In this document: positions 1 to 64,000 of the stretch, piece after piece
Layout of the letters: every line of letters begins with the position of its first letter
Position numbering within the stretch: the first letter of the stretch is position 1
Assembly (NCBI RefSeq): GCF_028716865.1
Contig: NZ_JAQUOY010000016.1
Coordinates: forward strand, 1-64,000
Direction of reading: 5' to 3'
DNA length: 64,000 nucleotides
Source of the DNA: Candidatus Methylomirabilis sp.
Lineage (GTDB): Bacteria; Methylomirabilota; Methylomirabilia; Methylomirabilales; Methylomirabilaceae
Program-made: the position numbers and the translations under genes
Notes under the pieces: model-generated
Told to the model about the DNA's origin: nothing
The model's input: only the letters and a program-made list of their open reading frames with translations
The model's database searches: none

Positions 1-208
1 TTTCGGGGGCTGCGCCGGTGGTATGGCTGACCAGGGGCCCCGCCGGCGCGGGCGCCCCGATATCGCGCCCGCGCGACGGTGGGGACGGCAGGGCGGATGT
101 GTTACCCATGTTTGACAGGACTACAAAAAATGGAACGGAATTGGGAAATGGAACGGAATGCTATCGCGGAGGGATCGGACAGCATCTGGTGCAAGCGCGG
201 CTTTCACT
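1..208. other. non-coding left edge with a short direct repeat
   Basis: I see no convincing gene here. A 13-base unit, AATGGAACGGAAT, occurs twice at 129-141 and 147-159, an 18-base period. GTGTTACCCATGT at 99-111 is repeated exactly at 44566-44578, where it follows a truncated gene. It may be the end of a decayed insertion sequence, but no transposase is visible. The stretch lies downstream of the ABC permease ending at 209, and no hairpin plus T-run was recognised. Confidence 0.4.
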
Positions 209-1375
209 CTAAGCTGCCCTGAGCGCGTCCACGATCTTCAGACGCGCCGCGCGCACCGCGGGCAGGAACCCGCCGCTCAACCCCATGACGAGCGCAAAGA
301 CGAGCGATTTCCCGACGATCTCCAGCGTGAGCGTGAATCGAAACGCGAGTTCTGAGAACGACTGCCAGTTCATTGTGGAGATCTGCACCAGTTGCATCGT
401 CGAGGCGAACACCAGCCCCACCACCCAGCCGGTCAGTCCGAGAAAGAGCGCTTCTGCGAGAAACGCGACAAGGATCGAACGGCGCCGGAATCCGAGGGCG
501 CGCAGTGCGCCGATCTCCGACGTGCGGGTCGCGACCGCCGCGTACATGGTGATCATCGCGCCGATCATCGCGCCGATCGAGAAGATGACCGAGAGCGTCA
601 GCCCGAGGTAGCTGATGAAGTTCGACATCACCTGTGACTGCTCCTCGTAGAAGGTGCGTTCGCGCTTCACGTCAAGCGTGAGCCGCGGGTCGGACTCGAG
701 GCGCCGCTTCAGCGCGTCGAACTGCGACGGGTCGGCAAGGCGGGCGGCGACCGACGAGAACGCCGTACGTCGGAACGCCTGGATCATCTGCTCGCCGTCG
801 CCCCAGACCTCAGAGTCGAACGCCGATCCGCCCGCATCGAAGACGCCGACCACCGTCCAATGGCGACCGCCGAAACGAAGCTGTTCGCCGATGCCTGTGC
901 CGTCGAAGCGCTCGGCGATGCTCCTGCCCACAGTAATCTCGGCGCTGTCGGGTCGAAACATTCGTCCCGAGATTACCCGAACCTGCGGACGGATGGCGAG
1001 ACCGTGTGTGCCCACCCCGCGTACGGTCACGTTGGTCGGTACGCCGGTGCCGCGCTTCGGCTGCGTGATCAGGACGACCACCTCCTTCGATGCCATCCGC
1101 GCCCCGCCTGGGCCGATTGCAATCTCCGGCTGGCTCTCGATAATCGCCGCCTGCGCGCGGGCGACCCCGCTCTGGATTTCAGTACCGGACGAGCGACGGG
1201 TTACGAGAATATTGTCGGGGTGCCCTGTCGAGACGAGCGTGTGCTTGAGTCCGGCGTCGAGCATCATCACCGCGGTAAAGACAAAGACAACGAGCGCCAT
1301 TCCGCCCGCGGTCAGCGCGGTGGTATACTTTCGAGCCCACAGATTACGTACACTGTACGAGACAGGAATCGGCAC
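209..1375 (-). CDS. ABC transporter permease, FtsX/MacB type (second permease)
   Basis: This 388-residue inner-membrane permease has MacB architecture. One N-terminal transmembrane helix lies at about residues 19-43. A MacB-like periplasmic domain follows, then three C-terminal helices from about residue 252. The cytoplasmic loop RTSEIGALRALGF near residues 283-295 is the usual coupling helix of FtsX permeases. The start is GTG at 1375, preceded by GGAGG a suitable distance upstream. It is the last gene of the operon and lies 16 bp after a second permease of the same family. With the ATPase and adaptor it would form a DevBCA/MacAB-like exporter. The substrate is unknown; the hopanoid genes upstream suggest a lipid. 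Confidence 0.88.
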   Translation of the reverse strand: MPIPVSYSVRNLWARKYTTALTAGGMALVVFVFTAVMMLDAGLKHTLVSTGHPDNILVTRRSSGTEIQSGVARAQAAIIESQPEIAIGPGGARMASKEVVVLITQPKRGTGVPTNVTVRGVGTHGLAIRPQVRVISGRMFRPDSAEITVGRSIAERFDGTGIGEQLRFGGRHWTVVGVFDAGGSAFDSEVWGDGEQMIQAFRRTAFSSVAARLADPSQFDALKRRLESDPRLTLDVKRERTFYEEQSQVMSNFISYLGLTLSVIFSIGAMIGAMITMYAAVATRTSEIGALRALGFRRRSILVAFLAEALFLGLTGWVVGLVFASTMQLVQISTMNWQSFSELAFRFTLTLEIVGKSLVFALVMGLSGGFLPAVRAARLKIVDALRAA

Positions 1376-1391
1376 AGATCCACCTCCGCGA

Positions 1392-2549
1392 TCATCCGAT
1401 CGCGCGCAGTCCCTCTACGATCTTCACGGTCGCCGCCCGCCGCCCGGGTACAGCCGCCGCGATAATCCCGACGCCGATTGCGCAGAGGATCTGTAGCGCG
1501 ACAGTCTCGCCGCTGACCTTGAATACCGGGAAGAGCGTGCCCACCTTTGCTGCGAACCAATCGCTGACCGGAAATGTGGCCGCGATGCCGATGCCCGCTC
1601 CGATCACGGCGATGGCGACCGATTCGCCGACAATGAGCGCCGCAATGTAGACGGGCGAGAACCCGAGGACCTTGAGCGTCGCATACTCGGAGAGCCGCTC
1701 GCGAGCGGTCATCGCCATCGTATTCGCCATCACCGCAAGGATGATCACGATCACCACGTAGGACACGATCCTGATCGCGATGACGAGTGCCTCCGTCTGC
1801 TTGACGAAGCCGATCTGAAACGCGCGCTCGGTTTCGGTCAGCGTTTCGGCGAGCGAGTTCTTAAACATCGCGTCGATCGCGCGACTTACCTCGGCGACGC
1901 GGTCGATGTCGGTCACATCGACGAGATAGACGCCGACCTGGTCGGCGCGGCTGCGGGAACGTGTCTTCATCGTCTCGTTGAAGTACTCCCAGTGAAAGAA
2001 CATCTGCGATGTGTCGGTCTTTGCGTCGATGCCGTCGTAGACGGCCCGTACCGTGAACTCCCAGGCGCCCGGGTAGATCGTGCCGCGCAGCGGCAGCGTG
2101 TCCCCGATACCAAGATGGTATGTGTTGGCGAGCTTGCGGCCGATAACGGCGCCCTTGCGGTCGCGAAGAAAGGCGGTGAACTCCTGCGGCGTGATGAGGT
2201 ATTCAGGGTACATCGCGAAATAGGTGCGTGGCTCGATGGCGAACTGCGGAAAGAAGTTTTTGGGGTCCTGATAGATGCCGGCGAACCAGGTCGCGTGCGA
2301 CACGGCGCGCACGCCGTCGACGGCGCGAATCTGGTCGCGATAGCTGAGCGGCAACGGGAAGACGAGCGAGACCGCGTTGCGCGTCACCAGCCGCGTCGGA
2401 GCCGCGCCCGCAGCGCCGGCGTACCAGGCGTCCACGACCGTCTGCAGCAGCCCGAACGACAGGATCGCCACCACCAGTCCGAGCAGCGTGAGCGCGGTAC
2501 GCAGTCTGTGGCGCAGCGCATTGCGGAGAACGAGCTTCAGAAACTGCAC
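1392..2549 (-). CDS. ABC transporter permease, FtsX/MacB type (first permease)
   Basis: The protein has 385 residues with the same plan as the downstream permease: a first helix near residues 18-42, a periplasmic domain, and three C-terminal helices. The coupling motif TARERLSEYATLKVLGFSP lies between the first two of these. The two permeases differ clearly in sequence, so the membrane part is probably a heterodimer, as in DevC-like or LolCE systems. The start is GTG at 2549, 7 bp after the ATPase stop. Family membership is clear from sequence; the cargo is not. Confidence 0.88.
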   Translation of the reverse strand: MQFLKLVLRNALRHRLRTALTLLGLVVAILSFGLLQTVVDAWYAGAAGAAPTRLVTRNAVSLVFPLPLSYRDQIRAVDGVRAVSHATWFAGIYQDPKNFFPQFAIEPRTYFAMYPEYLITPQEFTAFLRDRKGAVIGRKLANTYHLGIGDTLPLRGTIYPGAWEFTVRAVYDGIDAKTDTSQMFFHWEYFNETMKTRSRSRADQVGVYLVDVTDIDRVAEVSRAIDAMFKNSLAETLTETERAFQIGFVKQTEALVIAIRIVSYVVIVIILAVMANTMAMTARERLSEYATLKVLGFSPVYIAALIVGESVAIAVIGAGIGIAATFPVSDWFAAKVGTLFPVFKVSGETVALQILCAIGVGIIAAAVPGRRAATVKIVEGLRAIG

Positions 2550-2556
2550 CGGGCGT

Positions 2557-3279
2557 TCACTTCAGCGACCGCTCGTGCATGTCGGCCGCCGTCGACAGTT
2601 CGCCCTTATCAAGATACATGATTGCATGGGCCTGGTCGGCGGCTCGGCGGTCGTGCGTCACCATCACAATCGTCTTGCCGAGGTCGGTGTTCAGGCGATC
2701 CATCAGCGTGAGCACCTCCTCGGCCGAGTGGCGGTCAAGGTCACCGGTCGGCTCATCGGCCACGATCAGCCGTGGGTCGGCAATAATCGCGCGAGCGATT
2801 GCGACGCGCTGCTGCTGCCCACCGGAAAGCTCCGATGGATAGTGCGTCACCCGGTCCGACAGGCCGACGAGCGAAAGGGCTGCCTCCACATGCTCGCGCC
2901 GCTCGCGACGGGTAAGGCGGGTCAGCGTGAGCGGCAGTTCGACGTTTTCGAAGGCCGTCAGGACCGGTATCAGGTTGTAGAACTGGAAGATGAAACCGAT
3001 CGTCCCTGCCCGCCAGTCGGCGAGTTCTGTTTCCGACAGCCGGGTGATGTCGATACCGTCGAAAAGGATCTGTCCGGCGTCTGGCTTATCGATACCGGCG
3101 ATCAGGTTGAGCAGCGTCGATTTACCCGACCCGGATGGTCCCATCAGACCGAGGAAGTCACCCGCGCGCACCTCGAACGTGATGTCGGTCAGCACCGGTA
3201 CGATCTGTCCACCGCGTCGGTAGGACTTTGCGACGTTACGGATGTCGATCAGCGGCAGCGGAGCAGCGGTCACGTCCAC
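2557..3279 (-). CDS. ABC transporter ATP-binding protein, LolD/MacB-NBD family
   Basis: This is a 240-residue ATPase when started at GTG 3279. The reading frame is open further upstream, but that part is not family-like and overlaps the adaptor gene. The Walker A motif GPSGSGKST is at about 47-55. The signature LSGGQQQRVAIARA, Walker B LIVADEPTGDLD and the H-loop VMVTHDRRA follow. The DEPTGDLD form is typical of the LolD/MacB/FtsE subgroup that pairs with FtsX-type permeases, and two such permeases lie directly downstream. A second GTG at 3273 is an alternative start. Confidence 0.92.
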   Translation of the reverse strand: MDVTAAPLPLIDIRNVAKSYRRGGQIVPVLTDITFEVRAGDFLGLMGPSGSGKSTLLNLIAGIDKPDAGQILFDGIDITRLSETELADWRAGTIGFIFQFYNLIPVLTAFENVELPLTLTRLTRRERREHVEAALSLVGLSDRVTHYPSELSGGQQQRVAIARAIIADPRLIVADEPTGDLDRHSAEEVLTLMDRLNTDLGKTIVMVTHDRRAADQAHAIMYLDKGELSTAADMHERSLK

Positions 3280-3298
3280 TAGCGGTTGCCTTTCGCCG

Positions 3299-4510
3299 TC
3301 ACTTCTGGTTGATCTTGATGCGCGTACCGTCGGCGAGTCTGTCAAGAGGGGTGAGCACGACCTTCTCCCCGATCGGGACGCCGCTGACCTCGACCAGGTC
3401 GCCAAGCACGCGGCCGGTCTTAACCGTGATGCGCATCGCCCTGCCGTCTTTCAGGACGAAGACCACCTGTGCGCCGTTGCGCTCGACGACCGCCTGTCTT
3501 GGGACGGCGGTCACCGGCTTTCGATCGGCCGGCGCGACCTCGCGTTCGAGGAAGGCGACCTTCGCGCTCATGTCCGGCAGCACGCGCGTATCGCGGTCTG
3601 TGAACCCGATCTTCACCATGACCGTTGCCTTGGCGCGGTCGATAGTCGGCACGATGCGGTTGACGACGCCGGCAAAGCGCGTATCGGGTACGGCGTCAAG
3701 CTGGATCTCACACGGCTGGCCGACCTTGATCCGGCCGAGTGAGGACTCTGCCACGTCGGCCTCGACCTCGAGCGTCGCCATATCGGCGATAGTTACGACT
3801 GCGCCCCTGGTGTCGACGGCGCTCGAGAACGGAGTGATGTTGTCGCCGACATTCGCGTTCTTGGTCAGCACGACCCCGTCGAACGGCGCGCGGATCAGCG
3901 TCTGGTCGAATGAGACCTCCGCCGCCTTCAGGTTCGCCCGGGCGACCGCGATGGCGGCCTCGCTTGATCGCACCGCCGCGCGAGCCTTATCGGCTCGCGC
4001 CACCGCGGTGTCGAGATCCAATTCGCTGATCAACTTGTTTTGCGACAGCTCACGCCAGCGTGCCAGGTTGCGTTCGGCGTCGCGCAGCTCGGCCTGCGCC
4101 TGCTCGAGGTTCGCCTCGGTGACCGTGACGTTCGCTGCCGCCTGTTCGCGGGCCGCGGCGACGTCGCGACTCTCGAGCCGCGCGATGACCTCGCCCTTCC
4201 GGACGCGGCTGCCTTCCATGACGCCGAGCCACTCAAGGCGTCCCGTCGCCTTCGACGCCACCGCGGCCTTGCGCTGCGCGACCACGTAACCGGTGGCGTT
4301 CAGCGCGGTCACCGCCTGTGAGGGATACGCGGTGGTGACCGCGGCAGTCTGTACCGTCACAGGGCCGCTGAGACCGCCCGAGAATCCAAGCACTGCCACA
4401 GCGATTAGCAGGGCGACACCTACCGCCCAAGGCCACAGCCGTCGGCTCGCGCCCGGCGCGCGGGCCGCGGTCCGGTCGATGCTCAATTTCGAAAGGTCGG
4501 GATTACTCAA
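3299..4510 (-). CDS. periplasmic adaptor (HlyD/MacA/RND membrane-fusion type)
   Basis: The protein has 403 residues from TTG 4510, which is preceded by AGAGG and lies 30 bp after hpnG. One N-terminal membrane anchor (WPWAVGVALLIAVAVLGF) is followed by a lipoyl half-motif. A long alpha-helical hairpin rich in Ala, Glu and Arg comes next (AREQAAANVTVTEANLEQAQAELRDAERN). The second lipoyl half and beta-barrel follow (DQTLIRAPFDGVVLTKNANVGDNI). This is the membrane-fusion-protein layout. It would link the inner-membrane ABC complex to an outer-membrane factor. No TolC-like gene is present in the window. An upstream start at 4591 would overlap hpnG and is less likely. Confidence 0.87.
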   Translation of the reverse strand: MSNPDLSKLSIDRTAARAPGASRRLWPWAVGVALLIAVAVLGFSGGLSGPVTVQTAAVTTAYPSQAVTALNATGYVVAQRKAAVASKATGRLEWLGVMEGSRVRKGEVIARLESRDVAAAREQAAANVTVTEANLEQAQAELRDAERNLARWRELSQNKLISELDLDTAVARADKARAAVRSSEAAIAVARANLKAAEVSFDQTLIRAPFDGVVLTKNANVGDNITPFSSAVDTRGAVVTIADMATLEVEADVAESSLGRIKVGQPCEIQLDAVPDTRFAGVVNRIVPTIDRAKATVMVKIGFTDRDTRVLPDMSAKVAFLEREVAPADRKPVTAVPRQAVVERNGAQVVFVLKDGRAMRITVKTGRVLGDLVEVSGVPIGEKVVLTPLDRLADGTRIKINQK

Positions 4511-4539
4511 GGCTAACCTCTGGAGAAGTGCGCCACGAG

Positions 4540-5358
4540 TCAGCTCAGGGTGGTTGAGAGCCCTCGGAGCAGCAGGCCGAGACGAGCGCAAATCGTTTTA
4601 GTTCGAAGGCCCAAACCGACCAGGTAAGGAAGGGTAAACGGATGCGTGATCAGGTATCGCATCAATCGGGGTAGGTGTGGTTCCCCCTCTGTGTTGAGGA
4701 ATTGATCGAAACCGATCGCGAGATCTTCATGGACCGGATCGAGGACGCCACGAATGGCCAGAAAAGGGACTGAACAGGCCGAGGCCGCAGACGCGATGGC
4801 TGCGCTTTCCATATCCAGGGCCACGGCGCCAGACTCCGCCGCCAGGACCCGCTTCTCCTCTGCCGTCCGAATAATTCTGTCGACAGTAAGGATCGGGCCG
4901 AGGTAGTACCGACTGTCAAGTCGTCGGATGACGGTCATGGCCGCCTCCTGTAGGCCGGCATCGCACGGGAAGCTCTCCAGCATCGAGCCCTTCTCCCCAT
5001 GTAAGCCTTGTCCTGAGCCGCGCCGAAGGATGACCTGGTCTGCAAGAATCAGGTCTCCTGTCTGCACCTGAGGGCTCAGCCCGCCTGCAACGCCGAGCGA
5101 CAGGGCGGCGGCGACAGGCATCTCTTCAAAGAGGTGGCGGGCAGTAGCTTCGGCGTTGTCCGGCCCCACTCCCGTCCTGGCCAGCAGCAGATCGCGGCCC
5201 TCGATCCCAAATCGGACCATTGCGTCTGATCGAGAAGCTGATCGGCAGGTCGACTGCAAGGCCGTGGCAAGGGGCTTCATCTCTGCCTGAGTCGCGACGA
5301 AGATGGCGAGTGACGCGCCGCGGACTTGGCTAGTCCGAGGAGGTCGCGCCGTTGTCAT
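4540..5358 (-). CDS. hpnG: hopanoid-associated phosphorylase (HpnG-like nucleosidase)
   Basis: This 272-residue protein belongs to the PNP/MTAN nucleoside phosphorylase superfamily. Visible blocks are ARTGVGPDNAEATARHLFE, LSLGVAGGLSPQVQTGDLILADQV, and VALDMESAAIASAASACSVPFLAIRGVLDP with the family's conserved Met-Glu. HpnG is known to release adenine from adenosylhopane, giving the ribosylhopane branch. The start at ATG 5358 overlaps the end of the cyclase gene by 29 bases; no other good start exists before the family-like sequence begins. Its place directly after hpnH and shc supports the role. Confidence 0.86.
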   Translation of the reverse strand: MTTARPPRTSQVRGASLAIFVATQAEMKPLATALQSTCRSASRSDAMVRFGIEGRDLLLARTGVGPDNAEATARHLFEEMPVAAALSLGVAGGLSPQVQTGDLILADQVILRRGSGQGLHGEKGSMLESFPCDAGLQEAAMTVIRRLDSRYYLGPILTVDRIIRTAEEKRVLAAESGAVALDMESAAIASAASACSVPFLAIRGVLDPVHEDLAIGFDQFLNTEGEPHLPRLMRYLITHPFTLPYLVGLGLRTKTICARLGLLLRGLSTTLS

Positions 5359-7318
5359 CGTGGCCGGAGCCGGCCTTCTGGAGCAGGGTGCGATACAAAG
5401 AAAGGGCCCAGAGCGGAAAATAGAGACGGTAGAGATGATACCGTAGATAAAAGACGCGCGGGAATCCCGTTCCGGTAAATTCTCGTTCTTCCCACCCGCC
5501 ATCCGCGCACTGGGTCTGCAAGAGGTAGTCAATGCCTCGTGTCACCGCAGGATGCCGTACGACGCCGGCGTGCAAGAGCCCCAAGAGCGCCCAAGCGGTT
5601 TGCGAGGCGGTGCTTGGGCCCTGGCCGGCTGTCCGCGGGTCCTCGTAGGAATAGCACGATTCGCCCCAGCCGCCGTCAGGGTTCTGATGACTGATCAGCC
5701 AATCAACCGCTCGCCGGATGTATGGCTGATCCATCCGCTCCCCGATCGCTCGAAGGCCCGCCAGCACCGACCAGGTGCCGTAGATGTAATTAACCCCCCA
5801 TCGGCCGAACCAGCACCCTGCCGGTTCCTGCTCGTGCTTGAGGAATGCGATCGCGCGCTGAGTCACAGGGGCTGCGTTGCTCCAGCCCAGGTGGCCGAGC
5901 ATCTCGAGCATCCGTCCGGTCAGATCCGACGTGGGGGGATCGAGCAGGGCCTTGTGGTCCGCGAAGGGGCTCTCGTTCAGGAACAGCTTGTTGTTATCCT
6001 TGTCATATGATGCCCAGCCCCCATCACTTGACTGCATCGGCAGGACCCACTTGAGCGCCTGCTTGAGCGCTGCGTCTTTCGTCGCCTGATCGGGGAGGTT
6101 GGTCTTGATCAGGGCGGTCATGACCACCGCGCTGTCGTCGATATCGGGATAGAACTCGTTCTCGAACTGAAAGTACCAGCCGCCCGGCTCGGCGTTCGGA
6201 GCCTTGACCTTCCAGTCCCCCACAGACCGGGTCTGCTTCGAGAGGAGCCATTCGCACGCGCTGACCAAGGCAGAGTGGTCGGCGGGGAGTCCCGATGCGC
6301 GAAGCGCGTTCACCGCCAGGCAGGTATCCCAAGAAGGAGGGAAACAGGGCTGTATGTGAAGGGTTCGATCGTCTTCTACCTCAAGGGCTTCGATCTGCTT
6401 GAAGGCCCTGGCCACCAATGAGTGCTCAACTTCGTAGCCCAGACAGCGTAGCGCGATCACCGAGTTTGCCATGGCCGGATAGATCCCGCCGAGGCCGCCT
6501 TCCCCCATTCGGCGCAGCATCCACTCCGTCGCCCGCTCCATTGCCAACCGACGGAGGTACGGGACTGAATGCCACTCATACCAGCGGAGCAGCCGGTCGG
6601 CGGTCAGGAAAAGGTTTCGCATCGTAAGCGGTTGCGGGTCTCTGGGAAACCAGTAGTCATGCTTTGGCGTGGGCCCCACCCGGAGTTCCATAAGATCGGC
6701 GCCGGCGGGGACCGGTGTGACCGGCTTATGGGCGAAGATAATCATCAACGGGGTGAGCACGGTCCTGGACCAGTACGAGATGGCATGCATATTGAAAAAC
6801 GACTGCTTGGGGAGGAGGAACAGTTCGATAGGCATCGCCGGGACGCCGCGCCAATCGAACTGACCGAAGAGGGCGAGGGTAAACTTGGTGAACACGTTGG
6901 CTCGAAAGAGGCCGCCCTGACTGATGATCACCTCTCGGGCCCGCCGCATGAACGGCTCCTCCTTGGAGTAACCGCAAAGCTTGAGCGCGAAATAGGCCTT
7001 GACCGTGGTGCTCAGGTGGCTTGGCCCACCATAATAGATGTTCCAGCCGCCATCGGGCAGTTGTGTATCGCGCAGATAGGCGGCTGCCTTGCGCTGCTTG
7101 GTCTCGTCCACCTTGCCGAGCAGGTGGCGGAGCATGATGTACTCTGAGGTCAGGGTGGAATCGGCCTCAAGCTCCGCCGCCCAGAAGCCTGCAGGGTCTT
7201 GTACGGCCAGGAGCCGAGATTGGGCCTGTTCGATGGCCTCATCAAGGGGGTCTCTGTCAGCCCCCAGGGCAGTGCTTATCACCTCAAATCGCCGATCTCT
7301 TTCAGGTGGTATCGGCAT
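5330..7318 (-). CDS. shc: squalene-hopene cyclase
   Basis: The 662 residues match the usual length of SHC. The catalytic DxDD motif is DIDD at about residues 392-395 (YPDIDDSAVVMTALI). QW-type repeats recur through the protein: LPDGGWNIYYGG near 87, QSSDGGWASY near 430, AGCWFGRWGVNYIYGT near 500, NPDGGWGESCYSY near 547 and CADGGWEEREFTG near 604. The enzyme cyclises squalene to hopene or hopanol at the membrane. It lies 5 bp after hpnH and overlaps hpnG, so the three are one transcription unit. No squalene synthase gene (hpnCDE) is in the window. Confidence 0.97.
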   Translation of the reverse strand: MPIPPERDRRFEVISTALGADRDPLDEAIEQAQSRLLAVQDPAGFWAAELEADSTLTSEYIMLRHLLGKVDETKQRKAAAYLRDTQLPDGGWNIYYGGPSHLSTTVKAYFALKLCGYSKEEPFMRRAREVIISQGGLFRANVFTKFTLALFGQFDWRGVPAMPIELFLLPKQSFFNMHAISYWSRTVLTPLMIIFAHKPVTPVPAGADLMELRVGPTPKHDYWFPRDPQPLTMRNLFLTADRLLRWYEWHSVPYLRRLAMERATEWMLRRMGEGGLGGIYPAMANSVIALRCLGYEVEHSLVARAFKQIEALEVEDDRTLHIQPCFPPSWDTCLAVNALRASGLPADHSALVSACEWLLSKQTRSVGDWKVKAPNAEPGGWYFQFENEFYPDIDDSAVVMTALIKTNLPDQATKDAALKQALKWVLPMQSSDGGWASYDKDNNKLFLNESPFADHKALLDPPTSDLTGRMLEMLGHLGWSNAAPVTQRAIAFLKHEQEPAGCWFGRWGVNYIYGTWSVLAGLRAIGERMDQPYIRRAVDWLISHQNPDGGWGESCYSYEDPRTAGQGPSTASQTAWALLGLLHAGVVRHPAVTRGIDYLLQTQCADGGWEEREFTGTGFPRVFYLRYHLYRLYFPLWALSLYRTLLQKAGSGHDDNGATSSD

Positions 7319-7323
7319 AGCGC

Positions 7324-8325
7324 CTACTCCAAAAAGTTCCAGATAGCCATCCTGAGCATGTCCTTCGGGCTATTTCGGAGCCCGAGGACGACAGAGGCCT
7401 CGAAGCCGGAATGCATCTTACAGTTCTGGCAGCGCGCGTCCTGACGAGATTCCCAGTAGTCCCAATCCATACTTTGCCAGAACTCCTCAAATGTCCGGAA
7501 GTATTTCTCTCCGATCAGGTAACATGGCCCCTTCCAACCTTGTGGGGTATAGGTAACAGTGCTCCATGGCGAGCAGGGGTACTCGCGCAGGCCGGCCGCA
7601 AATTCGAGGAACATCGGGGTGGAGGTCAGTCGATACCGCTTCGATAGCTCGAGAACCTTGCGGAACTTTTGGTGGATCTCCTCGCGAGCCAGAAAGATAT
7701 CGGACTCGATCGAGGCATACTGATACCCAGGCGTGAGGAGCATCCCGTCCACCTGGTACTCCCGCAGCAGGCGGCACAGCGCCTCGACCTCGTCAAGATC
7801 GGTCTCCTTGAAGATGGTCGTATTTGTCGTCACCCGGTAGCCCAACCGCTTGCCTTCCTTGATCATCTCGAGCGCCTTATCGAAGACACCTTCCCTGTCG
7901 CAGACCTGATCGTGGGTCCGCCTCAGCCCGTCCATGTGGATGTTGATCGTGAGCCGGTTGTGCGGCGTGATCTGGCCGTAGACGTTTCGATCAAGCAGCA
8001 ACCCGTTTGTACACAGGTAAATATGCCGCTTGCGGGCAATGATTCCCTCCACCAGCCCTTTCAGCTCAGGGTAGATCGTGGGCTCTCCGCCACAGAGCGA
8101 GACGACCGGGGCACCCGAGTCATCCGCCGCCTTCAGGCACTCCTCCAGCGTTAATCGGTCCTCGATGCTCCCGGTGTGTCGCTCAACGGAGCAGCCCAGA
8201 CAGGCCAGGTTACAGGTATACAACGGTTCAAGCATAAGGACGAACGGATACCGCGTGTTGCCTTTGAGTCCCTGGCGGATCTGGTGCTTGATCATATCCG
8301 TCGTGATGTGTAGCGGAAATCTCAT
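7324..8325 (-). CDS. hpnH: HpnH, radical SAM adenosylhopane synthase
   Basis: The protein has 333 residues. The radical SAM cluster motif is Cys38-x3-Cys42-x2-Cys45 (YTCNLACLGC), followed by SLCGGEPTIYPEL. The C-terminal half contains DAR-CQNCKMHSGFEASVV, typical of HpnH. HpnH joins a 5'-deoxyadenosyl radical to diploptene, the first step of extended-hopanoid side-chain synthesis. HpnG acts on the product. The start ATG overlaps the stop of the small upstream gene by 4 bases (ATGA), which suggests translational coupling. Confidence 0.95.
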   Translation of the reverse strand: MRFPLHITTDMIKHQIRQGLKGNTRYPFVLMLEPLYTCNLACLGCSVERHTGSIEDRLTLEECLKAADDSGAPVVSLCGGEPTIYPELKGLVEGIIARKRHIYLCTNGLLLDRNVYGQITPHNRLTINIHMDGLRRTHDQVCDREGVFDKALEMIKEGKRLGYRVTTNTTIFKETDLDEVEALCRLLREYQVDGMLLTPGYQYASIESDIFLAREEIHQKFRKVLELSKRYRLTSTPMFLEFAAGLREYPCSPWSTVTYTPQGWKGPCYLIGEKYFRTFEEFWQSMDWDYWESRQDARCQNCKMHSGFEASVVLGLRNSPKDMLRMAIWNFLE

Positions 8326-8690
8326 GCCAGTACTCCGCGACCGACAACACTATGCGCCGCTCCCCACTGCCGGCAGCGCGTCGAGACCATCATGGTAATT
8401 GGGATGTACAGGAAGATCCCGGTTATCCCAGGCAGCATCTCGCCAATGGTAAAGATCATTACGAGGTTAAAGGCCAGGATCAGAGAGTAGCCGTAGAAGC
8501 CGAAGAGAATCCCATTTCCGGTGGAGGAGTACTCGGCCAGAAACGCCGCTACCCAGGCGATCTCAGTGAGCAGAGCGGTCCGCCGCCACCCGATGGCGAC
8601 AGATGCCGCCGTCAGATAGAATGCCAGAAATACAAATACATAGGGTCTTAGGAAAACCGTAGCAATAAGGAGTTGGATCGCTTCCGCCAT
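8322..8690 (-). CDS. small membrane protein resembling the N-terminal part of CruF-type carotenoid proteins
   Basis: This is a 122-residue protein with about three to four hydrophobic helices. The segment EIAWVAAFLAEYSSTGNGILFGFYGYS recalls the E...G...FG.Y.Y pattern of the carotenoid biosynthesis (CruF/DUF422) family. That family usually runs to 250 residues or more, so this is either a truncated relative or a compact variant. It is first in the hopanoid operon and its stop overlaps the hpnH start, so it seems to be retained and translated. I recognise no catalytic residues. A different family of small membrane proteins is possible. Confidence 0.5.
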   Translation of the reverse strand: MAEAIQLLIATVFLRPYVFVFLAFYLTAASVAIGWRRTALLTEIAWVAAFLAEYSSTGNGILFGFYGYSLILAFNLVMIFTIGEMLPGITGIFLYIPITMMVSTRCRQWGAAHSVVGRGVLA

Positions 8691-9060
8691 TCAGCTCCCT
8701 CGCAGCAGGCAGCTAACCTACATCCAGAATAGAACAATATCGTATCCTGAATCCTGCGTGAACAGTCATGGGCTCAGAAGTGGATCGGAAGGTCAGGGGC
8801 GAAGTCGATACCCAACCTTAAGGGTTCTCCGGCCATCGGAATGGATACTACCCCAAGGGTAGGGTGCATTTCAAGCCGCAGACCTACCGTATTGTGGCAA
8901 TATAGGCCACTGAGACTGATCAGCCATTGGCCGTTCACGCGGGAGTTAAATATATATCATATCCAACCTGGCGCTGGCAACCGTAAAAGCACGCAGCAAT
9001 TACAGGATGATTCCAAATGCGGAACTCTCCCGCGTATGATAATAGGGTGAGGACGGTCCA
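8691..9060. other. intergenic region between divergent genes
   Basis: No gene is visible in these 370 bases. It separates the leftward hopanoid operon from the rightward DUF123 gene, so it should hold both promoters; only the leftward candidate at 8734-8762 is recognisable. A small dyad, CTACCC-CAA-GGGTAG, lies near 8851-8865, and an AT-rich patch is near 8946-8962. Confidence 0.5.
8734..8762 (-). promoter_or_regulatory. candidate sigma70-type promoter for the hopanoid operon
   Basis: On the minus strand, TTCACG (8762-8757) is followed after 17 bases by TATTGT (8739-8734). Transcription would start near 8727, about 37 bases before the first gene. The -35 element is a weak match. Confidence 0.33.
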
Positions 9061-9429
9061 ATGATGAGAGGGAGCTATCAACTTATCCTGCATCTGCCCA
9101 AGGCGACGGTACTCCAGGTGGGGAGGCGGGGGACGTTCCTTTTTCCGGCAGGACTATATGTCTATACGGGCAGCGCGCTGAATGGCGTGGAAGGGCGCCT
9201 GAACAGACACCGACGACAGAACAAGACACTGCATTGGCATATTGATTACCTTTTGTGCCACGCACGGATCATCAGCATCAGAGTGTTTCCCACGCCGCGG
9301 AAAGTCGAATGTGCGCTGAATCGAGAGGTACTCAAACAACCGAGGGCGCAAGTGATCGCCAAAGGCTTTGGGTCCAGCGACTGCCGATGCGCGTCGCATC
9401 TGGTGTTCCTTGGGCAGTTACGAACGTGA
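9061..9429 (+). CDS. DUF123 / GIY-YIG-like nuclease domain protein
   Basis: The protein has 122 residues. The N-terminal part reads GSYQLILHLPKATVLQVGR, followed by GLYVYTGSALNGVEGRLNRHRR, a GIY-YIG-like core. HWHIDYLL and a C-terminal SSDCRCASHLVFLG complete the pattern of the DUF123 family. Relatives occur alone or fused to endonuclease III, and a DNA-repair role is assumed but not established. The start is the first of two adjacent ATG codons, with GAGG about nine bases upstream. It stands alone between two leftward operons. Confidence 0.8.
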   Translation: MMRGSYQLILHLPKATVLQVGRRGTFLFPAGLYVYTGSALNGVEGRLNRHRRQNKTLHWHIDYLLCHARIISIRVFPTPRKVECALNREVLKQPRAQVIAKGFGSSDCRCASHLVFLGQLRT

Positions 9430-9477
9430 AGCCTGATCGCGGTTACACCGAAAGCAGGGCATGGTAACGTGGTGGGA

Positions 9478-9673
9478 TTACAGGTGCTGTTCGAGTTGAG
9501 AATAGAGCCAATCAATCTCGGCATGTGCACACTCAAGACTGACCGAGCATTACATCAAGTGCCGCTTCCAGGTGATTAAAGTCGATTACCTGATGCGCAT
9601 GCGTTGCCCCTGGATCCTCGTTGTTGATCTCACTTCGGGTCAAATAGACGAACAGCAGTAGAGAAAAGGAACT
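9478..9673 (-). pseudogene. decayed gene fragment with one frameshift, family unknown
   Basis: A minus-strand frame open from 9673 reads LLFVYLTRSEINNEDPG, then HQVIDFNHLEAALDVMLGQS, and stops. Skipping one T restores a second frame, ECAHAEIDWLYSQLEQHL, ending at TAA 9478-9480. The two parts together look like the C-terminus of a real protein with a one-base insertion. I cannot name the family. GGAACT/AGTTCC arms at 9668-9673 and 9683-9688 form a small dyad just upstream. The rest of 9430-9760 shows nothing. Confidence 0.3.
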
Positions 9674-9760
9674 CTACAAAAAAGTTCCGAGTCTTTGCCT
9701 AACGAACACTGATTAAAGAGGGACGGCCAGTGCTTGAAAAGGCTGCTGGCTCGGTGAGGA

Positions 9761-10906
9761 TTACCGGTGCCGCTTATTCCCTTTTCGTTCGAGGATGGTC
9801 ACGATCACAACGATGATGGCGGCCTGCACGATCAGGACAAGCGCATCTACCGTGCGGGCATTGCGCAACGCGATGGCCGAAAGCCCCAGGCAGATGCTCA
9901 GCAGGTAGATGAACAGGACACTTTGTCGCGGGCTATGTAGCAGCGCGGCAATACGGTGGTGCAGGTGATCCTGGCCCACATACTCCAGCCAACCCTTGAA
10001 GTCTTTCACCTGCCCCGACGTGATCCGGTCCACTGTCAGGTGGATCATGTCGAAGATCAGGACGCCAAAGATGAGGATCGGCGCGGCAATGTCGATAATC
10101 GAGTTCTCCGCCCAGTTGCCCTTGACGGCTAGGCTGGCCAATGTGAACCCGAGGAAGGTGCTGCCGGCGTCTCCAAGGAAGATGCTCGCGGGCGCCTTTC
10201 GACGAAAGTTGTACGGGAGAAAGCCCAGGCAGCTCCCGACCATCGCCGCGGACAACCACCCCATGAGGGGCTGGTTGGTCTGGAAAGCGACGATCCCCAT
10301 GAAACCGGCGGTGATGACGCTAAGACCGGCCGCCAACCCGTCCATCCCATCCAGGAAGTTCAGCGCATTGGTAATCCCCGTCACCCAGAGAACCGTCAAG
10401 AAGAGGTTGCCAACCCAGCCCCACCACACAGGCGGGAAGAGGGTCAGTTGCACGCCGGCGAGCATAACGATGACGGTTGCCAGGAGCTGGCAGAAGAGCT
10501 TGAGTCGAGCCGACAGGGTGAAGGTATCGTCGAGCAGTCCCGTCAGGGTCATGAGAGCCGCGCCGAGCAGGATGAACCCCATCTCTCGGTCCAGGATGGA
10601 ATTGACTAGGATTCCGCCAGTGAAGGCAATGAAGATCGGGATGCCGCCCAACAAGGGCGTCGGGTCTGTATGGATCTTCCGATTGGACGGGTAGTCGAGG
10701 ATCTTCAGCCGAAACGCAACCATCCTGGCAAACGGCAGGAGCAGGTAGCTGACGCAGAAAGAAAACGACAAAATGTAGAACCAACGGCGTCCATAGTGGC
10801 TGAACCACGTGGACCGCACTGATGGCAACAGCAGGAGAGCCATGAGACCGGCGGATGCAAACCACCAGAGGTCGAGCGTTACGTTCTTGGAGGAGGGGGT
10901 CGTCAT
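9761..10906 (-). CDS. WecA/MraY-family undecaprenyl-phosphate sugar-1-phosphate transferase
   Basis: This 381-residue polytopic membrane protein is of the glycosyltransferase-4 (MraY/WecA) type. Recognisable loops are DYPSNRKIHTDPTPLLGG, the Mg-binding GLLDDTFTLSARLKL, and NALNFLDGMDGLAAG with the conserved Asn and two Asp. A further loop is FRRKAPASIFLGDAGSTFLGF. The enzyme would transfer a sugar-1-phosphate from UDP-sugar to undecaprenyl phosphate, so it can start repeat-unit assembly. ATG 10906 lies one base after the upstream stop with AAGAGA before it. An in-frame start at 11005 would overlap the aminotransferase gene by about 100 bases. Confidence 0.9.
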   Translation of the reverse strand: MTTPSSKNVTLDLWWFASAGLMALLLLPSVRSTWFSHYGRRWFYILSFSFCVSYLLLPFARMVAFRLKILDYPSNRKIHTDPTPLLGGIPIFIAFTGGILVNSILDREMGFILLGAALMTLTGLLDDTFTLSARLKLFCQLLATVIVMLAGVQLTLFPPVWWGWVGNLFLTVLWVTGITNALNFLDGMDGLAAGLSVITAGFMGIVAFQTNQPLMGWLSAAMVGSCLGFLPYNFRRKAPASIFLGDAGSTFLGFTLASLAVKGNWAENSIIDIAAPILIFGVLIFDMIHLTVDRITSGQVKDFKGWLEYVGQDHLHHRIAALLHSPRQSVLFIYLLSICLGLSAIALRNARTVDALVLIVQAAIIVVIVTILERKGNKRHR

Positions 10907-10907
10907 G

Positions 10908-12005
10908 CTATCTCTTCGACGCGATGCGTTGTCTGCTACGGTCGCCTGCCTGCCCAGAAAAGATCGCGCGGACTGCCCTGATGACCCGAACGATGTCGTT
11001 CCCAAGCGTGGGGTAGATCGGTAATGAGAGAGCCGTTCGCCAGACCTCCTCCGTGCCTGGGAAGCCTGTCAAGTTGAGATACCGGTGGAGTGGACGGAAG
11101 ATCGGTCGTCGCGCCGTCACCCCTGTCTGCGCCAGCCGCGTCAGTATGCTTTTCAGCCCGCCCGTGGCTCGTACGACATATCGGTAAAAAATGTGGTCCC
11201 GATCCTCCGGGACGAAGGGCATGATCAAGGGCAGGTCTTGCAGGCGCCTGTGATAGCGTGCCGCGAGCGCCCGCCGCTTGGCCAGGAAGTCGGGAAGCTT
11301 CTGAAGCTGACTCAAGCCGAGGGCGGCCTGAAAATCCGTCAGTTTGTAGTTGAACCGGGTCCGCAAGGTCCGGCGCTCGTCGTAGTCACGGAGGTCGCGA
11401 GCGCGGTGAAGGAGGTCGGCATCGCGGGACAGCAACATCCCGCCCTCGCCGGTTGTGATGACCTTGGTGGCATAAAATGAGCAGATGCCGAGCGTGCCGA
11501 TTCCGCCCACCGGTCTGCCCTGGTAGGTGGCGCCCAGAGCCTGAGCGCAGTCCTCGATGATCGGAACTCCCAGGCTCAACAGCGCGGCCAGGTCGGCCGG
11601 AAGACCGAACAGGTGCGGGGCGAGAATCGCCTTGGTGCGGCGCGTGAGGGTCCGCTTGACATGGATCGGGTCCAAATTGTACGTGTGGGGATCGCAATCC
11701 ACGAGCAGGGGCGTGGCGCCCGCGTGTTGGATCGCGTGGAGCGGCCCGGCGCATACGTAGCTCGGCAGGATCACGTCATCCCCCGGACCGATCCCGAGCG
11801 CCACCAGCGCCAGATGAAGCGCGGCGGTGCCGGAGCTGGTCGCCACAGCGCCCGCGACGCCTGTCAGGCCGGCCAATCGGGCCTCGAATTCCGCCACGTA
11901 GGGACCTTGCGCCAGTTGAGAAGAGGTGAGAGCGGTCGAGACGGCGCGTCGATCCTCGGGCCCCAAGGTCGGTCGAGAATGAGGGATGACGGATACCGCG
12001 CTCAC
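10908..12005 (-). CDS. DegT/DnrJ/EryC1/StrS-type sugar aminotransferase
   Basis: The protein has 365 residues. PLP-enzyme hallmarks are ATSSGTAALHLALVALGIGPGDDVILPSY, the Asp site VPIIEDCAQALGATYQGRPVGG, and the Schiff-base lysine in CSFYATKVITTGEGGML. Such enzymes put an amino group on a nucleotide-linked keto sugar using glutamate. It starts at GTG 12005, overlapping the PIG-L gene stop by 4 bases. The neighbouring deacetylase and WbqC-like genes suggest joint processing of an N-acyl amino sugar; that link is inference. Confidence 0.9.
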   Translation of the reverse strand: MSAVSVIPHSRPTLGPEDRRAVSTALTSSQLAQGPYVAEFEARLAGLTGVAGAVATSSGTAALHLALVALGIGPGDDVILPSYVCAGPLHAIQHAGATPLLVDCDPHTYNLDPIHVKRTLTRRTKAILAPHLFGLPADLAALLSLGVPIIEDCAQALGATYQGRPVGGIGTLGICSFYATKVITTGEGGMLLSRDADLLHRARDLRDYDERRTLRTRFNYKLTDFQAALGLSQLQKLPDFLAKRRALAARYHRRLQDLPLIMPFVPEDRDHIFYRYVVRATGGLKSILTRLAQTGVTARRPIFRPLHRYLNLTGFPGTEEVWRTALSLPIYPTLGNDIVRVIRAVRAIFSGQAGDRSRQRIASKR

Positions 12006-12631
12006 ACGAAGTTCTCTGCCACGTTAATGAAAAGGCGGAGGGGGACGAACCCCTCGGCGTTTTTCACCCGTCCTTGGATCCCCCGAAAGTGGGCGGAGGC
12101 CCTGACGATCTCTAGAATCGAAAGATCCTCGATATTGGTTTTCATCACCTGGGAGGCGTGGGCCTTCAGGCTGGCAAGCTTTTTCTCAAGATAGCGATCG
12201 ATGTCGATGAAGACGGACGGTGAGAAATTCTGGGTCGTGGGTCCCTCGTAGAACAAGACATTTCGACTGTACCGGCTGGCGGAGACGGTGCAACTCGCAA
12301 GGTGGCGGTGATCCTGGTGGGTGTCGTCATGGTAGTGGACAAAGACGAGGTCGGCGCGCACCTTTTTCACCGCCCCTTCAATTTCTTGGATCAGTGCTTG
12401 GCTGAGCGGAAGCTCCGTGTCCCGATAGGCTCCCCAGAAGACCTCTTTGGCGTGGAGGCGCTTGGCCGCCTGTTTCTGCTCCCGCCTCCGCATAGCCGGA
12501 CTCCCGCCGCTGCTCCCATCCGTCAGCACGAGGAGGTAGATGCTGTGGCCCGCCGTGGCATACTTGATCAAACTGCCTCCGCAGCCGAACTCGATGTCGT
12601 CGGGATGGGCTCCGATCGCCAGGATGTTCAC
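12002..12631 (-). CDS. PIG-L/LmbE-family deacetylase
   Basis: The protein has 209 residues. AIGAHPDDIEFGCGGSL near the N-terminus is the metal-binding AHPDD motif of PIG-L deacetylases. HYHDDTHQDHRHLA supplies the second His/Asp cluster. The family removes N-acetyl groups from amino sugars or related amides with zinc. The start is GTG 12631, overlapping the WbqC-like gene by 4 bases. The downstream aminotransferase and upstream WbqC protein are tightly coupled to it. Confidence 0.9.
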   Translation of the reverse strand: MNILAIGAHPDDIEFGCGGSLIKYATAGHSIYLLVLTDGSSGGSPAMRRREQKQAAKRLHAKEVFWGAYRDTELPLSQALIQEIEGAVKKVRADLVFVHYHDDTHQDHRHLASCTVSASRYSRNVLFYEGPTTQNFSPSVFIDIDRYLEKKLASLKAHASQVMKTNIEDLSILEIVRASAHFRGIQGRVKNAEGFVPLRLFINVAENFV

Positions 12632-13353
12632 GCCTCCTCCTTTCCAGGTGATGGTCCAGTAGGTCTCGTCCCCTTTCTACTGCCGCGTAGTATCTCCAGA
12701 CTTGCCGGCCCGCAATTGAACAGCAGGTCGACAACGGACAGGTTCGGTTCAAATCGCCCGTATAGCTGGGGGTAAATCGGCGACTCGAATGCCTGCTGGA
12801 CCACCTGAATTCCCTCCTGCCGGAACCGATCGAGCCGCATATAGTTCAACCCGCCTGCTCCCGCCAGATACGCATCCGCGCCGGCCCAGCGACAGATCTC
12901 GATGAGTCGCTCCGTCGGTTCCTCGCTGAACTGCCCCTCCGAACTCCGTACCACCTTGACCGTGATCCCTATGGCGGCGGTCAGATATTGGATGAGAACG
13001 ATGCACAGCTCGCAGAGTGACGCCCACCGCTTGGCGTAGATCTCCCGCAGGAACGGCAGGTGGTCGGCGAAATAAGGGGCCTTGCCATAGTGTACCATGA
13101 GCGCCTGCAGATGCTTTCTCGCCCAATCCGCGCGATTGTCGATCTGCACATCGAGAATCGCCTGAGGAAAGCAATGCTGAACCGGTACCGTCAGGTACTG
13201 CCAGTCGCTCGCCGTTTTAATGCGGTTCCGATTCTGCCACTCGTTTTTCTTGAACTGTACCGAGTCCAAGAATACGAAGAGATCGCTTCGGTCCATCTTA
13301 TCGAAATAGCCGAGCCAGGGCAGATACTGCGGTTGGTGAACGGCGACGATCAT
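12628..13353 (-). CDS. WbqC-like family protein
   Basis: The protein has 241 residues from ATG 13353. The opening MIVAVHQPQYLPWLGYFDKM, then FLDSVQFKKNEWQNRNRIKT and AGADAYLAGAGGLNYM, are characteristic of the WbqC-like family. Members sit in O-antigen and exopolysaccharide loci. The biochemical role is not settled; attachment of an acyl or amino-acyl group to an amino sugar has been suggested for some. Upstream in-frame sequence is arginine-rich and overlaps the PHP-like gene, so it was left out. ATGA overlap with that gene. Confidence 0.87.
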   Translation of the reverse strand: MIVAVHQPQYLPWLGYFDKMDRSDLFVFLDSVQFKKNEWQNRNRIKTASDWQYLTVPVQHCFPQAILDVQIDNRADWARKHLQALMVHYGKAPYFADHLPFLREIYAKRWASLCELCIVLIQYLTAAIGITVKVVRSSEGQFSEEPTERLIEICRWAGADAYLAGAGGLNYMRLDRFRQEGIQVVQQAFESPIYPQLYGRFEPNLSVVDLLFNCGPASLEILRGSRKGTRPTGPSPGKEEA

Positions 13354-14843
13354 CGCGCGTCTCCGAGGCGTTGGGCGAAGATCGGGTTGGACGCCAGGAG
13401 GTGAGACGACATGATCTTCAATCGGTAGAAGATCTTGTCGGTTCCGAGAGGTGGAGTCTCTCGGTATATGGTTTGGAACGGCGTCTCGCCTTCGAAATGC
13501 CGGATTAAGGCTCCGGACCGGATCAGATCGATGCGCAACGGACGGCGAGAGCCGTCGCTGGCTTCCACCTTGATGCGCACGAGGAGAGGATCTTGCCCTG
13601 CGATTCGCAACTCTTCCCCGGATATGGCGGCGCGCTTTCCGCCCTCCTGCGAGAGAGAGAAGTCGCGGAGCAGCAGCGTATAGTCGTGCGGCCGTTGCAC
13701 AGCGAACATCCGACCGCGCCGGATCGCCTCCAGGACGCCCTGTCGGCTTCGCTGCCGGACCCACACGAACGTCTGCACATCGGTGAGCCGCTTCTCCGAG
13801 TTGTGATACCCCAACTCGCCGATTCCCCAGACGGGGTGTTCCCGGCGTCCGGCAGCATACTCCAGGAGGATCTGGTCCCATTCTTTCCCCGGATCAATAG
13901 CAGTGATATTCTGCTGATAGACCGCGCCGAATCCAGTGTAGCCCAGCGTCTTGAAAAGATCGTCTGTATACGGATCGGTTTTGATGGTTATGGTTCCCAA
14001 CCTGCCGAAGTCGTGTTGCGAAAAATCCCCTGCCTCCGGATACGACCAGAAGCTAACGGCCCCCTTCAGGTGGGCGTAATCGATCAGTTCCTGATAGTGG
14101 CGAAGGCCGGAGTTGTGGTACTGGTCGAACGGCGAGACGGTGAAAGGCCAATTGTTCGCCAGGAGGAGAAGTCCCAGGCCGATGAGAACCAGACCAGGTC
14201 CCCACGCGGTCCGTCGCTCTGTCAGCGTCATCCCGCCGATGTGATAGCGGCGGACCCGCTTCCGTTTGAGTAACAGGACGCCAAGGACAACCAGAAAGCT
14301 GGGCGAGAGCAACAGCAGGCTCTCCCACCCGTACCGACCGGCGGCCCCATTGCCGATCACCGGCAGCGCCCTGTAATCCTCCGGCCGCTCCAGTCCCACC
14401 ACCAGGATGTTTTTCTGGCCGTTGTGCATCGTCAGGTCCTTCGTCAAGGCGGAGCCGGTCCATAGATAGTGAGGAGCGACCTCGACGCCCGGGATCAGGA
14501 CGACCTCCGGATGCCGGAGCGCTGTCTGTCGCACGAGGTCCAGGTACTGATCGATGCCGTAGGTCAGGACTGATGGGTATTCTATCTGCCTCCGGACGAG
14601 GTTTCTCAAGGGGAAGAGCCCGTATTCGAATCGCAGCAGGAAATTCTCGGTCAACAGGATTGCGCCGACGCCTTCGCGCGCAGCCTGCTCGACGAGTACA
14701 TCGAGCGAGTTTTCCCCGGAGCTGACCCTACTGTGGAGGTGGATGATCGTGGGCAGGAGCTCAAGCGTCTCCTCGGCCCGCACAGGGGCGGCCAGGCAGA
14801 GGATGGCCGCTATGGAGAGCCAACTTCCCGCCTTGCTACGCAC
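13350..14843 (-). CDS. PHP-like membrane protein of a polysaccharide locus
   Basis: The protein has 497 residues from GTG 14843, chosen because AAAGGG lies seven bases upstream and the frame overlaps the previous gene by only 8 bases. A signal peptide (WLSIAAILCLAAPVRA) precedes a PHP-phosphoesterase-like start, PTIIHLHSRVSSGENSLDVLVEQAAREGVGAILLTEN, so the domain should face the periplasm. Two hydrophobic segments follow around residues 175-240. Then come YAHLKGAVSFWSYPEAG, VWGIGELGYHNS and a beta-rich C-terminus. The HxH pattern fits metal binding. The substrate is unknown; cleavage or editing of a surface glycan is a guess. Confidence 0.62.
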   Translation of the reverse strand: MRSKAGSWLSIAAILCLAAPVRAEETLELLPTIIHLHSRVSSGENSLDVLVEQAAREGVGAILLTENFLLRFEYGLFPLRNLVRRQIEYPSVLTYGIDQYLDLVRQTALRHPEVVLIPGVEVAPHYLWTGSALTKDLTMHNGQKNILVVGLERPEDYRALPVIGNGAAGRYGWESLLLLSPSFLVVLGVLLLKRKRVRRYHIGGMTLTERRTAWGPGLVLIGLGLLLLANNWPFTVSPFDQYHNSGLRHYQELIDYAHLKGAVSFWSYPEAGDFSQHDFGRLGTITIKTDPYTDDLFKTLGYTGFGAVYQQNITAIDPGKEWDQILLEYAAGRREHPVWGIGELGYHNSEKRLTDVQTFVWVRQRSRQGVLEAIRRGRMFAVQRPHDYTLLLRDFSLSQEGGKRAAISGEELRIAGQDPLLVRIKVEASDGSRRPLRIDLIRSGALIRHFEGETPFQTIYRETPPLGTDKIFYRLKIMSSHLLASNPIFAQRLGDAR

Positions 14844-15978
14844 TCGCCAACCCTTTCTGTGCCAGCAGCGTGTCATACAGCGATTCGATGTCGGCGACCA
14901 TCTTGTCCGCGCTATAGGCGGAAGCCCTCCGCCTCCCCGCCTCCCCTATTTTCCCGGCCAACGCTCTATCGGTTAGGAGCCGCTCGATAGCAGCAGCCAG
15001 CTCGATAGGATCGTCAGGGGCAACCAGCAACCCTGTGTCCCCCTCTCCGAGGACCTCAGGGATGCCGCCCACCCGTGTCGCGACGATCGGTGTGCCCATC
15101 GCCATGGCTTGCACGAGGACCCGACCCATCCCCTCGTTGCGGGAGGGCAGGACGAAGAGATCGAGCGCTGAAAGCACGTGCGGCAGCTCTTGTTGCCAGC
15201 CGGGGAAGAAGACTCGATCGTCAACTTGCAACTCTGCAGCCAGGCGTTTGAGATGGGGCGCCTCCTCGCCCTCTCCGGCCAGGAGAAACTGGACCTTCGG
15301 CTGGCGCGTCCGGAGGAGACCGGCCGCCCGCAAGAGGATGTCGTACCCCTTGACCGGCTCGAATCGTCCTACGCTTCCCACCACCAGACAGTCCGGCGAA
15401 AGACCGAATCGCTTGCGCGCCGCAGCAGGATCAGGGGGCAGTTCCGTATACGGCGCAAGATTCACTCCGCTGTGGATACTGATGAACTTTTCACGGGGCG
15501 CAATACGCCGTTCTACATGCTCTCTAATGCCCGCTTCGGTCAGCGTGATGATCTTGTCGGTGATACGAGCGGTGAGCCGCTCCAGAATAATAAACAGATA
15601 CGTGGGGACTCGCTCATAGTAGCCATAAAACACATGGCCGTGAGGGGTGTGGACGATAATTGGGACACCCGCCAGTCGAGCCGCCCACCGGCCCAGGATA
15701 CCGGCCTTCGATGAATGGGTGTGCACGATCGTGTATCGTCCCTGACGGATCTTGGCGTACATCTCCGCAAAGGCCAGGAGATCATGAAGCGGACGGATCT
15801 TGCGGCCCAGGTGCGGGATGAGGATGGCGGCGGCCCCCTCGCTCGAAGGTCCAGCCATCAGGGAGGGTCGATACCGTTGCCGGTCGAGTTGCGCCACCGT
15901 GATCAGCGTATTCTCCGATGAGCCACCCCGATCAAGACGTGTAATGATGTGTAAGACATTGAGAGGAACTCGACTCAC
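14836..15978 (-). CDS. glycosyltransferase family 4 protein
   Basis: This 380-residue GT-B enzyme has an N-terminal acceptor domain starting VLHIITRLDRGGSSENT. The donor domain holds LVVGSVGRFEPVKGYDILLRA, FPGWQQELPHVLSALDLFVLPS and RNEGMGRVLVQAMAMGTPIVA. The second Glu of the usual EX7E motif is Gln here (EGMGRVLVQAM). It probably adds one sugar to the lipid-linked repeat unit at the cytoplasmic face. Start GTG 15978. Confidence 0.9.
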   Translation of the reverse strand: MSRVPLNVLHIITRLDRGGSSENTLITVAQLDRQRYRPSLMAGPSSEGAAAILIPHLGRKIRPLHDLLAFAEMYAKIRQGRYTIVHTHSSKAGILGRWAARLAGVPIIVHTPHGHVFYGYYERVPTYLFIILERLTARITDKIITLTEAGIREHVERRIAPREKFISIHSGVNLAPYTELPPDPAAARKRFGLSPDCLVVGSVGRFEPVKGYDILLRAAGLLRTRQPKVQFLLAGEGEEAPHLKRLAAELQVDDRVFFPGWQQELPHVLSALDLFVLPSRNEGMGRVLVQAMAMGTPIVATRVGGIPEVLGEGDTGLLVAPDDPIELAAAIERLLTDRALAGKIGEAGRRRASAYSADKMVADIESLYDTLLAQKGLASA

Positions 15979-16118
15979 CTTTTCTCTGGCCGGTTTACCA
16001 GTTCGAGCAGGAGTAACGACATGACGTAAAGCTGGAGAACGGCCGCAAGCCCTAGGAAGGCCCGGGCTTCAAGCCCGACACTCCCCCTCTCCTCTTTTGC
16101 CCCAAGGTGTCTTCTACG
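15975..16118 (-). pseudogene. possible C-terminal remnant of a membrane protein, or a short leader peptide
   Basis: A minus-strand frame open from 16118 ends in LGLAAVLQLYVMSLLLLELVNRPEKR, with a TGA that overlaps the GTG start of the glycosyltransferase gene. It looks like the last helix and basic tail of a lost membrane protein. If translated from ATG 16022 it would be a 15-residue peptide coupled to the next gene. No other start lies in frame. Confidence 0.3.
16063..16077. repeat. short perfect palindrome CGGGCTT-C-AAGCCCG
   Basis: Arms of 7 bases with a 1-base centre lie in the gap after the second aminotransferase gene. There is no T-run, so a terminator is uncertain; it may be a dispersed repeat or a processing site. 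Confidence 0.4.
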
Positions 16119-16153
16119 CTAAATCAGGTGCCCCCTTGTTTTTAAAGAGTTGA

Positions 16154-17281
16154 TCAGGAAGATCGCTCCCGGTAGAACGCGTGGAAGGCATCCACCACAT
16201 ATTCCTGCATCGGTTGCATCAGTTCTGGATAGATCGGCAGGGCCAGTGCCTCTTTGGCAGCCTGTTCGGACGCCGGCATGTCCCCCTCCTTGTATCCAAG
16301 AGACTCGAAGCAGGCCTGAAGATGAAGCGGCAAAGGGTAGTAGATATCGTGGCCGATCCCTCGGGACTCCAGGAATTGGCTCAGCTTATCTCGCCTTGGG
16401 GCTCGAATAACATATTGATTGAAAACGTGCCGTTCATTTTTGGGAAGCTCCGGAAGCTGGATCCGGCGATCGAGGTCCCTTGCACGGAAGAGGGCATCGT
16501 ACCGCGCTGCATTGGTGATCCGCTGCTCCGTCCATCGGTCGAGGTGCTGGAGTTTGACGGTCAGGGTAGCCGCCTGCAGTTCGTCAAGGCGGAAATTGCC
16601 GCCAATGAGGGAGTGGTGGTATTTGGTTGACGACCCGTGGTTCCGCAAGGCGATGAGTGTAGAGGCCAAGGAGGAGTCGCTGGTGATGACCATTCCGCCG
16701 TCGCCGAATCCACCCAGATTTTTTGTGGGATAAAACGAGAAGCAGCCCAAGACACCCATGTGCCCGGCCCTTCGGCCAAGTCCGTCCTCTGCCCCAAGGG
16801 CCTGGGCAGCGTCCTCTATCACGGCGATCTGATGTTCCGCAGCGAGCCTCAGAATCGGCTCCATCTCGGCACAGCGACCGAACAGGTGGACCGGGAGGAT
16901 CGCGCGGGTCCGCTCTGTGATCCGGTCGGCGATCAGCTTCGGGTCGATGGTGAAGCAGGCCGGGTCGATGTCCACGAATACCGGCTTGGCCCCCGATCTG
17001 GCGATGGAGCCTGCCGTCGCGATGAAGGTGTACGGGGTCGTGATTACCTCGTCTCCTGGACCGATGCCGAGAGCCATGAGCGCCAGCAGGAGGGCATCAG
17101 TGCCGGAGGAAACGCCTACCGCGTAGCGAGCGCCACAATACCGCGCGATTTCATCCTCCAGCCTCCGAACCTTGGGCCCAAGGATGAACTGCTGATTGTC
17201 GCAGACCTCGTCGATCGCGCGTCTGATCTCGCTCTTGATGGCGGCGTACTGAACTTTAAGATCCAGAAATGGAACTTGCAT
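16154..17281 (-). CDS. DegT/DnrJ/EryC1/StrS-type sugar aminotransferase (second copy)
   Basis: The protein has 375 residues and starts MQVPFLDLKVQYAAIKSEI, the common opening of this family. GVSSGTDALLLALMALGIGPGDEV, IAVIEDAAQALGAEDG and the lysine site CFSFYPTKNLGGFGDGGM mark the PLP pocket. It is well diverged from the copy at 10908, so it likely acts on another nucleotide sugar. The 130 bases upstream (17282-17411) hold an AGAGGG-T-CCCTCT palindrome at 17299-17311 but no clear promoter. Confidence 0.91.
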   Translation of the reverse strand: MQVPFLDLKVQYAAIKSEIRRAIDEVCDNQQFILGPKVRRLEDEIARYCGARYAVGVSSGTDALLLALMALGIGPGDEVITTPYTFIATAGSIARSGAKPVFVDIDPACFTIDPKLIADRITERTRAILPVHLFGRCAEMEPILRLAAEHQIAVIEDAAQALGAEDGLGRRAGHMGVLGCFSFYPTKNLGGFGDGGMVITSDSSLASTLIALRNHGSSTKYHHSLIGGNFRLDELQAATLTVKLQHLDRWTEQRITNAARYDALFRARDLDRRIQLPELPKNERHVFNQYVIRAPRRDKLSQFLESRGIGHDIYYPLPLHLQACFESLGYKEGDMPASEQAAKEALALPIYPELMQPMQEYVVDAFHAFYRERSS

Positions 17282-17411
17282 GTATTCGCACCCTTATAAG
17301 AGGGACCCTCTGCTGCTCACTTAACACAAGGTGTTTTCAAAATTCTACGCACGTCGGAGACCGAAGTCTACAGCTTTTTCACGATGCGACCAAGTCAGGT
17401 GAATCTATGGC

Positions 17412-18656
17412 TCAGGGGTCAGGAGGGAAACGCGCTGCGGTTACTTCCCGAAAGACCTGCTCAAGCGACTTCACGAGCGGCGGCCAGGCGTATCGCTCGA
17501 GCGCATGACGGCGGCAGCTTAGCCTCAGATCCTGGTATCCGGTCGGGTCCGAACAGAACCGATTATGGTGTTCAAGAATCAGATGGGCGAGGGCATCCGG
17601 TTCCATGCCGGAAAAGAGTAGGTCCGAACGCAGCGGCCGGAGAATCTCTGGGGTTCCGCCTACAGGCGTGCCCAGAACAGGGGTGCCACAGGCGAGCGCC
17701 TCCACCGTGACTAACCCAAACCCTTCAAGCTCTCGCGTCGGCAGGATGAAGAAGTCGGCAGCTTGGTAATAGAGGGGTAGGTGCTCATCGGGGACAAAGC
17801 CCAGAAATCGAACGTGTTCATTGAGATCCAATGAGGCGGTGAGCGATTCGAGATCGTTTCGAAGGGAGCCTGCCCCGCCGATGAGCAGCAAGGTCTGCGG
17901 CGCCTGTCGTCGCAGGATCGCCATGCTCTGAATAAGCGTGTCCAGGCCCATGCGGGCTTCGAGGTTTCTGAGGGTGAAGAGGAGCGGCCGTCCTGTTGCG
18001 AACCCCAGGTTATTGCGGATTGCAGTGCGGTCCTCTGCCGGCTGGAACCGATCGGTATCTGCTCCGCCGGGGATCTTCACAATCCGTCGAGAGGGGATGC
18101 GGTACAGCTTCCAGAGCAGACCCGTCGAGAAGTCGCTCAGCACGTGAATGCGGGTGGCGCGTCTTAGGCATGTCCCCTCGATGAGCCACAAGACGGCCAT
18201 GGCAAGGCTACCGGTCCATCCGCCTCGGTGGTGGCCTGTCATCCCCCGCCGTAAACGGTACTCCAAAGGGGCCGGAGAGTGAAAGGTGTACAGACTCGGG
18301 ATCCGTCGCCCCGGAGGCGAGTGCAACACGCCGTAGCCCGACAGAGGCTGATGCAGGTGCAGGACATCGGCACCCGCCTCATCCAGCTCCTGGGCGGCTG
18401 TTCGCCGCGACTGGAGAATCGAGCTACGAACGAACCGGAGAAGGGAACGTTGGTCTGAGTGGAAATGCCGAATCCGGACGCCCTGCCGTTCAACCCTCTC
18501 TTTCGCCTCATCAGCGGGAGACCGACTGAGGATACGCACCTCGTGCCCAAGCTTGACAAGGCGGGACGCCTGCTCCCACAGGACTCGCTCTCCGCCGCCT
18601 CCGATGTGTGCCGGAGAAACGTCCGAGACTACGAGGATATGAAGCCCGGAGGTCAT
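17412..18656 (-). CDS. glycosyltransferase family 4 protein
   Basis: The protein has 414 residues. The N-terminus reads HILVVSDVSPAHIGGGGERVLWEQASRL. The donor site contains LLFTLRNLEARMGLDTLIQSM, VRFLGFVPDEHLPLYYQAADFFILPT and ELEGFGLVTVEALACGTPVLGTPVGG with an intact EX7E. It is a cytoplasmic or membrane-associated retaining transferase, sugar unknown. It lies 7 bp after asnB. Confidence 0.9.
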   Translation of the reverse strand: MTSGLHILVVSDVSPAHIGGGGERVLWEQASRLVKLGHEVRILSRSPADEAKERVERQGVRIRHFHSDQRSLLRFVRSSILQSRRTAAQELDEAGADVLHLHQPLSGYGVLHSPPGRRIPSLYTFHSPAPLEYRLRRGMTGHHRGGWTGSLAMAVLWLIEGTCLRRATRIHVLSDFSTGLLWKLYRIPSRRIVKIPGGADTDRFQPAEDRTAIRNNLGFATGRPLLFTLRNLEARMGLDTLIQSMAILRRQAPQTLLLIGGAGSLRNDLESLTASLDLNEHVRFLGFVPDEHLPLYYQAADFFILPTRELEGFGLVTVEALACGTPVLGTPVGGTPEILRPLRSDLLFSGMEPDALAHLILEHHNRFCSDPTGYQDLRLSCRRHALERYAWPPLVKSLEQVFREVTAARFPPDP

Positions 18657-18663
18657 CGGTACC

Positions 18664-20589
18664 TCATCGTAGAGTCCAGAGCCCTCCCGTATCCAGATAC
18701 TGGCGTATCCATAGCTCAGCGATCATCAGGGTCCAGAGGCGATCGCTATGGCTCCTGATCCCGGACAGGTGTTCCCGCTTGAGGGTCTCCACCACATCGG
18801 GGGCGAACAGGCCTCTGGCCCGGACCCGCTCCGGAGACAGGAGTTCTTCCAGTAGGCTCCGTAGATCGGTGCGGAGCCAGCGGCCCAGTGGGACCATGAA
18901 GCCCTGTTTTCGATGCGACAGGACCTGCGGGGGCAGCACGTCAGCAAAGGCGGTCTTCAGTAGGCTTTTGAGGCGAAATCCCCGAATCTTCATCGCTGGG
19001 GGGATGCCCAGGCTCTTCTCGATGACGTGGTGGTCACAGAATGGGGCGCGGAGTTCAAGGGAGTGGGCCATGCTCATCCGGTCGGCCATCACCAGGAGAT
19101 CATCCGGTAGATAGGTGCTAAGGTCGATACGAAAGGCGCCATCCATCGGATCACTATACCCGCGGGCGGCAAACACAGCCCGGTGGACCGCCTCCACGTC
19201 TGTCTCCCACTGCTGCTGAAGGGCAGACGTTGCCATCCGTGTCAGATCGTGCTCGCTGAAGAAGCGCGTCCATCCTATGTACTGCTCTGGAAGAGGCTGG
19301 TCCGCTCCGGCCACAAATCGCCGGACCCAATCACCCCAGTTGCGGCTGGCCTCGGAGTCGGGGATAAATCGATGAAGAGCAGAGGGGAGGATTCTAAGCC
19401 AGTGGGGGAGTCGACCGTACTGCTCCGATAGCTTAACGCCTAGATAGCGAGGATATCCGCCGAAGGTTTCATCGCCGCCGATTCCGGACAGCGCTACCTT
19501 CACGTGGCGGGCTGTCGCCTGGGCCACGATGAAGGTGGGGAGAGCCGAGGAATCGGCAAACGGTTCGTCAAAGTGGCGAACAACGATAGGCAGCAGTTTT
19601 TCTATGTTAGGCTCCAGAATCTCTTCGTGATGGTCGGTCTCGAACCGTTGGGCCACCATACGGGCATAGGGCAGTTCGTCATAGGAGGATGCCGACCGGC
19701 CAAAGCCGATGGAGAAGGTGGCGATGCGCTGGCTGGTCACCTCCCGCATACTGGCTACCACCGCGCTCGAATCGATCCCGCCACTTAGGAAGACGCCGAG
19801 GGGGACATCGCTCTCTAGGCGGAGTCGGGTCGCCTCGCGGAGCTCGTGACGGATGTGGACAGCGGCATCGTGAACAGAGATGCGACCGACGGAATCAGGC
19901 GCCCCTTGGGGAAGGGTCCAGTAGCGCTGGAGGGCCAGGGTTCCCCTGTGCAGGGTGGCGGTATGAGCCGGGGGGAGCTTGGCGATCTCAGCGAAGATGG
20001 ACCGGTCACCAGGCGTATATCCAAACGCCATGTAATGATGGAAGGCCTGCCAGTCAATGGATCGGGAGACTGCAGGGTGGCACAGCAGGGCCTTGATTTC
20101 TGACGCAAAGAGTAATATTCCGCTCTTGTGCCAGTAATAGAGCGGTTTCTTCCCAACCCGGTCCCGCGCCAGCAACAGGCTGTGTCGGCCGGCATCCCAG
20201 ATCGCAAAGGCAAACATCCCTCTCAGCACCTGAACACAGGCTTGGCCCATCTCCTCATAGAGATGGACGATGACCTCGGTGTCAGTATTGCTCCTGAACC
20301 GGTGCCCCTTGTGCTCGAGATCGGCTCGTAAGTCTCGGAAGTTATAGATCTCGCCATTGAACACGATCCAGATGGTCCCATCCTCATTGCTCATCGGCTG
20401 ATGGCCGGTCGGCGTGAGGTCGATGATGCTCAGTCGCCGCATCCCAAGCCCCACCTGCGTCCGGTTATCAGCGGGGTCCGTTTGAAGGTAGAAGCCTGCA
20501 TCGTCAGGGCCGCGATGCTGAAGCGCATCGGCCATCCGCCTGAGCACCGACTCGTCAACCATCCCGACGATCCCGCAAATCCCACACAT
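18664..20589 (-). CDS. asnB: glutamine-dependent asparagine synthase family protein
   Basis: The protein has 641 residues. The class II glutamine amidotransferase domain starts MCGICGIVGMVDES with the nucleophile Cys2 intact, then LQHRGPDDAGFYLQ. The synthetase half has the PP-loop GVFLSGGIDSSAVVASM. AsnB paralogues are common in exopolysaccharide loci of this type and may amidate a glycan or peptide carboxylate instead of making free asparagine. A truncated second AsnB start lies upstream at 21619. Confidence 0.92.
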   Translation of the reverse strand: MCGICGIVGMVDESVLRRMADALQHRGPDDAGFYLQTDPADNRTQVGLGMRRLSIIDLTPTGHQPMSNEDGTIWIVFNGEIYNFRDLRADLEHKGHRFRSNTDTEVIVHLYEEMGQACVQVLRGMFAFAIWDAGRHSLLLARDRVGKKPLYYWHKSGILLFASEIKALLCHPAVSRSIDWQAFHHYMAFGYTPGDRSIFAEIAKLPPAHTATLHRGTLALQRYWTLPQGAPDSVGRISVHDAAVHIRHELREATRLRLESDVPLGVFLSGGIDSSAVVASMREVTSQRIATFSIGFGRSASSYDELPYARMVAQRFETDHHEEILEPNIEKLLPIVVRHFDEPFADSSALPTFIVAQATARHVKVALSGIGGDETFGGYPRYLGVKLSEQYGRLPHWLRILPSALHRFIPDSEASRNWGDWVRRFVAGADQPLPEQYIGWTRFFSEHDLTRMATSALQQQWETDVEAVHRAVFAARGYSDPMDGAFRIDLSTYLPDDLLVMADRMSMAHSLELRAPFCDHHVIEKSLGIPPAMKIRGFRLKSLLKTAFADVLPPQVLSHRKQGFMVPLGRWLRTDLRSLLEELLSPERVRARGLFAPDVVETLKREHLSGIRSHSDRLWTLMIAELWIRQYLDTGGLWTLR

Positions 20590-20623
20590 CCTGACTTATC
20601 CCAAGGTTGTTAGACGTTGTCCT

Positions 20624-21496
20624 CTAGGTGCTCGAGTTTGGGTGAGCCTTAAAGGCTATGACCTCGATAGACGGTCCCCATGCTTTCCGATCCAGACCCA
20701 GACCGACTAACAGCTGATAGGCTAGATGCCCGGCAACCTTAAGGCTTCTTCCGAACAGAGCCATCCGTGGCCCTAGTTGGGCGAAACTGTCATCGCTGCT
20801 TGGAGGGGCGGTACGAATTTCCGCCACTTCGAAGCCCAGCCTTGACAAGTGGTACAGGAAGGCGCTCCGACCGAAGCCGAAGAGGTGGAATACAGCCATA
20901 TGGCGAAGCTCCACAGCCGACCACAACGACATCAACCAGACATGGAACGGCCCATTGGGGACCCGGATGTAGATCAACCCATTTGGCCGGAGAATCCGCC
21001 ACGCCTCCTGCAATGCCCCGATTGGATTCCGTAGATGATCTAATACATTGATAAAAGTTACGACGTCGGTCGTTTCATCCGCAAGGTTGCACGGAAGAAA
21101 TGAGGAGCAGCGGACTTCTAAACCGAGAGCCCGAGCCAAGGTGACGGCTTGGGTAGAGGGATCGAAACCGAGCCCCATCCATCCACGTTTTTGGCACAAC
21201 GCAAGGAATGCCCCCGAGCCACATCCTACATCCACGAGGATTCCCGGTTTGGGGTGTAACTGTTCAATCCAGGCCATGGCGTGGATGTACACGTTGGATC
21301 GTTTCGATCGGAGCGGCTCATCGCGGTAATGATTCCAATATACGTCTCTGTACCACCCGGTAATTGTCTCCTCGGGTGGTATCGGGATTCTGACTAGAAG
21401 CGTACACTGCTGGCATCGAAGAATCTCCTCACCGTGACCGAGATGCATCACGGAGGTCGAGGTACTCCCGCACAGACACCTGACTGGTCCGGCCAT
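20624..21496 (-). CDS. class I SAM-dependent methyltransferase with N-terminal zinc-ribbon
   Basis: The protein has 290 residues. The first 40 carry four Cys in a ribbon (CLCGSTS ... LRCQQCTLLV). The SAM motif I is ILVDVGCGSGAFLALCQKRG, and TDVVTFINVLDHLRNPIGAL is the post-motif region. It probably methylates a sugar or a carrier-linked glycan intermediate. It sits between asnB and an asnB stub on the same strand. Confidence 0.88.
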   Translation of the reverse strand: MAGPVRCLCGSTSTSVMHLGHGEEILRCQQCTLLVRIPIPPEETITGWYRDVYWNHYRDEPLRSKRSNVYIHAMAWIEQLHPKPGILVDVGCGSGAFLALCQKRGWMGLGFDPSTQAVTLARALGLEVRCSSFLPCNLADETTDVVTFINVLDHLRNPIGALQEAWRILRPNGLIYIRVPNGPFHVWLMSLWSAVELRHMAVFHLFGFGRSAFLYHLSRLGFEVAEIRTAPPSSDDSFAQLGPRMALFGRSLKVAGHLAYQLLVGLGLDRKAWGPSIEVIAFKAHPNSST

Positions 21497-21535
21497 GCTT
21501 ACGATGATGCAGTCCGCCGTTGTGTCATTATAATG

Positions 21536-21619
21536 CTACAGATCCCAGTACATCTCGGTTATCCGCCTGGGGACCCGCGCGTCAATGGTCCCAACGATCC
21601 CGACGATCCCGCATATCAC
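21536..21619 (-). pseudogene. asnB 5' stub (27 codons)
   Basis: Reading from GTG 21619, the minus strand gives MICGIVGIVGTIDARVPRR and eight more residues before TAG. The start matches the class II amidotransferase N-terminus (MCGI-GIVG) of the intact AsnB at 20589, including the following LRRM-like segment. A well-placed AGGAGA precedes the GTG. The remainder of the gene is missing. Confidence 0.62.
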
Positions 21620-21658
21620 AGCCTGTCTCCTTTTTGAAGGCCAGGATAGTATTCCTTC

Positions 21659-22828
21659 TCAACTGTCCTTGTGTGATACCCTTTGTACCAGTAGCTTTTC
21701 GTAGAGCCTCTCAACCCGTTGAATCATTAATGCTAAGCTGAAATGTCGCTCCACGTGTTGCCTGGCCACCTCACCGAGCCTGTTGCCCAGTTCCTTGTTG
21801 ACGAGAAGCGCGATGACCGCCCGCGCCAGCATTTGCGGTGCCTGAGGGGGAACGAGCAGGGCAGTAACCCCGTCCTCGACCACTTCGGAGACCCCGTTGA
21901 CGCGGGTGGCGACGACCGGCTTGCCCATTGCCATTGCCTCCAGGAGAACAAAGGGGAGCCCTTCGGAGAGCGATGGGAGCGCCACGACGTTCAGTGCAGC
22001 GATGAGGACCGGGATATCCTCCCGCATTCCGGCGAATATGCAGCACTCCTCCAGGTGCTGGGCTTTCGCGTACTGCATCAGCTCGGCCCGAAGGGGGCCG
22101 TCCCCGACGATCAGCGCCTTGACCGTGGGAACGGCTGCTCTGATGTGTACCAGGGCCGTCAGTAGATCATGATAGCCCTTCTGCGGCGTCATCCGTCCTA
22201 CAATCCCGATAAGTGGAGAGTCTTTTTCAAGACCGAACTCGCGTCTAACGGTTGACCCGTCGATGGTCTTTGGATCAAAGGCTTCGAGATCAACGCCGTT
22301 GCGGATCACTTGGATTTTTGCTGGATCCCTGCCGGATCGTCCGATGAGATCCTGAGCCAACGCATTCGCGACGCAGAGTATCTGATCCGAAAGCGCAAAG
22401 GTCAACCGCTCGCCCAGGAGGTACAGCGATCGTCGCATCGACGAGATCGGATAATCATAGAGAGAGTTGTGGATGGTAGAAACGATTACCGGGACGCCTG
22501 CCCACCTTCCGGCCAGTGCGGCGTAGAAGTTCGGTCTCGCGCCGTGGGACTGTATGATATCCGGTTTGTGTTGCTGGAGCAGACGTAGTAATCTCACCAG
22601 GGCAGCCGGGCTGAGCAGCCTGGGGATCGCAAAAGGGACCACGGGAATACCGATCTTTCGCAGTCGCTGAGGGAGGAGCCCCTCCGAGGGACAGAGGACG
22701 GAGAAAGCATACCGATCGCTGGGTAGACGAGCCGCCAATAAGAACAGGTAGGTCTCTCCTCCCCCGCGATCGGCGGTGTCGGCTATATGCAGCACTCTAA
22801 TCCGTCGCATTCCTCGCGCGGATGACAT
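21659..22828 (-). CDS. glycosyltransferase family 4 protein
   Basis: The protein has 389 residues. It opens RVLHIADTADRGGGETYLFLLA. The C-terminal domain has LIGIVGRMTPQKGYHDLLTAL, CIFAGMREDIPVLIAALNVVALPS and LSEGLPFVLLEAMAMGKPVVATRVNGV, with the complete EX7E motif. It is a likely cytoplasmic transferase of the exopolysaccharide pathway; donor and acceptor are unknown. Confidence 0.9.
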   Translation of the reverse strand: MSSARGMRRIRVLHIADTADRGGGETYLFLLAARLPSDRYAFSVLCPSEGLLPQRLRKIGIPVVPFAIPRLLSPAALVRLLRLLQQHKPDIIQSHGARPNFYAALAGRWAGVPVIVSTIHNSLYDYPISSMRRSLYLLGERLTFALSDQILCVANALAQDLIGRSGRDPAKIQVIRNGVDLEAFDPKTIDGSTVRREFGLEKDSPLIGIVGRMTPQKGYHDLLTALVHIRAAVPTVKALIVGDGPLRAELMQYAKAQHLEECCIFAGMREDIPVLIAALNVVALPSLSEGLPFVLLEAMAMGKPVVATRVNGVSEVVEDGVTALLVPPQAPQMLARAVIALLVNKELGNRLGEVARQHVERHFSLALMIQRVERLYEKLLVQRVSHKDS

Positions 22829-22871
22829 CCTTCAAAGCCCTCCCCGCTTGCCGGGACCAGGTATTCGGCAG

Positions 22872-22997
22872 CTACCTACCAGCTATTATGCGCCTCCAAC
22901 ACCTAGCACATGCCTGTTTCTCCAAGGCCACGTACAGCCTCTTCTTGACCAGACCGAATGGATATTCATCTATTTCTTCGCCAGACCTTATTGTTAC
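22872..22997 (-). pseudogene. possible glycosyltransferase fragment
   Basis: The minus-strand frame reads EEIDEYPFGLVKKRLYVALEK, then QACARCWRRIIAG, before a stop. The RLYVALE pattern followed by an R-I-I segment recalls the helix before the linker of GT4 enzymes. It is short and has no start or motif that would prove it. It fills the gap ahead of the intact GT4 gene. Confidence 0.25.
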
Positions 22998-23003
22998 TTA
23001 CTG

Positions 23004-24188
23004 TTACTGGCGGCCGAGCATACCCGGATGATTCTCTCCTTCCAACATCGGTGAAGGCCCATCGGGCCACATGCTCAATTTACAGCACCGCCGGCATACG
23101 GGAGCGAGGTTGCCGTCAAGCAGCCTCTTCCTGAACTCACGGAGGGGGGTGCTGTTCCAAATTGTCTCGACAGGCTGGTCAAACACGTTCCCGAATTTCC
23201 TGCGAAGAAAACCACAATGAACGAGGTTCCCGGCCGGGTCGATATACAGGTTGGTCAACTCTCGGCAAAAGAGCCTCGTCGTACTTCGGATCGTTCCATC
23301 GTAGAGTGCCGGGTATGTCTCTGCCGGGAGGGGGGGCTCGAACGCGGCCGTGAAGCCGTGACGACGCTCCAGATCCGGCAGGACCGCGAGTTGCTCATAC
23401 AGTCGCTGGATCGAGTCCTTCGTCCAATCCTTTTGCTTTACGGTCATCATGATTACATCTGCTGGCGTCCACCCGAACTGACGACGGGTCGCCTCGATTT
23501 CATGGGGTAGGCAATACATTTCGTGGACGAATCCGATCTCTCGAACGCCGAGTTCCGTGACCACTCTGACAAATTCCTCCATTTGGTATATGTTCGACTC
23601 CATCATTACGAAGCTGACGTACACCCGCTGCGTCGTTAGCGCGAGTCGGATATTGCTGACGGTCGTCTCATAGGTCTCCTCTCCCCGGATCGAGTCATGG
23701 ACCGGACCGATGCCGTCCAGGGAGAACCCAATGCCGGTCAGATGGCGCATTCGATGGAGCGTGGTCCAATCCTCCGGCCCAATTCTCGTGCCGTTTGTCG
23801 TGATGAAGGTCTCGATGTTGCGGGCATCCACCGCATCCAAGAGCTTCGGAAACCCTTTCCGCAGAAACACCTCCCCCCCGACGAAATAGACGGACCGGAT
23901 CCGTGGCGGCAGCTTCTGGAGCCCATGAAGCAAGGCATCCGTCTGCAACTCTTTCTCTAGGCCCCTGTTCCGGTACTCGTTTTGAAAGCACATCGTACAG
24001 TGGAGGTTGCAGGCAAGTGTTGGTTCGACCGTTGCCGAGGATGGGAGGGGCATCTCCCCGGTCTTTTCCAGCAGTCGGTAGTCCACCTCAATGGGTGAAG
24101 CAAGAGAGTCTCGAACTTTGCGTAAGACCTTAATGCTCCTGGTCCGAATGGCCAGGTTCTTCAGCCAGCGCTTCAACTTAGGTTGCAT
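23004..24188 (-). CDS. radical SAM/SPASM domain protein
   Basis: The protein has 394 residues. The cluster motif CNLHCTMCFQNEYRNRG (CxxxCxxC) lies near residue 60, followed by YFVGGEVFLRKGFPKLLDAV. The C-terminal SPASM-like region has YIDPAGNLVHCGFLRRKFGNV and VCRRCCKLSMWPDG, with Cys ligands for auxiliary clusters. Such enzymes do radical chemistry on peptides or small molecules. No precursor peptide is next to it; the neighbours are methyltransferases and glycosyltransferases, so a sugar or lipid substrate is more likely. Confidence 0.86.
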   Translation of the reverse strand: MQPKLKRWLKNLAIRTRSIKVLRKVRDSLASPIEVDYRLLEKTGEMPLPSSATVEPTLACNLHCTMCFQNEYRNRGLEKELQTDALLHGLQKLPPRIRSVYFVGGEVFLRKGFPKLLDAVDARNIETFITTNGTRIGPEDWTTLHRMRHLTGIGFSLDGIGPVHDSIRGEETYETTVSNIRLALTTQRVYVSFVMMESNIYQMEEFVRVVTELGVREIGFVHEMYCLPHEIEATRRQFGWTPADVIMMTVKQKDWTKDSIQRLYEQLAVLPDLERRHGFTAAFEPPLPAETYPALYDGTIRSTTRLFCRELTNLYIDPAGNLVHCGFLRRKFGNVFDQPVETIWNSTPLREFRKRLLDGNLAPVCRRCCKLSMWPDGPSPMLEGENHPGMLGRQ

Positions 24189-24263
24189 GGATGGCTCTTC
24201 CTTCCGACCGACACGAATCAGACCATTGATGGCTGTGAAAACGAGAACTGCATCAACCTTTTG

Positions 24264-25064
24264 CTAGCAGGGCGAGATGCCGCAGGCGCCTCGTGCGGCT
24301 GTCTTCGCCCGCAACGGCTTCCTCCCGATCACGACCACCCCATAGGGCCCGGAGGTGTTGGAAAAGAGGGGATCCAGCGCTCCGATGCAGAACAAGAAAG
24401 GCAGAAGCAGCCTCTTCAGCCCTGTCTTGCCGTCGGTCAGCATATCCAATTCCCAGGCCAACTTCCCCCAGAACCCGAAGGCATAGCGCGCGTGCAGAAT
24501 TTCCACTCCCAGCGATCGAAGCAAGGCGACGAGTTCTTCACGCGTGTACTGGTCGCCAATGTGCTCTTTAGAAGCCCAGCACGTATACGTTTCGAAATAG
24601 CGCGATGGAAACAGATATCGATGGATCTTTTCACACGGTATAGCCAAATACAAGACGCCCCCCGGCTCCAGCGCGTTGACCAGATTGGTGATCACCTGCT
24701 GATTGCCCGGGATATGCTCAAGACAGTCGATCGAAAAGACAAAATCGTACTTCTCGCGCTCATGCAGACTCACGAGATCCTCAACGCAAAACGAGACGTT
24801 TTTCAAACCCTTTCGGCTGGCCTCCTCCTGAGATTCCCGTATGTGCTCCTCCGAAAGATCATACCCTGTAAAACGTGCTTGTGGAAACCTTTCTGCAAGA
24901 AACAAGGTAAAGAGTCCAGACCCACAACCGGCGTCCAGAACCTTTGAAAAGGCGATGGTCCGCACATACTTCTTAAGATAGAGCGCTCGAATGTATGCGC
25001 TCACGAAAGCCGAAGGGTAATAGCGGTAAAACCATTGCTTTCCGATCTCAAGAATTGGATTCAT
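24264..25064 (-). CDS. class I SAM-dependent methyltransferase
   Basis: The protein has 266 residues. Motif I is VLDAGCGSGLFTLFLAERFP, followed by YDLSEEHIRESQEEA, YDFVFSIDCLEHIPGNQQVITNLVNALEPGG and YLAIPCE. The N-terminus (GKQWFYRYYPSAFVSAYIRALYLKKYVRT) is amphipathic and may contact the membrane. It is 2 bp downstream of another methyltransferase gene. The substrate is unknown; a lipid-linked glycan is plausible. Confidence 0.87.
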   Translation of the reverse strand: MNPILEIGKQWFYRYYPSAFVSAYIRALYLKKYVRTIAFSKVLDAGCGSGLFTLFLAERFPQARFTGYDLSEEHIRESQEEASRKGLKNVSFCVEDLVSLHEREKYDFVFSIDCLEHIPGNQQVITNLVNALEPGGVLYLAIPCEKIHRYLFPSRYFETYTCWASKEHIGDQYTREELVALLRSLGVEILHARYAFGFWGKLAWELDMLTDGKTGLKRLLLPFLFCIGALDPLFSNTSGPYGVVVIGRKPLRAKTAARGACGISPC

Positions 25065-25066
25065 TA

Positions 25067-25789
25067 TCAGAAAAGAGTATCCATTCCTGAAATCTCCCAG
25101 CCGTATTGAGAGGGCGCGTGTCGCACTTTCTTCAGTAAGAAAAAGGCGTAAGATGACAACCCTGGAAAACTGGATGCCCCATATTTCACGATCGGATATG
25201 GGAAGGGATAGAGCGTAGCACCTGTGACCTCAACGAGCTCGAAGTTTGGATTCGATTTCAAGAAATCAATAAAGCCACTCGTCGTAAAGCAACGTATATG
25301 CGGACCGACTATGACATTACACAGCGGCTGGCGCCCCAATAGCAGGAGGGCGCGATTCTGAATGGCTGCCAAATTCGGAAGGCCAATCAGCAAATATCCG
25401 CCTGTTTTAACAACCCTGGCCATTTCCTTCATTGGGGTAAAGATGTTCTTGAGATGCTCCAGCACCTGGTTACAAATAATGACGTCTATTTCCTCGTCAC
25501 CCATGGGGAATAATTCCCTCTCCAGATCGATCTGGATGACCCTGACCTGCTGGCTGGCAAGTTCGACGTATTGGGATTGTTGCTCAATGCCATAAACCTT
25601 AGTCGCATCAACTCCTAGTTCCCTTGCATAATGCATCGTCTTGACGCCGTCCCCGCACCCAACGTCCAAGAGGCTGTTCGCATCAGAAATGCGGTGGAGC
25701 AGATGGACCACGGCCTCGTAAGTCCTTAATCCTTCGTGCTGAGATTGCACCAGGTACCGATAGACTCTCCGTAACACTGAGTCGCCCAC
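25067..25789 (-). CDS. class I SAM-dependent methyltransferase
   Basis: The protein has 240 residues. Motif I is LLDVGCGDGVKTMHYARELG; VIICNQVLEHLKNIFTPMKEMARVVKTGGYLLIGLPN is the motif II/III region. LLLLGRQPLCNVIVGPHIRCFTTSGFIDFLKSNP follows, as in many exopolysaccharide methyltransferases. It abuts the GT2 gene upstream with no gap, so the two are co-transcribed. Confidence 0.88.
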   Translation of the reverse strand: MGDSVLRRVYRYLVQSQHEGLRTYEAVVHLLHRISDANSLLDVGCGDGVKTMHYARELGVDATKVYGIEQQSQYVELASQQVRVIQIDLERELFPMGDEEIDVIICNQVLEHLKNIFTPMKEMARVVKTGGYLLIGLPNLAAIQNRALLLLGRQPLCNVIVGPHIRCFTTSGFIDFLKSNPNFELVEVTGATLYPFPYPIVKYGASSFPGLSSYAFFLLKKVRHAPSQYGWEISGMDTLF

Positions 25790-26707
25790 CTATGGTCCTT
25801 GCGAAATCGCTCCGGTGACATTCCGTAGTCCATCGTACAGCCCATGCCAGGCATTGAAGGCATCCTTCACATTCCCGGTCTGGATTGCTGAACTGAGAAT
25901 TCGTCCGGAGGAAAGAAGAACGCACAGAGCCATCGCCAACGATGGACTCTTGAAATAGTCGTTGTGTCTGATCATGAGCAGCTTGTTCCGGAACATATAG
26001 TATATGCGCTCGGGGCTGCAAGTCGCTGGATACTGGATCTTGTGTTTCGCGACAGCATTTGGCTCATAGAGGATTCGCCACCCACGGGTTTTCGCCCGCA
26101 GGCAATAGTCCACCTCCCAATGATTGATGAAGAAATCAGGGGAAAATCCGCCGAACTGCTGGAAGACTCGCTTATCCAGCAACCAGCAGCATCCGATGAC
26201 GTAATCGCACTCGACCAGTTTGCGGGCATCCCGATCGGAGTACCTGGCTGTCCACCGGCTGACAAACCCGGCGCCATGGGCCGTCTGGACCGGATTGCTG
26301 TAGACCACGGATCGGGCCCCCACAACGGCAACTCGCTCGTTGCGCGTAACCTCGACGAGGCGGAGGAGGGCGTCCGGTTCAAGCTCGACATCGGCATCCA
26401 GTCCGAGGATGTACTCAGCCTGAGGAGCCAAGGACGAGACGACCAGGTTATAGGGAATATAGCACCCGTCGTTTTTTCTGTTCTGGATGAGCCGCAGGGA
26501 CGCCCAATCTTCTCCAACCATGGCCTGGAACCGTGCTTCAACCATCGGGACCGTGTTATCCGATGAGCCGTTGTCCCAGACAACGAGCTCCAATTTCTGC
26601 TTCGCGTACCTCACGTACCTTAGAGACTCAATACACGCAGAAAGATCTTTCTCATCGTTATAGGTGGGAATAAATATGGAAACGTGGGGGCAAGAAGGTT
26701 GGCTCAT
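25790..26707 (-). CDS. glycosyltransferase family 2 protein
   Basis: The protein has 305 residues from ATG 26707. An upstream in-frame Met at 26788 would overlap the TylF-like gene and adds non-conserved sequence. The GT-A fold is seen in VSIFIPTYNDEKDLSACIESL, LVVWDNGSSDNTVPMVEA and the DxD site ILGLDADVELEPDALL. WEVDYCLRAKTRGWRILYEPNAVAKHK is the late GT2 block. It transfers a sugar from a nucleotide donor to a carrier-linked acceptor. Confidence 0.88.
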   Translation of the reverse strand: MSQPSCPHVSIFIPTYNDEKDLSACIESLRYVRYAKQKLELVVWDNGSSDNTVPMVEARFQAMVGEDWASLRLIQNRKNDGCYIPYNLVVSSLAPQAEYILGLDADVELEPDALLRLVEVTRNERVAVVGARSVVYSNPVQTAHGAGFVSRWTARYSDRDARKLVECDYVIGCCWLLDKRVFQQFGGFSPDFFINHWEVDYCLRAKTRGWRILYEPNAVAKHKIQYPATCSPERIYYMFRNKLLMIRHNDYFKSPSLAMALCVLLSSGRILSSAIQTGNVKDAFNAWHGLYDGLRNVTGAISQGP

Positions 26708-26748
26708 TCGATTGTCTACGCCGTAACTTCGGCCATCAATCTCCTCTG

Positions 26749-27498
26749 CTACTTCTTGATCACAAAGCCTTGTCCGGTGGGAAGGCATACAATGTGTTCA
26801 GGCTCATTCAAGAAAAACGAATCCATTGCCGATTTCGCGCCCGGACACGTAATGAACCCGTAGTCATCACACAAAATAATTCCTCCTGGGCTAGTCCTCT
26901 CATAGAAAAAGGCTAGCGAGTCATACGTTGGCTGATAGAGGTCAACGTCAATATGAACGAAGCAAAAACGCTTACTTGACGCCTCATGAAATTTATCCGG
27001 TATCCATCCCCTGTGATAGACGACGAAGTCGTACTCTTTCAAATTCTCACGAACTACGGCCTCGTCGCAGGCCATGTCACCCTGCGTCCAGTGATTGCCG
27101 TCTTTAGGTCCGGGCTTGGAAAGGCCGCTGAAAGAATCAAAGAGATGGTGGGATTTGCCCAGCCCGGCAATGTGACGACAAATCAAGTACGAAGAAGCGC
27201 CCTGGTACACACCACATTCCGCCGTATCGCCTTCAAGTAAAGCACACACTTTCATGAGCTGATTGAGTGTGTACTTACGATCAAGGGAGTGATAGTTATC
27301 CGTTCCGCAGTAGGTCTCATAAAATTTTATAAAGTCTTCGTCGTATTCAATCAGCCTGCCAAACTCACTGAACTTGTACCGCGGATAGACCTGCCGAGCC
27401 AGCGCCTCAGCAAGAACGTACCGGGACTTCTCATCTCCGCTGAGCAGAACGGCGAGGACATACCTGATGCCAGCAGCGGCTTTTGCCAAAAAGCTCAT
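26749..27498 (-). CDS. TylF/MycF-type O-methyltransferase
   Basis: The protein has 249 residues from ATG 27498, with GGAGA seven bases upstream. TAECGVYQGASSYLICRHI is the SAM-binding start. HLFDSFSGLSKPGPKDG, FVHIDVDLYQPTYDSLAFFYERTSPGGIILCDDYG and PGAKSAMDSFF are typical of the TylF family, macrocin and sugar O-methyltransferases with a metal-binding DDYG. It may O-methylate a sugar hydroxyl of the glycan. Confidence 0.87.
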   Translation of the reverse strand: MSFLAKAAAGIRYVLAVLLSGDEKSRYVLAEALARQVYPRYKFSEFGRLIEYDEDFIKFYETYCGTDNYHSLDRKYTLNQLMKVCALLEGDTAECGVYQGASSYLICRHIAGLGKSHHLFDSFSGLSKPGPKDGNHWTQGDMACDEAVVRENLKEYDFVVYHRGWIPDKFHEASSKRFCFVHIDVDLYQPTYDSLAFFYERTSPGGIILCDDYGFITCPGAKSAMDSFFLNEPEHIVCLPTGQGFVIKK

Positions 27499-27553
27499 TT
27501 GACAGTCTCCACGGTTAATAGCCAGAAGGATGACCGGCCCGAGTTCAGAATCA

Positions 27554-28792
27554 TCATGATCGTAGACCGACCACCCGCTTCCCCTCAATCGCCTCTTCGA
27601 ACACCTTCAGCGTCCCCTCGACCATGGTGTCGATCGAGTAACCTCGGGTGACCGTTTCGCGGGCCTGATGGGAGAGCCGGTCGGCCAGGCCCTGATCGTC
27701 AAGCAGGCGCAGAATGGCGTGCTTCAGAGCAACATGATTCCCGGGGACCATGAGAAGTCCGTTGACGCCATCTTCCACGACGGAAGGAATGCCCCCGATC
27801 CGAGAAGCAACTACCGGCTTTTGGCACGCCATGGCCTCGAGCAACGCGAAGGGCATCCCTTCCTGCCGCAGGGTGGGCAAGACGAAGAGATCAGCGGCGT
27901 TCAGGTAGCTTGCCGACCGTTCATGGGGAACGTGCCCGGCGAAGATCACATGACTCCCCAACCCCAAGGAGTCCGCTAGACGCTTGGCACCCTCCACATA
28001 ATCACCCTCTCCGGCCACTAGCAGTTTGACCCGTCCCTGTCTGACCAGCACATCTGGCAGGCAGTGGATTAAAACGTGTAGTCCCTTTTGCCTGGTCACA
28101 TGACTGAGAAACACAATTAGGCGATCTTCCGGAGCAACCTGGTATTGGCGGCGAACGGCCTCACGCGTTTCTGAATCGGGGGCGAACGCCTGGATATCCA
28201 CTCCATTATACACGGTGTAGACCTTGCGGGGGCTGACTCCGCACCACCTTGGGATAGAGCGCGCGACCTCGTTGCTGACCGCAATGAGCGCGTCGCATCG
28301 TCTGGCTACTGGCAATTCCCAGCCGAGGTAGTAATACAGAAACGCCCCGAGCCGCCGCCCCAACTGACCATACCCTTTACGATGACTTATCGCCTGGCGA
28401 ATCTCCGACAGCAGGACCCAGCCGGCAAGCCCCTCGGTAATGACGACGACCGGGACGTCGCGTTGTCGCGCGAAGTCTATCAGCGTGGTCGGTACGACCA
28501 TGTGCTGGCAGCACAGGATGTCGAAGGGATGTTTTTGATGCAATTCTCGAAAACGCCGGTCGCACGCGGATGCCCACGTCCTTTTCTGCGAAGCAAAGGC
28601 CGTGTCCTGGAGGTAGTGGATTTCGACCCCCTCCAGGCGCTCGCTCTCCTGTCCTGACGGATGCCGTGAAGAGATGACGGTCACGTCGTGTCCGCGGGCT
28701 GCAAGCTCTCGCGTGAGAATTCGCCCATGGATCTCCATTCCGCCCTTGATGCCGTGTCCATATGTGACAACCGAGACCAGGCAGATCCTCAT
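27554..28792 (-). CDS. glycosyltransferase family 4 protein
   Basis: The protein has 412 residues from ATG 28792. It begins MRICLVSVVTYGHGIKGGMEIHGR. The donor half includes LIVFLSHVTRQKGLHVLIHCL, VIFAGHVPHERSASYLNAADLFVLPT and RQEGMPFALLEAMACQKPVVASRIGGI with a complete EX7E. An in-frame start at 28807 adds five residues. It lies 55 bp upstream of the TylF-like gene. Confidence 0.9.
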   Translation of the reverse strand: MRICLVSVVTYGHGIKGGMEIHGRILTRELAARGHDVTVISSRHPSGQESERLEGVEIHYLQDTAFASQKRTWASACDRRFRELHQKHPFDILCCQHMVVPTTLIDFARQRDVPVVVITEGLAGWVLLSEIRQAISHRKGYGQLGRRLGAFLYYYLGWELPVARRCDALIAVSNEVARSIPRWCGVSPRKVYTVYNGVDIQAFAPDSETREAVRRQYQVAPEDRLIVFLSHVTRQKGLHVLIHCLPDVLVRQGRVKLLVAGEGDYVEGAKRLADSLGLGSHVIFAGHVPHERSASYLNAADLFVLPTLRQEGMPFALLEAMACQKPVVASRIGGIPSVVEDGVNGLLMVPGNHVALKHAILRLLDDQGLADRLSHQARETVTRGYSIDTMVEGTLKVFEEAIEGKRVVGLRS

Positions 28793-28845
28793 TTGGACCC
28801 CAGGCACGTTCCCATGATCACGCCCCTACGACCACCTGACCACGC

Positions 28846-29697
28846 TCATTTCTGGTAGGCGTAAATCAACATGCCTCGAAACCGCCCCCTCTGGAAAGGC
28901 GGGGGGATCATATCGCAAATTTCGTAGCCGAAGCCGTTCTGCTCCAGGATCGCTAGGACACCGGACAAGGCATCCTCAGCGGGTCGTTCGTGGTGATGAT
29001 ACTCAAAGACCATCTCCTTCACGAGCTTCAGTTTGTTACGGTCCGCCAGCTCTCTGAGGACGCGCCCTTCAGCCCCCTCGATGTCCATCTTGAGGAAGTC
29101 GATTTCGGAGTGGAGGTACTCCGATAAGGTGATGGCTTCGATCATTGTCCTGGCTTTCAACCCCCTTTCCGGATTAGCGCTCATTGCCAACGACCCCGGT
29201 AGGCCCGGATCTGAATAAAACTCAACTGGTCCGGTCCGATCCAACACCGCCCGATTCACCAGGATCACATCGCGCAACTTGTTGCCCTGGACATTCTCCT
29301 TGAGAAGCTCGAACGTCTTCCTGTCGGCCTCGAACGCGACAAGCACGCAGTCTGGGTACACCCTCTTGAAATAGAGGAGCGACATGCCGATATTGCTGCC
29401 GCAGTCGAGGATCACTGGCCTGTAGCTGGTCGCTTTGAAATCGTATTGCTTGCAGATAAAGATCTCCTCGAATAGGAAGAGGAATACCGAGTAGTCGAAG
29501 AACTTGACGGTAAAGCCGAAGATGATTTCCTGCCTGATCGGCAGTTTGAGAAGAGCGATCCCCAACCGGTACTTGAAGACGAGCCGGCAATACGTCAGAA
29601 GCATGGGAAGCCGGCTCCGCGACGGCTCGTTTCGGAAGATGAGCCCCACATTCTGGACAATCCGAAACATGGCATAGGAGAACGAATAGGCGCCCAT
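28846..29697 (-). CDS. FkbM-family methyltransferase
   Basis: The protein has 283 residues. The FkbM core is VILDCGSNIGMSLLYFKRVYPDCVLVAFEADRKTFELLKENV, then VILVNRAVLDRTGPVEFY and IDFLKMDIEGAEGRVLREL. The final part IYAYQK closes the fold. FkbM proteins O-methylate sugars and polyketides; here a glycan substrate is likely. The next 156 bases upstream (29698-29853) show no gene. Confidence 0.9.
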   Translation of the reverse strand: MGAYSFSYAMFRIVQNVGLIFRNEPSRSRLPMLLTYCRLVFKYRLGIALLKLPIRQEIIFGFTVKFFDYSVFLFLFEEIFICKQYDFKATSYRPVILDCGSNIGMSLLYFKRVYPDCVLVAFEADRKTFELLKENVQGNKLRDVILVNRAVLDRTGPVEFYSDPGLPGSLAMSANPERGLKARTMIEAITLSEYLHSEIDFLKMDIEGAEGRVLRELADRNKLKLVKEMVFEYHHHERPAEDALSGVLAILEQNGFGYEICDMIPPPFQRGRFRGMLIYAYQK

Positions 29698-29853
29698 TGT
29701 AGAATCCTGCTGCTTACAGCTCTCAAACAGATAGTCAGCAAATGCCGACCGAGTTGCTGCACCGTCTGATCCGGTCGAGTCTCTCCGCCTCCCGGGTCGA
29801 GATCCAGATCGTGCCTGGGTGATCGCTCGTCATCCCACCCCTAACCGACGCGT

Positions 29854-30696
29854 TCATTTGTGCGCTAAGTACGATTGCCGCACTTGCCGACCCCGTATGC
29901 AATAAACGCCTAAGAGAAGCAGGCTGTGCGTCAAATAGTAGGTAAGATATAAGCTGAGCAGAACATCGACCGCGCTAGTCAAGTAGGCGATGACGAGAAG
30001 AAAATAATGCGTTTCCCGCACTCGAAGATTGGTCGCCACGATAAGACGGAGAGGCCACGCCGATTGCCGACCCTGTAGCATCGCTGGATCACTTTCGGAT
30101 ATCTCCTCGTGATGTTGCTCCGCCCCCGCCTGGTCTTCCGATCTGCTTTCCCGGTATGGTCTCAACAACTCATCAAATCGATGTTCCAAAAAACTGAGGA
30201 TTTCGCACAGAAAGCATGTGATTCCCCCAAGTGCGAGCCAGAACATTGGCCCATATCCAAACGGTTCCGTCCACAGAAGCAGCTCAGGGTGGCGAAACGC
30301 CATGACGCCGACCACGGCCCAGAACCCAAGGTCGATTACACCCCCGCAGACCGAATCCAGAAACCGCCCATACGGATTTTGGGTCCTCATACACCGAGCA
30401 ATATCGCCATCCACACAATCCAGGAGATTAAAGACAACGAGCAAAGCTAACCCTACTGGCACGGTTAAGCGTGATCCGCTGAGTAGCAGGACACAGCCAG
30501 CAAGTCCTACCACCGCCGACATCCATGATACCGCTTCTGAACTCAATCCCATACGCACCGCTATCCAGGTCAACCTGAAACCGATCGGTCGAAAGATATA
30601 GGTATTCAGCGGGAGATATTGCTCGTACCACCATCTCGAGACATGCGCCTCCTGAATCTCTTGCAGTGTTGGAAGCTTATGCTTGGTTTTATTCAT
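29854..30696 (-). CDS. CDP-alcohol phosphatidyltransferase-like membrane protein, altered motif
   Basis: The protein has 280 residues. The family motif is seen as D93-CV-D96-G97-DI-A100-R101, then eight residues to G110 and three to D114. The usual last Asp, four residues later, is Gly118 (DSVCGG). That Asp is thought to act as the base, so activity is uncertain; Asp122 is nearby. Several membrane helices follow. The family makes phosphodiester bonds between an alcohol and a CDP-activated group. Within this locus it could modify a lipid or a glycan. It is 2 bp downstream of a methyltransferase gene. Confidence 0.72.
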   Translation of the reverse strand: MNKTKHKLPTLQEIQEAHVSRWWYEQYLPLNTYIFRPIGFRLTWIAVRMGLSSEAVSWMSAVVGLAGCVLLLSGSRLTVPVGLALLVVFNLLDCVDGDIARCMRTQNPYGRFLDSVCGGVIDLGFWAVVGVMAFRHPELLLWTEPFGYGPMFWLALGGITCFLCEILSFLEHRFDELLRPYRESRSEDQAGAEQHHEEISESDPAMLQGRQSAWPLRLIVATNLRVRETHYFLLVIAYLTSAVDVLLSLYLTYYLTHSLLLLGVYCIRGRQVRQSYLAHK

Positions 30697-30698
30697 GG

Positions 30699-31406
30699 TT
30701 ATTTCTTACGTGCAGATACGGTAATACCTCCGCAAATCCATTCCGTAAACCAATCCAAGCCGGTCAACTTCGCGAGTAGCCAGCGCTTCCACGACCGATG
30801 AAACTGCTCAGGGTTGGCAACGAAGCAGCAGTCCGTGAAGCCGGCTTCCGCTAACAGAAGCTTCAGGTCTGTTCGGGTAAAGTAATGCAAATGCCCTCCC
30901 CCCCAGACGAACGTATCCATGGTGGTGTGAGGGAACCTCCCGTGCCAAACGAGCGTCAGCACGTTCCGGAAATACCGGATATTCGGCGTCGTCAGGACCA
31001 ACTGACCGTCGTCCTTCAGGACGCGGCGAAGCTCACGCAGCAATGACAAAGGATCAAAGACATGTTCAATCACTTCGAGGCAGGTCACGCACTCAAACGA
31101 ACGATCTTGATAGGGAAGCAGGCCGCGATTGAGATCGGCGCAGACGCTCAAGACTCCCCGCTGCCTGGCTTCCCGAAGGGCCGTTTCCGAAAGGTCGCAC
31201 CCGTGCACCGCTTGAAACTTAGCTCCAACAAGGTCCAGCAGTGTGCCGACCCCGCAGCCGACGTCGAGGAGCCTCTTCCCCTCGCCCAACACCGATCCGA
31301 CGGACTCGAAAATCTCGTTTGGGGAGCCGCTGCCCTCTGCTGCTCCCCCGGCATCGGCCCGGCGAGCCGCCCAATACCGTTCATATGTCCGCCTGAGCTC
31401 TATCAT
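30699..31406 (-). CDS. class I SAM-dependent methyltransferase
   Basis: The protein has 235 residues from ATG 31406, which overlaps the upstream stop as ATGA. An alternative ATG at 31424 adds six residues. Motif I is LLDVGCGVGTLLDLVGAKFQ; FECVTCLEVIEHVFDPLSLLRELRRVLKDDGQLVLTTPN follows. The HLHYFTRTDLKLLLAEAGF block is usual in such enzymes. The substrate is unknown. Confidence 0.88.
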   Translation of the reverse strand: MIELRRTYERYWAARRADAGGAAEGSGSPNEIFESVGSVLGEGKRLLDVGCGVGTLLDLVGAKFQAVHGCDLSETALREARQRGVLSVCADLNRGLLPYQDRSFECVTCLEVIEHVFDPLSLLRELRRVLKDDGQLVLTTPNIRYFRNVLTLVWHGRFPHTTMDTFVWGGGHLHYFTRTDLKLLLAEAGFTDCCFVANPEQFHRSWKRWLLAKLTGLDWFTEWICGGITVSARKK

Positions 31407-32329
31407 CCATCTTGCCAAAGCCATTCCGGCCCCCGGCCCGTTCGTCCCCGGGCATAGTCCTTCACTGCGGCCACATAGGCACGGACCTTCCTGAATCGCT
31501 CCCGATCCGAGGACTTCACGAGAAGCCAGGCGATGTCGCGTAGCAAGCCCTCCAGCAGAGTCGGGAAGGAGCGGGGTGCGTGCAGGTGAGCGAGCAGCAG
31601 GTGGCTGCGTGTCTTATGGTAGGCTTTCAGGGGCGAATCGGTCCCCCCCGCGCTCAGGGAAATCTTGTGCCAGATCCGCGCCGAGGGCTCAACCACGCTC
31701 TGCAGGCCGGAGGCCCGAAGGCGAAGGCACCAGTCGACATCCTCCCAGTACAGAAAGAAGCGCTCATCAAGAAGGCCCGCCCTTTCCAAGGCCTGCCGCG
31801 TCATCAACAGGCAACAGCCGGTTAGCCAATCGGTAGGGGTCAGGGCCGTCTCTGCCCCGTCATCGAGTTCGTCAGCGCGCGGCGCAACCACTTGGCAGGT
31901 TCGCGGATCAAAACCGCCGCCGGCGAACCACAGCCGCGTCGGTTGATCGAAATAATAGATCTTCGGCCCCACTGCGCCGATGCGAGGAAGGCGCTCCACC
32001 GCTTGGACCAGAGCATCGAGGAATCCCGGGTCGACCTCGGTGTCGTCGTTCATCAATAGCACGTATTCTGCCCCCTGAGCCAGGGCTACCCTGATGCCGA
32101 GGTTGTTGCCGCCGGCATAGCCGGCGTTGAAGGGGCTCTTTACGACACTGGCTCTCCTTCCGACCAGACAGCCCACGTCACCGGGATCGAGAGGAACCCG
32201 CGAGCCATTCTGGACGACGATCACCTCATGGTTGTGATAGCGGATGGCTCGGCAGGACCGAAGACATCCCTCCAGCGCCTCCCGGTTGTCCAGGTGCAGG
32301 ATGACGATGGACACCTTCGGATCAGACAT
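31403..32329 (-). CDS. glycosyltransferase family 2 protein (rhamnosyltransferase-like)
   Basis: The protein has 308 residues. It starts SIVILHLDNREALEGCLRSC. The nucleotide and metal site is YVLLMNDDTEVDPGFLDALV, followed by GAVGPKIYYFDQPTRLWFAGGGF and LTGCCLLMTRQALERAGLLDERFFLYWEDVDWCLR. This pattern is frequent in WbbL-like rhamnosyltransferases. Its start overlaps the preceding GT4 gene by 8 bases. Confidence 0.89.
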   Translation of the reverse strand: MSDPKVSIVILHLDNREALEGCLRSCRAIRYHNHEVIVVQNGSRVPLDPGDVGCLVGRRASVVKSPFNAGYAGGNNLGIRVALAQGAEYVLLMNDDTEVDPGFLDALVQAVERLPRIGAVGPKIYYFDQPTRLWFAGGGFDPRTCQVVAPRADELDDGAETALTPTDWLTGCCLLMTRQALERAGLLDERFFLYWEDVDWCLRLRASGLQSVVEPSARIWHKISLSAGGTDSPLKAYHKTRSHLLLAHLHAPRSFPTLLEGLLRDIAWLLVKSSDRERFRKVRAYVAAVKDYARGRTGRGPEWLWQDG

Positions 32330-33617
32330 GACTGCCAGTGTGAGCCTTGGAGGATCCTCTCAAGAGATCCTCGTAGATGATGATGAACCGTTTGGCCACC
32401 CGAGGCCAGTGATAGGCCTCGCGCGCGACCTCACGGTCCAGTGGTTTTGGCATCTTCTTCTCGAGGATATCCTTGATTGCGACCTGCCATTCATCATAAT
32501 TGAAGACGGGGACGAACCTCCCGACCCCGTGCCGCTTCATCCGCTCCGACGTCTCGCCGACGGGGGTAGTCAGAACTGGCAATCCACAGGCCATGGCCTT
32601 CATCACGGACACCGAAGCGCCCTCGCGCGTGGACACTGACACGTACACATCAGCCGCCCAGTACAGATTCCGCAACTGCTCCCCGGTCACGTACGGGTGC
32701 AGGACCGCCTTTCCCCCTCCGATAAGGGACCGGCTCAAGGCCTCGAGCCGGTCGGTGTTGGCCTGATCCCCGTGACCGGCGATGAGCACCACAAAGTCCT
32801 CGCGTTCTCCCAGGCGACCGAACACGTCGAGCAGCTTGTCGAATTGCTTCAGCGGAACGAAGTTGCCCGTTGCCAGGAACACCGTCCTCGTTTGAGGGAT
32901 TCCGAGGGCGCTTCGCACGACCCTTTTCTGTTCAGCCGTTGGAACGGGCACCCAAAAGTCGAAATCACACCCCATCGTCAGCAACTCCGTCCGGCCCCGA
33001 AAGATCTTTCGCAGCTCGCTGCGCGCGTATTCGGACTGAGCCGAGATCACGTCGACGTGGCTCAACAGGCGCGAGAGCTTCCAGTGCTCGACCAGCAGAC
33101 AGGCGTAGGTCAGCGGCCTGTGCAGGCCCGCCATTTCGCTGGTGGGTACGGTGGACATCCCATGCCCGACGATGAAAATTGGAAACCGCTTCTGCCTGCC
33201 GCACTCCGCAAGGATCTCGCTGTAGAACGGGACCCGGAACCCATGCAGGTGTAGGATCGTGGGTTCACTGCCGATTGCGGCCAGGCTGGAAAGAATAGGT
33301 TCTGAATAGATGCCGACTTCAGCCCGAAGCCCTGGGTAGTACGTCCGCTCGGTCGCAGGAAACAGCCGATGCGTCACGCCACTTTCCAAAGTCGCAGAGT
33401 ACACCCGATCGGCTCGGTAATCTGGCTGCCACACCTCCCACCGAAAGCCCGAGTCGGCTCTGAGGATGGCCTCTCCGAGCAGATCAGGCCATTCGCGTGC
33501 CCACAAACCTAACCACGTTCCATCAGGCTTCTCCCACGCCACATCGGGACGGTCGTGATCGGAGGCAAAGGCGTAGGGCGGATTATGGGCATGGATGTTG
33601 ACGATGAGTGGTTGCAT
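32322..33617 (-). CDS. glycosyltransferase family 4-like protein
   Basis: The protein has 431 residues. The N-terminal part is IVNIHAHNPPYAFASDHDRP, less typical. The C-terminal Rossmann domain carries VFLATGNFVPLKQFDKLLDVF, AVLHPYVTGEQLRNLYWAADVYVSVS and REGASVSVMKAMACGLPVLTTPVGE. The second Glu of EX7E is replaced by Lys (EGASVSVMKAM), so the donor phosphate contact may differ. It probably belongs to the glycan assembly line. Confidence 0.83.
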   Translation of the reverse strand: MQPLIVNIHAHNPPYAFASDHDRPDVAWEKPDGTWLGLWAREWPDLLGEAILRADSGFRWEVWQPDYRADRVYSATLESGVTHRLFPATERTYYPGLRAEVGIYSEPILSSLAAIGSEPTILHLHGFRVPFYSEILAECGRQKRFPIFIVGHGMSTVPTSEMAGLHRPLTYACLLVEHWKLSRLLSHVDVISAQSEYARSELRKIFRGRTELLTMGCDFDFWVPVPTAEQKRVVRSALGIPQTRTVFLATGNFVPLKQFDKLLDVFGRLGEREDFVVLIAGHGDQANTDRLEALSRSLIGGGKAVLHPYVTGEQLRNLYWAADVYVSVSTREGASVSVMKAMACGLPVLTTPVGETSERMKRHGVGRFVPVFNYDEWQVAIKDILEKKMPKPLDREVAREAYHWPRVAKRFIIIYEDLLRGSSKAHTGSHV

Positions 33618-33632
33618 GCGGAAGGCTTGTCC

Positions 33633-34415
33633 TCAACAGGGCTTCCTCGCCTTGGCAATCATGTACACTCCATGAGATGGTGCCACTTCACCGATGTTAC
33701 ATTTGTGAGCCCAGACCTGAGCAACCGGCCAATTCCTCGAACGGATGCCTTCCGGAAGGCACGTACGGAGTGCCACGCGAACGGCTCTTCGAAAGAGCCC
33801 GTCGGGTCCCACAGGCACCTCTTGTTCGGCGAATTCCCGAACTAGCGGGAGATCCTTCTTGGAAAAGTGCCGCTGTCCCCAGACAGCTTCAATCGCAAAA
33901 AACTCAGAGAGCAGGCGGGTAAATTCCCCCTCGTCCAATTCCAAGCGGTGATACACATTGCGTCTCCCCTTGTTGTACACCGCGTAGAGGGGGCGGTTGG
34001 GAGTCGAAATCAACAGGATCCCGCCGGGCTTCAAGACCCGTCTGATCTCGTGCAAAAATGATCGCATGTCCTCGAGGTGTTCAAGGGTTTCAAACGAGAC
34101 GACCACATCAACGGCACCGTCACGCAGCCCGACATGGCAACAATCCCCTTGTAGAAAGTGCACGTGTGACCGTTGGTGATGGTGGCGGCAATAGGAGAGC
34201 GCCTCCTGGCTGTGATCAAGACCGACGACCAAGTGCGCCGCCCCGGCAAGGATCGCGGCTCCATACCCCGTCCCGCAGGCCGCATCGAGCACTACTTTTC
34301 CCCTCACCTGCTCCCTGGCAAACAGGTACCGCCCTGTGTGCTGGTAGAAGAGTTCCCAGTTTTTGGGGCCCTCATCTACATAGCGCTCTCCTGAATCCAA
34401 CATGGGCATGCACAT
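33633..34415 (-). CDS. class I SAM-dependent methyltransferase
   Basis: The protein has 260 residues. Motif I is VVLDAACGTGYGAAILAG; VDVVVSFETLEHLEDMRSFLHEIRRVLKPGGILLISTPN follows. YNKGRRNVYHRLELDEGEFTRLLSEFF is often seen in methyltransferases of surface-glycan loci. The start is ATG 34415, with a second Met at residue 3 or 5 possible. Confidence 0.88.
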   Translation of the reverse strand: MCMPMLDSGERYVDEGPKNWELFYQHTGRYLFAREQVRGKVVLDAACGTGYGAAILAGAAHLVVGLDHSQEALSYCRHHHQRSHVHFLQGDCCHVGLRDGAVDVVVSFETLEHLEDMRSFLHEIRRVLKPGGILLISTPNRPLYAVYNKGRRNVYHRLELDEGEFTRLLSEFFAIEAVWGQRHFSKKDLPLVREFAEQEVPVGPDGLFRRAVRVALRTCLPEGIRSRNWPVAQVWAHKCNIGEVAPSHGVYMIAKARKPC

Positions 34416-34446
34416 CCTGTCGCGAAGCGGCTGATCGCTGGATCTC

Positions 34447-36315
34447 CTAGACCAAGGCCTGCAGCCTCCGCAATTCGTTGAAGCGGCCCTGCGCCATCGT
34501 CAGGGCTTGCCAGGAGCCTGACTCAACAATGCGGCCGTGCTCCAAGACATAGATCCGGTCCGCTCTCTGGATCGTTGCGAGACGGTGGGCGACGACCACG
34601 ATGCTCATGTGCCGGACCAGTGCATCGAGTGTCTGCTGGATAAGAAATTCTGATTCCGCATCCAGCGCGCTCATCGCTTCGTCCAGAATCAGGAACTCGG
34701 GCTTCCTGACCAGCGCCCTCGCCAGGGCCAACCGCTGACGTTGGCCTCCCGAGAGTAACACGCCACGACTTCCGATAACCGCGTCATAGCCCTGTGGAAG
34801 ATCCTGGATGAATTCATGAGCATGGACCAGCTTGGCCACAGCCTCGATCTCTACGCCGGTGGCTGTCGGCCTTCCCCACAGTAGGTTCGCCCGCACCGTA
34901 TCGTTCAAGAGATGCACGTCCTGCGGAACGTAGCCGATCCGACCATGCCAGTCATTCAGACTGAGCCCGTCGAGAGACACTCCGTCGATCAGTACTTCGC
35001 CTTGAGTAGGGCGAAGAAATCCCATCAGCAGGTCAATAATTGTTGTCTTTCCGCCTCCGGATGCGCCGACAATGGCGACCATTTCGCCCTTGCGAATCTC
35101 AAGGTTCACCCCTCGCAGAACCGGCTCCTTGTTCTCATACGCAAACCACACCGCCTGCATTTGGATAGCCTGCTGCAATCCAAGAAAGGGTTGACCGCCT
35201 TCTCGTTCACGAAAGCCCTTCGCGAGTTGCGAAACGCGATCGATATTGGCCAAGCTGGGCAGTAACGAGTTCAGTTCGTGTAGGCCCATCTGGAGGTCGG
35301 AGACCCTGGGAGTTAACCGAAAAAGGACAACCAGCAAGACCATGACGTCCGGCACTGCCATTTTGAAGACAGACAGAGCCAGGTACAGACCTGACAAGAG
35401 AAAAATGGCGGTCAGTGGCTGATACAGGGCCCCGACCATCGTACGATTCCTGGAATCCTTGACTTGAATATCCGTCAGTTCACGCACAGCTCTCCGGAAC
35501 CGATCGGAAGCTGCGCCGATGGCTCCGAATCCCTTCACCAGTTTCGCGCAGGCCAGCATTTCCGCAACAGTTTCCTGGACCCATGCATTGGCCTGGATTG
35601 TTCCCTCTCCGTACTCTTGTCCTTTGGCGACGCGAGACCGCAACAGCCATACCCCGATTCCCGCAATGGCTACCGCAATGAGCGTCATCTGCCACGAGAA
35701 CGCAAGGGCTAAGCCGACATAGATGAGGATCGCAATGCATGCACGCACCAACGCGGCCAGAAACAGAAATGCAGCGGCAGCCCTGATGGGGTCCTGTGTA
35801 AGGGCGTTTGTCATCACGCCGGTTTTCTGTTTGGCGATGAATTCCCACCGTGCCGCGAGGACGGCATCGAACAGCATGGTTCGGAGCATGCTGGCGAACT
35901 GGAACCGTGTACTGTTGATCAAACGCTCATTGAGAATCGTGATCACGCTCTGGAGCAGGAAGATGCTCAACAGGGCAACTAAGACCACCCCGAGCGTCAA
36001 CTCGACACCGAAAAATCGAGTGACTTGCTGCAGAAGCTTTCCTATCCTTGAAGGCGTGCCAGCCTGTGAGACAGATGCCACTCCAGCCAGGGTAAACATG
36101 GGGGCCAACAAGGCTAGGCCAAGGCCTTCCAGGAGATTGGAGGCGGCGCCTGCAGAAAGAATGAGGGATGTCCTCAGAGGGAAATTGCGAAAGAGGAAGC
36201 GGCCAAACTGGGTGACGATCAGTGGCCTGTCCGAACGCGAGTTCAAAGGAGGTTCGTGACAGAATAAAAATACCCCCTTACTAGTAAAACTGCCTTTGTC
36301 TGCCGCTCCAGTCAA
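34447..36315 (-). CDS. ABC transporter, fused permease-ATPase (MsbA/PglK-like)
   Basis: The protein has 622 residues. The membrane half has about six helices from residue 50 to 350. The ATPase half has Walker A VGASGGGKTTIIDLLMG, the signature LLSGGQRQRLALARAL, Walker B LILDEAMSALDAES and VVAHRLATI. The type matches exporters of lipids and lipid-linked oligosaccharides. No Wzx-type flippase was found in the window, so this protein may flip the lipid-linked repeat unit. The first 40 residues are poorly conserved, and a later start cannot be excluded. Confidence 0.9.
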   Translation of the reverse strand: MTGAADKGSFTSKGVFLFCHEPPLNSRSDRPLIVTQFGRFLFRNFPLRTSLILSAGAASNLLEGLGLALLAPMFTLAGVASVSQAGTPSRIGKLLQQVTRFFGVELTLGVVLVALLSIFLLQSVITILNERLINSTRFQFASMLRTMLFDAVLAARWEFIAKQKTGVMTNALTQDPIRAAAAFLFLAALVRACIAILIYVGLALAFSWQMTLIAVAIAGIGVWLLRSRVAKGQEYGEGTIQANAWVQETVAEMLACAKLVKGFGAIGAASDRFRRAVRELTDIQVKDSRNRTMVGALYQPLTAIFLLSGLYLALSVFKMAVPDVMVLLVVLFRLTPRVSDLQMGLHELNSLLPSLANIDRVSQLAKGFREREGGQPFLGLQQAIQMQAVWFAYENKEPVLRGVNLEIRKGEMVAIVGASGGGKTTIIDLLMGFLRPTQGEVLIDGVSLDGLSLNDWHGRIGYVPQDVHLLNDTVRANLLWGRPTATGVEIEAVAKLVHAHEFIQDLPQGYDAVIGSRGVLLSGGQRQRLALARALVRKPEFLILDEAMSALDAESEFLIQQTLDALVRHMSIVVVAHRLATIQRADRIYVLEHGRIVESGSWQALTMAQGRFNELRRLQALV

Positions 36316-36528
36316 TTATGGCCTTTCTCGTTCGATGTTCTTCAACAACTCTTCCCGCTCAAAATCTCTCGGCTCATAGAACAATCCCAGGGAGGAGCGG
36401 AGCTTCGTAAAGAACTCATGTATCGGCCCGGCGACTATGTATGCAAAGACCAGGAAGAGCGCGAGGATCAACATGTAGATCCTCAACGGCAGGCGCGGAA
36501 GCCCCATGAGTCGGCGAAGGTTGATCAT
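36316..36528 (-). CDS. small single-helix membrane protein of unknown function
   Basis: The protein has 70 residues. A basic start (MINLRRLMGLPRLPLR) precedes one helix (IYMLILALFLVFAYIVAG) and a charged tail ending FEREELLKNIERERP. It overlaps the Wzy-like gene by ATGA and ends directly before the ABC gene, so it is almost certainly translated. No family is recognised. It could be a subunit of one of its two neighbours. Confidence 0.68.
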   Translation of the reverse strand: MINLRRLMGLPRLPLRIYMLILALFLVFAYIVAGPIHEFFTKLRSSLGLFYEPRDFEREELLKNIERERP

Positions 36529-37955
36529 CGGCGGATACCTGCGAACGCAGGCGGTGCCTGCGCCGATGACGGCTGCTCCTCGAGTTGCGGCGCCATCATC
36601 GCTATGGCCGCTAAAAACCAGTACGGTTCCATGATGCGGACGATGATGAAGCTATTGGCCCCGATGGCATGGGTAAGGATCGCGATGTGCCCAACCAAGA
36701 AGCCAAGTGTCACCCCCTTCAAGAGCGGGTCCTTCACCTGACGGTAGTGGTCTTTTGCGGATCGAAAGGTGGACAATATGAGCCAGAGAAAGATTGTGAA
36801 TCCGAAGACCCCAAGCTCAACCAGGGTTCTGGGGTACTGGGCATCCACGAGACCCCACCCGGTAACTCCCGAACCAAGTAACGGATGTTGTGGTAATCCT
36901 TCTGTGAAGGCGGTCTGCCAGTTCCTTAACCGGATCGTGGTGGATGAGTCAAGGTGGAGTTGGCCGATGATCACCTGTTCCGCCTCTCGGGGTGCGGTAT
37001 AAGTATATTCGATTCGTTCCAAGATATTGGGAGGAGCGAAGATGACGAAAGCGCCCGCAGTGAGCAGAGCCCCGATCAGCAGGCCGGTGCGCCGCTTGCT
37101 GAAAAAGAGGAGCGACAAATAGAGCGGCACCAGGGCCAGGTAGGACGCACGGGAGAGGGTAAGACCAAGGGTGGACAGGAGGAGGGCAGCGAGGAAGGTA
37201 AGCGTAAGCTTCACCCTCCTCGATTCCTGAGTCAACAACACACTGAGAGCCAGAGCCAGCATGAGGACCAGGTACCCACCGAAAGAGTTCGGCTCGGCAT
37301 TGGCGGCCCTGATACCTTCACCGGTGTCTTCGAAGGGCGCCGAGGCGCGGCCCCCGGCGGGAATCTGGGCGATCCCGATCACGCTCACTATCAAGGCGAC
37401 GACCAGGAGGGCGACCGTATAGTTCCTGACTTGGGTCCGGTTCTTCAGGCTATTGGCTGTCAGGAAGTAGATCAGGAAGTACTCGATATATTTCAACGTA
37501 AAGAGCGAGCCGGTCAAGACCTCAACCCGGCCGAAGACCATCCCCACCCCGGTACTGAGGATGCAGGCGAAGGTGTACCACGCGATTTGCCGATTCAGCG
37601 GTGTCTTGGTGAATACTCCCACATCCGAGTAGATCGCAATCCGGGCCAACCAGAGCAGCCCAATGACCACCAGCAGCAGGTCATCAAGGCGAAGCGTAAG
37701 CCCACGGCTGGCCAAACTGGTGCCGGCGGCCTCTGAAACCACAACCTGCGGCCCAAGGAGCATGGAGAAGATTAGGATGTACAGGGCTACATCGACGTTG
37801 ATCATCGCAGCCAGGATGACAAGGGCGGACAGTCCGATTATCAGTGCCGTGGTAGGCTGGAATACTGAGATGACGTATGCGGCGGCTGCGACAAGGGCGA
37901 GCATAGCCCCGACAAGAGACCACGTCCGAAGATCGCTGTTCCGATCGCCTACCAT
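36525..37955 (-). CDS. O-antigen ligase/polymerase-like (Wzy_C) membrane protein
   Basis: The protein has 476 residues from ATG 37955; the frame extends to 38111 but that part overlaps wzc and is not conserved. Ten or more helices are seen. The large loop with YTAPREAEQVIIGQLHLDSSTTIRLRNWQTAF and HPLLGSGVTGWGLVDAQYPRTLVELG is the Wzy_C signature region. Such proteins polymerise or ligate lipid-linked glycans at the periplasmic face. Beside Wza and Wzc, polymerase is the likelier role. Confidence 0.86.
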   Translation of the reverse strand: MVGDRNSDLRTWSLVGAMLALVAAAAYVISVFQPTTALIIGLSALVILAAMINVDVALYILIFSMLLGPQVVVSEAAGTSLASRGLTLRLDDLLLVVIGLLWLARIAIYSDVGVFTKTPLNRQIAWYTFACILSTGVGMVFGRVEVLTGSLFTLKYIEYFLIYFLTANSLKNRTQVRNYTVALLVVALIVSVIGIAQIPAGGRASAPFEDTGEGIRAANAEPNSFGGYLVLMLALALSVLLTQESRRVKLTLTFLAALLLSTLGLTLSRASYLALVPLYLSLLFFSKRRTGLLIGALLTAGAFVIFAPPNILERIEYTYTAPREAEQVIIGQLHLDSSTTIRLRNWQTAFTEGLPQHPLLGSGVTGWGLVDAQYPRTLVELGVFGFTIFLWLILSTFRSAKDHYRQVKDPLLKGVTLGFLVGHIAILTHAIGANSFIIVRIMEPYWFLAAIAMMAPQLEEQPSSAQAPPAFAGIRR

Positions 37956-37974
37956 GAGCCACTCACGGTCCCTT

Positions 37975-40224
37975 TCATGCGCGACGCGTCGGACCCCCGC
38001 CGGTACCCGGCCATATCCGCGCCAGGAAGCCGAGTTTCGACGAGGACTTGCCGGACTTGCCTTCCCCATACCTGTAGGTGTACCGGGCGTATTTGAGTTC
38101 TTCGTAGTCACGGCTCAACTCTGCGCGCAGTCCGGTAAGGACAACGCCAAGCACGTTGGCCTTCACGTTCTCCAGGAGGATCTTGGTTCTCCGGAGCGCG
38201 GACCGTGGGATCCGTCCAACCCGATAGACGATGATGGTGGCGTCACATTTGGCGCTCAGGATGACCGCATCGGTAATCGGCAAGACCGGACTGCTGTCCA
38301 TGATGACGTACTCGTACTGCTCCTTGAGAGCCGTCAGGAGCTCCGTCATCCGCGGGGAGTTCAGGAGTTCCGCCGGGTTCATTGGCAGCTGACCGCTGGT
38401 GAGAATATCCATTTTGTCGATGTGCGGGGCTGATGTGATCGACTCGAACCCGAGCTTCCCCAGCATGAGATCGGTCGCCGTCCGGATCGCTTTTGTCCAG
38501 GGAACGTTCTCCGCGATCACCTCTGAAAGGCCTGGCGCCCTGGGGATGCCGAACACGCGATGGATAAACGGCTTTCGGAGATCGGCTTCGACAAGCAGGA
38601 CCCGCTTGCCCAGTTGTGCGATATTCAGGGCAAGATTGATGGCGGTAGTGGTTTTTCCCTCCGTGAGCGATGCGCTGGTGACGGCGATGACCTTCAGGGG
38701 CCGCTGAAGGGCGAAGAACTCAATATTGGTTCGGAGCGCCCGGAAACTCTCGGCGACCGGAGATGTCGGGTAGATCAGGGACACCAGGAATGGCCGGCTT
38801 TCAGGCGGAATCTGCTCGGCCGGGATCGTTCCGTCGATAGAGGACTGCTCCTCCGTACGCTCGATATCTTTCTCAAGGTCCGGGATGAGGCCGATAACCG
38901 GCACCTGCAAGAACGCTTCAACATCCTCGATGGCGCCGATAGAAGTGTCTAGCGACTCTGCAATGAGGGAGAGGACCACTCCCAGGACGAGGCCGATCAC
39001 GAATCCTACCAGGGTCTTGGTCGCGGTCTGGGTAACGACTTTGGGTTTGGTCGGCTCCACGGCGGGGCGCACAATGGTGACTTCCTGAATCTGTTCTTTT
39101 TCTCTGATCTGGGCTTCCTCGTCCCGCTTTTTCAGGAGGGAGCGCAGATCCTCGTTAATCTTGACCTCCCGCTGCAGCCGCGCTTCTTCGAGGACGCTTG
39201 CCGGCATCCCCTGGAGGTTGACTCCGGCCGCACGAGCGGCAACCTGACTGGCGTGGAGCCGCTCTTCCAGCGCCGCGCGCTTTGCCTCGAGTTCCCGGAG
39301 GTAATCGGCCCGCAACCCGGCAAGCTTGGCGTCCAATTGCTTGATCTGCGGGTGCAGCGGTGTCAGGGTGAGGAGCAAGTGAGAGCGCTCAAGCTGTTTC
39401 TCGATGATCGCGGCGCTGATCTTGGAGATGTTTGGATCGGGCGGATCAAACAGGGCCGGCCCTCCGGCCTTTGCGGCGGCGTCAGGGGTCTCTTTGAGTC
39501 GACGGATCTCTCGTGCCACACCATCGAGGAGCCTCTGCGTCTTCGCCTGCTCCGCTTCCTGCGCCGTAAGGTTCGTCAGCGCGGCAGAGGCCGCTTCATT
39601 CAGCGGTACGCCGCCCTGCCGTTCTTTGAACGCCTTCAATTGTTCTTCGGAGAGCCTCAGGCGCTGATCCATCTCTGCGAGCTGCGACTCGATGAATTGC
39701 CCGGCCTCGCGCACCTGGCGGTTTCGGGCGAGGATGTTCTCTTCCCGGTAGGCTTCCGCCACGTTGTTGGCGATCTTGGCGGCCGTTTGCGGGTCGCCTG
39801 CCGTAGCGGTGATCTTGATAATATTCGTATCCTTTTCCGGCTCGGCCTGAATTTGTTTCTGCAGTGCGGTAATGACCTGGAGGTACTGCGGCGAGCTTCT
39901 GGCGGCCTCGCTGCTGACGTCCGGCGGGATCAGGCCCAGTCGGCGAGCGGCGATCTCCAGGACCGGCCAGGATCGGGTATAGGCCGCGTACGTGGCGACG
40001 CTTTCTCCCGGCGAGAAGGTAATTGCCTCCATCAGGAGACCGGTGATGCTGGTGCTCCGTTCCACCTTGATGGCGCTCGACGCCTCATAGAGGGGGGGCG
40101 GGGACTGCACGAGCGCGATGGTGTAGGAAAAACCGGTAAAGAGGAGAGTGGCCGCCAGGATGATCCCCTTGCGGCGCCTCAGGATCCGCCAGTAGTCTCG
40201 AATGTTCAGCTCATACTGTGCCAC
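37975..40224 (-). CDS. Wzc-type chain-length regulator and tyrosine autokinase
   Basis: The protein has 749 residues. The N-terminal Wzz domain starts YELNIRDYWRILRRRKGIILAATLLFTG. A long coiled-coil region spans about 170-390. A second helix (TLVGFVIGLVLGVVLSLIAE) leads to a BY-kinase domain with TSASLTEGKTTTAINLALNIAQLGKRVLLVEADLRKP and YVIMDSSPVLPITDA. The tail has a Tyr cluster, DYEELKYARYTYRYGEGK, expected to be autophosphorylated. It controls chain length and export with Wza, whose gene is 29 bp upstream. Confidence 0.94.
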   Translation of the reverse strand: MAQYELNIRDYWRILRRRKGIILAATLLFTGFSYTIALVQSPPPLYEASSAIKVERSTSITGLLMEAITFSPGESVATYAAYTRSWPVLEIAARRLGLIPPDVSSEAARSSPQYLQVITALQKQIQAEPEKDTNIIKITATAGDPQTAAKIANNVAEAYREENILARNRQVREAGQFIESQLAEMDQRLRLSEEQLKAFKERQGGVPLNEAASAALTNLTAQEAEQAKTQRLLDGVAREIRRLKETPDAAAKAGGPALFDPPDPNISKISAAIIEKQLERSHLLLTLTPLHPQIKQLDAKLAGLRADYLRELEAKRAALEERLHASQVAARAAGVNLQGMPASVLEEARLQREVKINEDLRSLLKKRDEEAQIREKEQIQEVTIVRPAVEPTKPKVVTQTATKTLVGFVIGLVLGVVLSLIAESLDTSIGAIEDVEAFLQVPVIGLIPDLEKDIERTEEQSSIDGTIPAEQIPPESRPFLVSLIYPTSPVAESFRALRTNIEFFALQRPLKVIAVTSASLTEGKTTTAINLALNIAQLGKRVLLVEADLRKPFIHRVFGIPRAPGLSEVIAENVPWTKAIRTATDLMLGKLGFESITSAPHIDKMDILTSGQLPMNPAELLNSPRMTELLTALKEQYEYVIMDSSPVLPITDAVILSAKCDATIIVYRVGRIPRSALRRTKILLENVKANVLGVVLTGLRAELSRDYEELKYARYTYRYGEGKSGKSSSKLGFLARIWPGTGGGPTRRA

Positions 40225-40253
40225 GCACGTCTCCTGCTCACATCACCATGCGG

Positions 40254-41324
40254 TTAGGGAGGAGAAATCAACTGCTTAAACGTTTGAGCGGTGCTTCCGC
40301 CGATACTCAAGAAATCCAGCGTCGGCCGAAGCTTATTCACAAACGCATTCCAGTCTCCGATGGGACTCCGTGGAATGTAGAGGATGTCGCCGGGTTGAAG
40401 CGGCACATCGAATCGGAAATCGCCGTCCTTGAGGACCCTGTCGAAATCGGCCGCGATCAGGAGGGGCTTCAGGGGGTCGCCTCGGATCACCCGAGCGCTG
40501 TTGCTCACAGCGAGATCCGTTGGGCCGCCCGCCTGTCCGAGCGCTTGAGCCATCGTGAGGTTGGGTGTAAAGGGCTGACCTCCTGGGATGCGGACCTCTC
40601 CCAGGATAAATACCCGTTTTGGAAGCTCTGACGGCTTCTCGGGAACGAAGACCACACTTCCCGCATCCAGGACAGGCTCCTGCTTGAGTCTTCCCTGAAG
40701 GACGAGTTGCAGGAGATTGACCGTATGGACCTCGCCGTCCGGCTGCGTGACGCGCACGCTCTCCAGATCCGCATTAGCCGCTGGACCTCCGGCCTTTACC
40801 AGCATATCGGTCACCGTTGTCCTGCCGCTGAGCGGAAACGCCCCTCCGCGTGACGCAACCGCGCCAAGGACCGTGACCTTCTTGCTGGCGTGCTCTTTGA
40901 CCAGCACCTCGACCTGCGGGTTCACGTAAAACGGAGTGAGCGCCTCCCGTAGCCTGCCTTCCGCCTGTTCCGCCGTCAGTCCGGCCACTTTGACCTCAAC
41001 GCCGGCGATCACAATCGCTCCGTTTCTTTTGACGGGGGCTAAGACCTTTTCCTGCGGCGCCCCTTGAGGAAGCAAGATATCAAGCACATCGCCTGGTCCG
41101 ATCTTATATTGAGGCGTCCCATCCACCGTAATGAACGTCGCGTTTTCGGTGACCTCCTTTGCGGCGTACGGCTCTGCGGGCCGACCCACTTCCAGGGCGC
41201 CGCCGATGGGAGCTGCAGGCGCGGGCAATGCGGGCGGCAGAACCGTCCCCGGAGGAAGCGGGGGCGAGGCGCAACTCGCTATCAGGTATAGCCAGGGGAT
41301 CAGGACTGCTCGACCCGGTTTCAT
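40254..41324 (-). CDS. Wza-like polysaccharide export lipoprotein
   Basis: The protein has 356 residues. The signal ends in a lipobox (YLIASCASPP), so Cys18 should be acylated. A Poly_export domain begins at YKIGPGDVLDILLPQG, and SLBB domains follow: KVTVLGAVASRGGAFPLSGRTTVTDMLVKAGG and RVFILGEVRIPGGQPFTPNLTMAQALGQAGG. It forms the outer-membrane channel for the exopolysaccharide. It is the first gene of the leftward run, with GGGAGGATC before the ATG. Confidence 0.93.
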   Translation of the reverse strand: MKPGRAVLIPWLYLIASCASPPLPPGTVLPPALPAPAAPIGGALEVGRPAEPYAAKEVTENATFITVDGTPQYKIGPGDVLDILLPQGAPQEKVLAPVKRNGAIVIAGVEVKVAGLTAEQAEGRLREALTPFYVNPQVEVLVKEHASKKVTVLGAVASRGGAFPLSGRTTVTDMLVKAGGPAANADLESVRVTQPDGEVHTVNLLQLVLQGRLKQEPVLDAGSVVFVPEKPSELPKRVFILGEVRIPGGQPFTPNLTMAQALGQAGGPTDLAVSNSARVIRGDPLKPLLIAADFDRVLKDGDFRFDVPLQPGDILYIPRSPIGDWNAFVNKLRPTLDFLSIGGSTAQTFKQLISPP

Positions 41325-41361
41325 GATCCTCCCTTTCTACATGCGCCAGGAGCAAAATTTC

Positions 41362-41390
41362 TTGACCTGTTCGCGGTTCCACCATACACT
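41362..41390 (+). promoter_or_regulatory. candidate promoter of the BACON-domain gene
   Basis: TTGACC (41362-41367) and TACACT (41385-41390) are separated by exactly 17 bases. The start codon at 41433 is about 36 bases after the expected transcription start. Confidence 0.45.
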
Positions 41391-41417
41391 ATATCGTGTG
41401 AGGAGGTTCCAATACAA
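41388..41417 (-). promoter_or_regulatory. candidate promoter of the wza operon, overlapping the divergent promoter
   Basis: On the minus strand TTGTAT (41417-41412) and TATAGT (41393-41388) are 18 bases apart. The -10 matches five of six positions, while the -35 is weak. It overlaps the rightward promoter, so the two could exclude each other. Confidence 0.3.
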
Positions 41418-41432
41418 TAAATGGGAGGACTT

Positions 41433-41849
41433 ATGCGCAGGTTGCCCTCGTGGCTTTTATCGCGGTTGACATTGTGCCTGGCGCTGACGATGGCGCTGTG
41501 GCTGGCGACCTCTTCCACCACGGCAGCCTCATCGCTCACGGTTGCCCCAGGCGCGCTAAGCTTTGTTGCGATTGAGGGGGGGGCAAATCCTCCGGGGCAG
41601 GTGATCGCCATTATCGCCTCCGGTCCCAATGCCGTGTCATGGTTCGCAACCGGCGGCGCATCGTGGCTCCAGGTGATGCCCTCCGCTGGAGAAGCGCCCG
41701 CTTCAGTGTTCGTCTCAGCCAATGTGGCTGGGATGGCAGCCGGGACGTACAGCGGGACCATTCTCATCACCGCGAGACAGGCCGGCATCGGCAGCCGCGT
41801 GGTGTCTGTCTCATTGACCGTAACGCCGCAAAGCGCACCCTCACAATAG
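41433..41849 (+). CDS. secreted BACON-domain protein
   Basis: The protein has 138 residues from ATG 41433, which is preceded by GGGAGGA. The ATG at 41421 lies inside that ribosome site and is less likely. A signal peptide (LLSRLTLCLALTMALWLATSSTTAA) leads to one BACON-like beta domain: LSFVAIEGGANPPGQVIAI, VSWFATGGASWLQVMPSAG, and AGTYSGTILITARQAGIGSRVVSVSLTV. BACON domains are thought to bind carbohydrate or act as spacers. Its divergence from wza suggests a partner of the exopolysaccharide. Confidence 0.78.
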   Translation: MRRLPSWLLSRLTLCLALTMALWLATSSTTAASSLTVAPGALSFVAIEGGANPPGQVIAIIASGPNAVSWFATGGASWLQVMPSAGEAPASVFVSANVAGMAAGTYSGTILITARQAGIGSRVVSVSLTVTPQSAPSQ

Positions 41850-42256
41850 CTGCCGCGCTCGCCTTGCTGCGCGCGCCCGCTCCAGGGGATTTGTTGACAT
41901 CCGATACCTCGTGCGTGCGGCCGATCATTCCTGTCGTAGTTAATTAGCAGCCGCCTCTTTATCTCTCTGCGTGCCAGACAGTAGCAAATCATTTATTGAC
42001 ACTCCGCATGAGGATTCCAACAGCGCGTCCCGTTTATCAATAAGTTAGCGCATCATGCGGAGCCACGTCAATCGGAAAGATTTACGCCGGTACTGTTGGT
42101 CGCGGAGTGTAGGCACTCGGTATTCGTCCATTCCTCGCGCAGTCCTGATCTATTTATTGTTTGTGGACTCCGGCCGCTACTTGACAGAGCGTACAACGAA
42201 CGGTATTGTTCTCATAGGGTACTCAGACGTCTACTGACCCATGAAGGGTGCTGATC
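41850..42256. other. intergenic region before the first lasso B1 gene
   Basis: About 400 bases separate the BACON gene from B1. I searched both strands for a lasso precursor (YxxPxL leader followed by a Gly-led core) and found none. It contains one good promoter at 42181-42209 and nothing else I can support. Confidence 0.55.
42181..42209 (+). promoter_or_regulatory. strong sigma70-type promoter for the first B1-B2 pair
   Basis: TTGACA (42181-42186) is a perfect -35, followed after 17 bases by TATTGT (42204-42209). Transcription should begin near 42216, about 41 bases before the B1 start at 42257. Confidence 0.6.
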
Positions 42257-42556
42257 ATGAGCCAACGTGTCTCGCTCGCATCGGGCGTGCGAATCTGCCA
42301 GGATGTTCTCTCCCGCGATCTACAGGGCGAGGAAGTCATCCTTGACCTCAATACCGGGGTCTATTTCGGCCTGGACCAGGTAGGGACGCGAATCTGGCAA
42401 TTGATCCGGGAGCATCGATCTCTTCAACAGGCTCTCGATTCTATGCTCCAAGAGTACGAGGTGACGAAAGCGCAATGCACGCACGATCTCCTTTGTTTCG
42501 TCACGCAGATGGCGGACAAAGGGTTGGTTGAGGTGCGTAATGGGGAGGATACATAA
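42257..42556 (+). CDS. lasso-peptide B1 protein, PqqD-like RRE (first copy)
   Basis: The protein has 99 residues from ATG 42257. It is a PqqD-fold RiPP recognition element: GEEVILDLNTGVYFGLDQVGTRIWQLIREHRSLQQALDSMLQEYEV and LLCFVTQMADKGLVEV. B1 proteins bind the leader peptide and present it to the B2 protease. About four residues in five match the second copy at 44736. GTG 42248 is an alternative start. It overlaps B2 by 17 bases. Confidence 0.9.
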   Translation: MSQRVSLASGVRICQDVLSRDLQGEEVILDLNTGVYFGLDQVGTRIWQLIREHRSLQQALDSMLQEYEVTKAQCTHDLLCFVTQMADKGLVEVRNGEDT

Positions 42557-42986
42557 ATTTTTCCGACTCCCGCCTGCTGAGCGCCGCATTCTCGCTCAAG
42601 CCTGGGGGTTTTTCCTTCTGGTTGATCTCGCCCTGCGAATCCTGCCGTTCACGCGGCTCCTCACCCTCTCTGAAAAAGTGTTCCTGAAGCGAAAAGAGGA
42701 ACCTGCCGTGGTATTGGTCCCCTCTGCCGCACGTCTGGCCTGGTTGGTGGAGGTCGCTGAGCGATACGCCCCCGTCACAGCAACCTGCCTCAAAAAAGTC
42801 CTGGTCCTTTTCTGGCTTCTTGGGAGGCGAGGAATCCCAGCGGAGCTTCAAATCGGCGTCTCGCGTGACGAAGGAAGGCTCAAGGCCCACGCCTGGCTCG
42901 ATCACGATGGACAGATCATTCTCGGCCGTCACGAAGGCGAACGCTACGAGCCCCTCCTCCCGACAGGTCGAACAGACATAGGGTAG
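42540..42986 (+). CDS. lasso-peptide B2 leader protease, transglutaminase-like (first copy)
   Basis: The protein has 148 residues from ATG 42540, which has GAGGTG five bases upstream. It is a Transglut_core3 protein: Cys83 in TATCLKKVLVLFWLLGRRGIPAEL and His117 in KAHAWLDHDG fit the catalytic Cys and His, with Asp121 or Asp123 near. It would cut the leader from a lasso precursor. No cyclase or precursor follows it here, so it may serve the second cluster or be idle. Confidence 0.9.
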   Translation: MGRIHKFFRLPPAERRILAQAWGFFLLVDLALRILPFTRLLTLSEKVFLKRKEEPAVVLVPSAARLAWLVEVAERYAPVTATCLKKVLVLFWLLGRRGIPAELQIGVSRDEGRLKAHAWLDHDGQIILGRHEGERYEPLLPTGRTDIG

Positions 42987-43025
42987 AATGGCAAAAGGCC
43001 TAAACGCCGAGCGGATGAGGAAGCC

Positions 43026-43247
43026 ATGATGGGCAGCGAGAACGACAGGTGCCCCCCGTGTAGCGGAACCAAGAGGCCCGGGAACACGACCTTTACAGTA
43101 GGCTTAGGCTTTGGGGTAGTCGTCGTGAGAAACGTCCCGGCGACGGTCTGCTCCCAGTGTGGGGCAGACTGGATTGTGGATGATGTGGCCGCACGAATTG
43201 AGGAGCTTGTAGACGACGCTAAAAAAAGCGCCTCCAGGTCGAAGTGA
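43026..43247 (+). CDS. YgiT-type zinc-finger protein (orphan antitoxin-like)
   Basis: The protein has 73 residues. Two CxxC pairs (RCPPCSG and TVCSQCGADWIVDD) flank a beta-rich stretch, GNTTFTVGLGFGVVVVRNVPA. This is the MqsA/YgiT zinc-finger type found as an antitoxin half. GAGGAAGCC precedes the tandem ATGs at 43026 and 43029. No toxin gene is next to it, so it may be a stranded antitoxin or a regulator. Confidence 0.78.
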   Translation: MMGSENDRCPPCSGTKRPGNTTFTVGLGFGVVVVRNVPATVCSQCGADWIVDDVAARIEELVDDAKKSASRSK

Positions 43248-43329
43248 TGTCCCTCGCGTAAGCGAACAGTGCTATGCAAAACTGTTTTCAAGAGATCTGC
43301 TTCGCAAAAGAAACTTGGCCCTTCCGGGT

Positions 43330-43494
43330 TTAGTGTGGGTAAAGATCCAGCCCTCTGCAGTGAAAGTAGATCGCTGTCTTAAAGTGTTCGACGTTACGGA
43401 ACCCTCGCGCGGTCTTCTTGACCCACTGGATGGTGGTGTTCACGGCCTCCAGGCCGACGTTGGTGAGCCGGCGCTGGAGGTAGGTCAGGTCAAC
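43330..43494 (-). pseudogene. C-terminal transposase fragment (probably ISL3-like)
   Basis: The minus strand encodes LTYLQRRLTNVGLEAVNTTI, then QWVKKTARGFRNVEHFKTAI and YFHCRGLDLYPH. This is the usual C-terminal end of a DDE transposase in the ISL3-like group. The rest of the gene is missing. GGCCCTTCCGGGTTTAGTGTGGGT at 43318-43341 may be the element's terminal repeat. Confidence 0.68.
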
Positions 43495-43615
43495 ACTGCC
43501 TGCCAGAGGCAACCGAGTGAGTGAGGCGGCGTACTGGCGAGCCAGGTATTCAGACGCCGAACCTACAAATAAACCGCTATGGACTGCGGCTGAGTTCGAA
43601 CAAAGGCGTACCAAG

Positions 43616-44428
43616 ATGTATAACGGGAGTGCCAGCACTAAAGTGCCGCAGTTGGTTCGGCTTTACAGAAACGCGGACCGAGCGGTTGACCGGGCGCTTG
43701 GGCTGGCTCGAGTGATACACGAGGGAGTATGGCTAGGCTTGCTCAACCCAGCCGAGAGGGTGGCGGTGACCTTAACCTACTTCTCCCAATCAGAAATGTA
43801 CCGGAGCCGAGAACACAACACGACTGTTGTTTATGAGTGGGAGCGGCGAGTGTTTGAAAGGTACTTCCGACCGGGCTGTAGCGTTCTGGTGGCGGCGGCG
43901 GGCGCGGGGCGGGAGATGCTGGCGCTGAGGCGTATGGGCTGCCAGGTGCACGGATTTGACTGCTGCGCGGAACTCGTTGAAGCCAGCCGAGGTCTGCTCA
44001 GTGAGGAGGGCATGGACTCGCAGGTGACGCTGTCGGCTCCGAACGAAGTTCCAACGAATCTGGCCCACTGCGAGGCGATCATTATCGGCTGGTGCGGGTA
44101 TCATCATATCCCCGGCCGCGCGCGCAGGATCGGGTTTCTGAAACAATTGCGGAGATTGGTGGACGGCGGTGCGCCGATGCTTTTATCTTTCTTCACTCGG
44201 AGCGACTCAGGACGTTACGAAAAACTGGTGTGGCGGGTCGCACGTGCGACCCGGTTCTTGGGCGGATTCCGCGCGGAGCCGGTGGAGCTAGGTGACCGTC
44301 TCATGGTCTCTACCTCCGCGCACTGCTTCGAGAAGGAGGAGGTCGAATTAGAGTTAGCGGCCGGGGGATTCAGGTTAGCCTATTACTCGGATAAGGAGTA
44401 TGGGCACGCGGTCGGAATTGCCGTGTGA
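43616..44428 (+). CDS. class I SAM-dependent methyltransferase in the decayed lasso locus
   Basis: The protein has 270 residues from ATG 43616. The frame is open upstream to 43517, but that part runs antisense toward the transposase scrap; the true N-terminus is uncertain. Motif I is SVLVAAAGAGREMLALRRMGCQVHGFDC; EAIIIGWCGYHHIPG and MLLSFFTRSDSGRYEKLVWRVA follow. It is not PRMT-like. It overlaps a nucleotidyltransferase stub at its end. The substrate is unknown. Confidence 0.78.
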   Translation: MYNGSASTKVPQLVRLYRNADRAVDRALGLARVIHEGVWLGLLNPAERVAVTLTYFSQSEMYRSREHNTTVVYEWERRVFERYFRPGCSVLVAAAGAGREMLALRRMGCQVHGFDCCAELVEASRGLLSEEGMDSQVTLSAPNEVPTNLAHCEAIIIGWCGYHHIPGRARRIGFLKQLRRLVDGGAPMLLSFFTRSDSGRYEKLVWRVARATRFLGGFRAEPVELGDRLMVSTSAHCFEKEEVELELAAGGFRLAYYSDKEYGHAVGIAV

Positions 44429-44582
44429 GGCGAGCGCGCTTATTGTCTGCGCCCGCACGCCATACACGCGTGACGATGCAGAGCAACTTTGGGGGCCCAT
44501 CGAGGAAGGGCCAGACTGGGGTTTTCTGACAGAGCTCGCGGACGGCACGGCCTGGTGCCCCAGGAGTGTTACCCATGTATGA
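44400..44582 (+). pseudogene. 5' stub of a nucleotidyltransferase-family gene
   Basis: The frame reads ALIVCARTPYTRDDAEQLWG and PIEEGPDWGFLTELADG. It resembles the usual N-terminus of the nucleotidyltransferase family (PF14907-like), whose full-length member ends the second cluster at 54332. The similarity stops near 44560, where GTGTTACCCATGT (44566-44578) begins. That suggests truncation by a mobile element. The start overlaps the methyltransferase gene end. Confidence 0.5.
44566..44578. repeat. 13-base repeat GTGTTACCCATGT shared with 99-111
   Basis: The same 13 bases appear at the left edge of the window. Here they stand directly after the truncated nucleotidyltransferase sequence and so may mark a decayed insertion-sequence end. 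The family is not established. Confidence 0.35.
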
Positions 44583-44699
44583 TAACTCTACCATCAAAAG
44601 CGGTACGGCATTGACCGGACAACACCATTTGTTGTCGCGTCACCCGCGCTGTGTGGATGAAAGGGACTGTGCTCGCTCGCGCCCTTTATTCTCACGCGC

Positions 44700-44727
44700 T
44701 TGTCAAAGGCCCCTGGTTCCATATAGG
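44700..44727 (+). promoter_or_regulatory. candidate promoter for the complete lasso cluster
   Basis: TTGTCA (44700-44705) and TATAGG (44722-44727) are 16 bases apart. The B1 ATG at 44736 lies nearly at the expected start site, which would give a very short leader. The remaining bases of 44583-44735 show no gene. Confidence 0.25.
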
Positions 44728-44735
44728 TTTTTGAT

Positions 44736-45035
44736 ATGAGCCAACAGGTTTCCCTCACATCGAGCGTGCGAATTCGCGACGACGTTCTCTCTCGCGACCT
44801 GCAAAGTGAGCAGGTGATCCTTGACCTCAATACGGGGATCTATTTCGGCCTGGATCCTGTGGGGACACGGATCTGGCAATTGATTCAGGAACATCAATCG
44901 CTTCAGAAGGTTCTCGATTCTATGCTCGAAGAGTACGAGGTGGCGGAAGCGGAATGTACGCACGATCTCCTTCATTTCGTCACGCAGATGGCGGACAGAG
45001 GGTTGGTTGAGGTGTACAATGACGGAAGTTCATAA
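44736..45035 (+). CDS. lasso-peptide B1 protein, PqqD-like RRE (second copy)
   Basis: The protein has 99 residues. SEQVILDLNTGIYFGLDPVGTRIWQLIQEHQSLQKVLDSMLEEYEV and LLHFVTQMADRGLVEV show the PqqD-like winged-helix RRE. It would bind the YxxPxL leader of the precursor at 49142. It overlaps B2 by 17 bases, exactly as the first copy does, so the pair was duplicated as a unit. It is the first gene of the complete cluster. Confidence 0.92.
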   Translation: MSQQVSLTSSVRIRDDVLSRDLQSEQVILDLNTGIYFGLDPVGTRIWQLIQEHQSLQKVLDSMLEEYEVAEAECTHDLLHFVTQMADRGLVEVYNDGSS

Positions 45036-45450
45036 GTTTTTTCAACTTCCGCCCAACGAGCGTCTTATCCTCGCCCAGGCTTGGGGGTTGTTCCTACTTA
45101 CTGAACTCGCCCTGCGAGTGCTTCCGTTTACCCATCTTCTAAGCCTCTCGAGGAAGAAAAGTGTCCTGAAGCGAATGGGCAACCCTTCGCTCCCCCCCTT
45201 CGTATCTGTCCTTCGCTTGTCGCGGCTGGTGGAAGTCGCCGGCCGATACACCCACGCGAAAGTCATGTGCCTGAAAACAGCCCTTATCCTGTCTTGGCTC
45301 CTTGGCAGGAGAGGAATCTCGACGGAGCTTCGAATCGGCGTTACGCGTGAGAGTGGAAGCTTCAAGGCTCATGCCTGGCTCGATCACGATGGACACGTTA
45401 TCCCCGGCCATCAGGAGGGCGAGCGTTATGAACTCCTTCTCGGCGCGTGA
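45019..45450 (+). CDS. lasso-peptide B2 leader protease (second copy)
   Basis: The protein has 143 residues from ATG 45019, again with GAGGTG upstream. KVMCLKTALILSWLLGRRGISTELRIGV supplies the catalytic Cys and FKAHAWLDHDG the His. B2 cleaves the leader so that the freed core amine can be cyclised. Both B2 copies keep the catalytic residues. Confidence 0.92.
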   Translation: MTEVHKFFQLPPNERLILAQAWGLFLLTELALRVLPFTHLLSLSRKKSVLKRMGNPSLPPFVSVLRLSRLVEVAGRYTHAKVMCLKTALILSWLLGRRGISTELRIGVTRESGSFKAHAWLDHDGHVIPGHQEGERYELLLGA

Positions 45451-45471
45451 CGGAAGCAGTTTGGCGGCGAG

Positions 45472-45552
45472 ATGAGTGGCATTGCAGGAATGTATAATTT
45501 GGATGGCCACCCGGTTGACTCTGCACTTCCTGGGCGCATGATTCATGTATAG
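45472..45552 (+). pseudogene. lasso cyclase 5' stub (26 codons)
   Basis: Twenty-two bases after B2 a frame reads MSGIAGMYNLDGHPVDSALP and six more residues, then TAG. The intact cyclase at 47147 starts MSGIVGIWNLDGHPVN, so this is the start of a second, diverged cyclase. Everything after it is missing, and another gene occupies the place. Confidence 0.72.
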
Positions 45553-45595
45553 CTTATCGTGGCCTGGATATGATGAAAGGGCGAGAATTCCAAAT

Positions 45596-47137
45596 ATGGA
45601 TGAGCGACATTCGCGAACAGGTCTCGACCCCATTGGTCGCGTCTTCACAATGGAGAACCACGACGACGCCTATCACATCTGGCGCGATGCAGGTGTGAAG
45701 CAGAGGGTGCTAATCCATATCGACGCCCATCACGACATGTGGTGGATTGCGGATGCCAACTCAATTACTATTGCAAATTTTGTATGCCAAGCCTTAAAGG
45801 ACGACATCGCAAGAGAAATCTTTTGGGTTGTCCCAGATCCGACGTGGGAAACACCTCGAAGCCGCAGACCAATCCTTCGGCATGTAAGGAAAATCGTGGA
45901 GAGCTATCCAGGGGTTCGTCACGACTTGCAGGTGAAAACGAACCAGATTTCCACAGTCGTGCTCGGGAAACCGCTGACGATATGCCCCCTCTCTTCTCTG
46001 CCACGGATCGATGAAGGTGTTCTTCTTGACATCGATAGCGATTTTTTAATGATCCCCCGTGTTTCCTATCAAGAAAGCGATGAACACGGAGCGCTTCCGT
46101 GGTGCTGGCCCGAGGACCTGCTGGCTCGACTGCACGCATGCCACATTCGCGCAGACCTCGCGACGATCGCCTATTCTGTCGAGGGCGGCTACACTCCGTT
46201 GAAATGGAAGTATCTCGGGGATGAATTGGCGTTTCGCCTGAGGCGACCCGACCATTGCGGGGACGCCATCCGGGGAATGAGGCTGATTCGTGAAGCGGTC
46301 CTTGCAGCTCATCACGGCGACCTCGTTACTGCTGAAGCAAAGTATCACGAGGCCGGTCAACTTCTTCCCGACCTTCCCGCCCTCCACTATCATCTAGCCC
46401 ATCTGTACGTTGAGATGGGCCGGATCGACGATGGGCAAAAGTCGTACCGACGGGCGCTAGCCCTAGACGTCTCCTACCGAACGGCCTATAATAGCGCCGG
46501 GCTCCATTACCACTTGGACGGATGTGCCCGGGCCGTCGAGCGAGAATATCGGCGGGCCCTGGCGCTTGATCCGGAGGATGCCTACGCTCATTGCGGCCTG
46601 GGGCGACTTGCCGCCCAGAGGAGACACTGGAACGAGGCTGAAGCGTTGCTCAGAAAGTCCCTGGCACTCGACGAGCACCTTATCAACGCCTATCGGACGC
46701 TAGGGGATGTCCTGGTCAAGCAAGGTCGTTGCGAGGAGGCGATCAGGGCCTACGAACAGTCTCTCAAATTGGCCTTAGCCGGCTACAAGCCCCTGAAGGG
46801 ATCGATCGCGACTTATGCTAATAGCGATCACCGGGTGATTGACCAGGACCACGGCCGGATCCATGCCCGTCTAGCCCGTCTGTACGAGTTGAAAGGGTCT
46901 ACCACCGAGGCGATCAACGGGTATCGAATCGGTATTGCAGGCGGGTACGACGGAGTTCTCCTCCGAAGCCGCCTTGCCCATCTCTTTCTGAAACAGGGCC
47001 ACTGGCTCAGTGCTGTTGAAGAAACCTGGCAAGTGCTGAAGGTGCTTCCCGTTGACCTGAGGAAAGCTGGTCGCCGGTTTCTCCGTCACCTGCGACTGAT
47101 CATCGAGGATGGACATCAAGCTCTACCTACTCACTGA
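45596..47137 (+). CDS. UPF0489 domain protein with C-terminal TPR repeats
   Basis: The protein has 513 residues from ATG 45596; ATG 45545 in the same frame is an alternative. The N-terminal 200 residues match UPF0489: FTMENHDDAYHIWRDAG, VLIHIDAHHDMWWIADANSI, LLDIDSDFLMIPRVSY and DLATIAYSVEGGYTPLKWKYLGDELA. HxDxHHD recalls the metal site of arginase and deacetylase folds. From about residue 225 on there are TPRs (LHYHLAHLYVEMGRIDDGQKSYRRAL; AYAHCGLGRLAAQRRHWNEAEALLRKSLAL). It lies between a cyclase stub and the intact cyclase. A hydrolase that edits the peptide is conceivable; there is no direct evidence. Confidence 0.75.
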   Translation: MDERHSRTGLDPIGRVFTMENHDDAYHIWRDAGVKQRVLIHIDAHHDMWWIADANSITIANFVCQALKDDIAREIFWVVPDPTWETPRSRRPILRHVRKIVESYPGVRHDLQVKTNQISTVVLGKPLTICPLSSLPRIDEGVLLDIDSDFLMIPRVSYQESDEHGALPWCWPEDLLARLHACHIRADLATIAYSVEGGYTPLKWKYLGDELAFRLRRPDHCGDAIRGMRLIREAVLAAHHGDLVTAEAKYHEAGQLLPDLPALHYHLAHLYVEMGRIDDGQKSYRRALALDVSYRTAYNSAGLHYHLDGCARAVEREYRRALALDPEDAYAHCGLGRLAAQRRHWNEAEALLRKSLALDEHLINAYRTLGDVLVKQGRCEEAIRAYEQSLKLALAGYKPLKGSIATYANSDHRVIDQDHGRIHARLARLYELKGSTTEAINGYRIGIAGGYDGVLLRSRLAHLFLKQGHWLSAVEETWQVLKVLPVDLRKAGRRFLRHLRLIIEDGHQALPTH

Positions 47138-47146
47138 GAAACAGAA

Positions 47147-49117
47147 ATGAGCGGCATCGTCGGCATCTGGAATCTCGATGGGCACCCAGTCAACAAGACC
47201 GTGCTCATGGGGATGAGCGCCACGCTGGCTCACCGCGGGCCAGACGGGGAAGACTTGTGGGTCCAGGGGTCAGTGGGACTGGGCCACCGGATGCTCCATA
47301 CCACGCCGGAATCGCTGTTGGAGAAGCAACCCTTAGTCGATGAGACGGGCAAGCTCTGCCTGACGCTGGACGGTCGAGTGGATAATCGGGAGGAACTGAG
47401 AGCGGCACTGGAGGCCAAGGGCGCAACACTTCGAACCGATACCGACGCCGAGCTGGTGCTGCGGGCGTACGAGGTGTGGGGCGAAGACTGCCCGCAACGC
47501 ATCCTTGGAGACTTTGCCTTTGCAATCTGGGACGGGAGGAGTCGGCAGCTCTTCTGTGCCCGGGACATCCTGGGCATCAAGCCGTTTTACTACTACGCCG
47601 ACGGCTGCAGGTTCCTTTTCGCTTCAGCGCTCCGGCCGCTCTTTGAAAATCCGGCTGTCCCGCGTGAACCGAACGAAGGGATGGTGGGAGAATATCTGGC
47701 TACTAACTTCACCAGCCAGCAGGAAACGTTGTATCGGGGCATCCTTCGGCTGCCGCCGGCGCAGTTCCTAATCGTCCAGCCCGATAAGATCCGGATGGCG
47801 CGGTACTGGGATGTTGATCCGGACAAAGCGATCCGGCATGGGAGCGATGACGCGTATGCCGAGGAGTTCCTGGAGATCTTCAAGCGAGCCGTTCGGTGCC
47901 GGCTGCGCAGCCACAGGCTGGTCGGGGCAGATTTAAGCGGAGGACTGGACTCCTCGTCCGTCGTCTGCGTGGCCCACTCGCTCTATCGCGAGGGCGTGGT
48001 GGCCAACCCCGGCTTGGAGACTTTTTCATTGCTCTTTCCGGGGCTGCCCTGCGACGAAAGCGCGTATATCCGGGACGTGACGCGGATGTGGGAGGTCAAG
48101 TCCAATGCGGTGGCGGCGGAAGAAACGGCCGCGTCGCGCTACGCGGAAGAAGTTACTCGCTACCATGATTGCTCAATCGCTCCCAATACCGTGATGCATG
48201 ATCCTGCCATGATCCTGGCACAGGAAATGGGCGTCCGGGTCCTCCTCACGGGTCAGGGAAGTGATGAATGGTTAACGGGTGACTTTCTTCACCATGCTGA
48301 TTTTTTGCGGAGGTGTAGGATTGCAGATCTGGTCCGCCAGGCTCGATTTGACTCGCAGGTCCTTTCCAATCTTGATCAGTCCGTGTCGCCGCTGTTCATG
48401 ATTACCAGGTATGGCCTTTGGCCCTTTCTCCCGCGACCTGTACAGCGGGCGGTCAAGTGGGCTTTGCGCAGAGAGCCCAATGATGTCCCTCCCTGGATTG
48501 ATCCCACGTTTGCGCGCCGGATCCAGTTAGCCGAGCGGTTCCGGAAAAAGGACTCGGCGGGGCGACAATTCCCCACCTTTGTTCAGGCGGAACTCAGTTC
48601 CGCCCTCACCTCCGGCGACTGGTGCTTCTCATACGAGTTCATTGAACGATACGGATCCTCGTTCGGTCTCGAGTATCGCCATCCTTTTCTCGATCGAAGG
48701 ATGATCGAGTATGCTCTGGCCCTTCCCGAGGAACAGCGCTGGCGGCGAGATCACACGAAATTTGTCCTCCGTCAGGCGATGCAGGGTCTGTTGCCGGAGA
48801 CGGTCCGACAGCGACGTACCAAAGGTAACTTCGCCTGGGTCTTCCTGCCGGCCCTGGCCGCCCAAGCGGATGAACGCTTCTTTGACTCCCTGAGCATTGC
48901 CGCGCAGGGCTGGGTGAACACGGATCCGCTCCGACCGATGTATCGACACATGGTGACGCGCTACGCCAGTGGCGCTGCAGACTGCTCTAAGTACATGTGG
49001 TCGCTGTGGATGATCTTTAACATCGAACTCTGGTTCAAGACGATCTTTCTGGGAGGTGTACTCGTTTCACCGCGCGTCGGTCGAGGGCAGGAGGCCGCCA
49101 TCCAACCACCCATTTAA
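47147..49117 (+). CDS. lasso-peptide cyclase (asparagine synthase-like C protein)
   Basis: The protein has 656 residues. It starts MSGIVGIWNLDGHPVN: the amidotransferase nucleophile Cys2 is Ser, as expected for a lasso cyclase that does not use glutamine. The ATP PP-loop is VGADLSGGLDSSSVVCVA. GQGSDEWLTGDF and SFGLEYRHPFLDRRMIEYAL complete the synthetase part. It would adenylate the core Asp side chain and form the isopeptide bond to the N-terminal amine. The precursor gene lies 24 bp downstream. Confidence 0.93.
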   Translation: MSGIVGIWNLDGHPVNKTVLMGMSATLAHRGPDGEDLWVQGSVGLGHRMLHTTPESLLEKQPLVDETGKLCLTLDGRVDNREELRAALEAKGATLRTDTDAELVLRAYEVWGEDCPQRILGDFAFAIWDGRSRQLFCARDILGIKPFYYYADGCRFLFASALRPLFENPAVPREPNEGMVGEYLATNFTSQQETLYRGILRLPPAQFLIVQPDKIRMARYWDVDPDKAIRHGSDDAYAEEFLEIFKRAVRCRLRSHRLVGADLSGGLDSSSVVCVAHSLYREGVVANPGLETFSLLFPGLPCDESAYIRDVTRMWEVKSNAVAAEETAASRYAEEVTRYHDCSIAPNTVMHDPAMILAQEMGVRVLLTGQGSDEWLTGDFLHHADFLRRCRIADLVRQARFDSQVLSNLDQSVSPLFMITRYGLWPFLPRPVQRAVKWALRREPNDVPPWIDPTFARRIQLAERFRKKDSAGRQFPTFVQAELSSALTSGDWCFSYEFIERYGSSFGLEYRHPFLDRRMIEYALALPEEQRWRRDHTKFVLRQAMQGLLPETVRQRRTKGNFAWVFLPALAAQADERFFDSLSIAAQGWVNTDPLRPMYRHMVTRYASGAADCSKYMWSLWMIFNIELWFKTIFLGGVLVSPRVGRGQEAAIQPPI

Positions 49118-49141
49118 TCCATCAAGCAAGGAGAAGACGTG

Positions 49142-49321
49142 ATGAAACAGCGACAGGAGCGCGCAGCGTCCAAGCAACCAGAAGCAGGTCGGCAAGCGGC
49201 TGGGAAGAAGCGGTATGCCTCCCCTCGCCTCGTGGCATACGGCAGCCTGACAAAACTAACACAAACTTCTGGTAGAAGCGGTGGGGGCACTGACTCAAGC
49301 ATGACCATGGTATGTATATAG
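49142..49321 (+). CDS. lasso-peptide precursor (A), predicted core GRSGGGTDSSMTMVCI
   Basis: The peptide has 59 residues from ATG 49142, with AAGGAG eight bases upstream; GTG 49139 would add one residue. The leader holds Y25-A-S-P28-R-L30-V-A-Y-G34, the YxxPxLxxxG motif bound by B1 proteins. Thr42 is at position -2 from the predicted cut. The core begins at Gly44 and runs to Ile59. Asp51 is core position 8, giving an eight-residue ring Gly1-Asp8 and an eight-residue tail SSMTMVCI. The core has one Cys (15) and one Arg (2). All parts of the lasso pattern are met; the mature product is a prediction. Confidence 0.9.
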   Translation: MKQRQERAASKQPEAGRQAAGKKRYASPRLVAYGSLTKLTQTSGRSGGGTDSSMTMVCI

Positions 49322-49446
49322 CCACCAAGTGTTCTCGATCCCACTGCGGACGCGCTAGAGCATGTTAAGCATGTTAAAAAAGATAGGCGTTTGTCACCTG
49401 TTACCACAGTGGGGTAAGGAGGCTCGTACCGGCGGAGGAGATCTCT

Positions 49447-50586
49447 GTGTCGCTCGTAGTGGATGAGCATCGCGCATATCTCGCCGATCAAGCGCGAATG
49501 TCTGCCTTTTGCAAGGCGATCGGCGAAACCGTAAAGCCTGGCGATGTGGTCCTGGACCTGGGCTCGGGAACGGGAATCCTGGGGCTGTTTGCGTGCCGGG
49601 CCGGCGCTACACGGGTCTATTCGATCGAGGAAGGCGGAATGGTCGAGTTGGCCAGGGCAATCTGTCGGGCTAACGGTTTTCACGACCGGGTGACGTTCAT
49701 CAAGGGCCTCTCGACGCGAGTAGAGCTCCCAGAACGGGTCGATGTGGTCGTGGCGGATCAAATCGGGCGGTTCGGCTTTGAGGCTGGTTTACCGGAATAT
49801 TTTGATGATGCGCGGCGCCGCTTCCTGAAACCCGATGGGCGGCTGCTCCCCTCTTGTGTGGAGATGTGGGTCGCGCCGGTCGAGTGCCCGGAGATGTTTG
49901 CCCAGGTGGAGTTCTGGAATGACTCCCCCGCCGGGTTTGATTTTCGGCCGGCCCGGTCGTGGGCCGCAAACACAGGCTATCCGGTGAAGTTGCGTGCGGA
50001 CCATCTCTTGAGCGATCCGGTTTCAGCCGCCTTGCTGGACCTCTCGATCACCATCCCGACACCATTGACTCTGGAAGCCTCCGTCCTGGCGACAAGAGCT
50101 GGTAATCTGCACGGGATCGGGGGGTGGTTTTCGGCACGGCTGTCGAACAGTGTCACCATGTCCAATTCTCCGCTGGCAACGCATTCCATTAATAGGAGGA
50201 ATGTCTTCTTTCCGGTTGACCGGCCGGTGGGCCTGGAGAAGGGCGACCGTGTTCGGATCAAGATGCAGATTCTGCCGTCCGAACTGGTGATCACATGGGA
50301 GGTAGAGGTGTGGGGAATGGCTGACGCCAGGAAGGCCCGGTTCACGCATTCTACGTTCCACGGTATGCTCATTTGCAAGGAGGATCTCGAACGGACTCAG
50401 CCTCACTTTATCCCGAAGCTCTCGCCGTGGGGAGACGCTCGTCGTTCTATCTTGAATCTGTGCGATAGTCAGCGAACCCTTGCGGAGATCGAGCAGGAGA
50501 TCTACAGTCATTATCCCGAACTCTTTCGCTCACTGGGCGAGGCTGCGGCCTTTGTGGCCGAAGTCATCACGAGGTATTCGCTCTGA
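49447..50586 (+). CDS. PRMT-like methyltransferase with a PqqD-like C-terminus
   Basis: The protein has 379 residues from GTG 49447, preceded by GGAGGAG. SAM motif I is VVLDLGSGTGILGLFACRAGATRVYSIEEG, near residues 34-63. DVVVADQIGRFGFEAGLPEYFDDARRRFLKPDGRLLP sits where PRMTs have the double-E loop; the first Glu is Asp here. The middle is a PRMT-like beta barrel. The last 55 residues (SILNLCDSQRTLAEIEQEIY and following) resemble PqqD. This could be a built-in leader-binding element. Arg2 of the core is one possible target; a carboxylate is another. Confidence 0.8.
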   Translation: MSLVVDEHRAYLADQARMSAFCKAIGETVKPGDVVLDLGSGTGILGLFACRAGATRVYSIEEGGMVELARAICRANGFHDRVTFIKGLSTRVELPERVDVVVADQIGRFGFEAGLPEYFDDARRRFLKPDGRLLPSCVEMWVAPVECPEMFAQVEFWNDSPAGFDFRPARSWAANTGYPVKLRADHLLSDPVSAALLDLSITIPTPLTLEASVLATRAGNLHGIGGWFSARLSNSVTMSNSPLATHSINRRNVFFPVDRPVGLEKGDRVRIKMQILPSELVITWEVEVWGMADARKARFTHSTFHGMLICKEDLERTQPHFIPKLSPWGDARRSILNLCDSQRTLAEIEQEIYSHYPELFRSLGEAAAFVAEVITRYSL

Positions 50587-50588
50587 CC

Positions 50589-51563
50589 ATGCGGGGTAAT
50601 CGAAACGGAGATGAGCGGCGATCGCTCCACGCCTATCGGCTATATGGTGTCTGCGTCAGAAGCCAATGGCGGCTTCCGTATCCTGACTGCACAGAAACCA
50701 ATCATTCAGCCATTGAACTCGTCGAGGAGCCACCTACGTTCTTTGAGGGAGCGGCGCAGGAAGCCGCCGGCCAGCCAAACGCCGCAGAGTGGGCCCAGTA
50801 CGTACACCTCCGCGATGACGCTTACTATCTGAGATGGTCCGAACTCTTTGAGTTTCTGGTTTCTGCCGATGGTTGCCGAATCGCAGGACGCCCGCTCACC
50901 CATGTCGCCTTCGAAGCATTTCATACCTACCTTCTGGGGGCGGTGCTCTCCTTTTCCTTGATCAAACGAGGACTGGACCCGCTGCATGCGACCACCGTTG
51001 TTATCGATGGAGGAGCGGTAGGCTTTCTTGGCGATACCGGTTATGGAAAATCGAGCCTTGGCGGGGCCTTCATCCAGGCAGGGTATCCCGTGCTGACCGA
51101 TGACCTGCTCCTGCTGAGGGAAGGGAAGCATGGGTTTTCTGCTTCCCCTGGCCCGCCTCGGATCAAGCTCTATCCCAGGATTGCCAGGAAGCTGCTCGGC
51201 GAGTACGCCACGGGGGTCCCGATGAATCCTTTGACGCGCAAGCTCATCATTCCTTTGGGCCGCGATCAGGTACACCAGGCGCCTGTCGCCTTGAAGGCAC
51301 TCTATCTGCTCCCGCGGCCGTCGGCGCCCGCACGACGCAAGCGAGTCACCGTCCGGCGCGTGTCCCAGCATAGCGCCTTCCTGGCCTTGCTCAAAAGCGC
51401 CTTCAACACGGAGATCATCGACTCGGAACGGCTCAGGCGTCAGTTTCTCTTATGCACTCGGATTGCGTCCACAGTTCCAGTGAAGTTGCTCTCATACCCC
51501 AGAAGCCTCGCGTCGCTCCCCTCAGTTCGTGAGGCGATCCTCGCAGACCTCAATAAAGCATGA
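50589..51563 (+). CDS. HprK-like kinase of lasso clusters
   Basis: The protein has 324 residues. LDPLHATTVVIDGGAVGFLGDTGYGKSSLGGAFIQAG holds a Walker A at about 148-156 and the conserved HATTV. PVLTDDLLLL matches the HprK catalytic Asp region. Homologues in paeninodin-type lasso clusters phosphorylate the C-terminal Ser of the precursor. Here the precursor ends in Cys-Ile, so the target would have to be an inner Ser or Thr or something else. It starts 2 bp after the methyltransferase stop and overlaps the ATPase gene by 4 bases. Confidence 0.87.
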   Translation: MRGNRNGDERRSLHAYRLYGVCVRSQWRLPYPDCTETNHSAIELVEEPPTFFEGAAQEAAGQPNAAEWAQYVHLRDDAYYLRWSELFEFLVSADGCRIAGRPLTHVAFEAFHTYLLGAVLSFSLIKRGLDPLHATTVVIDGGAVGFLGDTGYGKSSLGGAFIQAGYPVLTDDLLLLREGKHGFSASPGPPRIKLYPRIARKLLGEYATGVPMNPLTRKLIIPLGRDQVHQAPVALKALYLLPRPSAPARRKRVTVRRVSQHSAFLALLKSAFNTEIIDSERLRRQFLLCTRIASTVPVKLLSYPRSLASLPSVREAILADLNKA

Positions 51564-52342
51564 GTGAAGCAGCAATTGTCGTTCATCACCTCACAAAGCG
51601 GTTCCCCGTGAGGAGGCGGTTAGGGGAGATGGTCCGCCGACCCTTTCGCTGCCGCTGGGCGACAGCGGTCGATGACCTGAACCTTGAAGTCAGGCGGGGT
51701 GAGGTTTTCGGACTGCTCGGGCCGAACGGGGCCGGTAAAACGACCCTCCTGAAAATCCTCTGCACCTTGCTCCTCCCAACCGAGGGGAGGGCTGCCGTGA
51801 ACGGGCACGACGTGGTCGAGGCGCCTCAAAGAGTCCGGCAGGCTGTGGGCTATTGCCTGGAGACGGACCGGAGCTTTTACTACCGCCTCACCGGTTTTCA
51901 GAATCTTAAGTTTTTTGCGACCCTCAACAATATTGGCTTGCGGGAGGCGACCACCCGGATCGCGGAGGTCCTGGAGATGGTGGAACTGGATGGGGCGGCT
52001 ACTACCCCGTTTATGACCTACTCGAAGGGGATGCAGCAGAAGCTTGGCCTGGCTCGTGCCCTCCTGACCGATCCCCCAGTCCTCCTTCTGGACGAACCCA
52101 CCAAGAGCCTGGACCCTGGCGCTGCGGCAGAGTTCCGGCGCTTCCTCAGGGGTACACTGGCGGAGGGGCTCGGGAAGACGGCCCTTTTGGTGACTCACAG
52201 CCTCGAAGAAGCCCGCGAATGCTGCGACCGAGTGGCCATCGTGGATCAGGGAAAGATTGGCTTTCAGGGTCCCTGGTTCGAGGTCCATAGGTTCATCCAG
52301 GCTCACGGGTTTCCCGGCCACTCTCTGCTTGGTGTCGGGTGA
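51560..52342 (+). CDS. ABC-2 type transporter ATP-binding protein (lasso export)
   Basis: The protein has 260 residues. Walker A GLLGPNGAGKTTLLKIL, a CcmA/drug-exporter-like signature YSKGMQQKLGLARALL, Walker B PVLLLDEPTKSLDPGA and the H-loop LVTHSLEEA are all intact. It pairs with the permease directly downstream (GTGA overlap). The likely role is export of, and immunity to, the lasso peptide, usually done by a D protein. It is coupled to the kinase gene by an ATGA overlap. Confidence 0.9.
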   Translation: MSEAAIVVHHLTKRFPVRRRLGEMVRRPFRCRWATAVDDLNLEVRRGEVFGLLGPNGAGKTTLLKILCTLLLPTEGRAAVNGHDVVEAPQRVRQAVGYCLETDRSFYYRLTGFQNLKFFATLNNIGLREATTRIAEVLEMVELDGAATTPFMTYSKGMQQKLGLARALLTDPPVLLLDEPTKSLDPGAAAEFRRFLRGTLAEGLGKTALLVTHSLEEARECCDRVAIVDQGKIGFQGPWFEVHRFIQAHGFPGHSLLGVG

Positions 52343-53142
52343 ATAAGCCCCTCGCGTTCCTAAAGCGGGATCTCCTCATCGAGGCGAGCTATCGGTTTTC
52401 TTTTCTCATTCAGATAGTCTCGGTTCTCTTCTCTATCGCTTCGTACTATTTTCTCGCCCGCTTCATTGGAGGTTGGGCCGTCCCTGGGCTGGACGTCTAT
52501 GGGGGGGACTACTTCACCTTCGTCCTGGTTGGCGTGGCCTTGCATGACTACCTTGCGACCTCGCTGGACGCGTTTTCCCGCAGCATCCGCGAGTCCCAGT
52601 TGGCCGGGACCCTGGAGGCCCTCATGTCGACTCAGACCTCCGTCCCCACAATCATTCTGTTATCCGCCGCCTATCCGTTCCTCTGGACATCCCTAACCGT
52701 GGTCCTCTACCTTGCGCTCGGAGTTGGGCTTTTTGGCGTACGTCTGAGCTCGGGGAACTGGGCAGCGGCCGCATTGATCCTGATGCTGGGAGTCGTAGTG
52801 TTCAGCGCTCTGGGTATCCTCTCGGCCAGCTTCATCATGGTCTTCAAACGCGGGAGCCCTATCGCCTGGCTTCTTGGAGGGCTCTCCTGGCTGCTTGGCG
52901 GAGTCCTCTACCCGGTCACGATCCTCCCGGATTGGCTTCGGCGGATTTCCGCGCTGATGCCGATCACCTATGCTATCGAGGGGATGCGGGCGGCTCTGCT
53001 GCGGGCCGCTCCCTGGTCTGAGGTCTGGCCCAGTGTCATTCCACTGCTCCTGTTTGCGTTTGCCCTCCTCCCTTTGAGCCTCCTGAGCTTTCAGTATGCG
53101 ACTAGATATAGCCGGATTGCGGGAACCCTCCATCAGTATTGA
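52339..53142 (+). CDS. ABC-2 type transporter permease (lasso export)
   Basis: The protein has 267 residues with six predicted helices: SFLIQIVSVLFSIASYYFLARFIGG, DYFTFVLVGVALHDYLATSL, VPTIILLSAAYPFLWTSLTVVLYLALGVGLFG and others. FKRGSPIAWLLGGLSWLLGGVLYPVTILPDWLRRISALMPITYAIEGMRAALL is the ABC2 signature region. The start is GTG 52339. It would move the mature peptide across the inner membrane. Confidence 0.89.
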   Translation: MNKPLAFLKRDLLIEASYRFSFLIQIVSVLFSIASYYFLARFIGGWAVPGLDVYGGDYFTFVLVGVALHDYLATSLDAFSRSIRESQLAGTLEALMSTQTSVPTIILLSAAYPFLWTSLTVVLYLALGVGLFGVRLSSGNWAAAALILMLGVVVFSALGILSASFIMVFKRGSPIAWLLGGLSWLLGGVLYPVTILPDWLRRISALMPITYAIEGMRAALLRAAPWSEVWPSVIPLLLFAFALLPLSLLSFQYATRYSRIAGTLHQY

Positions 53143-53150
53143 GGGCTGAC

Positions 53151-54332
53151 GTGGTTCACCCCTTCCTCATGGGCCTCCTTCGAGGCACACAATTGGAAGC
53201 CCTCGCGCCGCCATCGCCCGAGGACCAGGCGTGGGAGGAGATTATCAGGGATGCCACCCAACAGGGACTGCTGCCCATCCTTTACCGATGGCTCAAGACA
53301 TCTGACTCCCGCTACCTGCCGTCTGCTCTGAGGCTGGACCAGATCAAAGAAGGCGTCGTAGGTGTGGCTGCGCGGAACGTGGTGCTGGCGCAAGAACTGG
53401 TCTCCATCCTTCAGGCGTTCCAGGTCAGACAGGTGGCCTGCGTGCCTGTGCGTGGTCTGGCCTTGGCGGAACTGCTCTACGGGGACATCACAGCCCGTCC
53501 AATGGGGGACATTGATCTTCTTGTACGCAAGGAGGATCTGTCTAAGGTTGCTGAGGTCCTGAAGGGTTTGGAGTTCCAGGAAATGGACCGACGACCCGGG
53601 TTCGCCTCAGCTTTCTCTTACACACTTGAGTTCTTTAAAGACCGACACGGCGGGGTCATTGTGGAGCCTCACTGGTCGATCGCTTACCCCCCGTTTGCTG
53701 ATAGGGTGGATATGGAAGCAGTATGGGAGCGGTGTGTGCGGGGGCGGGTGGTTGACGTGGATACATGGCTTCTGAGTCGTGAGGACCTGCTCGTGCACCT
53801 CTGCTGCCATCTGATCCATCGCGGTGAGAGTGCGTCGCTGCTCTGGCTCTATGAAATTGATCGCCTTCTCCGACAAGAGAAGGCCACACGTGATTGGCCG
53901 CAGGTAATATCGCTCGCTCAAGAGACGGGCTTGGCACTGTTTGTTGTGGAGGTCTTGGGAAAGGTCAAGGGGCTCTTTGATTCCCCGATTCCCGATGACG
54001 TGTTATCACAACTCAGAGCCCAGCGCAGGCCTCAACCCGCACGAGCAGTCGAAAGTCAATTGGCGCGCCTGCTGATGGGGGAATCGCGCTTAGATGGCGG
54101 GGAGAGCTTTGCCATGCTCTTCACAATCAAGGGGATGCGAGCCAAGTTGCGCTATGCTGTTGCTATCCTGTTTCCCTCCCCAGAATTCATGCGCCTTCAA
54201 TATGGACTGTCCACTCGATGGCAGCTTCCCCTCGCCTATCTTACCCGATTCTTTCACCTGTCCTGGGAAGGGTTGAAGGGGGTCGTCGGCCTGTTCCTCT
54301 CACGCAGGACGCCTCGGCAGCGGCTGTTCTGA
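53151..54332 (+). CDS. nucleotidyltransferase-family protein of lasso clusters
   Basis: The protein has 393 residues from GTG 53151, with GAGGG five bases upstream; TTG 53139 is an alternative. VPVRGLALAELLYGDITARPMGDIDLLVRKEDLSKVAEVL holds the G-D-I-D metal site of the polymerase-beta-like fold. HWSIAYPPFADRVDMEAVWERC and LLVHLCCHLIHRGES follow, as in the PF14907-like family. Such genes accompany HprK-like kinases in lasso clusters; their reaction is not known to me. A stub of a relative lies at 44400. Confidence 0.82.
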   Translation: MVHPFLMGLLRGTQLEALAPPSPEDQAWEEIIRDATQQGLLPILYRWLKTSDSRYLPSALRLDQIKEGVVGVAARNVVLAQELVSILQAFQVRQVACVPVRGLALAELLYGDITARPMGDIDLLVRKEDLSKVAEVLKGLEFQEMDRRPGFASAFSYTLEFFKDRHGGVIVEPHWSIAYPPFADRVDMEAVWERCVRGRVVDVDTWLLSREDLLVHLCCHLIHRGESASLLWLYEIDRLLRQEKATRDWPQVISLAQETGLALFVVEVLGKVKGLFDSPIPDDVLSQLRAQRRPQPARAVESQLARLLMGESRLDGGESFAMLFTIKGMRAKLRYAVAILFPSPEFMRLQYGLSTRWQLPLAYLTRFFHLSWEGLKGVVGLFLSRRTPRQRLF

Positions 54333-54340
54333 GTGCGGTG

Positions 54341-55474
54341 CTACTCCGTTCGCGGTTGCTGCGTGGCGGGTCCGATGATGTGCAGGAGGATCTCTTTGGA
54401 CAGATCGAGCAGCCTGGGCTGAGGAAGTTTTTCGCCGGACGCATCGGACCAGACCTCGAGGACCGGGCGAAGCGGATTGGCCTTGTTGGTGGCAACGACC
54501 CGACAGATCTCTTTGGTGCTCAGACGAACCCAGCTTCCCACTGGGTAGCTTGATAAGCCGTTGATCAGCGCCCGTAAGACCACATGGCTGAAGTGCTCCC
54601 GCTCGGTGCGCAGGATCTGCTTGACAATCTCAAATGGCGCGAAGGCGTCGCGGTACGGACGCGCATGCGCCATCGCCTCATAGATCTCGCAGATGCCGAT
54701 GATCTTGGCATCCTTGTGAATCTGGTCGCCTCTCAACCCCTTGGGGTAACCTGTGCCGTCTTCTCGTTCGTGATGCTGGGCGGCGACCTCCGCCAACCAT
54801 TCCCAGGTCGGTCCAAGACTGCGCAGGATCTCATAGCTGTGGATCGGATGCGCCTGAATTATAGCGTGCTCGCCTTTGGAAAGCAGTCCCGACTTGGTCA
54901 GGAGGACCTCGGGACACCGGGTCATTCCGATGTTGTGGAGCATGCCGGCGAGGGCAAGCTTTGTGAGCTTGGCCAGCGGGTAATCTAAGACGTTCCCGAG
55001 CTTCAACGCGTAGATGGCGACGTTCAGACTCTGACGGACAAGGTCGTACGTTTCACCATTGGCGTCGAGGGTCCGCAGCATGAAGGTCTCGCATCGCACA
55101 AACGATTCTGTTGATGCCCGTTGCAGGTTCTCCTTGGCTGCGGCCTTGGCCAACTGCTCCGCCATGTCTGCCACCGGCGCGATGGCAATAGGCTCGCCCC
55201 GGCTCGCGGCGTTGAACACCGTCCTCAGGCACGCCTCCGCCTCGTCGTACAGGTCACGGGCGCCGGAATACTTTCGCGCAAAAATGGTCGGCTCTGCCGG
55301 GGGAGCAGCAACCGTTGTCAGCGGGACCTTCCAGGCTTCTTGTGAGGGGGCAGAGGTCTCCTTGCTGCGGTCGGATTCAGGCTCGGTTGCGCCTTTTTCC
55401 TGAGCCGACTTTTGCGCGGGAGCGGTGGTCTTCTTCGCCTTTTGTTGAGCCCGAATCAGATCGACCATTCGCAT
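54341..55474 (-). CDS. HD-GYP-like protein with degenerate metal site
   Basis: The protein has 377 residues from ATG 55474. The first 60 residues are Lys/Ala/Glu-rich and look unstructured. The C-terminal half aligns with HD-GYP domains: LALAGMLHNIGMTRCPEVLLTKSGLLSKGEHAIIQAHPIHSYEIL, QHHEREDGTGYPKGLRGDQIHKDAKIIGICEIYEAM and ARPYRDAF. The HD pair is His-Asn (about 180-181), the earlier His is Gln (VRQSLNVA), and DxxDA is EIYEA. The HHE and GYP elements remain. It is probably a c-di-GMP sensor or scaffold more than an active phosphodiesterase. Confidence 0.84.
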   Translation of the reverse strand: MRMVDLIRAQQKAKKTTAPAQKSAQEKGATEPESDRSKETSAPSQEAWKVPLTTVAAPPAEPTIFARKYSGARDLYDEAEACLRTVFNAASRGEPIAIAPVADMAEQLAKAAAKENLQRASTESFVRCETFMLRTLDANGETYDLVRQSLNVAIYALKLGNVLDYPLAKLTKLALAGMLHNIGMTRCPEVLLTKSGLLSKGEHAIIQAHPIHSYEILRSLGPTWEWLAEVAAQHHEREDGTGYPKGLRGDQIHKDAKIIGICEIYEAMAHARPYRDAFAPFEIVKQILRTEREHFSHVVLRALINGLSSYPVGSWVRLSTKEICRVVATNKANPLRPVLEVWSDASGEKLPQPRLLDLSKEILLHIIGPATQQPRTE

Positions 55475-55491
55475 GGCGTTACTTCCGCTCC

Positions 55492-56298
55492 TCAACATAC
55501 CCCTGCAAACGCGGTATGCACGATCTTCTCGTCGATCAGTGTGGCTTTCTCCTGGAATCCGACCAGGAGGCTGAGATCGCAGAGGCTGTTGATCCTCCGG
55601 GGAATTCCCTCCGTAAGATGATAGATCTCTTGGGTTGCCTCTTCCGAGAAGAGATCCCGTTGGGCCCCGGCCTTCTTGCTTCGGAAAGCAATGTACTCAA
55701 CGGTTTCCTTCTGCGTCAGGGGGAGCAAACAGTATTTGATGGCGATGCGCTGATTAAGCGCAGGAACTTGCTTAATCTTCTCCTCGAGATCGAGCTGGCC
55801 GATCAGGACAAGGGTCAGCAGAAACCGGTCGTTGAGCTGGAAGTTCAGGAGCAGGCGCACTTCCTCCAGGATCCCCTTTTTTTCCATGACGAGGTGAGCC
55901 TCATCAATAATCACGACGGTATCTTTTCCGCTCTGGTAGTTGGTAATCATCCGGCGATTAATCGCGTGCAGCGCGTCCACCCTCTGGTTGATACGGTTGT
56001 CCTTGTCGCCCTCAAACTGATAGATGATCTCCCTGAGGAACTGCACCGGGGAGAGGATCGGCGAGGTGACCACAGCCACATCATATCGTTGGGGGGACAA
56101 CTCCTTGACGAGCGTTCGACTGACTAGGGTCTTGCCGCACCCGATGTCCCCGGTCAGCATCGCAGCCCCCCTCCGGCCCTGGATGACATAGAGCAGGCGC
56201 ATGAGGGCCTCTTCATGTTTGGTGGAGGGGAACAGGAAGTCCGGATCGGGGACGTTGATGAACGGCTCTTTTACTAGCCCCCAATACTCTAGCAACAT
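55492..56298 (-). CDS. ExeA/XrtA-associated type AAA ATPase
   Basis: The protein has 268 residues. It opens LEYWGLVKEPFINVPDPDFLFPSTKHEEALMRLLY, the standard start of ExeA-like ATPases. Walker A is LTGDIGCGKTLVSRTL; Walker B is TVVIIDEAHLV. FLLTLVLIGQLDLEEKIKQVPALNQRIAIKYCLLPL is the sensor region. Relatives act in type II secretion or are found beside exopolysaccharide loci with exosortases; none of those partners is in the window. It is 24 bp downstream of a similar gene. Confidence 0.9.
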   Translation of the reverse strand: MLLEYWGLVKEPFINVPDPDFLFPSTKHEEALMRLLYVIQGRRGAAMLTGDIGCGKTLVSRTLVKELSPQRYDVAVVTSPILSPVQFLREIIYQFEGDKDNRINQRVDALHAINRRMITNYQSGKDTVVIIDEAHLVMEKKGILEEVRLLLNFQLNDRFLLTLVLIGQLDLEEKIKQVPALNQRIAIKYCLLPLTQKETVEYIAFRSKKAGAQRDLFSEEATQEIYHLTEGIPRRINSLCDLSLLVGFQEKATLIDEKIVHTAFAGVC

Positions 56299-56322
56299 CT
56301 TATGTGCGACCCGGCCGTCCGA

Positions 56323-57123
56323 TCATACGCTAAGCTCCGAGGCCGCCTTTCGCACCATCGGCCCGTCAATGATAGACCGCTTGGTCTCAAAACCGTGCAG
56401 CAAGCAGAGATCGGCCACATTGTTAATGCTCCTTGGGATACCACGACTGTACTGCCAGATCAGTTGAAACGCCTCCGGAGAAAAGATCTCGCGCTTGCCT
56501 CCGGTCACCTGAAGGCGATGCTGCATATACTTTTGCGTCTCCATCGGGTCAAGTGGTCCCATATGGTACCGGATAGCAATCCGCTGGTCGAGCTGGCGGT
56601 TGCGCCCGACCCGATCTATGAGTTCTGACTGACCCACGAGGATCAGGGTCATGAGAAAGCGCTCGTTGAGCTGCAAGTTCAGGCTCTGTCGGAGCTCTTC
56701 GAACACATCGTTGTCGCGGATGGCTTGGGCCTCATCCACGATCAGGATCGTTTCCACCCCGGCGGCGAGGTTTTCGGAGCAATGAGAGGTCAGGGCCTTC
56801 CATGCTCGGCCCCTCGTCCTGCCTGGCTCCTTAATCCCGAACTGATTGTTAATCTCCTGAAGAAAGTCATCTCGGGGCAGGTCGGGATGCGTGATCAGGG
56901 CTATATCATACTTTGTTTCGGGTAAATGGTTCATAAACGCCCGGATTAGGGTGGTCTTGCCGCATCCGATCTCTCCCGTCAGCATGCCGGCTCCCTTCCC
57001 CTGCTCTACGGCATAGAGGAGTTGCTTCAGGGCTTGCTGGTGCATTTCCGAAGGGAAGTAGAAGTTCGGGTCTGGAACATTCTGGAAGGGAAGCATTGAG
57101 AGGCCCCAGTACTGTTCGTACAA
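56323..57123 (-). CDS. ExeA/XrtA-associated type AAA ATPase (second copy)
   Basis: The protein has 266 residues from TTG 57123, with AGGGGGT upstream. YEQYWGLSMLPFQNVPDPNFYFPSEMHQQALKQLLYAVEQGKGAGMLTGEIGCGKTTLIRAF gives the opening and Walker A. ILIVDEAQAI is Walker B. The two ATPases are related along their whole length, so they arose by tandem duplication. Together with the HD-GYP protein they form one leftward operon. Confidence 0.9.
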   Translation of the reverse strand: MYEQYWGLSMLPFQNVPDPNFYFPSEMHQQALKQLLYAVEQGKGAGMLTGEIGCGKTTLIRAFMNHLPETKYDIALITHPDLPRDDFLQEINNQFGIKEPGRTRGRAWKALTSHCSENLAAGVETILIVDEAQAIRDNDVFEELRQSLNLQLNERFLMTLILVGQSELIDRVGRNRQLDQRIAIRYHMGPLDPMETQKYMQHRLQVTGGKREIFSPEAFQLIWQYSRGIPRSINNVADLCLLHGFETKRSIIDGPMVRKAASELSV

Positions 57124-57436
57124 GCGTCACCCCCTCTATGAGAGATTCTAGGGCCCCTTGGGCCTAACCCCAAAACTCCTGTGCCCCCGGTTGGCCGCTC
57201 ACAAGGCGAACGAACTTTTCCCTCTCTTCTGCGTCCAATTTTTCAGTCGGATATACATGTAACTTCGAGACGTTGGACGCCCAAAGCACAACCTTCATCT
57301 ACATATACCTATAAATTCCTACCGCGAATTCTCTGCTTTTGTCAACTAAATAGTGATTCCTGCGGTAGTAAAGTAATTCTGTCAGGGGTTCATGGCCATG
57401 TGATTATGCCAGGGTATAGAGACCATAACTCTCACC

Positions 57437-57613
57437 ATGAAAGAGCAGCAGTGAGTTGCGGTCATTAAGCGCGTGTTCCAAGGGGAACTGACGATGGCAG
57501 GCGGTCATGGTGCTTGGGATCTCCGAGCGCCAGAGCTTTAGGCTGAAGGCCAGGATCCGAAAGGAGGGAGTGGCAGGCATCATCCATGGCAATCGCGGTC
57601 ACCGCTCACCCTT
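57437..57613 (+). pseudogene. N-terminal transposase fragment (helix-turn-helix, ISNCY-like)
   Basis: After ATG 57437 the reading is MKEQQ-stop-VAVIKRVFQGELTMA, then a frame change to VLGISERQSFRLKARIRKEG and VAGIIHGNRGHRSP. The helix-turn-helix followed by HGNRG is typical of ISNCY-type transposases. An in-frame stop and a frameshift show it is dead, and the catalytic part is absent. Confidence 0.62.
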
Positions 57614-57766
57614 CGTTTCATGGGCTCATAAGGCCGTCGAGGTGCACGTGCACGACCGTCTCGCGCGCTTCGACGCACACACGACTCGCACAGTTGGCGT
57701 ATATCGGACGAACGGGCGACGGGAGGTCGTGAGCTCTATGGGCCTGACACCACGACCACTAAATAG

Positions 57767-57792
57767 TAATCCGCAGAGTTGTTGGCGGATTA
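57767..57792. repeat. hairpin TAATCCGC ... GCGGATTA
   Basis: Eight-base perfect arms (57767-57774 and 57785-57792) enclose a 10-base loop. No T-run follows. It abuts the right copy of the ACTAAATAGT repeat and may belong to the lost insertion sequence. Confidence 0.4.
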
Positions 57793-57980
57793 TCCCTTGG
57801 GTCAAAAAGCCGATCTTCTTTTCCTGAGGATGGAACCGTCATCACAACGTCTGTTAGTATTTCGGACTCCCACCTCTATTTTTTTCTTGCAATTCTGTCA
57901 AAACGCGATATAAGGCATTTGAACAAAGGCGCCCGGGGAGGTGAATATCGAATCAACAATTTTGCGAGGGGGGTAGATCG

Positions 57981-58415
57981 TTGCAAGCACTCGGGAAACA
58001 CCTGTTGGTGGAACTACACGGCTGTAACCCGGAGCTGCTGAAAAAAGCTGAAGTGGTCAAGGAGATCCTGGTTTGCGCGGCGAATGCCTGCAAGGCCACC
58101 ATCGTAGATACCTCCTTCCACGAGTTCAATCCTTTCGGTGTGAGCGGCGTGGTGGTGATCGCCGAATCCCATATCTCAATTCACACCTGGCCCGAATATC
58201 GATATGCGGCGGTTGACATTTTTACCTGTGGAGATGTCATCAAGCCTGATGTGGCGGTGGAATATATCGCCACCCGGTTTCAGTGCAAAAAACCGTCGGT
58301 CGTCGAGATGCGGCGGGGCATCATTCCTGGTCATCACGGGAAGCTTACCCACAAATTGAGTTCGTCTATGGAGAAGGCTGCCGATGCCGATCAAGAACTT
58401 TCGCTGGTTCATTGA
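57981..58415 (+). CDS. speH: S-adenosylmethionine decarboxylase proenzyme
   Basis: The protein has 144 residues from TTG 57981, preceded by AGGGGGG seven bases upstream. FNPFGVSGVVVIAESHISIHTWPEYRYAAVDIFTCG is the SpeH core. The chain should self-cleave between Glu62 and Ser63 to create the pyruvoyl group; His68 and the Cys in FTCG are the other catalytic residues. It supplies decarboxylated SAM for spermidine synthase downstream. A stub of speE begins inside its end. Confidence 0.95.
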   Translation: MQALGKHLLVELHGCNPELLKKAEVVKEILVCAANACKATIVDTSFHEFNPFGVSGVVVIAESHISIHTWPEYRYAAVDIFTCGDVIKPDVAVEYIATRFQCKKPSVVEMRRGIIPGHHGKLTHKLSSSMEKAADADQELSLVH

Positions 58416-58554
58416 CGCTCTGAGCCCGGAGGAGGGGCACCTGCACGGAATTCGACGAGTGTTGTTCTCCACTCAGACCCTCTTTCAGCCTTTCGACATC
58501 ATAGAACTCGGCAGCTACGGGAAGGCCCTCATTCGTGGCAGATGTCAGCTATGA
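58384..58554 (+). pseudogene. speE 5' stub (56 codons)
   Basis: From ATG 58384 the frame reads MPIKNFRWFIDALSPEEGHL, later FDIIELGSYGKALI, then TGA at 58552. The intact SpeE starts MPIQDHQLLIEAFSPHEGHV and has VELGSYGKALILDG at the same place. It is thus the N-terminus of a second spermidine synthase, cut at about residue 50. It overlaps speH by 32 bases. Confidence 0.78.
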
Positions 58555-58581
58555 CGGACAGAGTTTTTCCTTGTCCGTCAT
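58551..58581. repeat. hairpin ATGACGGACA ... TGTCCGTCAT
   Basis: Ten-base perfect arms (58551-58560 and 58572-58581) enclose an 11-base loop with a T-run in the loop. It starts at the stop codon of the speE stub. It may end or process the speH transcript, or mark the point of truncation. Confidence 0.45.
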
Positions 58582-58929
58582 TGGTCACTAGGACACCCCC
58601 GCACGCTTCGAATTCGCCTCTTAACGTATTTCGTTTTTGCCCTCCGGCATATTGCCCCCACGTGGCACTTCCGGGTTCGTCTGTCTTCTTCCTTCCAGAC
58701 CAGGGCGACAAGGATGACCTTCGCGTCATATAGCGACATTTGGCGGAACCTCCAGTCCGGTCGCTTTGACGTCGCCGCTCAGGTCGCATAAGCCTTGTTG
58801 ACTTTCAGGAGAGTATCACCGCTGCGATTGCCAGCGATACAAGCTGACGCATGATCTAAACGGTCATTATTTTTGTTCTCGTGGTTGGAATAATCATGTC
58901 TGCTGTGTTGAAACGCCGGAGGGAATGGC
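58582..58929. other. intergenic region before speE
   Basis: About 350 bases without a recognised gene. A minus-strand frame across 58529-58789 is open but resembles no family I know. The right end has GGAGGG at 58917-58922, the ribosome site of speE. Confidence 0.4.
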
Positions 58930-59847
58930 ATGCCGATTCAAGATCACCAGTTACTGATTGAGGCGTTTAGCCCACACGAGGGCCATGTGCATGGCGTGAC
59001 CGGCGTGATCGCTACGAGCCGGTCCCCATACCAGACTATCGAGTTCGTCGAGCTTGGGAGCTATGGGAAGGCGCTTATCCTGGATGGGAAGGTGCAGTCA
59101 ACGATGTTAGATGAGTTCATCTATCACGAGAGCATCGTCCATCCGGCCATGCTCTGTCACCCAGCGCCGCGACGGGTCTTCGTCGTAGGAGGAGGGGAAG
59201 GCGCTCCTCTTCGAGAGATTCTCAAGCATCGAAGCGTGGAAAGCGTGCTCTTGGTAGATATCGATAGTGAGGTCGTGGAACTGTGCCGGCGCCACCTTCC
59301 AGAGATGAGCGCTGGAGCATTTGAGGATGAACGGGTTCGGGTCGAGTTTAGGGACGCCAGAGCCTTCCTGGAATCTTCGGACCAGACATTCGATGTGATG
59401 ATCATCGACATCTCGGAACCTGTAGAAGAGGGCCCAGCGTATCTTCTGTTTACTCAAGAGTTCTATAAGATAGTGTTCAATCGACTCACCGAGCAGGGCG
59501 CGCTCGCCGTCCAGGCGGGAACGATCAGCCTCTCCGGTTTGGAATGTTTTGCCGCCGTACATGCTACGCTCCAGAGCGTTTTTCCCGTCGTCGCGCCCTA
59601 CTTCGCGGACATCCCGTCCTTCGGCAGGCCATGGGGGTTCATCTTGGCCGGCAAAGGAACGCATCCTGCTCAGTTCAGCCGGGACGACATTGACCGTGCC
59701 ATTCGGTCCAAGATGCACGGTACATTACGGTACTATGATGGTGAAACGCACACCATGAGCTTCTCACTTCCGAAACATGTAAGAGAGCGCTTGGCCATGG
59801 AAAAGCAGATTATCGAGGACAACCATCCTCTGTTCACATTCCGATAG
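58930..59847 (+). CDS. speE: spermidine synthase (polyamine aminopropyltransferase)
   Basis: The protein has 305 residues. YQTIEFVELGSYGKALILDGKVQSTMLDEFIYHESIVHPAM is the substrate loop. RVFVVGGGEGAPLREILKHRSVESVLLVDIDSEVVELCR is the decarboxylated-SAM site. VMIIDISEPVEEGPAYLLFTQEFYK has the catalytic Asp. It transfers an aminopropyl group to putrescine or a related diamine. It lies 10 bp before the decarboxylase gene. Confidence 0.95.
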   Translation: MPIQDHQLLIEAFSPHEGHVHGVTGVIATSRSPYQTIEFVELGSYGKALILDGKVQSTMLDEFIYHESIVHPAMLCHPAPRRVFVVGGGEGAPLREILKHRSVESVLLVDIDSEVVELCRRHLPEMSAGAFEDERVRVEFRDARAFLESSDQTFDVMIIDISEPVEEGPAYLLFTQEFYKIVFNRLTEQGALAVQAGTISLSGLECFAAVHATLQSVFPVVAPYFADIPSFGRPWGFILAGKGTHPAQFSRDDIDRAIRSKMHGTLRYYDGETHTMSFSLPKHVRERLAMEKQIIEDNHPLFTFR

Positions 59848-59857
59848 GGGCGCAATA

Positions 59858-61327
59858 GTGGCCGCTGACGCGGATCGCCAACGCAGAACTCCCCTCTTCG
59901 ATGCGATGGTCAACCTCGCGGAGAGTCGCAAGGTCTCTTTCCATACCCCGGGGCATAAGAGCGGCAAGGGCATCTCGACGCGCTTTCGAAAGTTCGTCGG
60001 CCCTAAGATCTTTACCATCGACCTGACCACGCTCGATGAGGTCGATTGCCTCCAGCGGCCGGTGGGGGTCATCAAGGAGGCCCAGGAGCTGGCTGCCGAG
60101 GCGTATGGGGCCGACCATTCTTTCTTCCTGATCAATGGGACGACTGGCGGCAATCATGCGATGATTCTGTCCGCCGCGAGCCCCGGAGATGAGATCCTCG
60201 TCGCGAGGAATGCACACAAATCGATCCTGACCGGGATCATTCTGAGCGGCGCGATACCGCGGTTCTTCCTGCCGGCCTTCGATCAGGAGTTGGGCATGCT
60301 GCTCAACGTGACGGTTGAGGAGGTGGAGCGCACCATGGTGCAATACCCGAAGGCCAAGCTCATCTCCCTCACCAGCCCCAATTACTACGGGGTGGCGGCC
60401 GACTTGCGCGCTATTGTTGCCTTGGCCAAACGCCAGGGAATTCTGATCCTGATGGATGAGGCCCACGGTCCCCACCTCCATTTCCACCCGGGGCTGCCCA
60501 CGTCGGCCCTCGACGCCGGCGTGGATCTTTGCGTCCAGTCTACTCATAAGATCTTGGGGGGGATGACTCAGTCCTCCATGCTGCATCTGAAGGGTCCTGC
60601 TGTCGATTACCCAAGAGTTGTGAAGCTGTTGCTGCTCCTTCAAAGTACCAGCCCCTCCTACATTCTGATGGCCTCATTGGATCTGGCCAGAATGCAGATG
60701 GCGACCGAAGGGGAGAAACTCTTAAGCAAGGCCATCGATCTGGCGCAAGACGCGAGAGACCGCATTAATAAGCTTCCCGGTCTGTCCTGCTTTGGTGAGG
60801 CGGATCTGCGCGGCAGTAATTTCTTCCTGGATGTGACGAAACTCACCATCTGTGTCAAGGAACTCGGCCTCAGCGGGTTCGAGGCCTCTGCCATCCTGAA
60901 TACCGAATTCGGCATTCAGGTCGAGATGGCCGACCTGCTCAATATCCTGGTGATCGTCAGTATCGGGGACAGAAAGGACGACCTGGATCGACTGGTGACG
61001 GCGCTGGACAGTCTGGTGGGGCGCGGCACCCGCTCCCGGGATCGGCGCGCCATCCCCTCCCTGCTTCCGCCCTTGGGCCAGCAGTTCCATCTGTCTCCGC
61101 GGGACGCCTTCTTTGCCCCCTCGGAGTATCTGCCGCTGACGAAGGCGGAGGGGCGCATCAGTGCTGACATCGTGACCATTTATCCCCCGGGGGTGCCTGT
61201 TCTTGTGCCCGGCGAAGAGGTAGAATCTTCAGCCATCGATTACCTGCGCTCGCTCGCCTCCTATGGCGCGAGGATCGACGGGGTCCTGGAACTGGATGAA
61301 CCTCAGATTCGCGTCCTGCGTGATTAA
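59858..61327 (+). CDS. Orn/Lys/Arg decarboxylase family protein
   Basis: The protein has 489 residues, the short, Bacillus-like class of fold-I PLP decarboxylases. SFHTPGHKSGKGI opens the family. LINGTTGGNHAMILSA binds PLP phosphate, ILILMDEAHGPHLHFHP holds the Asp/His pair at about 200-203, and QSTHKILGGMTQSSML carries the Schiff-base Lys231. It starts at GTG 59858. By context it most likely makes agmatine from arginine, or a diamine, for the polyamine pathway. The sequence alone does not fix the substrate. Confidence 0.9.
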   Translation: MAADADRQRRTPLFDAMVNLAESRKVSFHTPGHKSGKGISTRFRKFVGPKIFTIDLTTLDEVDCLQRPVGVIKEAQELAAEAYGADHSFFLINGTTGGNHAMILSAASPGDEILVARNAHKSILTGIILSGAIPRFFLPAFDQELGMLLNVTVEEVERTMVQYPKAKLISLTSPNYYGVAADLRAIVALAKRQGILILMDEAHGPHLHFHPGLPTSALDAGVDLCVQSTHKILGGMTQSSMLHLKGPAVDYPRVVKLLLLLQSTSPSYILMASLDLARMQMATEGEKLLSKAIDLAQDARDRINKLPGLSCFGEADLRGSNFFLDVTKLTICVKELGLSGFEASAILNTEFGIQVEMADLLNILVIVSIGDRKDDLDRLVTALDSLVGRGTRSRDRRAIPSLLPPLGQQFHLSPRDAFFAPSEYLPLTKAEGRISADIVTIYPPGVPVLVPGEEVESSAIDYLRSLASYGARIDGVLELDEPQIRVLRD

Positions 61328-61436
61328 GCTTGCCCTCTCAAACTTTTCCATTGCTTTTTCACGACCTTTTCCGTATATTTTGCCGTCCGATTTTTCCTGA
61401 GGCGTCGCCTTTCATTGAAGGGACGAGCAACACATC

Positions 61437-63032
61437 ATGAATAAAAGCGTGACATGGAAGTTCCTCTCCCTTCTGCTGGTGACGGTCATAGCCGGTTACT
61501 ACCTCTTTCCCACGCTATCCGGCCGGTCGTCACTCCCCTCGCTATTGCCGCCGTTGCTTCCACGGGCTGAGCGACTCAATCTTGGCCTCGACCTGCAGGG
61601 GGGGATGCACCTGGTGCTGGAGGTTGTGACCGAGAAGGCGGTAGAAAATACCGTTGACCGGCTGATTGCCGAATTACGTCGGGAAACCGAGAAGGAGAAG
61701 ATCCTCGTCGAGCAGATGACTCGCGAGGGAAACGACCGGATCAGGATCAGGCTTCAGGCGAAGGAGGGTCTGGAGGGCTTGCGCCGAATCCTGAAGAGCT
61801 ATAGCAACCTACAACAGTCCGGTGGTGCTGATCCGGCTGAACTCACACTGAGCCTCACATCGAGCGAAGTAAAGCGGATCCAGGAGTCCGCCCTCCGACA
61901 AAGCCTGGAAACCATCCGGAATCGCGTCGATCAGTTCGGCGTATCCGAGCCTCACATCGTACAGGAAGGGGACCGGCGGATCGTAGTTCAGCTCCCAGGC
62001 ATCAAGGAGCCGCAGCGGGCGATCAATCTGATCGGCAAGACCGCCCTTCTGGAGTTTAAGCTGGTGGCGGAGGATGCCAATATTGCTGAGGCAGTGGCGG
62101 GAAAGGTCCCGGAGGGCGACGAGCTTCTCTACGTACGTCGTATGGAGGAGGGGGAAAAGGTCAGCAAGACCCCCCTTGTCGTGCAGAAGCGGGCCATCTT
62201 GACGGGTGATCTGCTCACCTCGGCTCAGGTGCAGATCGATAGCCAGACCAATGCGCCGGTGGTCTCGATAGCCTTTGATCAGGAGGGCACCCGTCTCTTT
62301 GGCGAGGCCACGGCGGCCAACGTCGGCCGACGCCTGGCCATCGTTCTGGATGACACCATCTATTCGGCGCCGGCCATCAGGGAGAAGATCCCAGGCGGCA
62401 AGGCCCAGATCTCCGGAAGCTTCACCATGGAGGAGGCCAGGGACCTGGCGATCGTGCTGCGAGCCGGCGCGCTTCCTGCGCCTGTCAATATCATTTCGAA
62501 TCTGACGGTTGGCCCATCCTTGGGTCTGGACTCCATTGAAAAGGGTGTGCGGGCTGCGATTCTGGGCGGCGTCCTCGTCATTGCCTTCATGGCAATCTAC
62601 TACAGGTTGTCTGGTGTCATCGCGAATTTTGCGCTGCTCTTGAATCTTATCTGGTTGGTGGGAGCGCTGGCCAGCCTCAGGGCGACGCTGACGCTGCCTG
62701 GTATTGCGGGCATCATCCTTGGGATCGGGATGGCGGTAGACTCGAACGTGTTGATCCTGGAGCGGATCCGTGAAGAGCTCCGATTAGGCAAGGCAGTCCG
62801 GTCGGCCATCGACGGTGGCTACGATAAAGCATTCCTCACCATTATCGACTCCCACGTGACGACGCTGATTACCGCGTTTGCATTGTTTTTGTTTGGGACG
62901 GGGCCGGTGAAAGGGTTCGCGGTCACCCTGAGCCTCGGGGTGATCTTCAACTTGGTGACCGCCTTGACGGGGACCAGGGTGATCTACGATTGGATGACTC
63001 GGCGGTGGCACCTGAAAACACTTAGTATCTAA
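61437..63032 (+). CDS. secD: protein translocase subunit SecD
   Basis: The protein has 531 residues. One N-terminal helix is followed by LNLGLDLQGGMHLVLEVV and a large periplasmic P1 domain with IRNRVDQFGVSEPHIVQEG. Five C-terminal helices contain GIILGIGMAVDSNVLILERIREELRLGK and DSHVTTLITAFALFLFGTGPVKGFAVTLSLGV. SecD uses the proton gradient with SecF to finish protein export. The gap before it (61328-61436) shows no gene. Confidence 0.97.
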   Translation: MNKSVTWKFLSLLLVTVIAGYYLFPTLSGRSSLPSLLPPLLPRAERLNLGLDLQGGMHLVLEVVTEKAVENTVDRLIAELRRETEKEKILVEQMTREGNDRIRIRLQAKEGLEGLRRILKSYSNLQQSGGADPAELTLSLTSSEVKRIQESALRQSLETIRNRVDQFGVSEPHIVQEGDRRIVVQLPGIKEPQRAINLIGKTALLEFKLVAEDANIAEAVAGKVPEGDELLYVRRMEEGEKVSKTPLVVQKRAILTGDLLTSAQVQIDSQTNAPVVSIAFDQEGTRLFGEATAANVGRRLAIVLDDTIYSAPAIREKIPGGKAQISGSFTMEEARDLAIVLRAGALPAPVNIISNLTVGPSLGLDSIEKGVRAAILGGVLVIAFMAIYYRLSGVIANFALLLNLIWLVGALASLRATLTLPGIAGIILGIGMAVDSNVLILERIREELRLGKAVRSAIDGGYDKAFLTIIDSHVTTLITAFALFLFGTGPVKGFAVTLSLGVIFNLVTALTGTRVIYDWMTRRWHLKTLSI

Positions 63033-63043
63033 GGATGTTGATG

Positions 63044-63089
63044 GTTCATAGTTGAGAGTTCGTGGGTAGAAAATCTCTGAACTATGAAC
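63044..63089. repeat. inverted repeat GTTCATAGTT / AACTATGAAC between secD and secF
   Basis: Ten-base perfect arms lie at 63044-63053 and 63080-63089, with further related GAACTGTGAAC sequence after the right arm. It resembles the heptamer-like dispersed repeats of many genomes. It sits just before secF and could lower or time its expression. Confidence 0.45.
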
Positions 63090-63108
63090 TGTGAACAATA
63101 AACTTGCT

Positions 63109-64000
63109 ATGATTGAGATTCTCGGTAAGACAACGATCGATTTTGTCTCTTGGCGGAGGATTGCGTTCGCAGTTTCCACTGTTCTCTGCCTCCTGGGAGT
63201 TGTCGCGATCGTTCAGATCGGGCGAGGCGCGGCGAATCTCGGGATTGACTTTGCCGGCGGTACCTCTGTTCAGCTTAAATTCAGTAAGCCGGTGGATCTT
63301 GGCCAAGTCCGGACGCTGCTGACGGAGAGCGGCCTGAAGGACAGTGAGCCCCAGCAATTTGCCGGTGGAGACCGCATCATGGTTCGCTTGAAGCGGGCGG
63401 AGGGCAGCCAGGCAGGAATGGCTCAGCGGGTACAGGATATCTTTTCGAAAGGATTGCCTGATAATCCGTTTGTGGTGGAGGGGACGAACGAGGTCGGGCC
63501 GGCCATCGGGAAGGATCTTCAAAAAGCCGCTCTGTGGGCCATCGCCATTTCCATGCTCGGCATCATCGCTTATATCGCCTGGCGCTTTGAGTTCAAGTTC
63601 GGGGTGGCAGCGGCCATCGCCACCCTACATGATATCCTAGCTGTTCTGGGGTTTTTTTATGTGTTAAACGCGGAGATCACCCTCCTCATTGTCACCGCCT
63701 TGCTTACCCTCGCCGGCTATTCGTTGACAGATACCGTGGTGGTCTTCGACCGAATCCGTGAGAATCTTCGAGGCCGACGGAAAGAATCGCTGGGAGACGT
63801 CATCAACATGAGCATCAATGAGGTCTTGAGCCGGACTATCGTGACGTCGCTCACGGTCCTCCTGGTCTTACTCGCCCTCTTCATACTGGGTGGGGAGGTG
63901 CTCCATGATTTTTCCCTTGCGCTGATCGCCGGTGTCTGCATTGGTACCTACTCTTCCTGGTTTGTCGCCTCCCCCATTGTGTATGAGTGGCGTACGTGGG
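63109..64000 (+). CDS. secF: protein translocase subunit SecF (5' part; runs off the window)
   Basis: The visible 297 residues start at ATG 63109. One helix (RRIAFAVSTVLCLLGVVAIVQIGRG) precedes NLGIDFAGGTSVQLKF, the SecF signature. DLQKAALWAIAISMLGIIAYIAWRFEFKFGVAAAIATLHDIL and AGYSLTDTVVVFDRIRENLRGRRK with a following INEVLSRTIVTSLTVLLVLLALFILGG match the family. Only a short C-terminal tail should be missing. The ribosome site is weak (AATAAACTTGCT), unlike its neighbours. Confidence 0.95.
   Translation, partial: MIEILGKTTIDFVSWRRIAFAVSTVLCLLGVVAIVQIGRGAANLGIDFAGGTSVQLKFSKPVDLGQVRTLLTESGLKDSEPQQFAGGDRIMVRLKRAEGSQAGMAQRVQDIFSKGLPDNPFVVEGTNEVGPAIGKDLQKAALWAIAISMLGIIAYIAWRFEFKFGVAAAIATLHDILAVLGFFYVLNAEITLLIVTALLTLAGYSLTDTVVVFDRIRENLRGRRKESLGDVINMSINEVLSRTIVTSLTVLLVLLALFILGGEVLHDFSLALIAGVCIGTYSSWFVASPIVYEWRTW

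What the first reader, a model, noticed from the sequence alone, without database searches (positions are those of the whole stretch)
44736..54332. Apparently complete lasso-peptide cluster with an eight-membered-ring core and unusual tailoring set
Seen: B1, B2, an asparagine-synthase-like cyclase whose Cys2 is Ser, and a 59-residue precursor with YxxPxLxxxG, Thr at -2, core Gly1 and Asp8. Known: these are the defining elements of lasso-peptide biosynthesis. Inferred: a 16-residue product GRSGGGTDSSMTMVCI, ring Gly1-Asp8, tail of eight. The set of a PRMT-like enzyme, an HprK-like kinase, a nucleotidyltransferase and a UPF0489-TPR protein around it is a combination I do not know from described clusters.
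Basis: partly seen in the sequence, partly recalled or inferred. Interest (0 to 1): 0.85.

Follow-up and report, generated by a model that had tools for sequence, protein, structure and literature searches.

The report
Lasso-peptide cluster with arginase-like tailoring enzyme
A methane-oxidiser-like bacterium carries a complete gene cluster for a knotted ('lasso') peptide, plus an enzyme of the kind that turns arginine into ornithine inside peptides, a modification not described for lasso peptides in the literature we could search.

Summary
Window 44736-54332 is a one-strand operon encoding a lasso-peptide RRE (B1), leader peptidase (B2), cyclase (C, Ser2) and precursor (A), plus an HprK-like kinase, an ABC-2 exporter and a PF14907 nucleotidyltransferase. 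A kinase with a nucleotidyltransferase is known from the pseudomycoidin cluster. What stands out is the 'UPF0489-TPR' protein: it is related to peptide arginases (Arg to Orn; profile match to OspR, 8BRP, E=1.3e-15), keeps all six Mn ligands, and belongs to a supported clade of six proteins that all lie in lasso clusters (Methylomirabilota-like, Nitrospirota, Acidobacteriota). Within the window's own cyclase clade, this gene goes with a ring Arg2 (GR.G.G.D) and the PRMT-like gene goes with a Met-rich Cys-Leu/Ile tail; the window has both genes and both features. The PRMT-like enzyme has lost the double-Glu pair that PRMTs use to hold arginine, and its closest relatives serve cores without ring arginine, so it probably does not methylate arginine. 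Best reading: a lasso peptide whose Arg2 becomes ornithine, with a methylated tail. Caveats: OspR's Glu11 is Asn in this clade, and no product is known. Verdict: a new variant of a known kind.

The parts
44736..45035 (+). B1: PqqD-type RRE that binds the leader peptide
   Evidence: PF05402 67.7 bits; 70% identical to the B1 of L042 in the same genus
45007..45450 (+). B2: transglutaminase-like lasso leader peptidase
   Evidence: NF033537 77.7 bits against 33; PF13471
45472..45552 (+). 5' stub of a lost first cyclase gene, MSGIAGMYNLDGHPVDSALPGRMIHV*
   Evidence: same start as the window C and L042 cyclases
45545..47137 (+). ARG: peptide-arginase-like domain (about residues 30-240) plus TPR domain; the real start is probably about 45596
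   Evidence: A3 profile to OspR 8BRP E=1.3e-15; NF052474 matches 7 of 7 members; ligands H39, D60, H62, D64, D162, D164 invariant; AF2 pLDDT 83 with residues 1-26 disordered
47147..49117 (+). C: asparagine-synthetase-like lasso cyclase, Ser2, SGGLDSS ATP site
   Evidence: NF033535 568.7 bits against 525; clade with L048 and L038 cyclases, 100/99 support
49142..49321 (+). A: lasso precursor, 59 aa (43-aa leader, 16-aa core)
   Evidence: NF033521 20.0 against 19, NF033528 E=9e-6; homologous precursors in related clusters
49271..49318 (+). predicted core GRSGGGTDSSMTMVCI, ring Gly1-Asp8
   Evidence: sequence; ring plan shared with L048 GRAGSGKD
49447..50586 (+). PRMT-like SAM methyltransferase with degenerate double-Glu and THW loops
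   Evidence: PF22528; Foldseek PRMT6/PRMT1; loop comparison
50589..51563 (+). K: HprK-like peptide kinase
   Evidence: TIGR04352 E=2e-6; homologues in many related lasso clusters
51560..52342 (+). ABC transporter ATPase
   Evidence: PF00005 115.7 bits
52339..53142 (+). ABC-2 membrane protein
   Evidence: PF01061 57.9 bits
53139..54332 (+). NT: PF14907 nucleotidyltransferase
   Evidence: 173 bits against 31.2; 66% identical to L042
42248..42986 (+). second B1-B2 pair upstream, a diverged duplicate (73% DNA identity)

Best explanation
This is a lasso-peptide biosynthetic operon. B1 holds the leader, B2 cuts after Thr(-2)-Ser(-1), and C closes an eight-membered Gly1-Asp8 ring around the tail of a 16-residue core; the ABC-2 pair exports the product. 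The UPF0489-TPR protein is a lasso-dedicated peptide arginase that most likely hydrolyses the single core arginine, Arg2 in the ring, to ornithine plus urea. As with PbsE/BipC, it probably acts on the linear precursor, and its TPR domain probably docks the substrate. The PRMT-like enzyme most likely methylates the Met/Cys-containing C-terminal tail (a side chain or the carboxylate), not arginine. The kinase and nucleotidyltransferase add phosphate, and possibly a further group, to a Ser or Thr of the core. Shown here: gene content, homology, conserved metal ligands, clade structure and the gene-to-core pattern. Inferred: every catalytic step, the order of steps, and the product.
For: Family matches for B1, B2, C and A. 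The arginase-domain profile hits OspR (8BRP) at E=1.3e-15, with no other credible hit. All six OspR Mn ligands (His12, Asp39, His41, Asp43, Asp165, Asp167; PMC10028609) align with residues invariant in seven homologues (H39, D60, H62, D64, D162, D164). The lasso-associated proteins form a supported clade (six rows, 99/95), each beside lasso B1/B2 genes and, where the contig extends far enough, C and A: L048 Nitrospira, L093/L049 Bryobacterales, L092/L050 Terriglobia, L090, L089. The nearest non-lasso member (L091) is fused to a PqqD domain (hhalign E=7e-7) in a radical-SAM cluster. All five readable cores in ARG clusters contain Arg. Within the window's cyclase clade: window (ARG+, PRMT+) has ring Arg2 and the MxM..C[IL] tail; L048 (ARG+, PRMT-) has ring Arg2 without the tail; L038, L040, L073 and L082 (PRMT+, ARG-) have the tail without ring Arg. 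TPR-bearing UPF0489 arginases with proven Arg-to-Orn activity exist in biphenomycin pathways (PbsE, BipC).
Against: OspR Glu11, proposed to steady the guanidinium, aligns with an invariant Asn (ENHD instead of EEHNE) in this clade, so the substrate or rate may differ. The window protein falls below the curated cut-offs of UPF0489 and NF052474. Arg is common in lasso cores without ARG too (about 9 of 19 ARG-negative clusters, counted), so Arg presence alone discriminates weakly; the cleaner co-segregation rests on very few independent changes. The more distant ARG-TPR relatives in Acidobacteriota look like lipoproteins and are not in lasso clusters. No product is known.
Confidence: 0.58

Rival explanations
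1. An ordinary lasso cluster in which the UPF0489-TPR protein is inactive as an arginase (Glu to Asn) and serves as a TPR scaffold or substrate adaptor for the other enzymes.
For: Asn replaces OspR Glu11 in every member of the clade; the TPR domain is long and well folded; TPR proteins are common adaptors (established knowledge).
Against: All six metal ligands are invariant across clades and phyla, which a pure scaffold would not need; Ser211, the counterpart of OspR Ser264, is invariant too.
Confidence: 0.2
2. ARG and the PRMT-like enzyme work on the same Arg2: the guanidinium is methylated, and the arginase acts on, or competes for, (methyl)arginine.
For: Arg2 is the only core Arg and both enzymes come from Arg-directed families; L093 also carries both genes.
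Against: The PRMT first Glu is Asp and the second is Ala/Ser, and the THW loop is lost in the window's PRMT clade; PRMTs with intact loops occur in L127-L129, whose cores are Arg-rich. The closest PRMT relatives serve cores without ring Arg.
Confidence: 0.12
3. A decaying or hybrid locus that makes no product: a duplicated B1-B2 pair, a truncated cyclase stub and a two-residue leader insertion mark remnants of recombination.
For: B1-B2 duplicate; cyclase stub at 45472; leader longer than in L048 and L038.
Against: All operon genes are intact with 4-base overlaps or short gaps, and catalytic motifs are kept.
Confidence: 0.08

Closest known systems
Pseudomycoidin (psm) lasso cluster, with kinase PsmK and nucleotidyltransferase-like PsmN
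   Same: Lasso A/B1/B2/C with an HprK-like kinase and a nucleotidyltransferase
   Different: No UPF0489 arginase or PRMT-like gene is described there; PsmK acts on a C-terminal Ser (PMC9266682), whereas this core ends in Ile, so the kinase target must differ
Peptide arginases OspR (landornamide), FlmR/OhkR, PbsE/BipC (biphenomycins)
   Same: UPF0489 arginase domain with all six Mn ligands; PbsE and BipC also carry TPRs and act on RiPP precursors
   Different: Known members serve other RiPP classes; this clade serves lasso clusters and has ENHD in place of EEH(N/H)E
Citrulassin (peptidylarginine deiminase) lasso peptides
   Same: Post-translational change of a lasso arginine side chain
   Different: A deiminase encoded elsewhere in the genome gives citrulline; here an arginase-like enzyme is encoded inside the operon
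PRMT6/PRMT1 protein arginine methyltransferases
   Same: Fold and SAM-binding motif (Foldseek E about 1e-28)
   Different: Double-Glu and THW loops degenerate; extra C-terminal helices; partner cores mostly lack arginine
Rokubacteria-like and Nitrospira lasso clusters L038/L040/L073/L082 and L048
   Same: Sister cyclases (about 50% identity), related leaders; the first group shares PRMT and tail, the second shares ARG and ring
   Different: Neither group carries both tailoring genes

Membership tests
Lasso-peptide biosynthetic cluster | B1 RRE and B2 transglutaminase-like leader peptidase | tested here: met
   PF05402 and NF033537 above cut-off
Lasso-peptide biosynthetic cluster | Asparagine-synthetase-like macrolactam cyclase | tested here: met
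   NF033535 568.7 against 525
Lasso-peptide biosynthetic cluster | Precursor with YxxPxLxxxG leader, Thr(-2), core position 1, Asp/Glu at 7-9 | tested here: met
   Sequence; NF033521 20.0 against 19; homologous precursors in related clusters
Lasso-peptide biosynthetic cluster | Threaded product of core mass minus water | not testable with these tools
   Predicted [M+2H]2+ 770.8313
Peptide arginase (UPF0489/PF12640, NF052474) | Detectable homology to OspR | tested here: met
   Profile E=1.3e-15 to 8BRP; NF052474 matches 7 of 7
Peptide arginase (UPF0489/PF12640, NF052474) | Score above the curated family cut-off | tested here: not met
   PF12640 16.6 against 27; NF052474 35.4 against 350
Peptide arginase (UPF0489/PF12640, NF052474) | Six Mn ligands (one His; DxHxD; DxD) | tested here: met
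   H39, D60, H62, D64, D162, D164 invariant
Peptide arginase (UPF0489/PF12640, NF052474) | EEH(N/H)EAF motif with Glu11 | tested here: not met
   ENHDDAY: Glu11 to Asn38, first Glu kept
Peptide arginase (UPF0489/PF12640, NF052474) | Arg-to-Orn activity on a precursor | not testable with these tools
   Needs an enzyme assay
Protein arginine methyltransferase | PRMT fold and barrel | tested here: met
   PF22528 36.4 against 27; Foldseek
Protein arginine methyltransferase | Double-Glu loop and THW loop | tested here: not met
   DQIGRFGFEA and THS instead of E-x8-E and THW
PadeK/PsmK-type lasso kinase | His-Lys-Asp-Asp catalytic set | tested here: met
   HATT, GKSS and TDD read in the sequence; motif named in PMC9266682
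PadeK/PsmK-type lasso kinase | C-terminal Ser substrate | tested here: not met
   The core ends in Cys-Ile

The most novel reading that the evidence does not exclude
A lasso-dedicated clade of TPR-peptide arginases, spread over at least three phyla, makes ornithine-containing lasso peptides. In this cluster it is combined with a PRMT-derived methyltransferase that has been turned from arginine to a Met/Cys tail, so that ring and tail are modified by two independently exchanged modules.
Probability: 0.42. Interest if true: 0.68.

Novelty: new variant of a known kind. Interest (0 to 1): 0.52.

Why it matters
Ornithine has not been described in lasso peptides in the papers searched. An arginase acting inside a lasso operon would add a free amine next to the ring closure and a new handle for engineering. 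The clean pairing of tailoring genes with core segments (ARG with ring Arg2, PRMT-like with the Met/Cys tail) makes both enzyme functions directly testable with one precursor and a few mutants. A PRMT fold that has lost its arginine-holding residues inside a RiPP pathway would also show where that family can go.

Tried and rejected
1) Reading the PRMT-like enzyme as an arginine methylase of the core: disfavoured by the degenerate loops and by Arg-poor partner cores. 2) A PqqD/RRE domain fused to the C-terminus of the PRMT-like enzyme, suggested by a weak NCBIfam hit (E=0.031): profile comparison with B1 proteins gave 2.6% probability, so it was dropped. 3) Arg enrichment in cores of ARG clusters as proof: 5 of 5 against about 9 of 19, too weak alone. 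4) Foldseek of the full ARG model: the top hits shown are TPR superhelices and no arginase is among them; the domain-only profile search was decisive instead. 5) Plasmid search for ARG relatives: none. 6) Rfam scan of the window: no match. 7) A second copy of the precursor in the genome: none.
Full report
Setting. The window is contig C16 of a 2.54 Mb, nearly complete genome. The genome encodes a PF02461 (pmoA/amoA-type) protein at E=1.5e-92, absent from 14 control genomes. With a one-contig 2.8 Mb genome in the same genus and larger same-class genomes of 4-6 Mb, this fits a Methylomirabilis-like methane oxidiser.

What is in the sequence. From 44736 to 54332 all genes lie on the + strand with small gaps or 4-base overlaps: B1, B2, ARG (UPF0489-TPR), C, A, PRMT-like, K, ABC ATPase, ABC-2 permease, nucleotidyltransferase. 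B1, B2, C and A each pass a curated Pfam or NCBIfam cut-off. The precursor reads MKQRQERAASKQPEAGRQAAGKKRYASPRLVAYGSLTKLTQTS|GRSGGGTDSSMTMVCI. It is the only copy in the genome, and relatives sit just downstream of the cyclase in related clusters.

Core boundaries. With Thr at -2 the core is Gly1...Asp8 plus an eight-residue tail. The Nitrospira relative (L048) has TQ|GRAGSGKDSHRRKR, the same ring plan G-R-x-G-x-G-x-D. The window has two extra residues (Thr-Ser) before Gly1, so a Ser1-Asp9 ring cannot be excluded; I put Gly1-Asp8 at about 70%.

The UPF0489-TPR protein. The window protein alone is below the UPF0489 and NF052474 cut-offs, but a profile of seven homologues matches the solved peptide arginase OspR (8BRP) with E=1.3e-15 and nothing else credible. 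OspR binds its two manganese ions with His12, Asp39, His41, Asp43, Asp165 and Asp167 (PMC10028609); the aligned residues H39, D60, H62, D64, D162 and D164 are invariant. One difference is real: OspR Glu11, proposed to steady the guanidinium, is Asn38 here and in nearly all close and distant relatives examined. Peptide arginases with TPR domains are known and active: PbsE and BipC of the biphenomycin pathways (PMC12257519, PMC12707348). The two dedicated peptide-arginase papers searched for the word do not mention lasso peptides (PMC12703449, PMC10028609), and no paper in the library joined lasso peptides with UPF0489.

Where its relatives live. A genome-contig scan found three full-length relatives, in a Nitrospira, a Bryobacterales and a Terriglobia MAG. 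All three are in lasso clusters with their own precursors. Further searches added G245 (L090, lasso, core TA|GGGGTRHDTAANTRA), G170 (L089, beside B1, B2, K and ABC genes, contig too short to show C and A) and G213 (L091, fused to a C-terminal PqqD domain in a radical-SAM cluster). No other genome of the window's phylum has it (1 of 95). In a maximum-likelihood tree the six lasso-associated proteins form one clade (99/95), with L091 next (97/96); nine more distant lipoprotein-like or other relatives fall outside and are not in lasso clusters.

Gene-to-core pattern. The cyclase tree groups the window with L048 and L038 (100/99). In this clade three states occur. L048 has ARG but no PRMT: ring Arg2, no Met/Cys tail. 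L038, L040, L073 and L082 have PRMT but no ARG: cores such as SGTQSLGDAGPMMMPGCL and TGTATLGDAGPMMMPCL, no ring Arg, tail rich in Met and ending Cys-Leu. The window has both genes, ring Arg2 and the tail MTMVCI. L074, with a more distant cyclase, has PRMT, no ring Arg and the tail MMNMQCL; L039 has PRMT and the Met run but stops before the Cys. So each tailoring gene travels with one segment of the core. The number of independent changes is small, so this is suggestive, not proof. (The tree itself holds only window, L048 and L038 of these; L040, L073 and L082 are assigned to the L038 group by their cyclase and precursor similarity.)

The PRMT-like enzyme. Sequence and fold are PRMT. In the window's subclade the first Glu of the double-Glu loop is Asp, the second is Ala or Ser, and the THW loop is gone, while the SAM motif is intact. 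Relatives with intact loops beside lasso genes (L127-L129) have Arg-rich cores. The likeliest target in the window is therefore the tail: Met, Cys or the C-terminal carboxylate. This is an inference.

Kinase and nucleotidyltransferase. Such a pair is known from pseudomycoidin, where PsmK phosphorylates a C-terminal Ser and PsmN is needed for hexosylation (PMC9266682). The window core ends in Cys-Ile, so the target must be internal (Ser3, Thr7, Ser9, Ser10 or Thr12) if the kinase acts on the core.

How the operon arose. B1, B2, K and NT are most like the lasso cluster of a same-genus genome (L042: 70, 64, 56 and 66% identity), while C, A and PRMT are most like Rokubacteria-like clusters and ARG is most like Nitrospira. 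Between B2 and ARG lies a 26-codon stub of a cyclase gene (45472-45552). The simplest reading is that an ARG-C-A-PRMT cassette replaced the resident cyclase-precursor part of an L042-like cluster. This is inferred from similarities, not shown.

Verdict. The probability that Arg2 becomes ornithine is a little above one half because of the Glu11-to-Asn change; one co-expression experiment would decide it.

Noticed in passing
window 42248-44428: A second B1-B2 pair (73% DNA identity to the downstream pair) followed by a possible zinc-ribbon protein and a class I SAM methyltransferase; homologues of that methyltransferase lie near lasso clusters in L039, L043, L044 and L093.
   Followed up: partly
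L041, L042, L043, L047, L130: Lasso clusters with two cyclase genes and, as far as seen, one precursor. In four of them C1 and C2 form two separate 100%-supported clades, and C1 lacks the KGD-type motif of C2: possibly a two-subunit cyclase.
   Followed up: partly
L127, L128, L129: Lasso clusters with a divergent PRMT whose double-Glu loop is intact, and cores with repeated Arg near the ring-closing Asp; candidates for lasso arginine methylation.
   Followed up: partly
L091:8378-10057: UPF0489-TPR protein fused to a PqqD domain in a radical-SAM RiPP-like cluster with an HprK-like kinase and a nucleotidyltransferase.
   Followed up: partly
L112 and L113: Lipoprotein-like UPF0489-TPR proteins next to PF02636 (NDUFAF7-type) methyltransferases; the pairing is unexplained.
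   Followed up: no
window 57981-61327: Polyamine genes: AdoMet decarboxylase, spermidine synthase and an Orn/Lys/Arg decarboxylase, 3.6 kb downstream of the lasso operon.
   Followed up: no
window 49271-49318 and cores in L038, L040, L073, L074, L082: The shared MxM/MM..C-[LI] tail resembles soft-metal (copper) binding motifs; the genome has a pmoA-type gene. Speculative.
   Followed up: no
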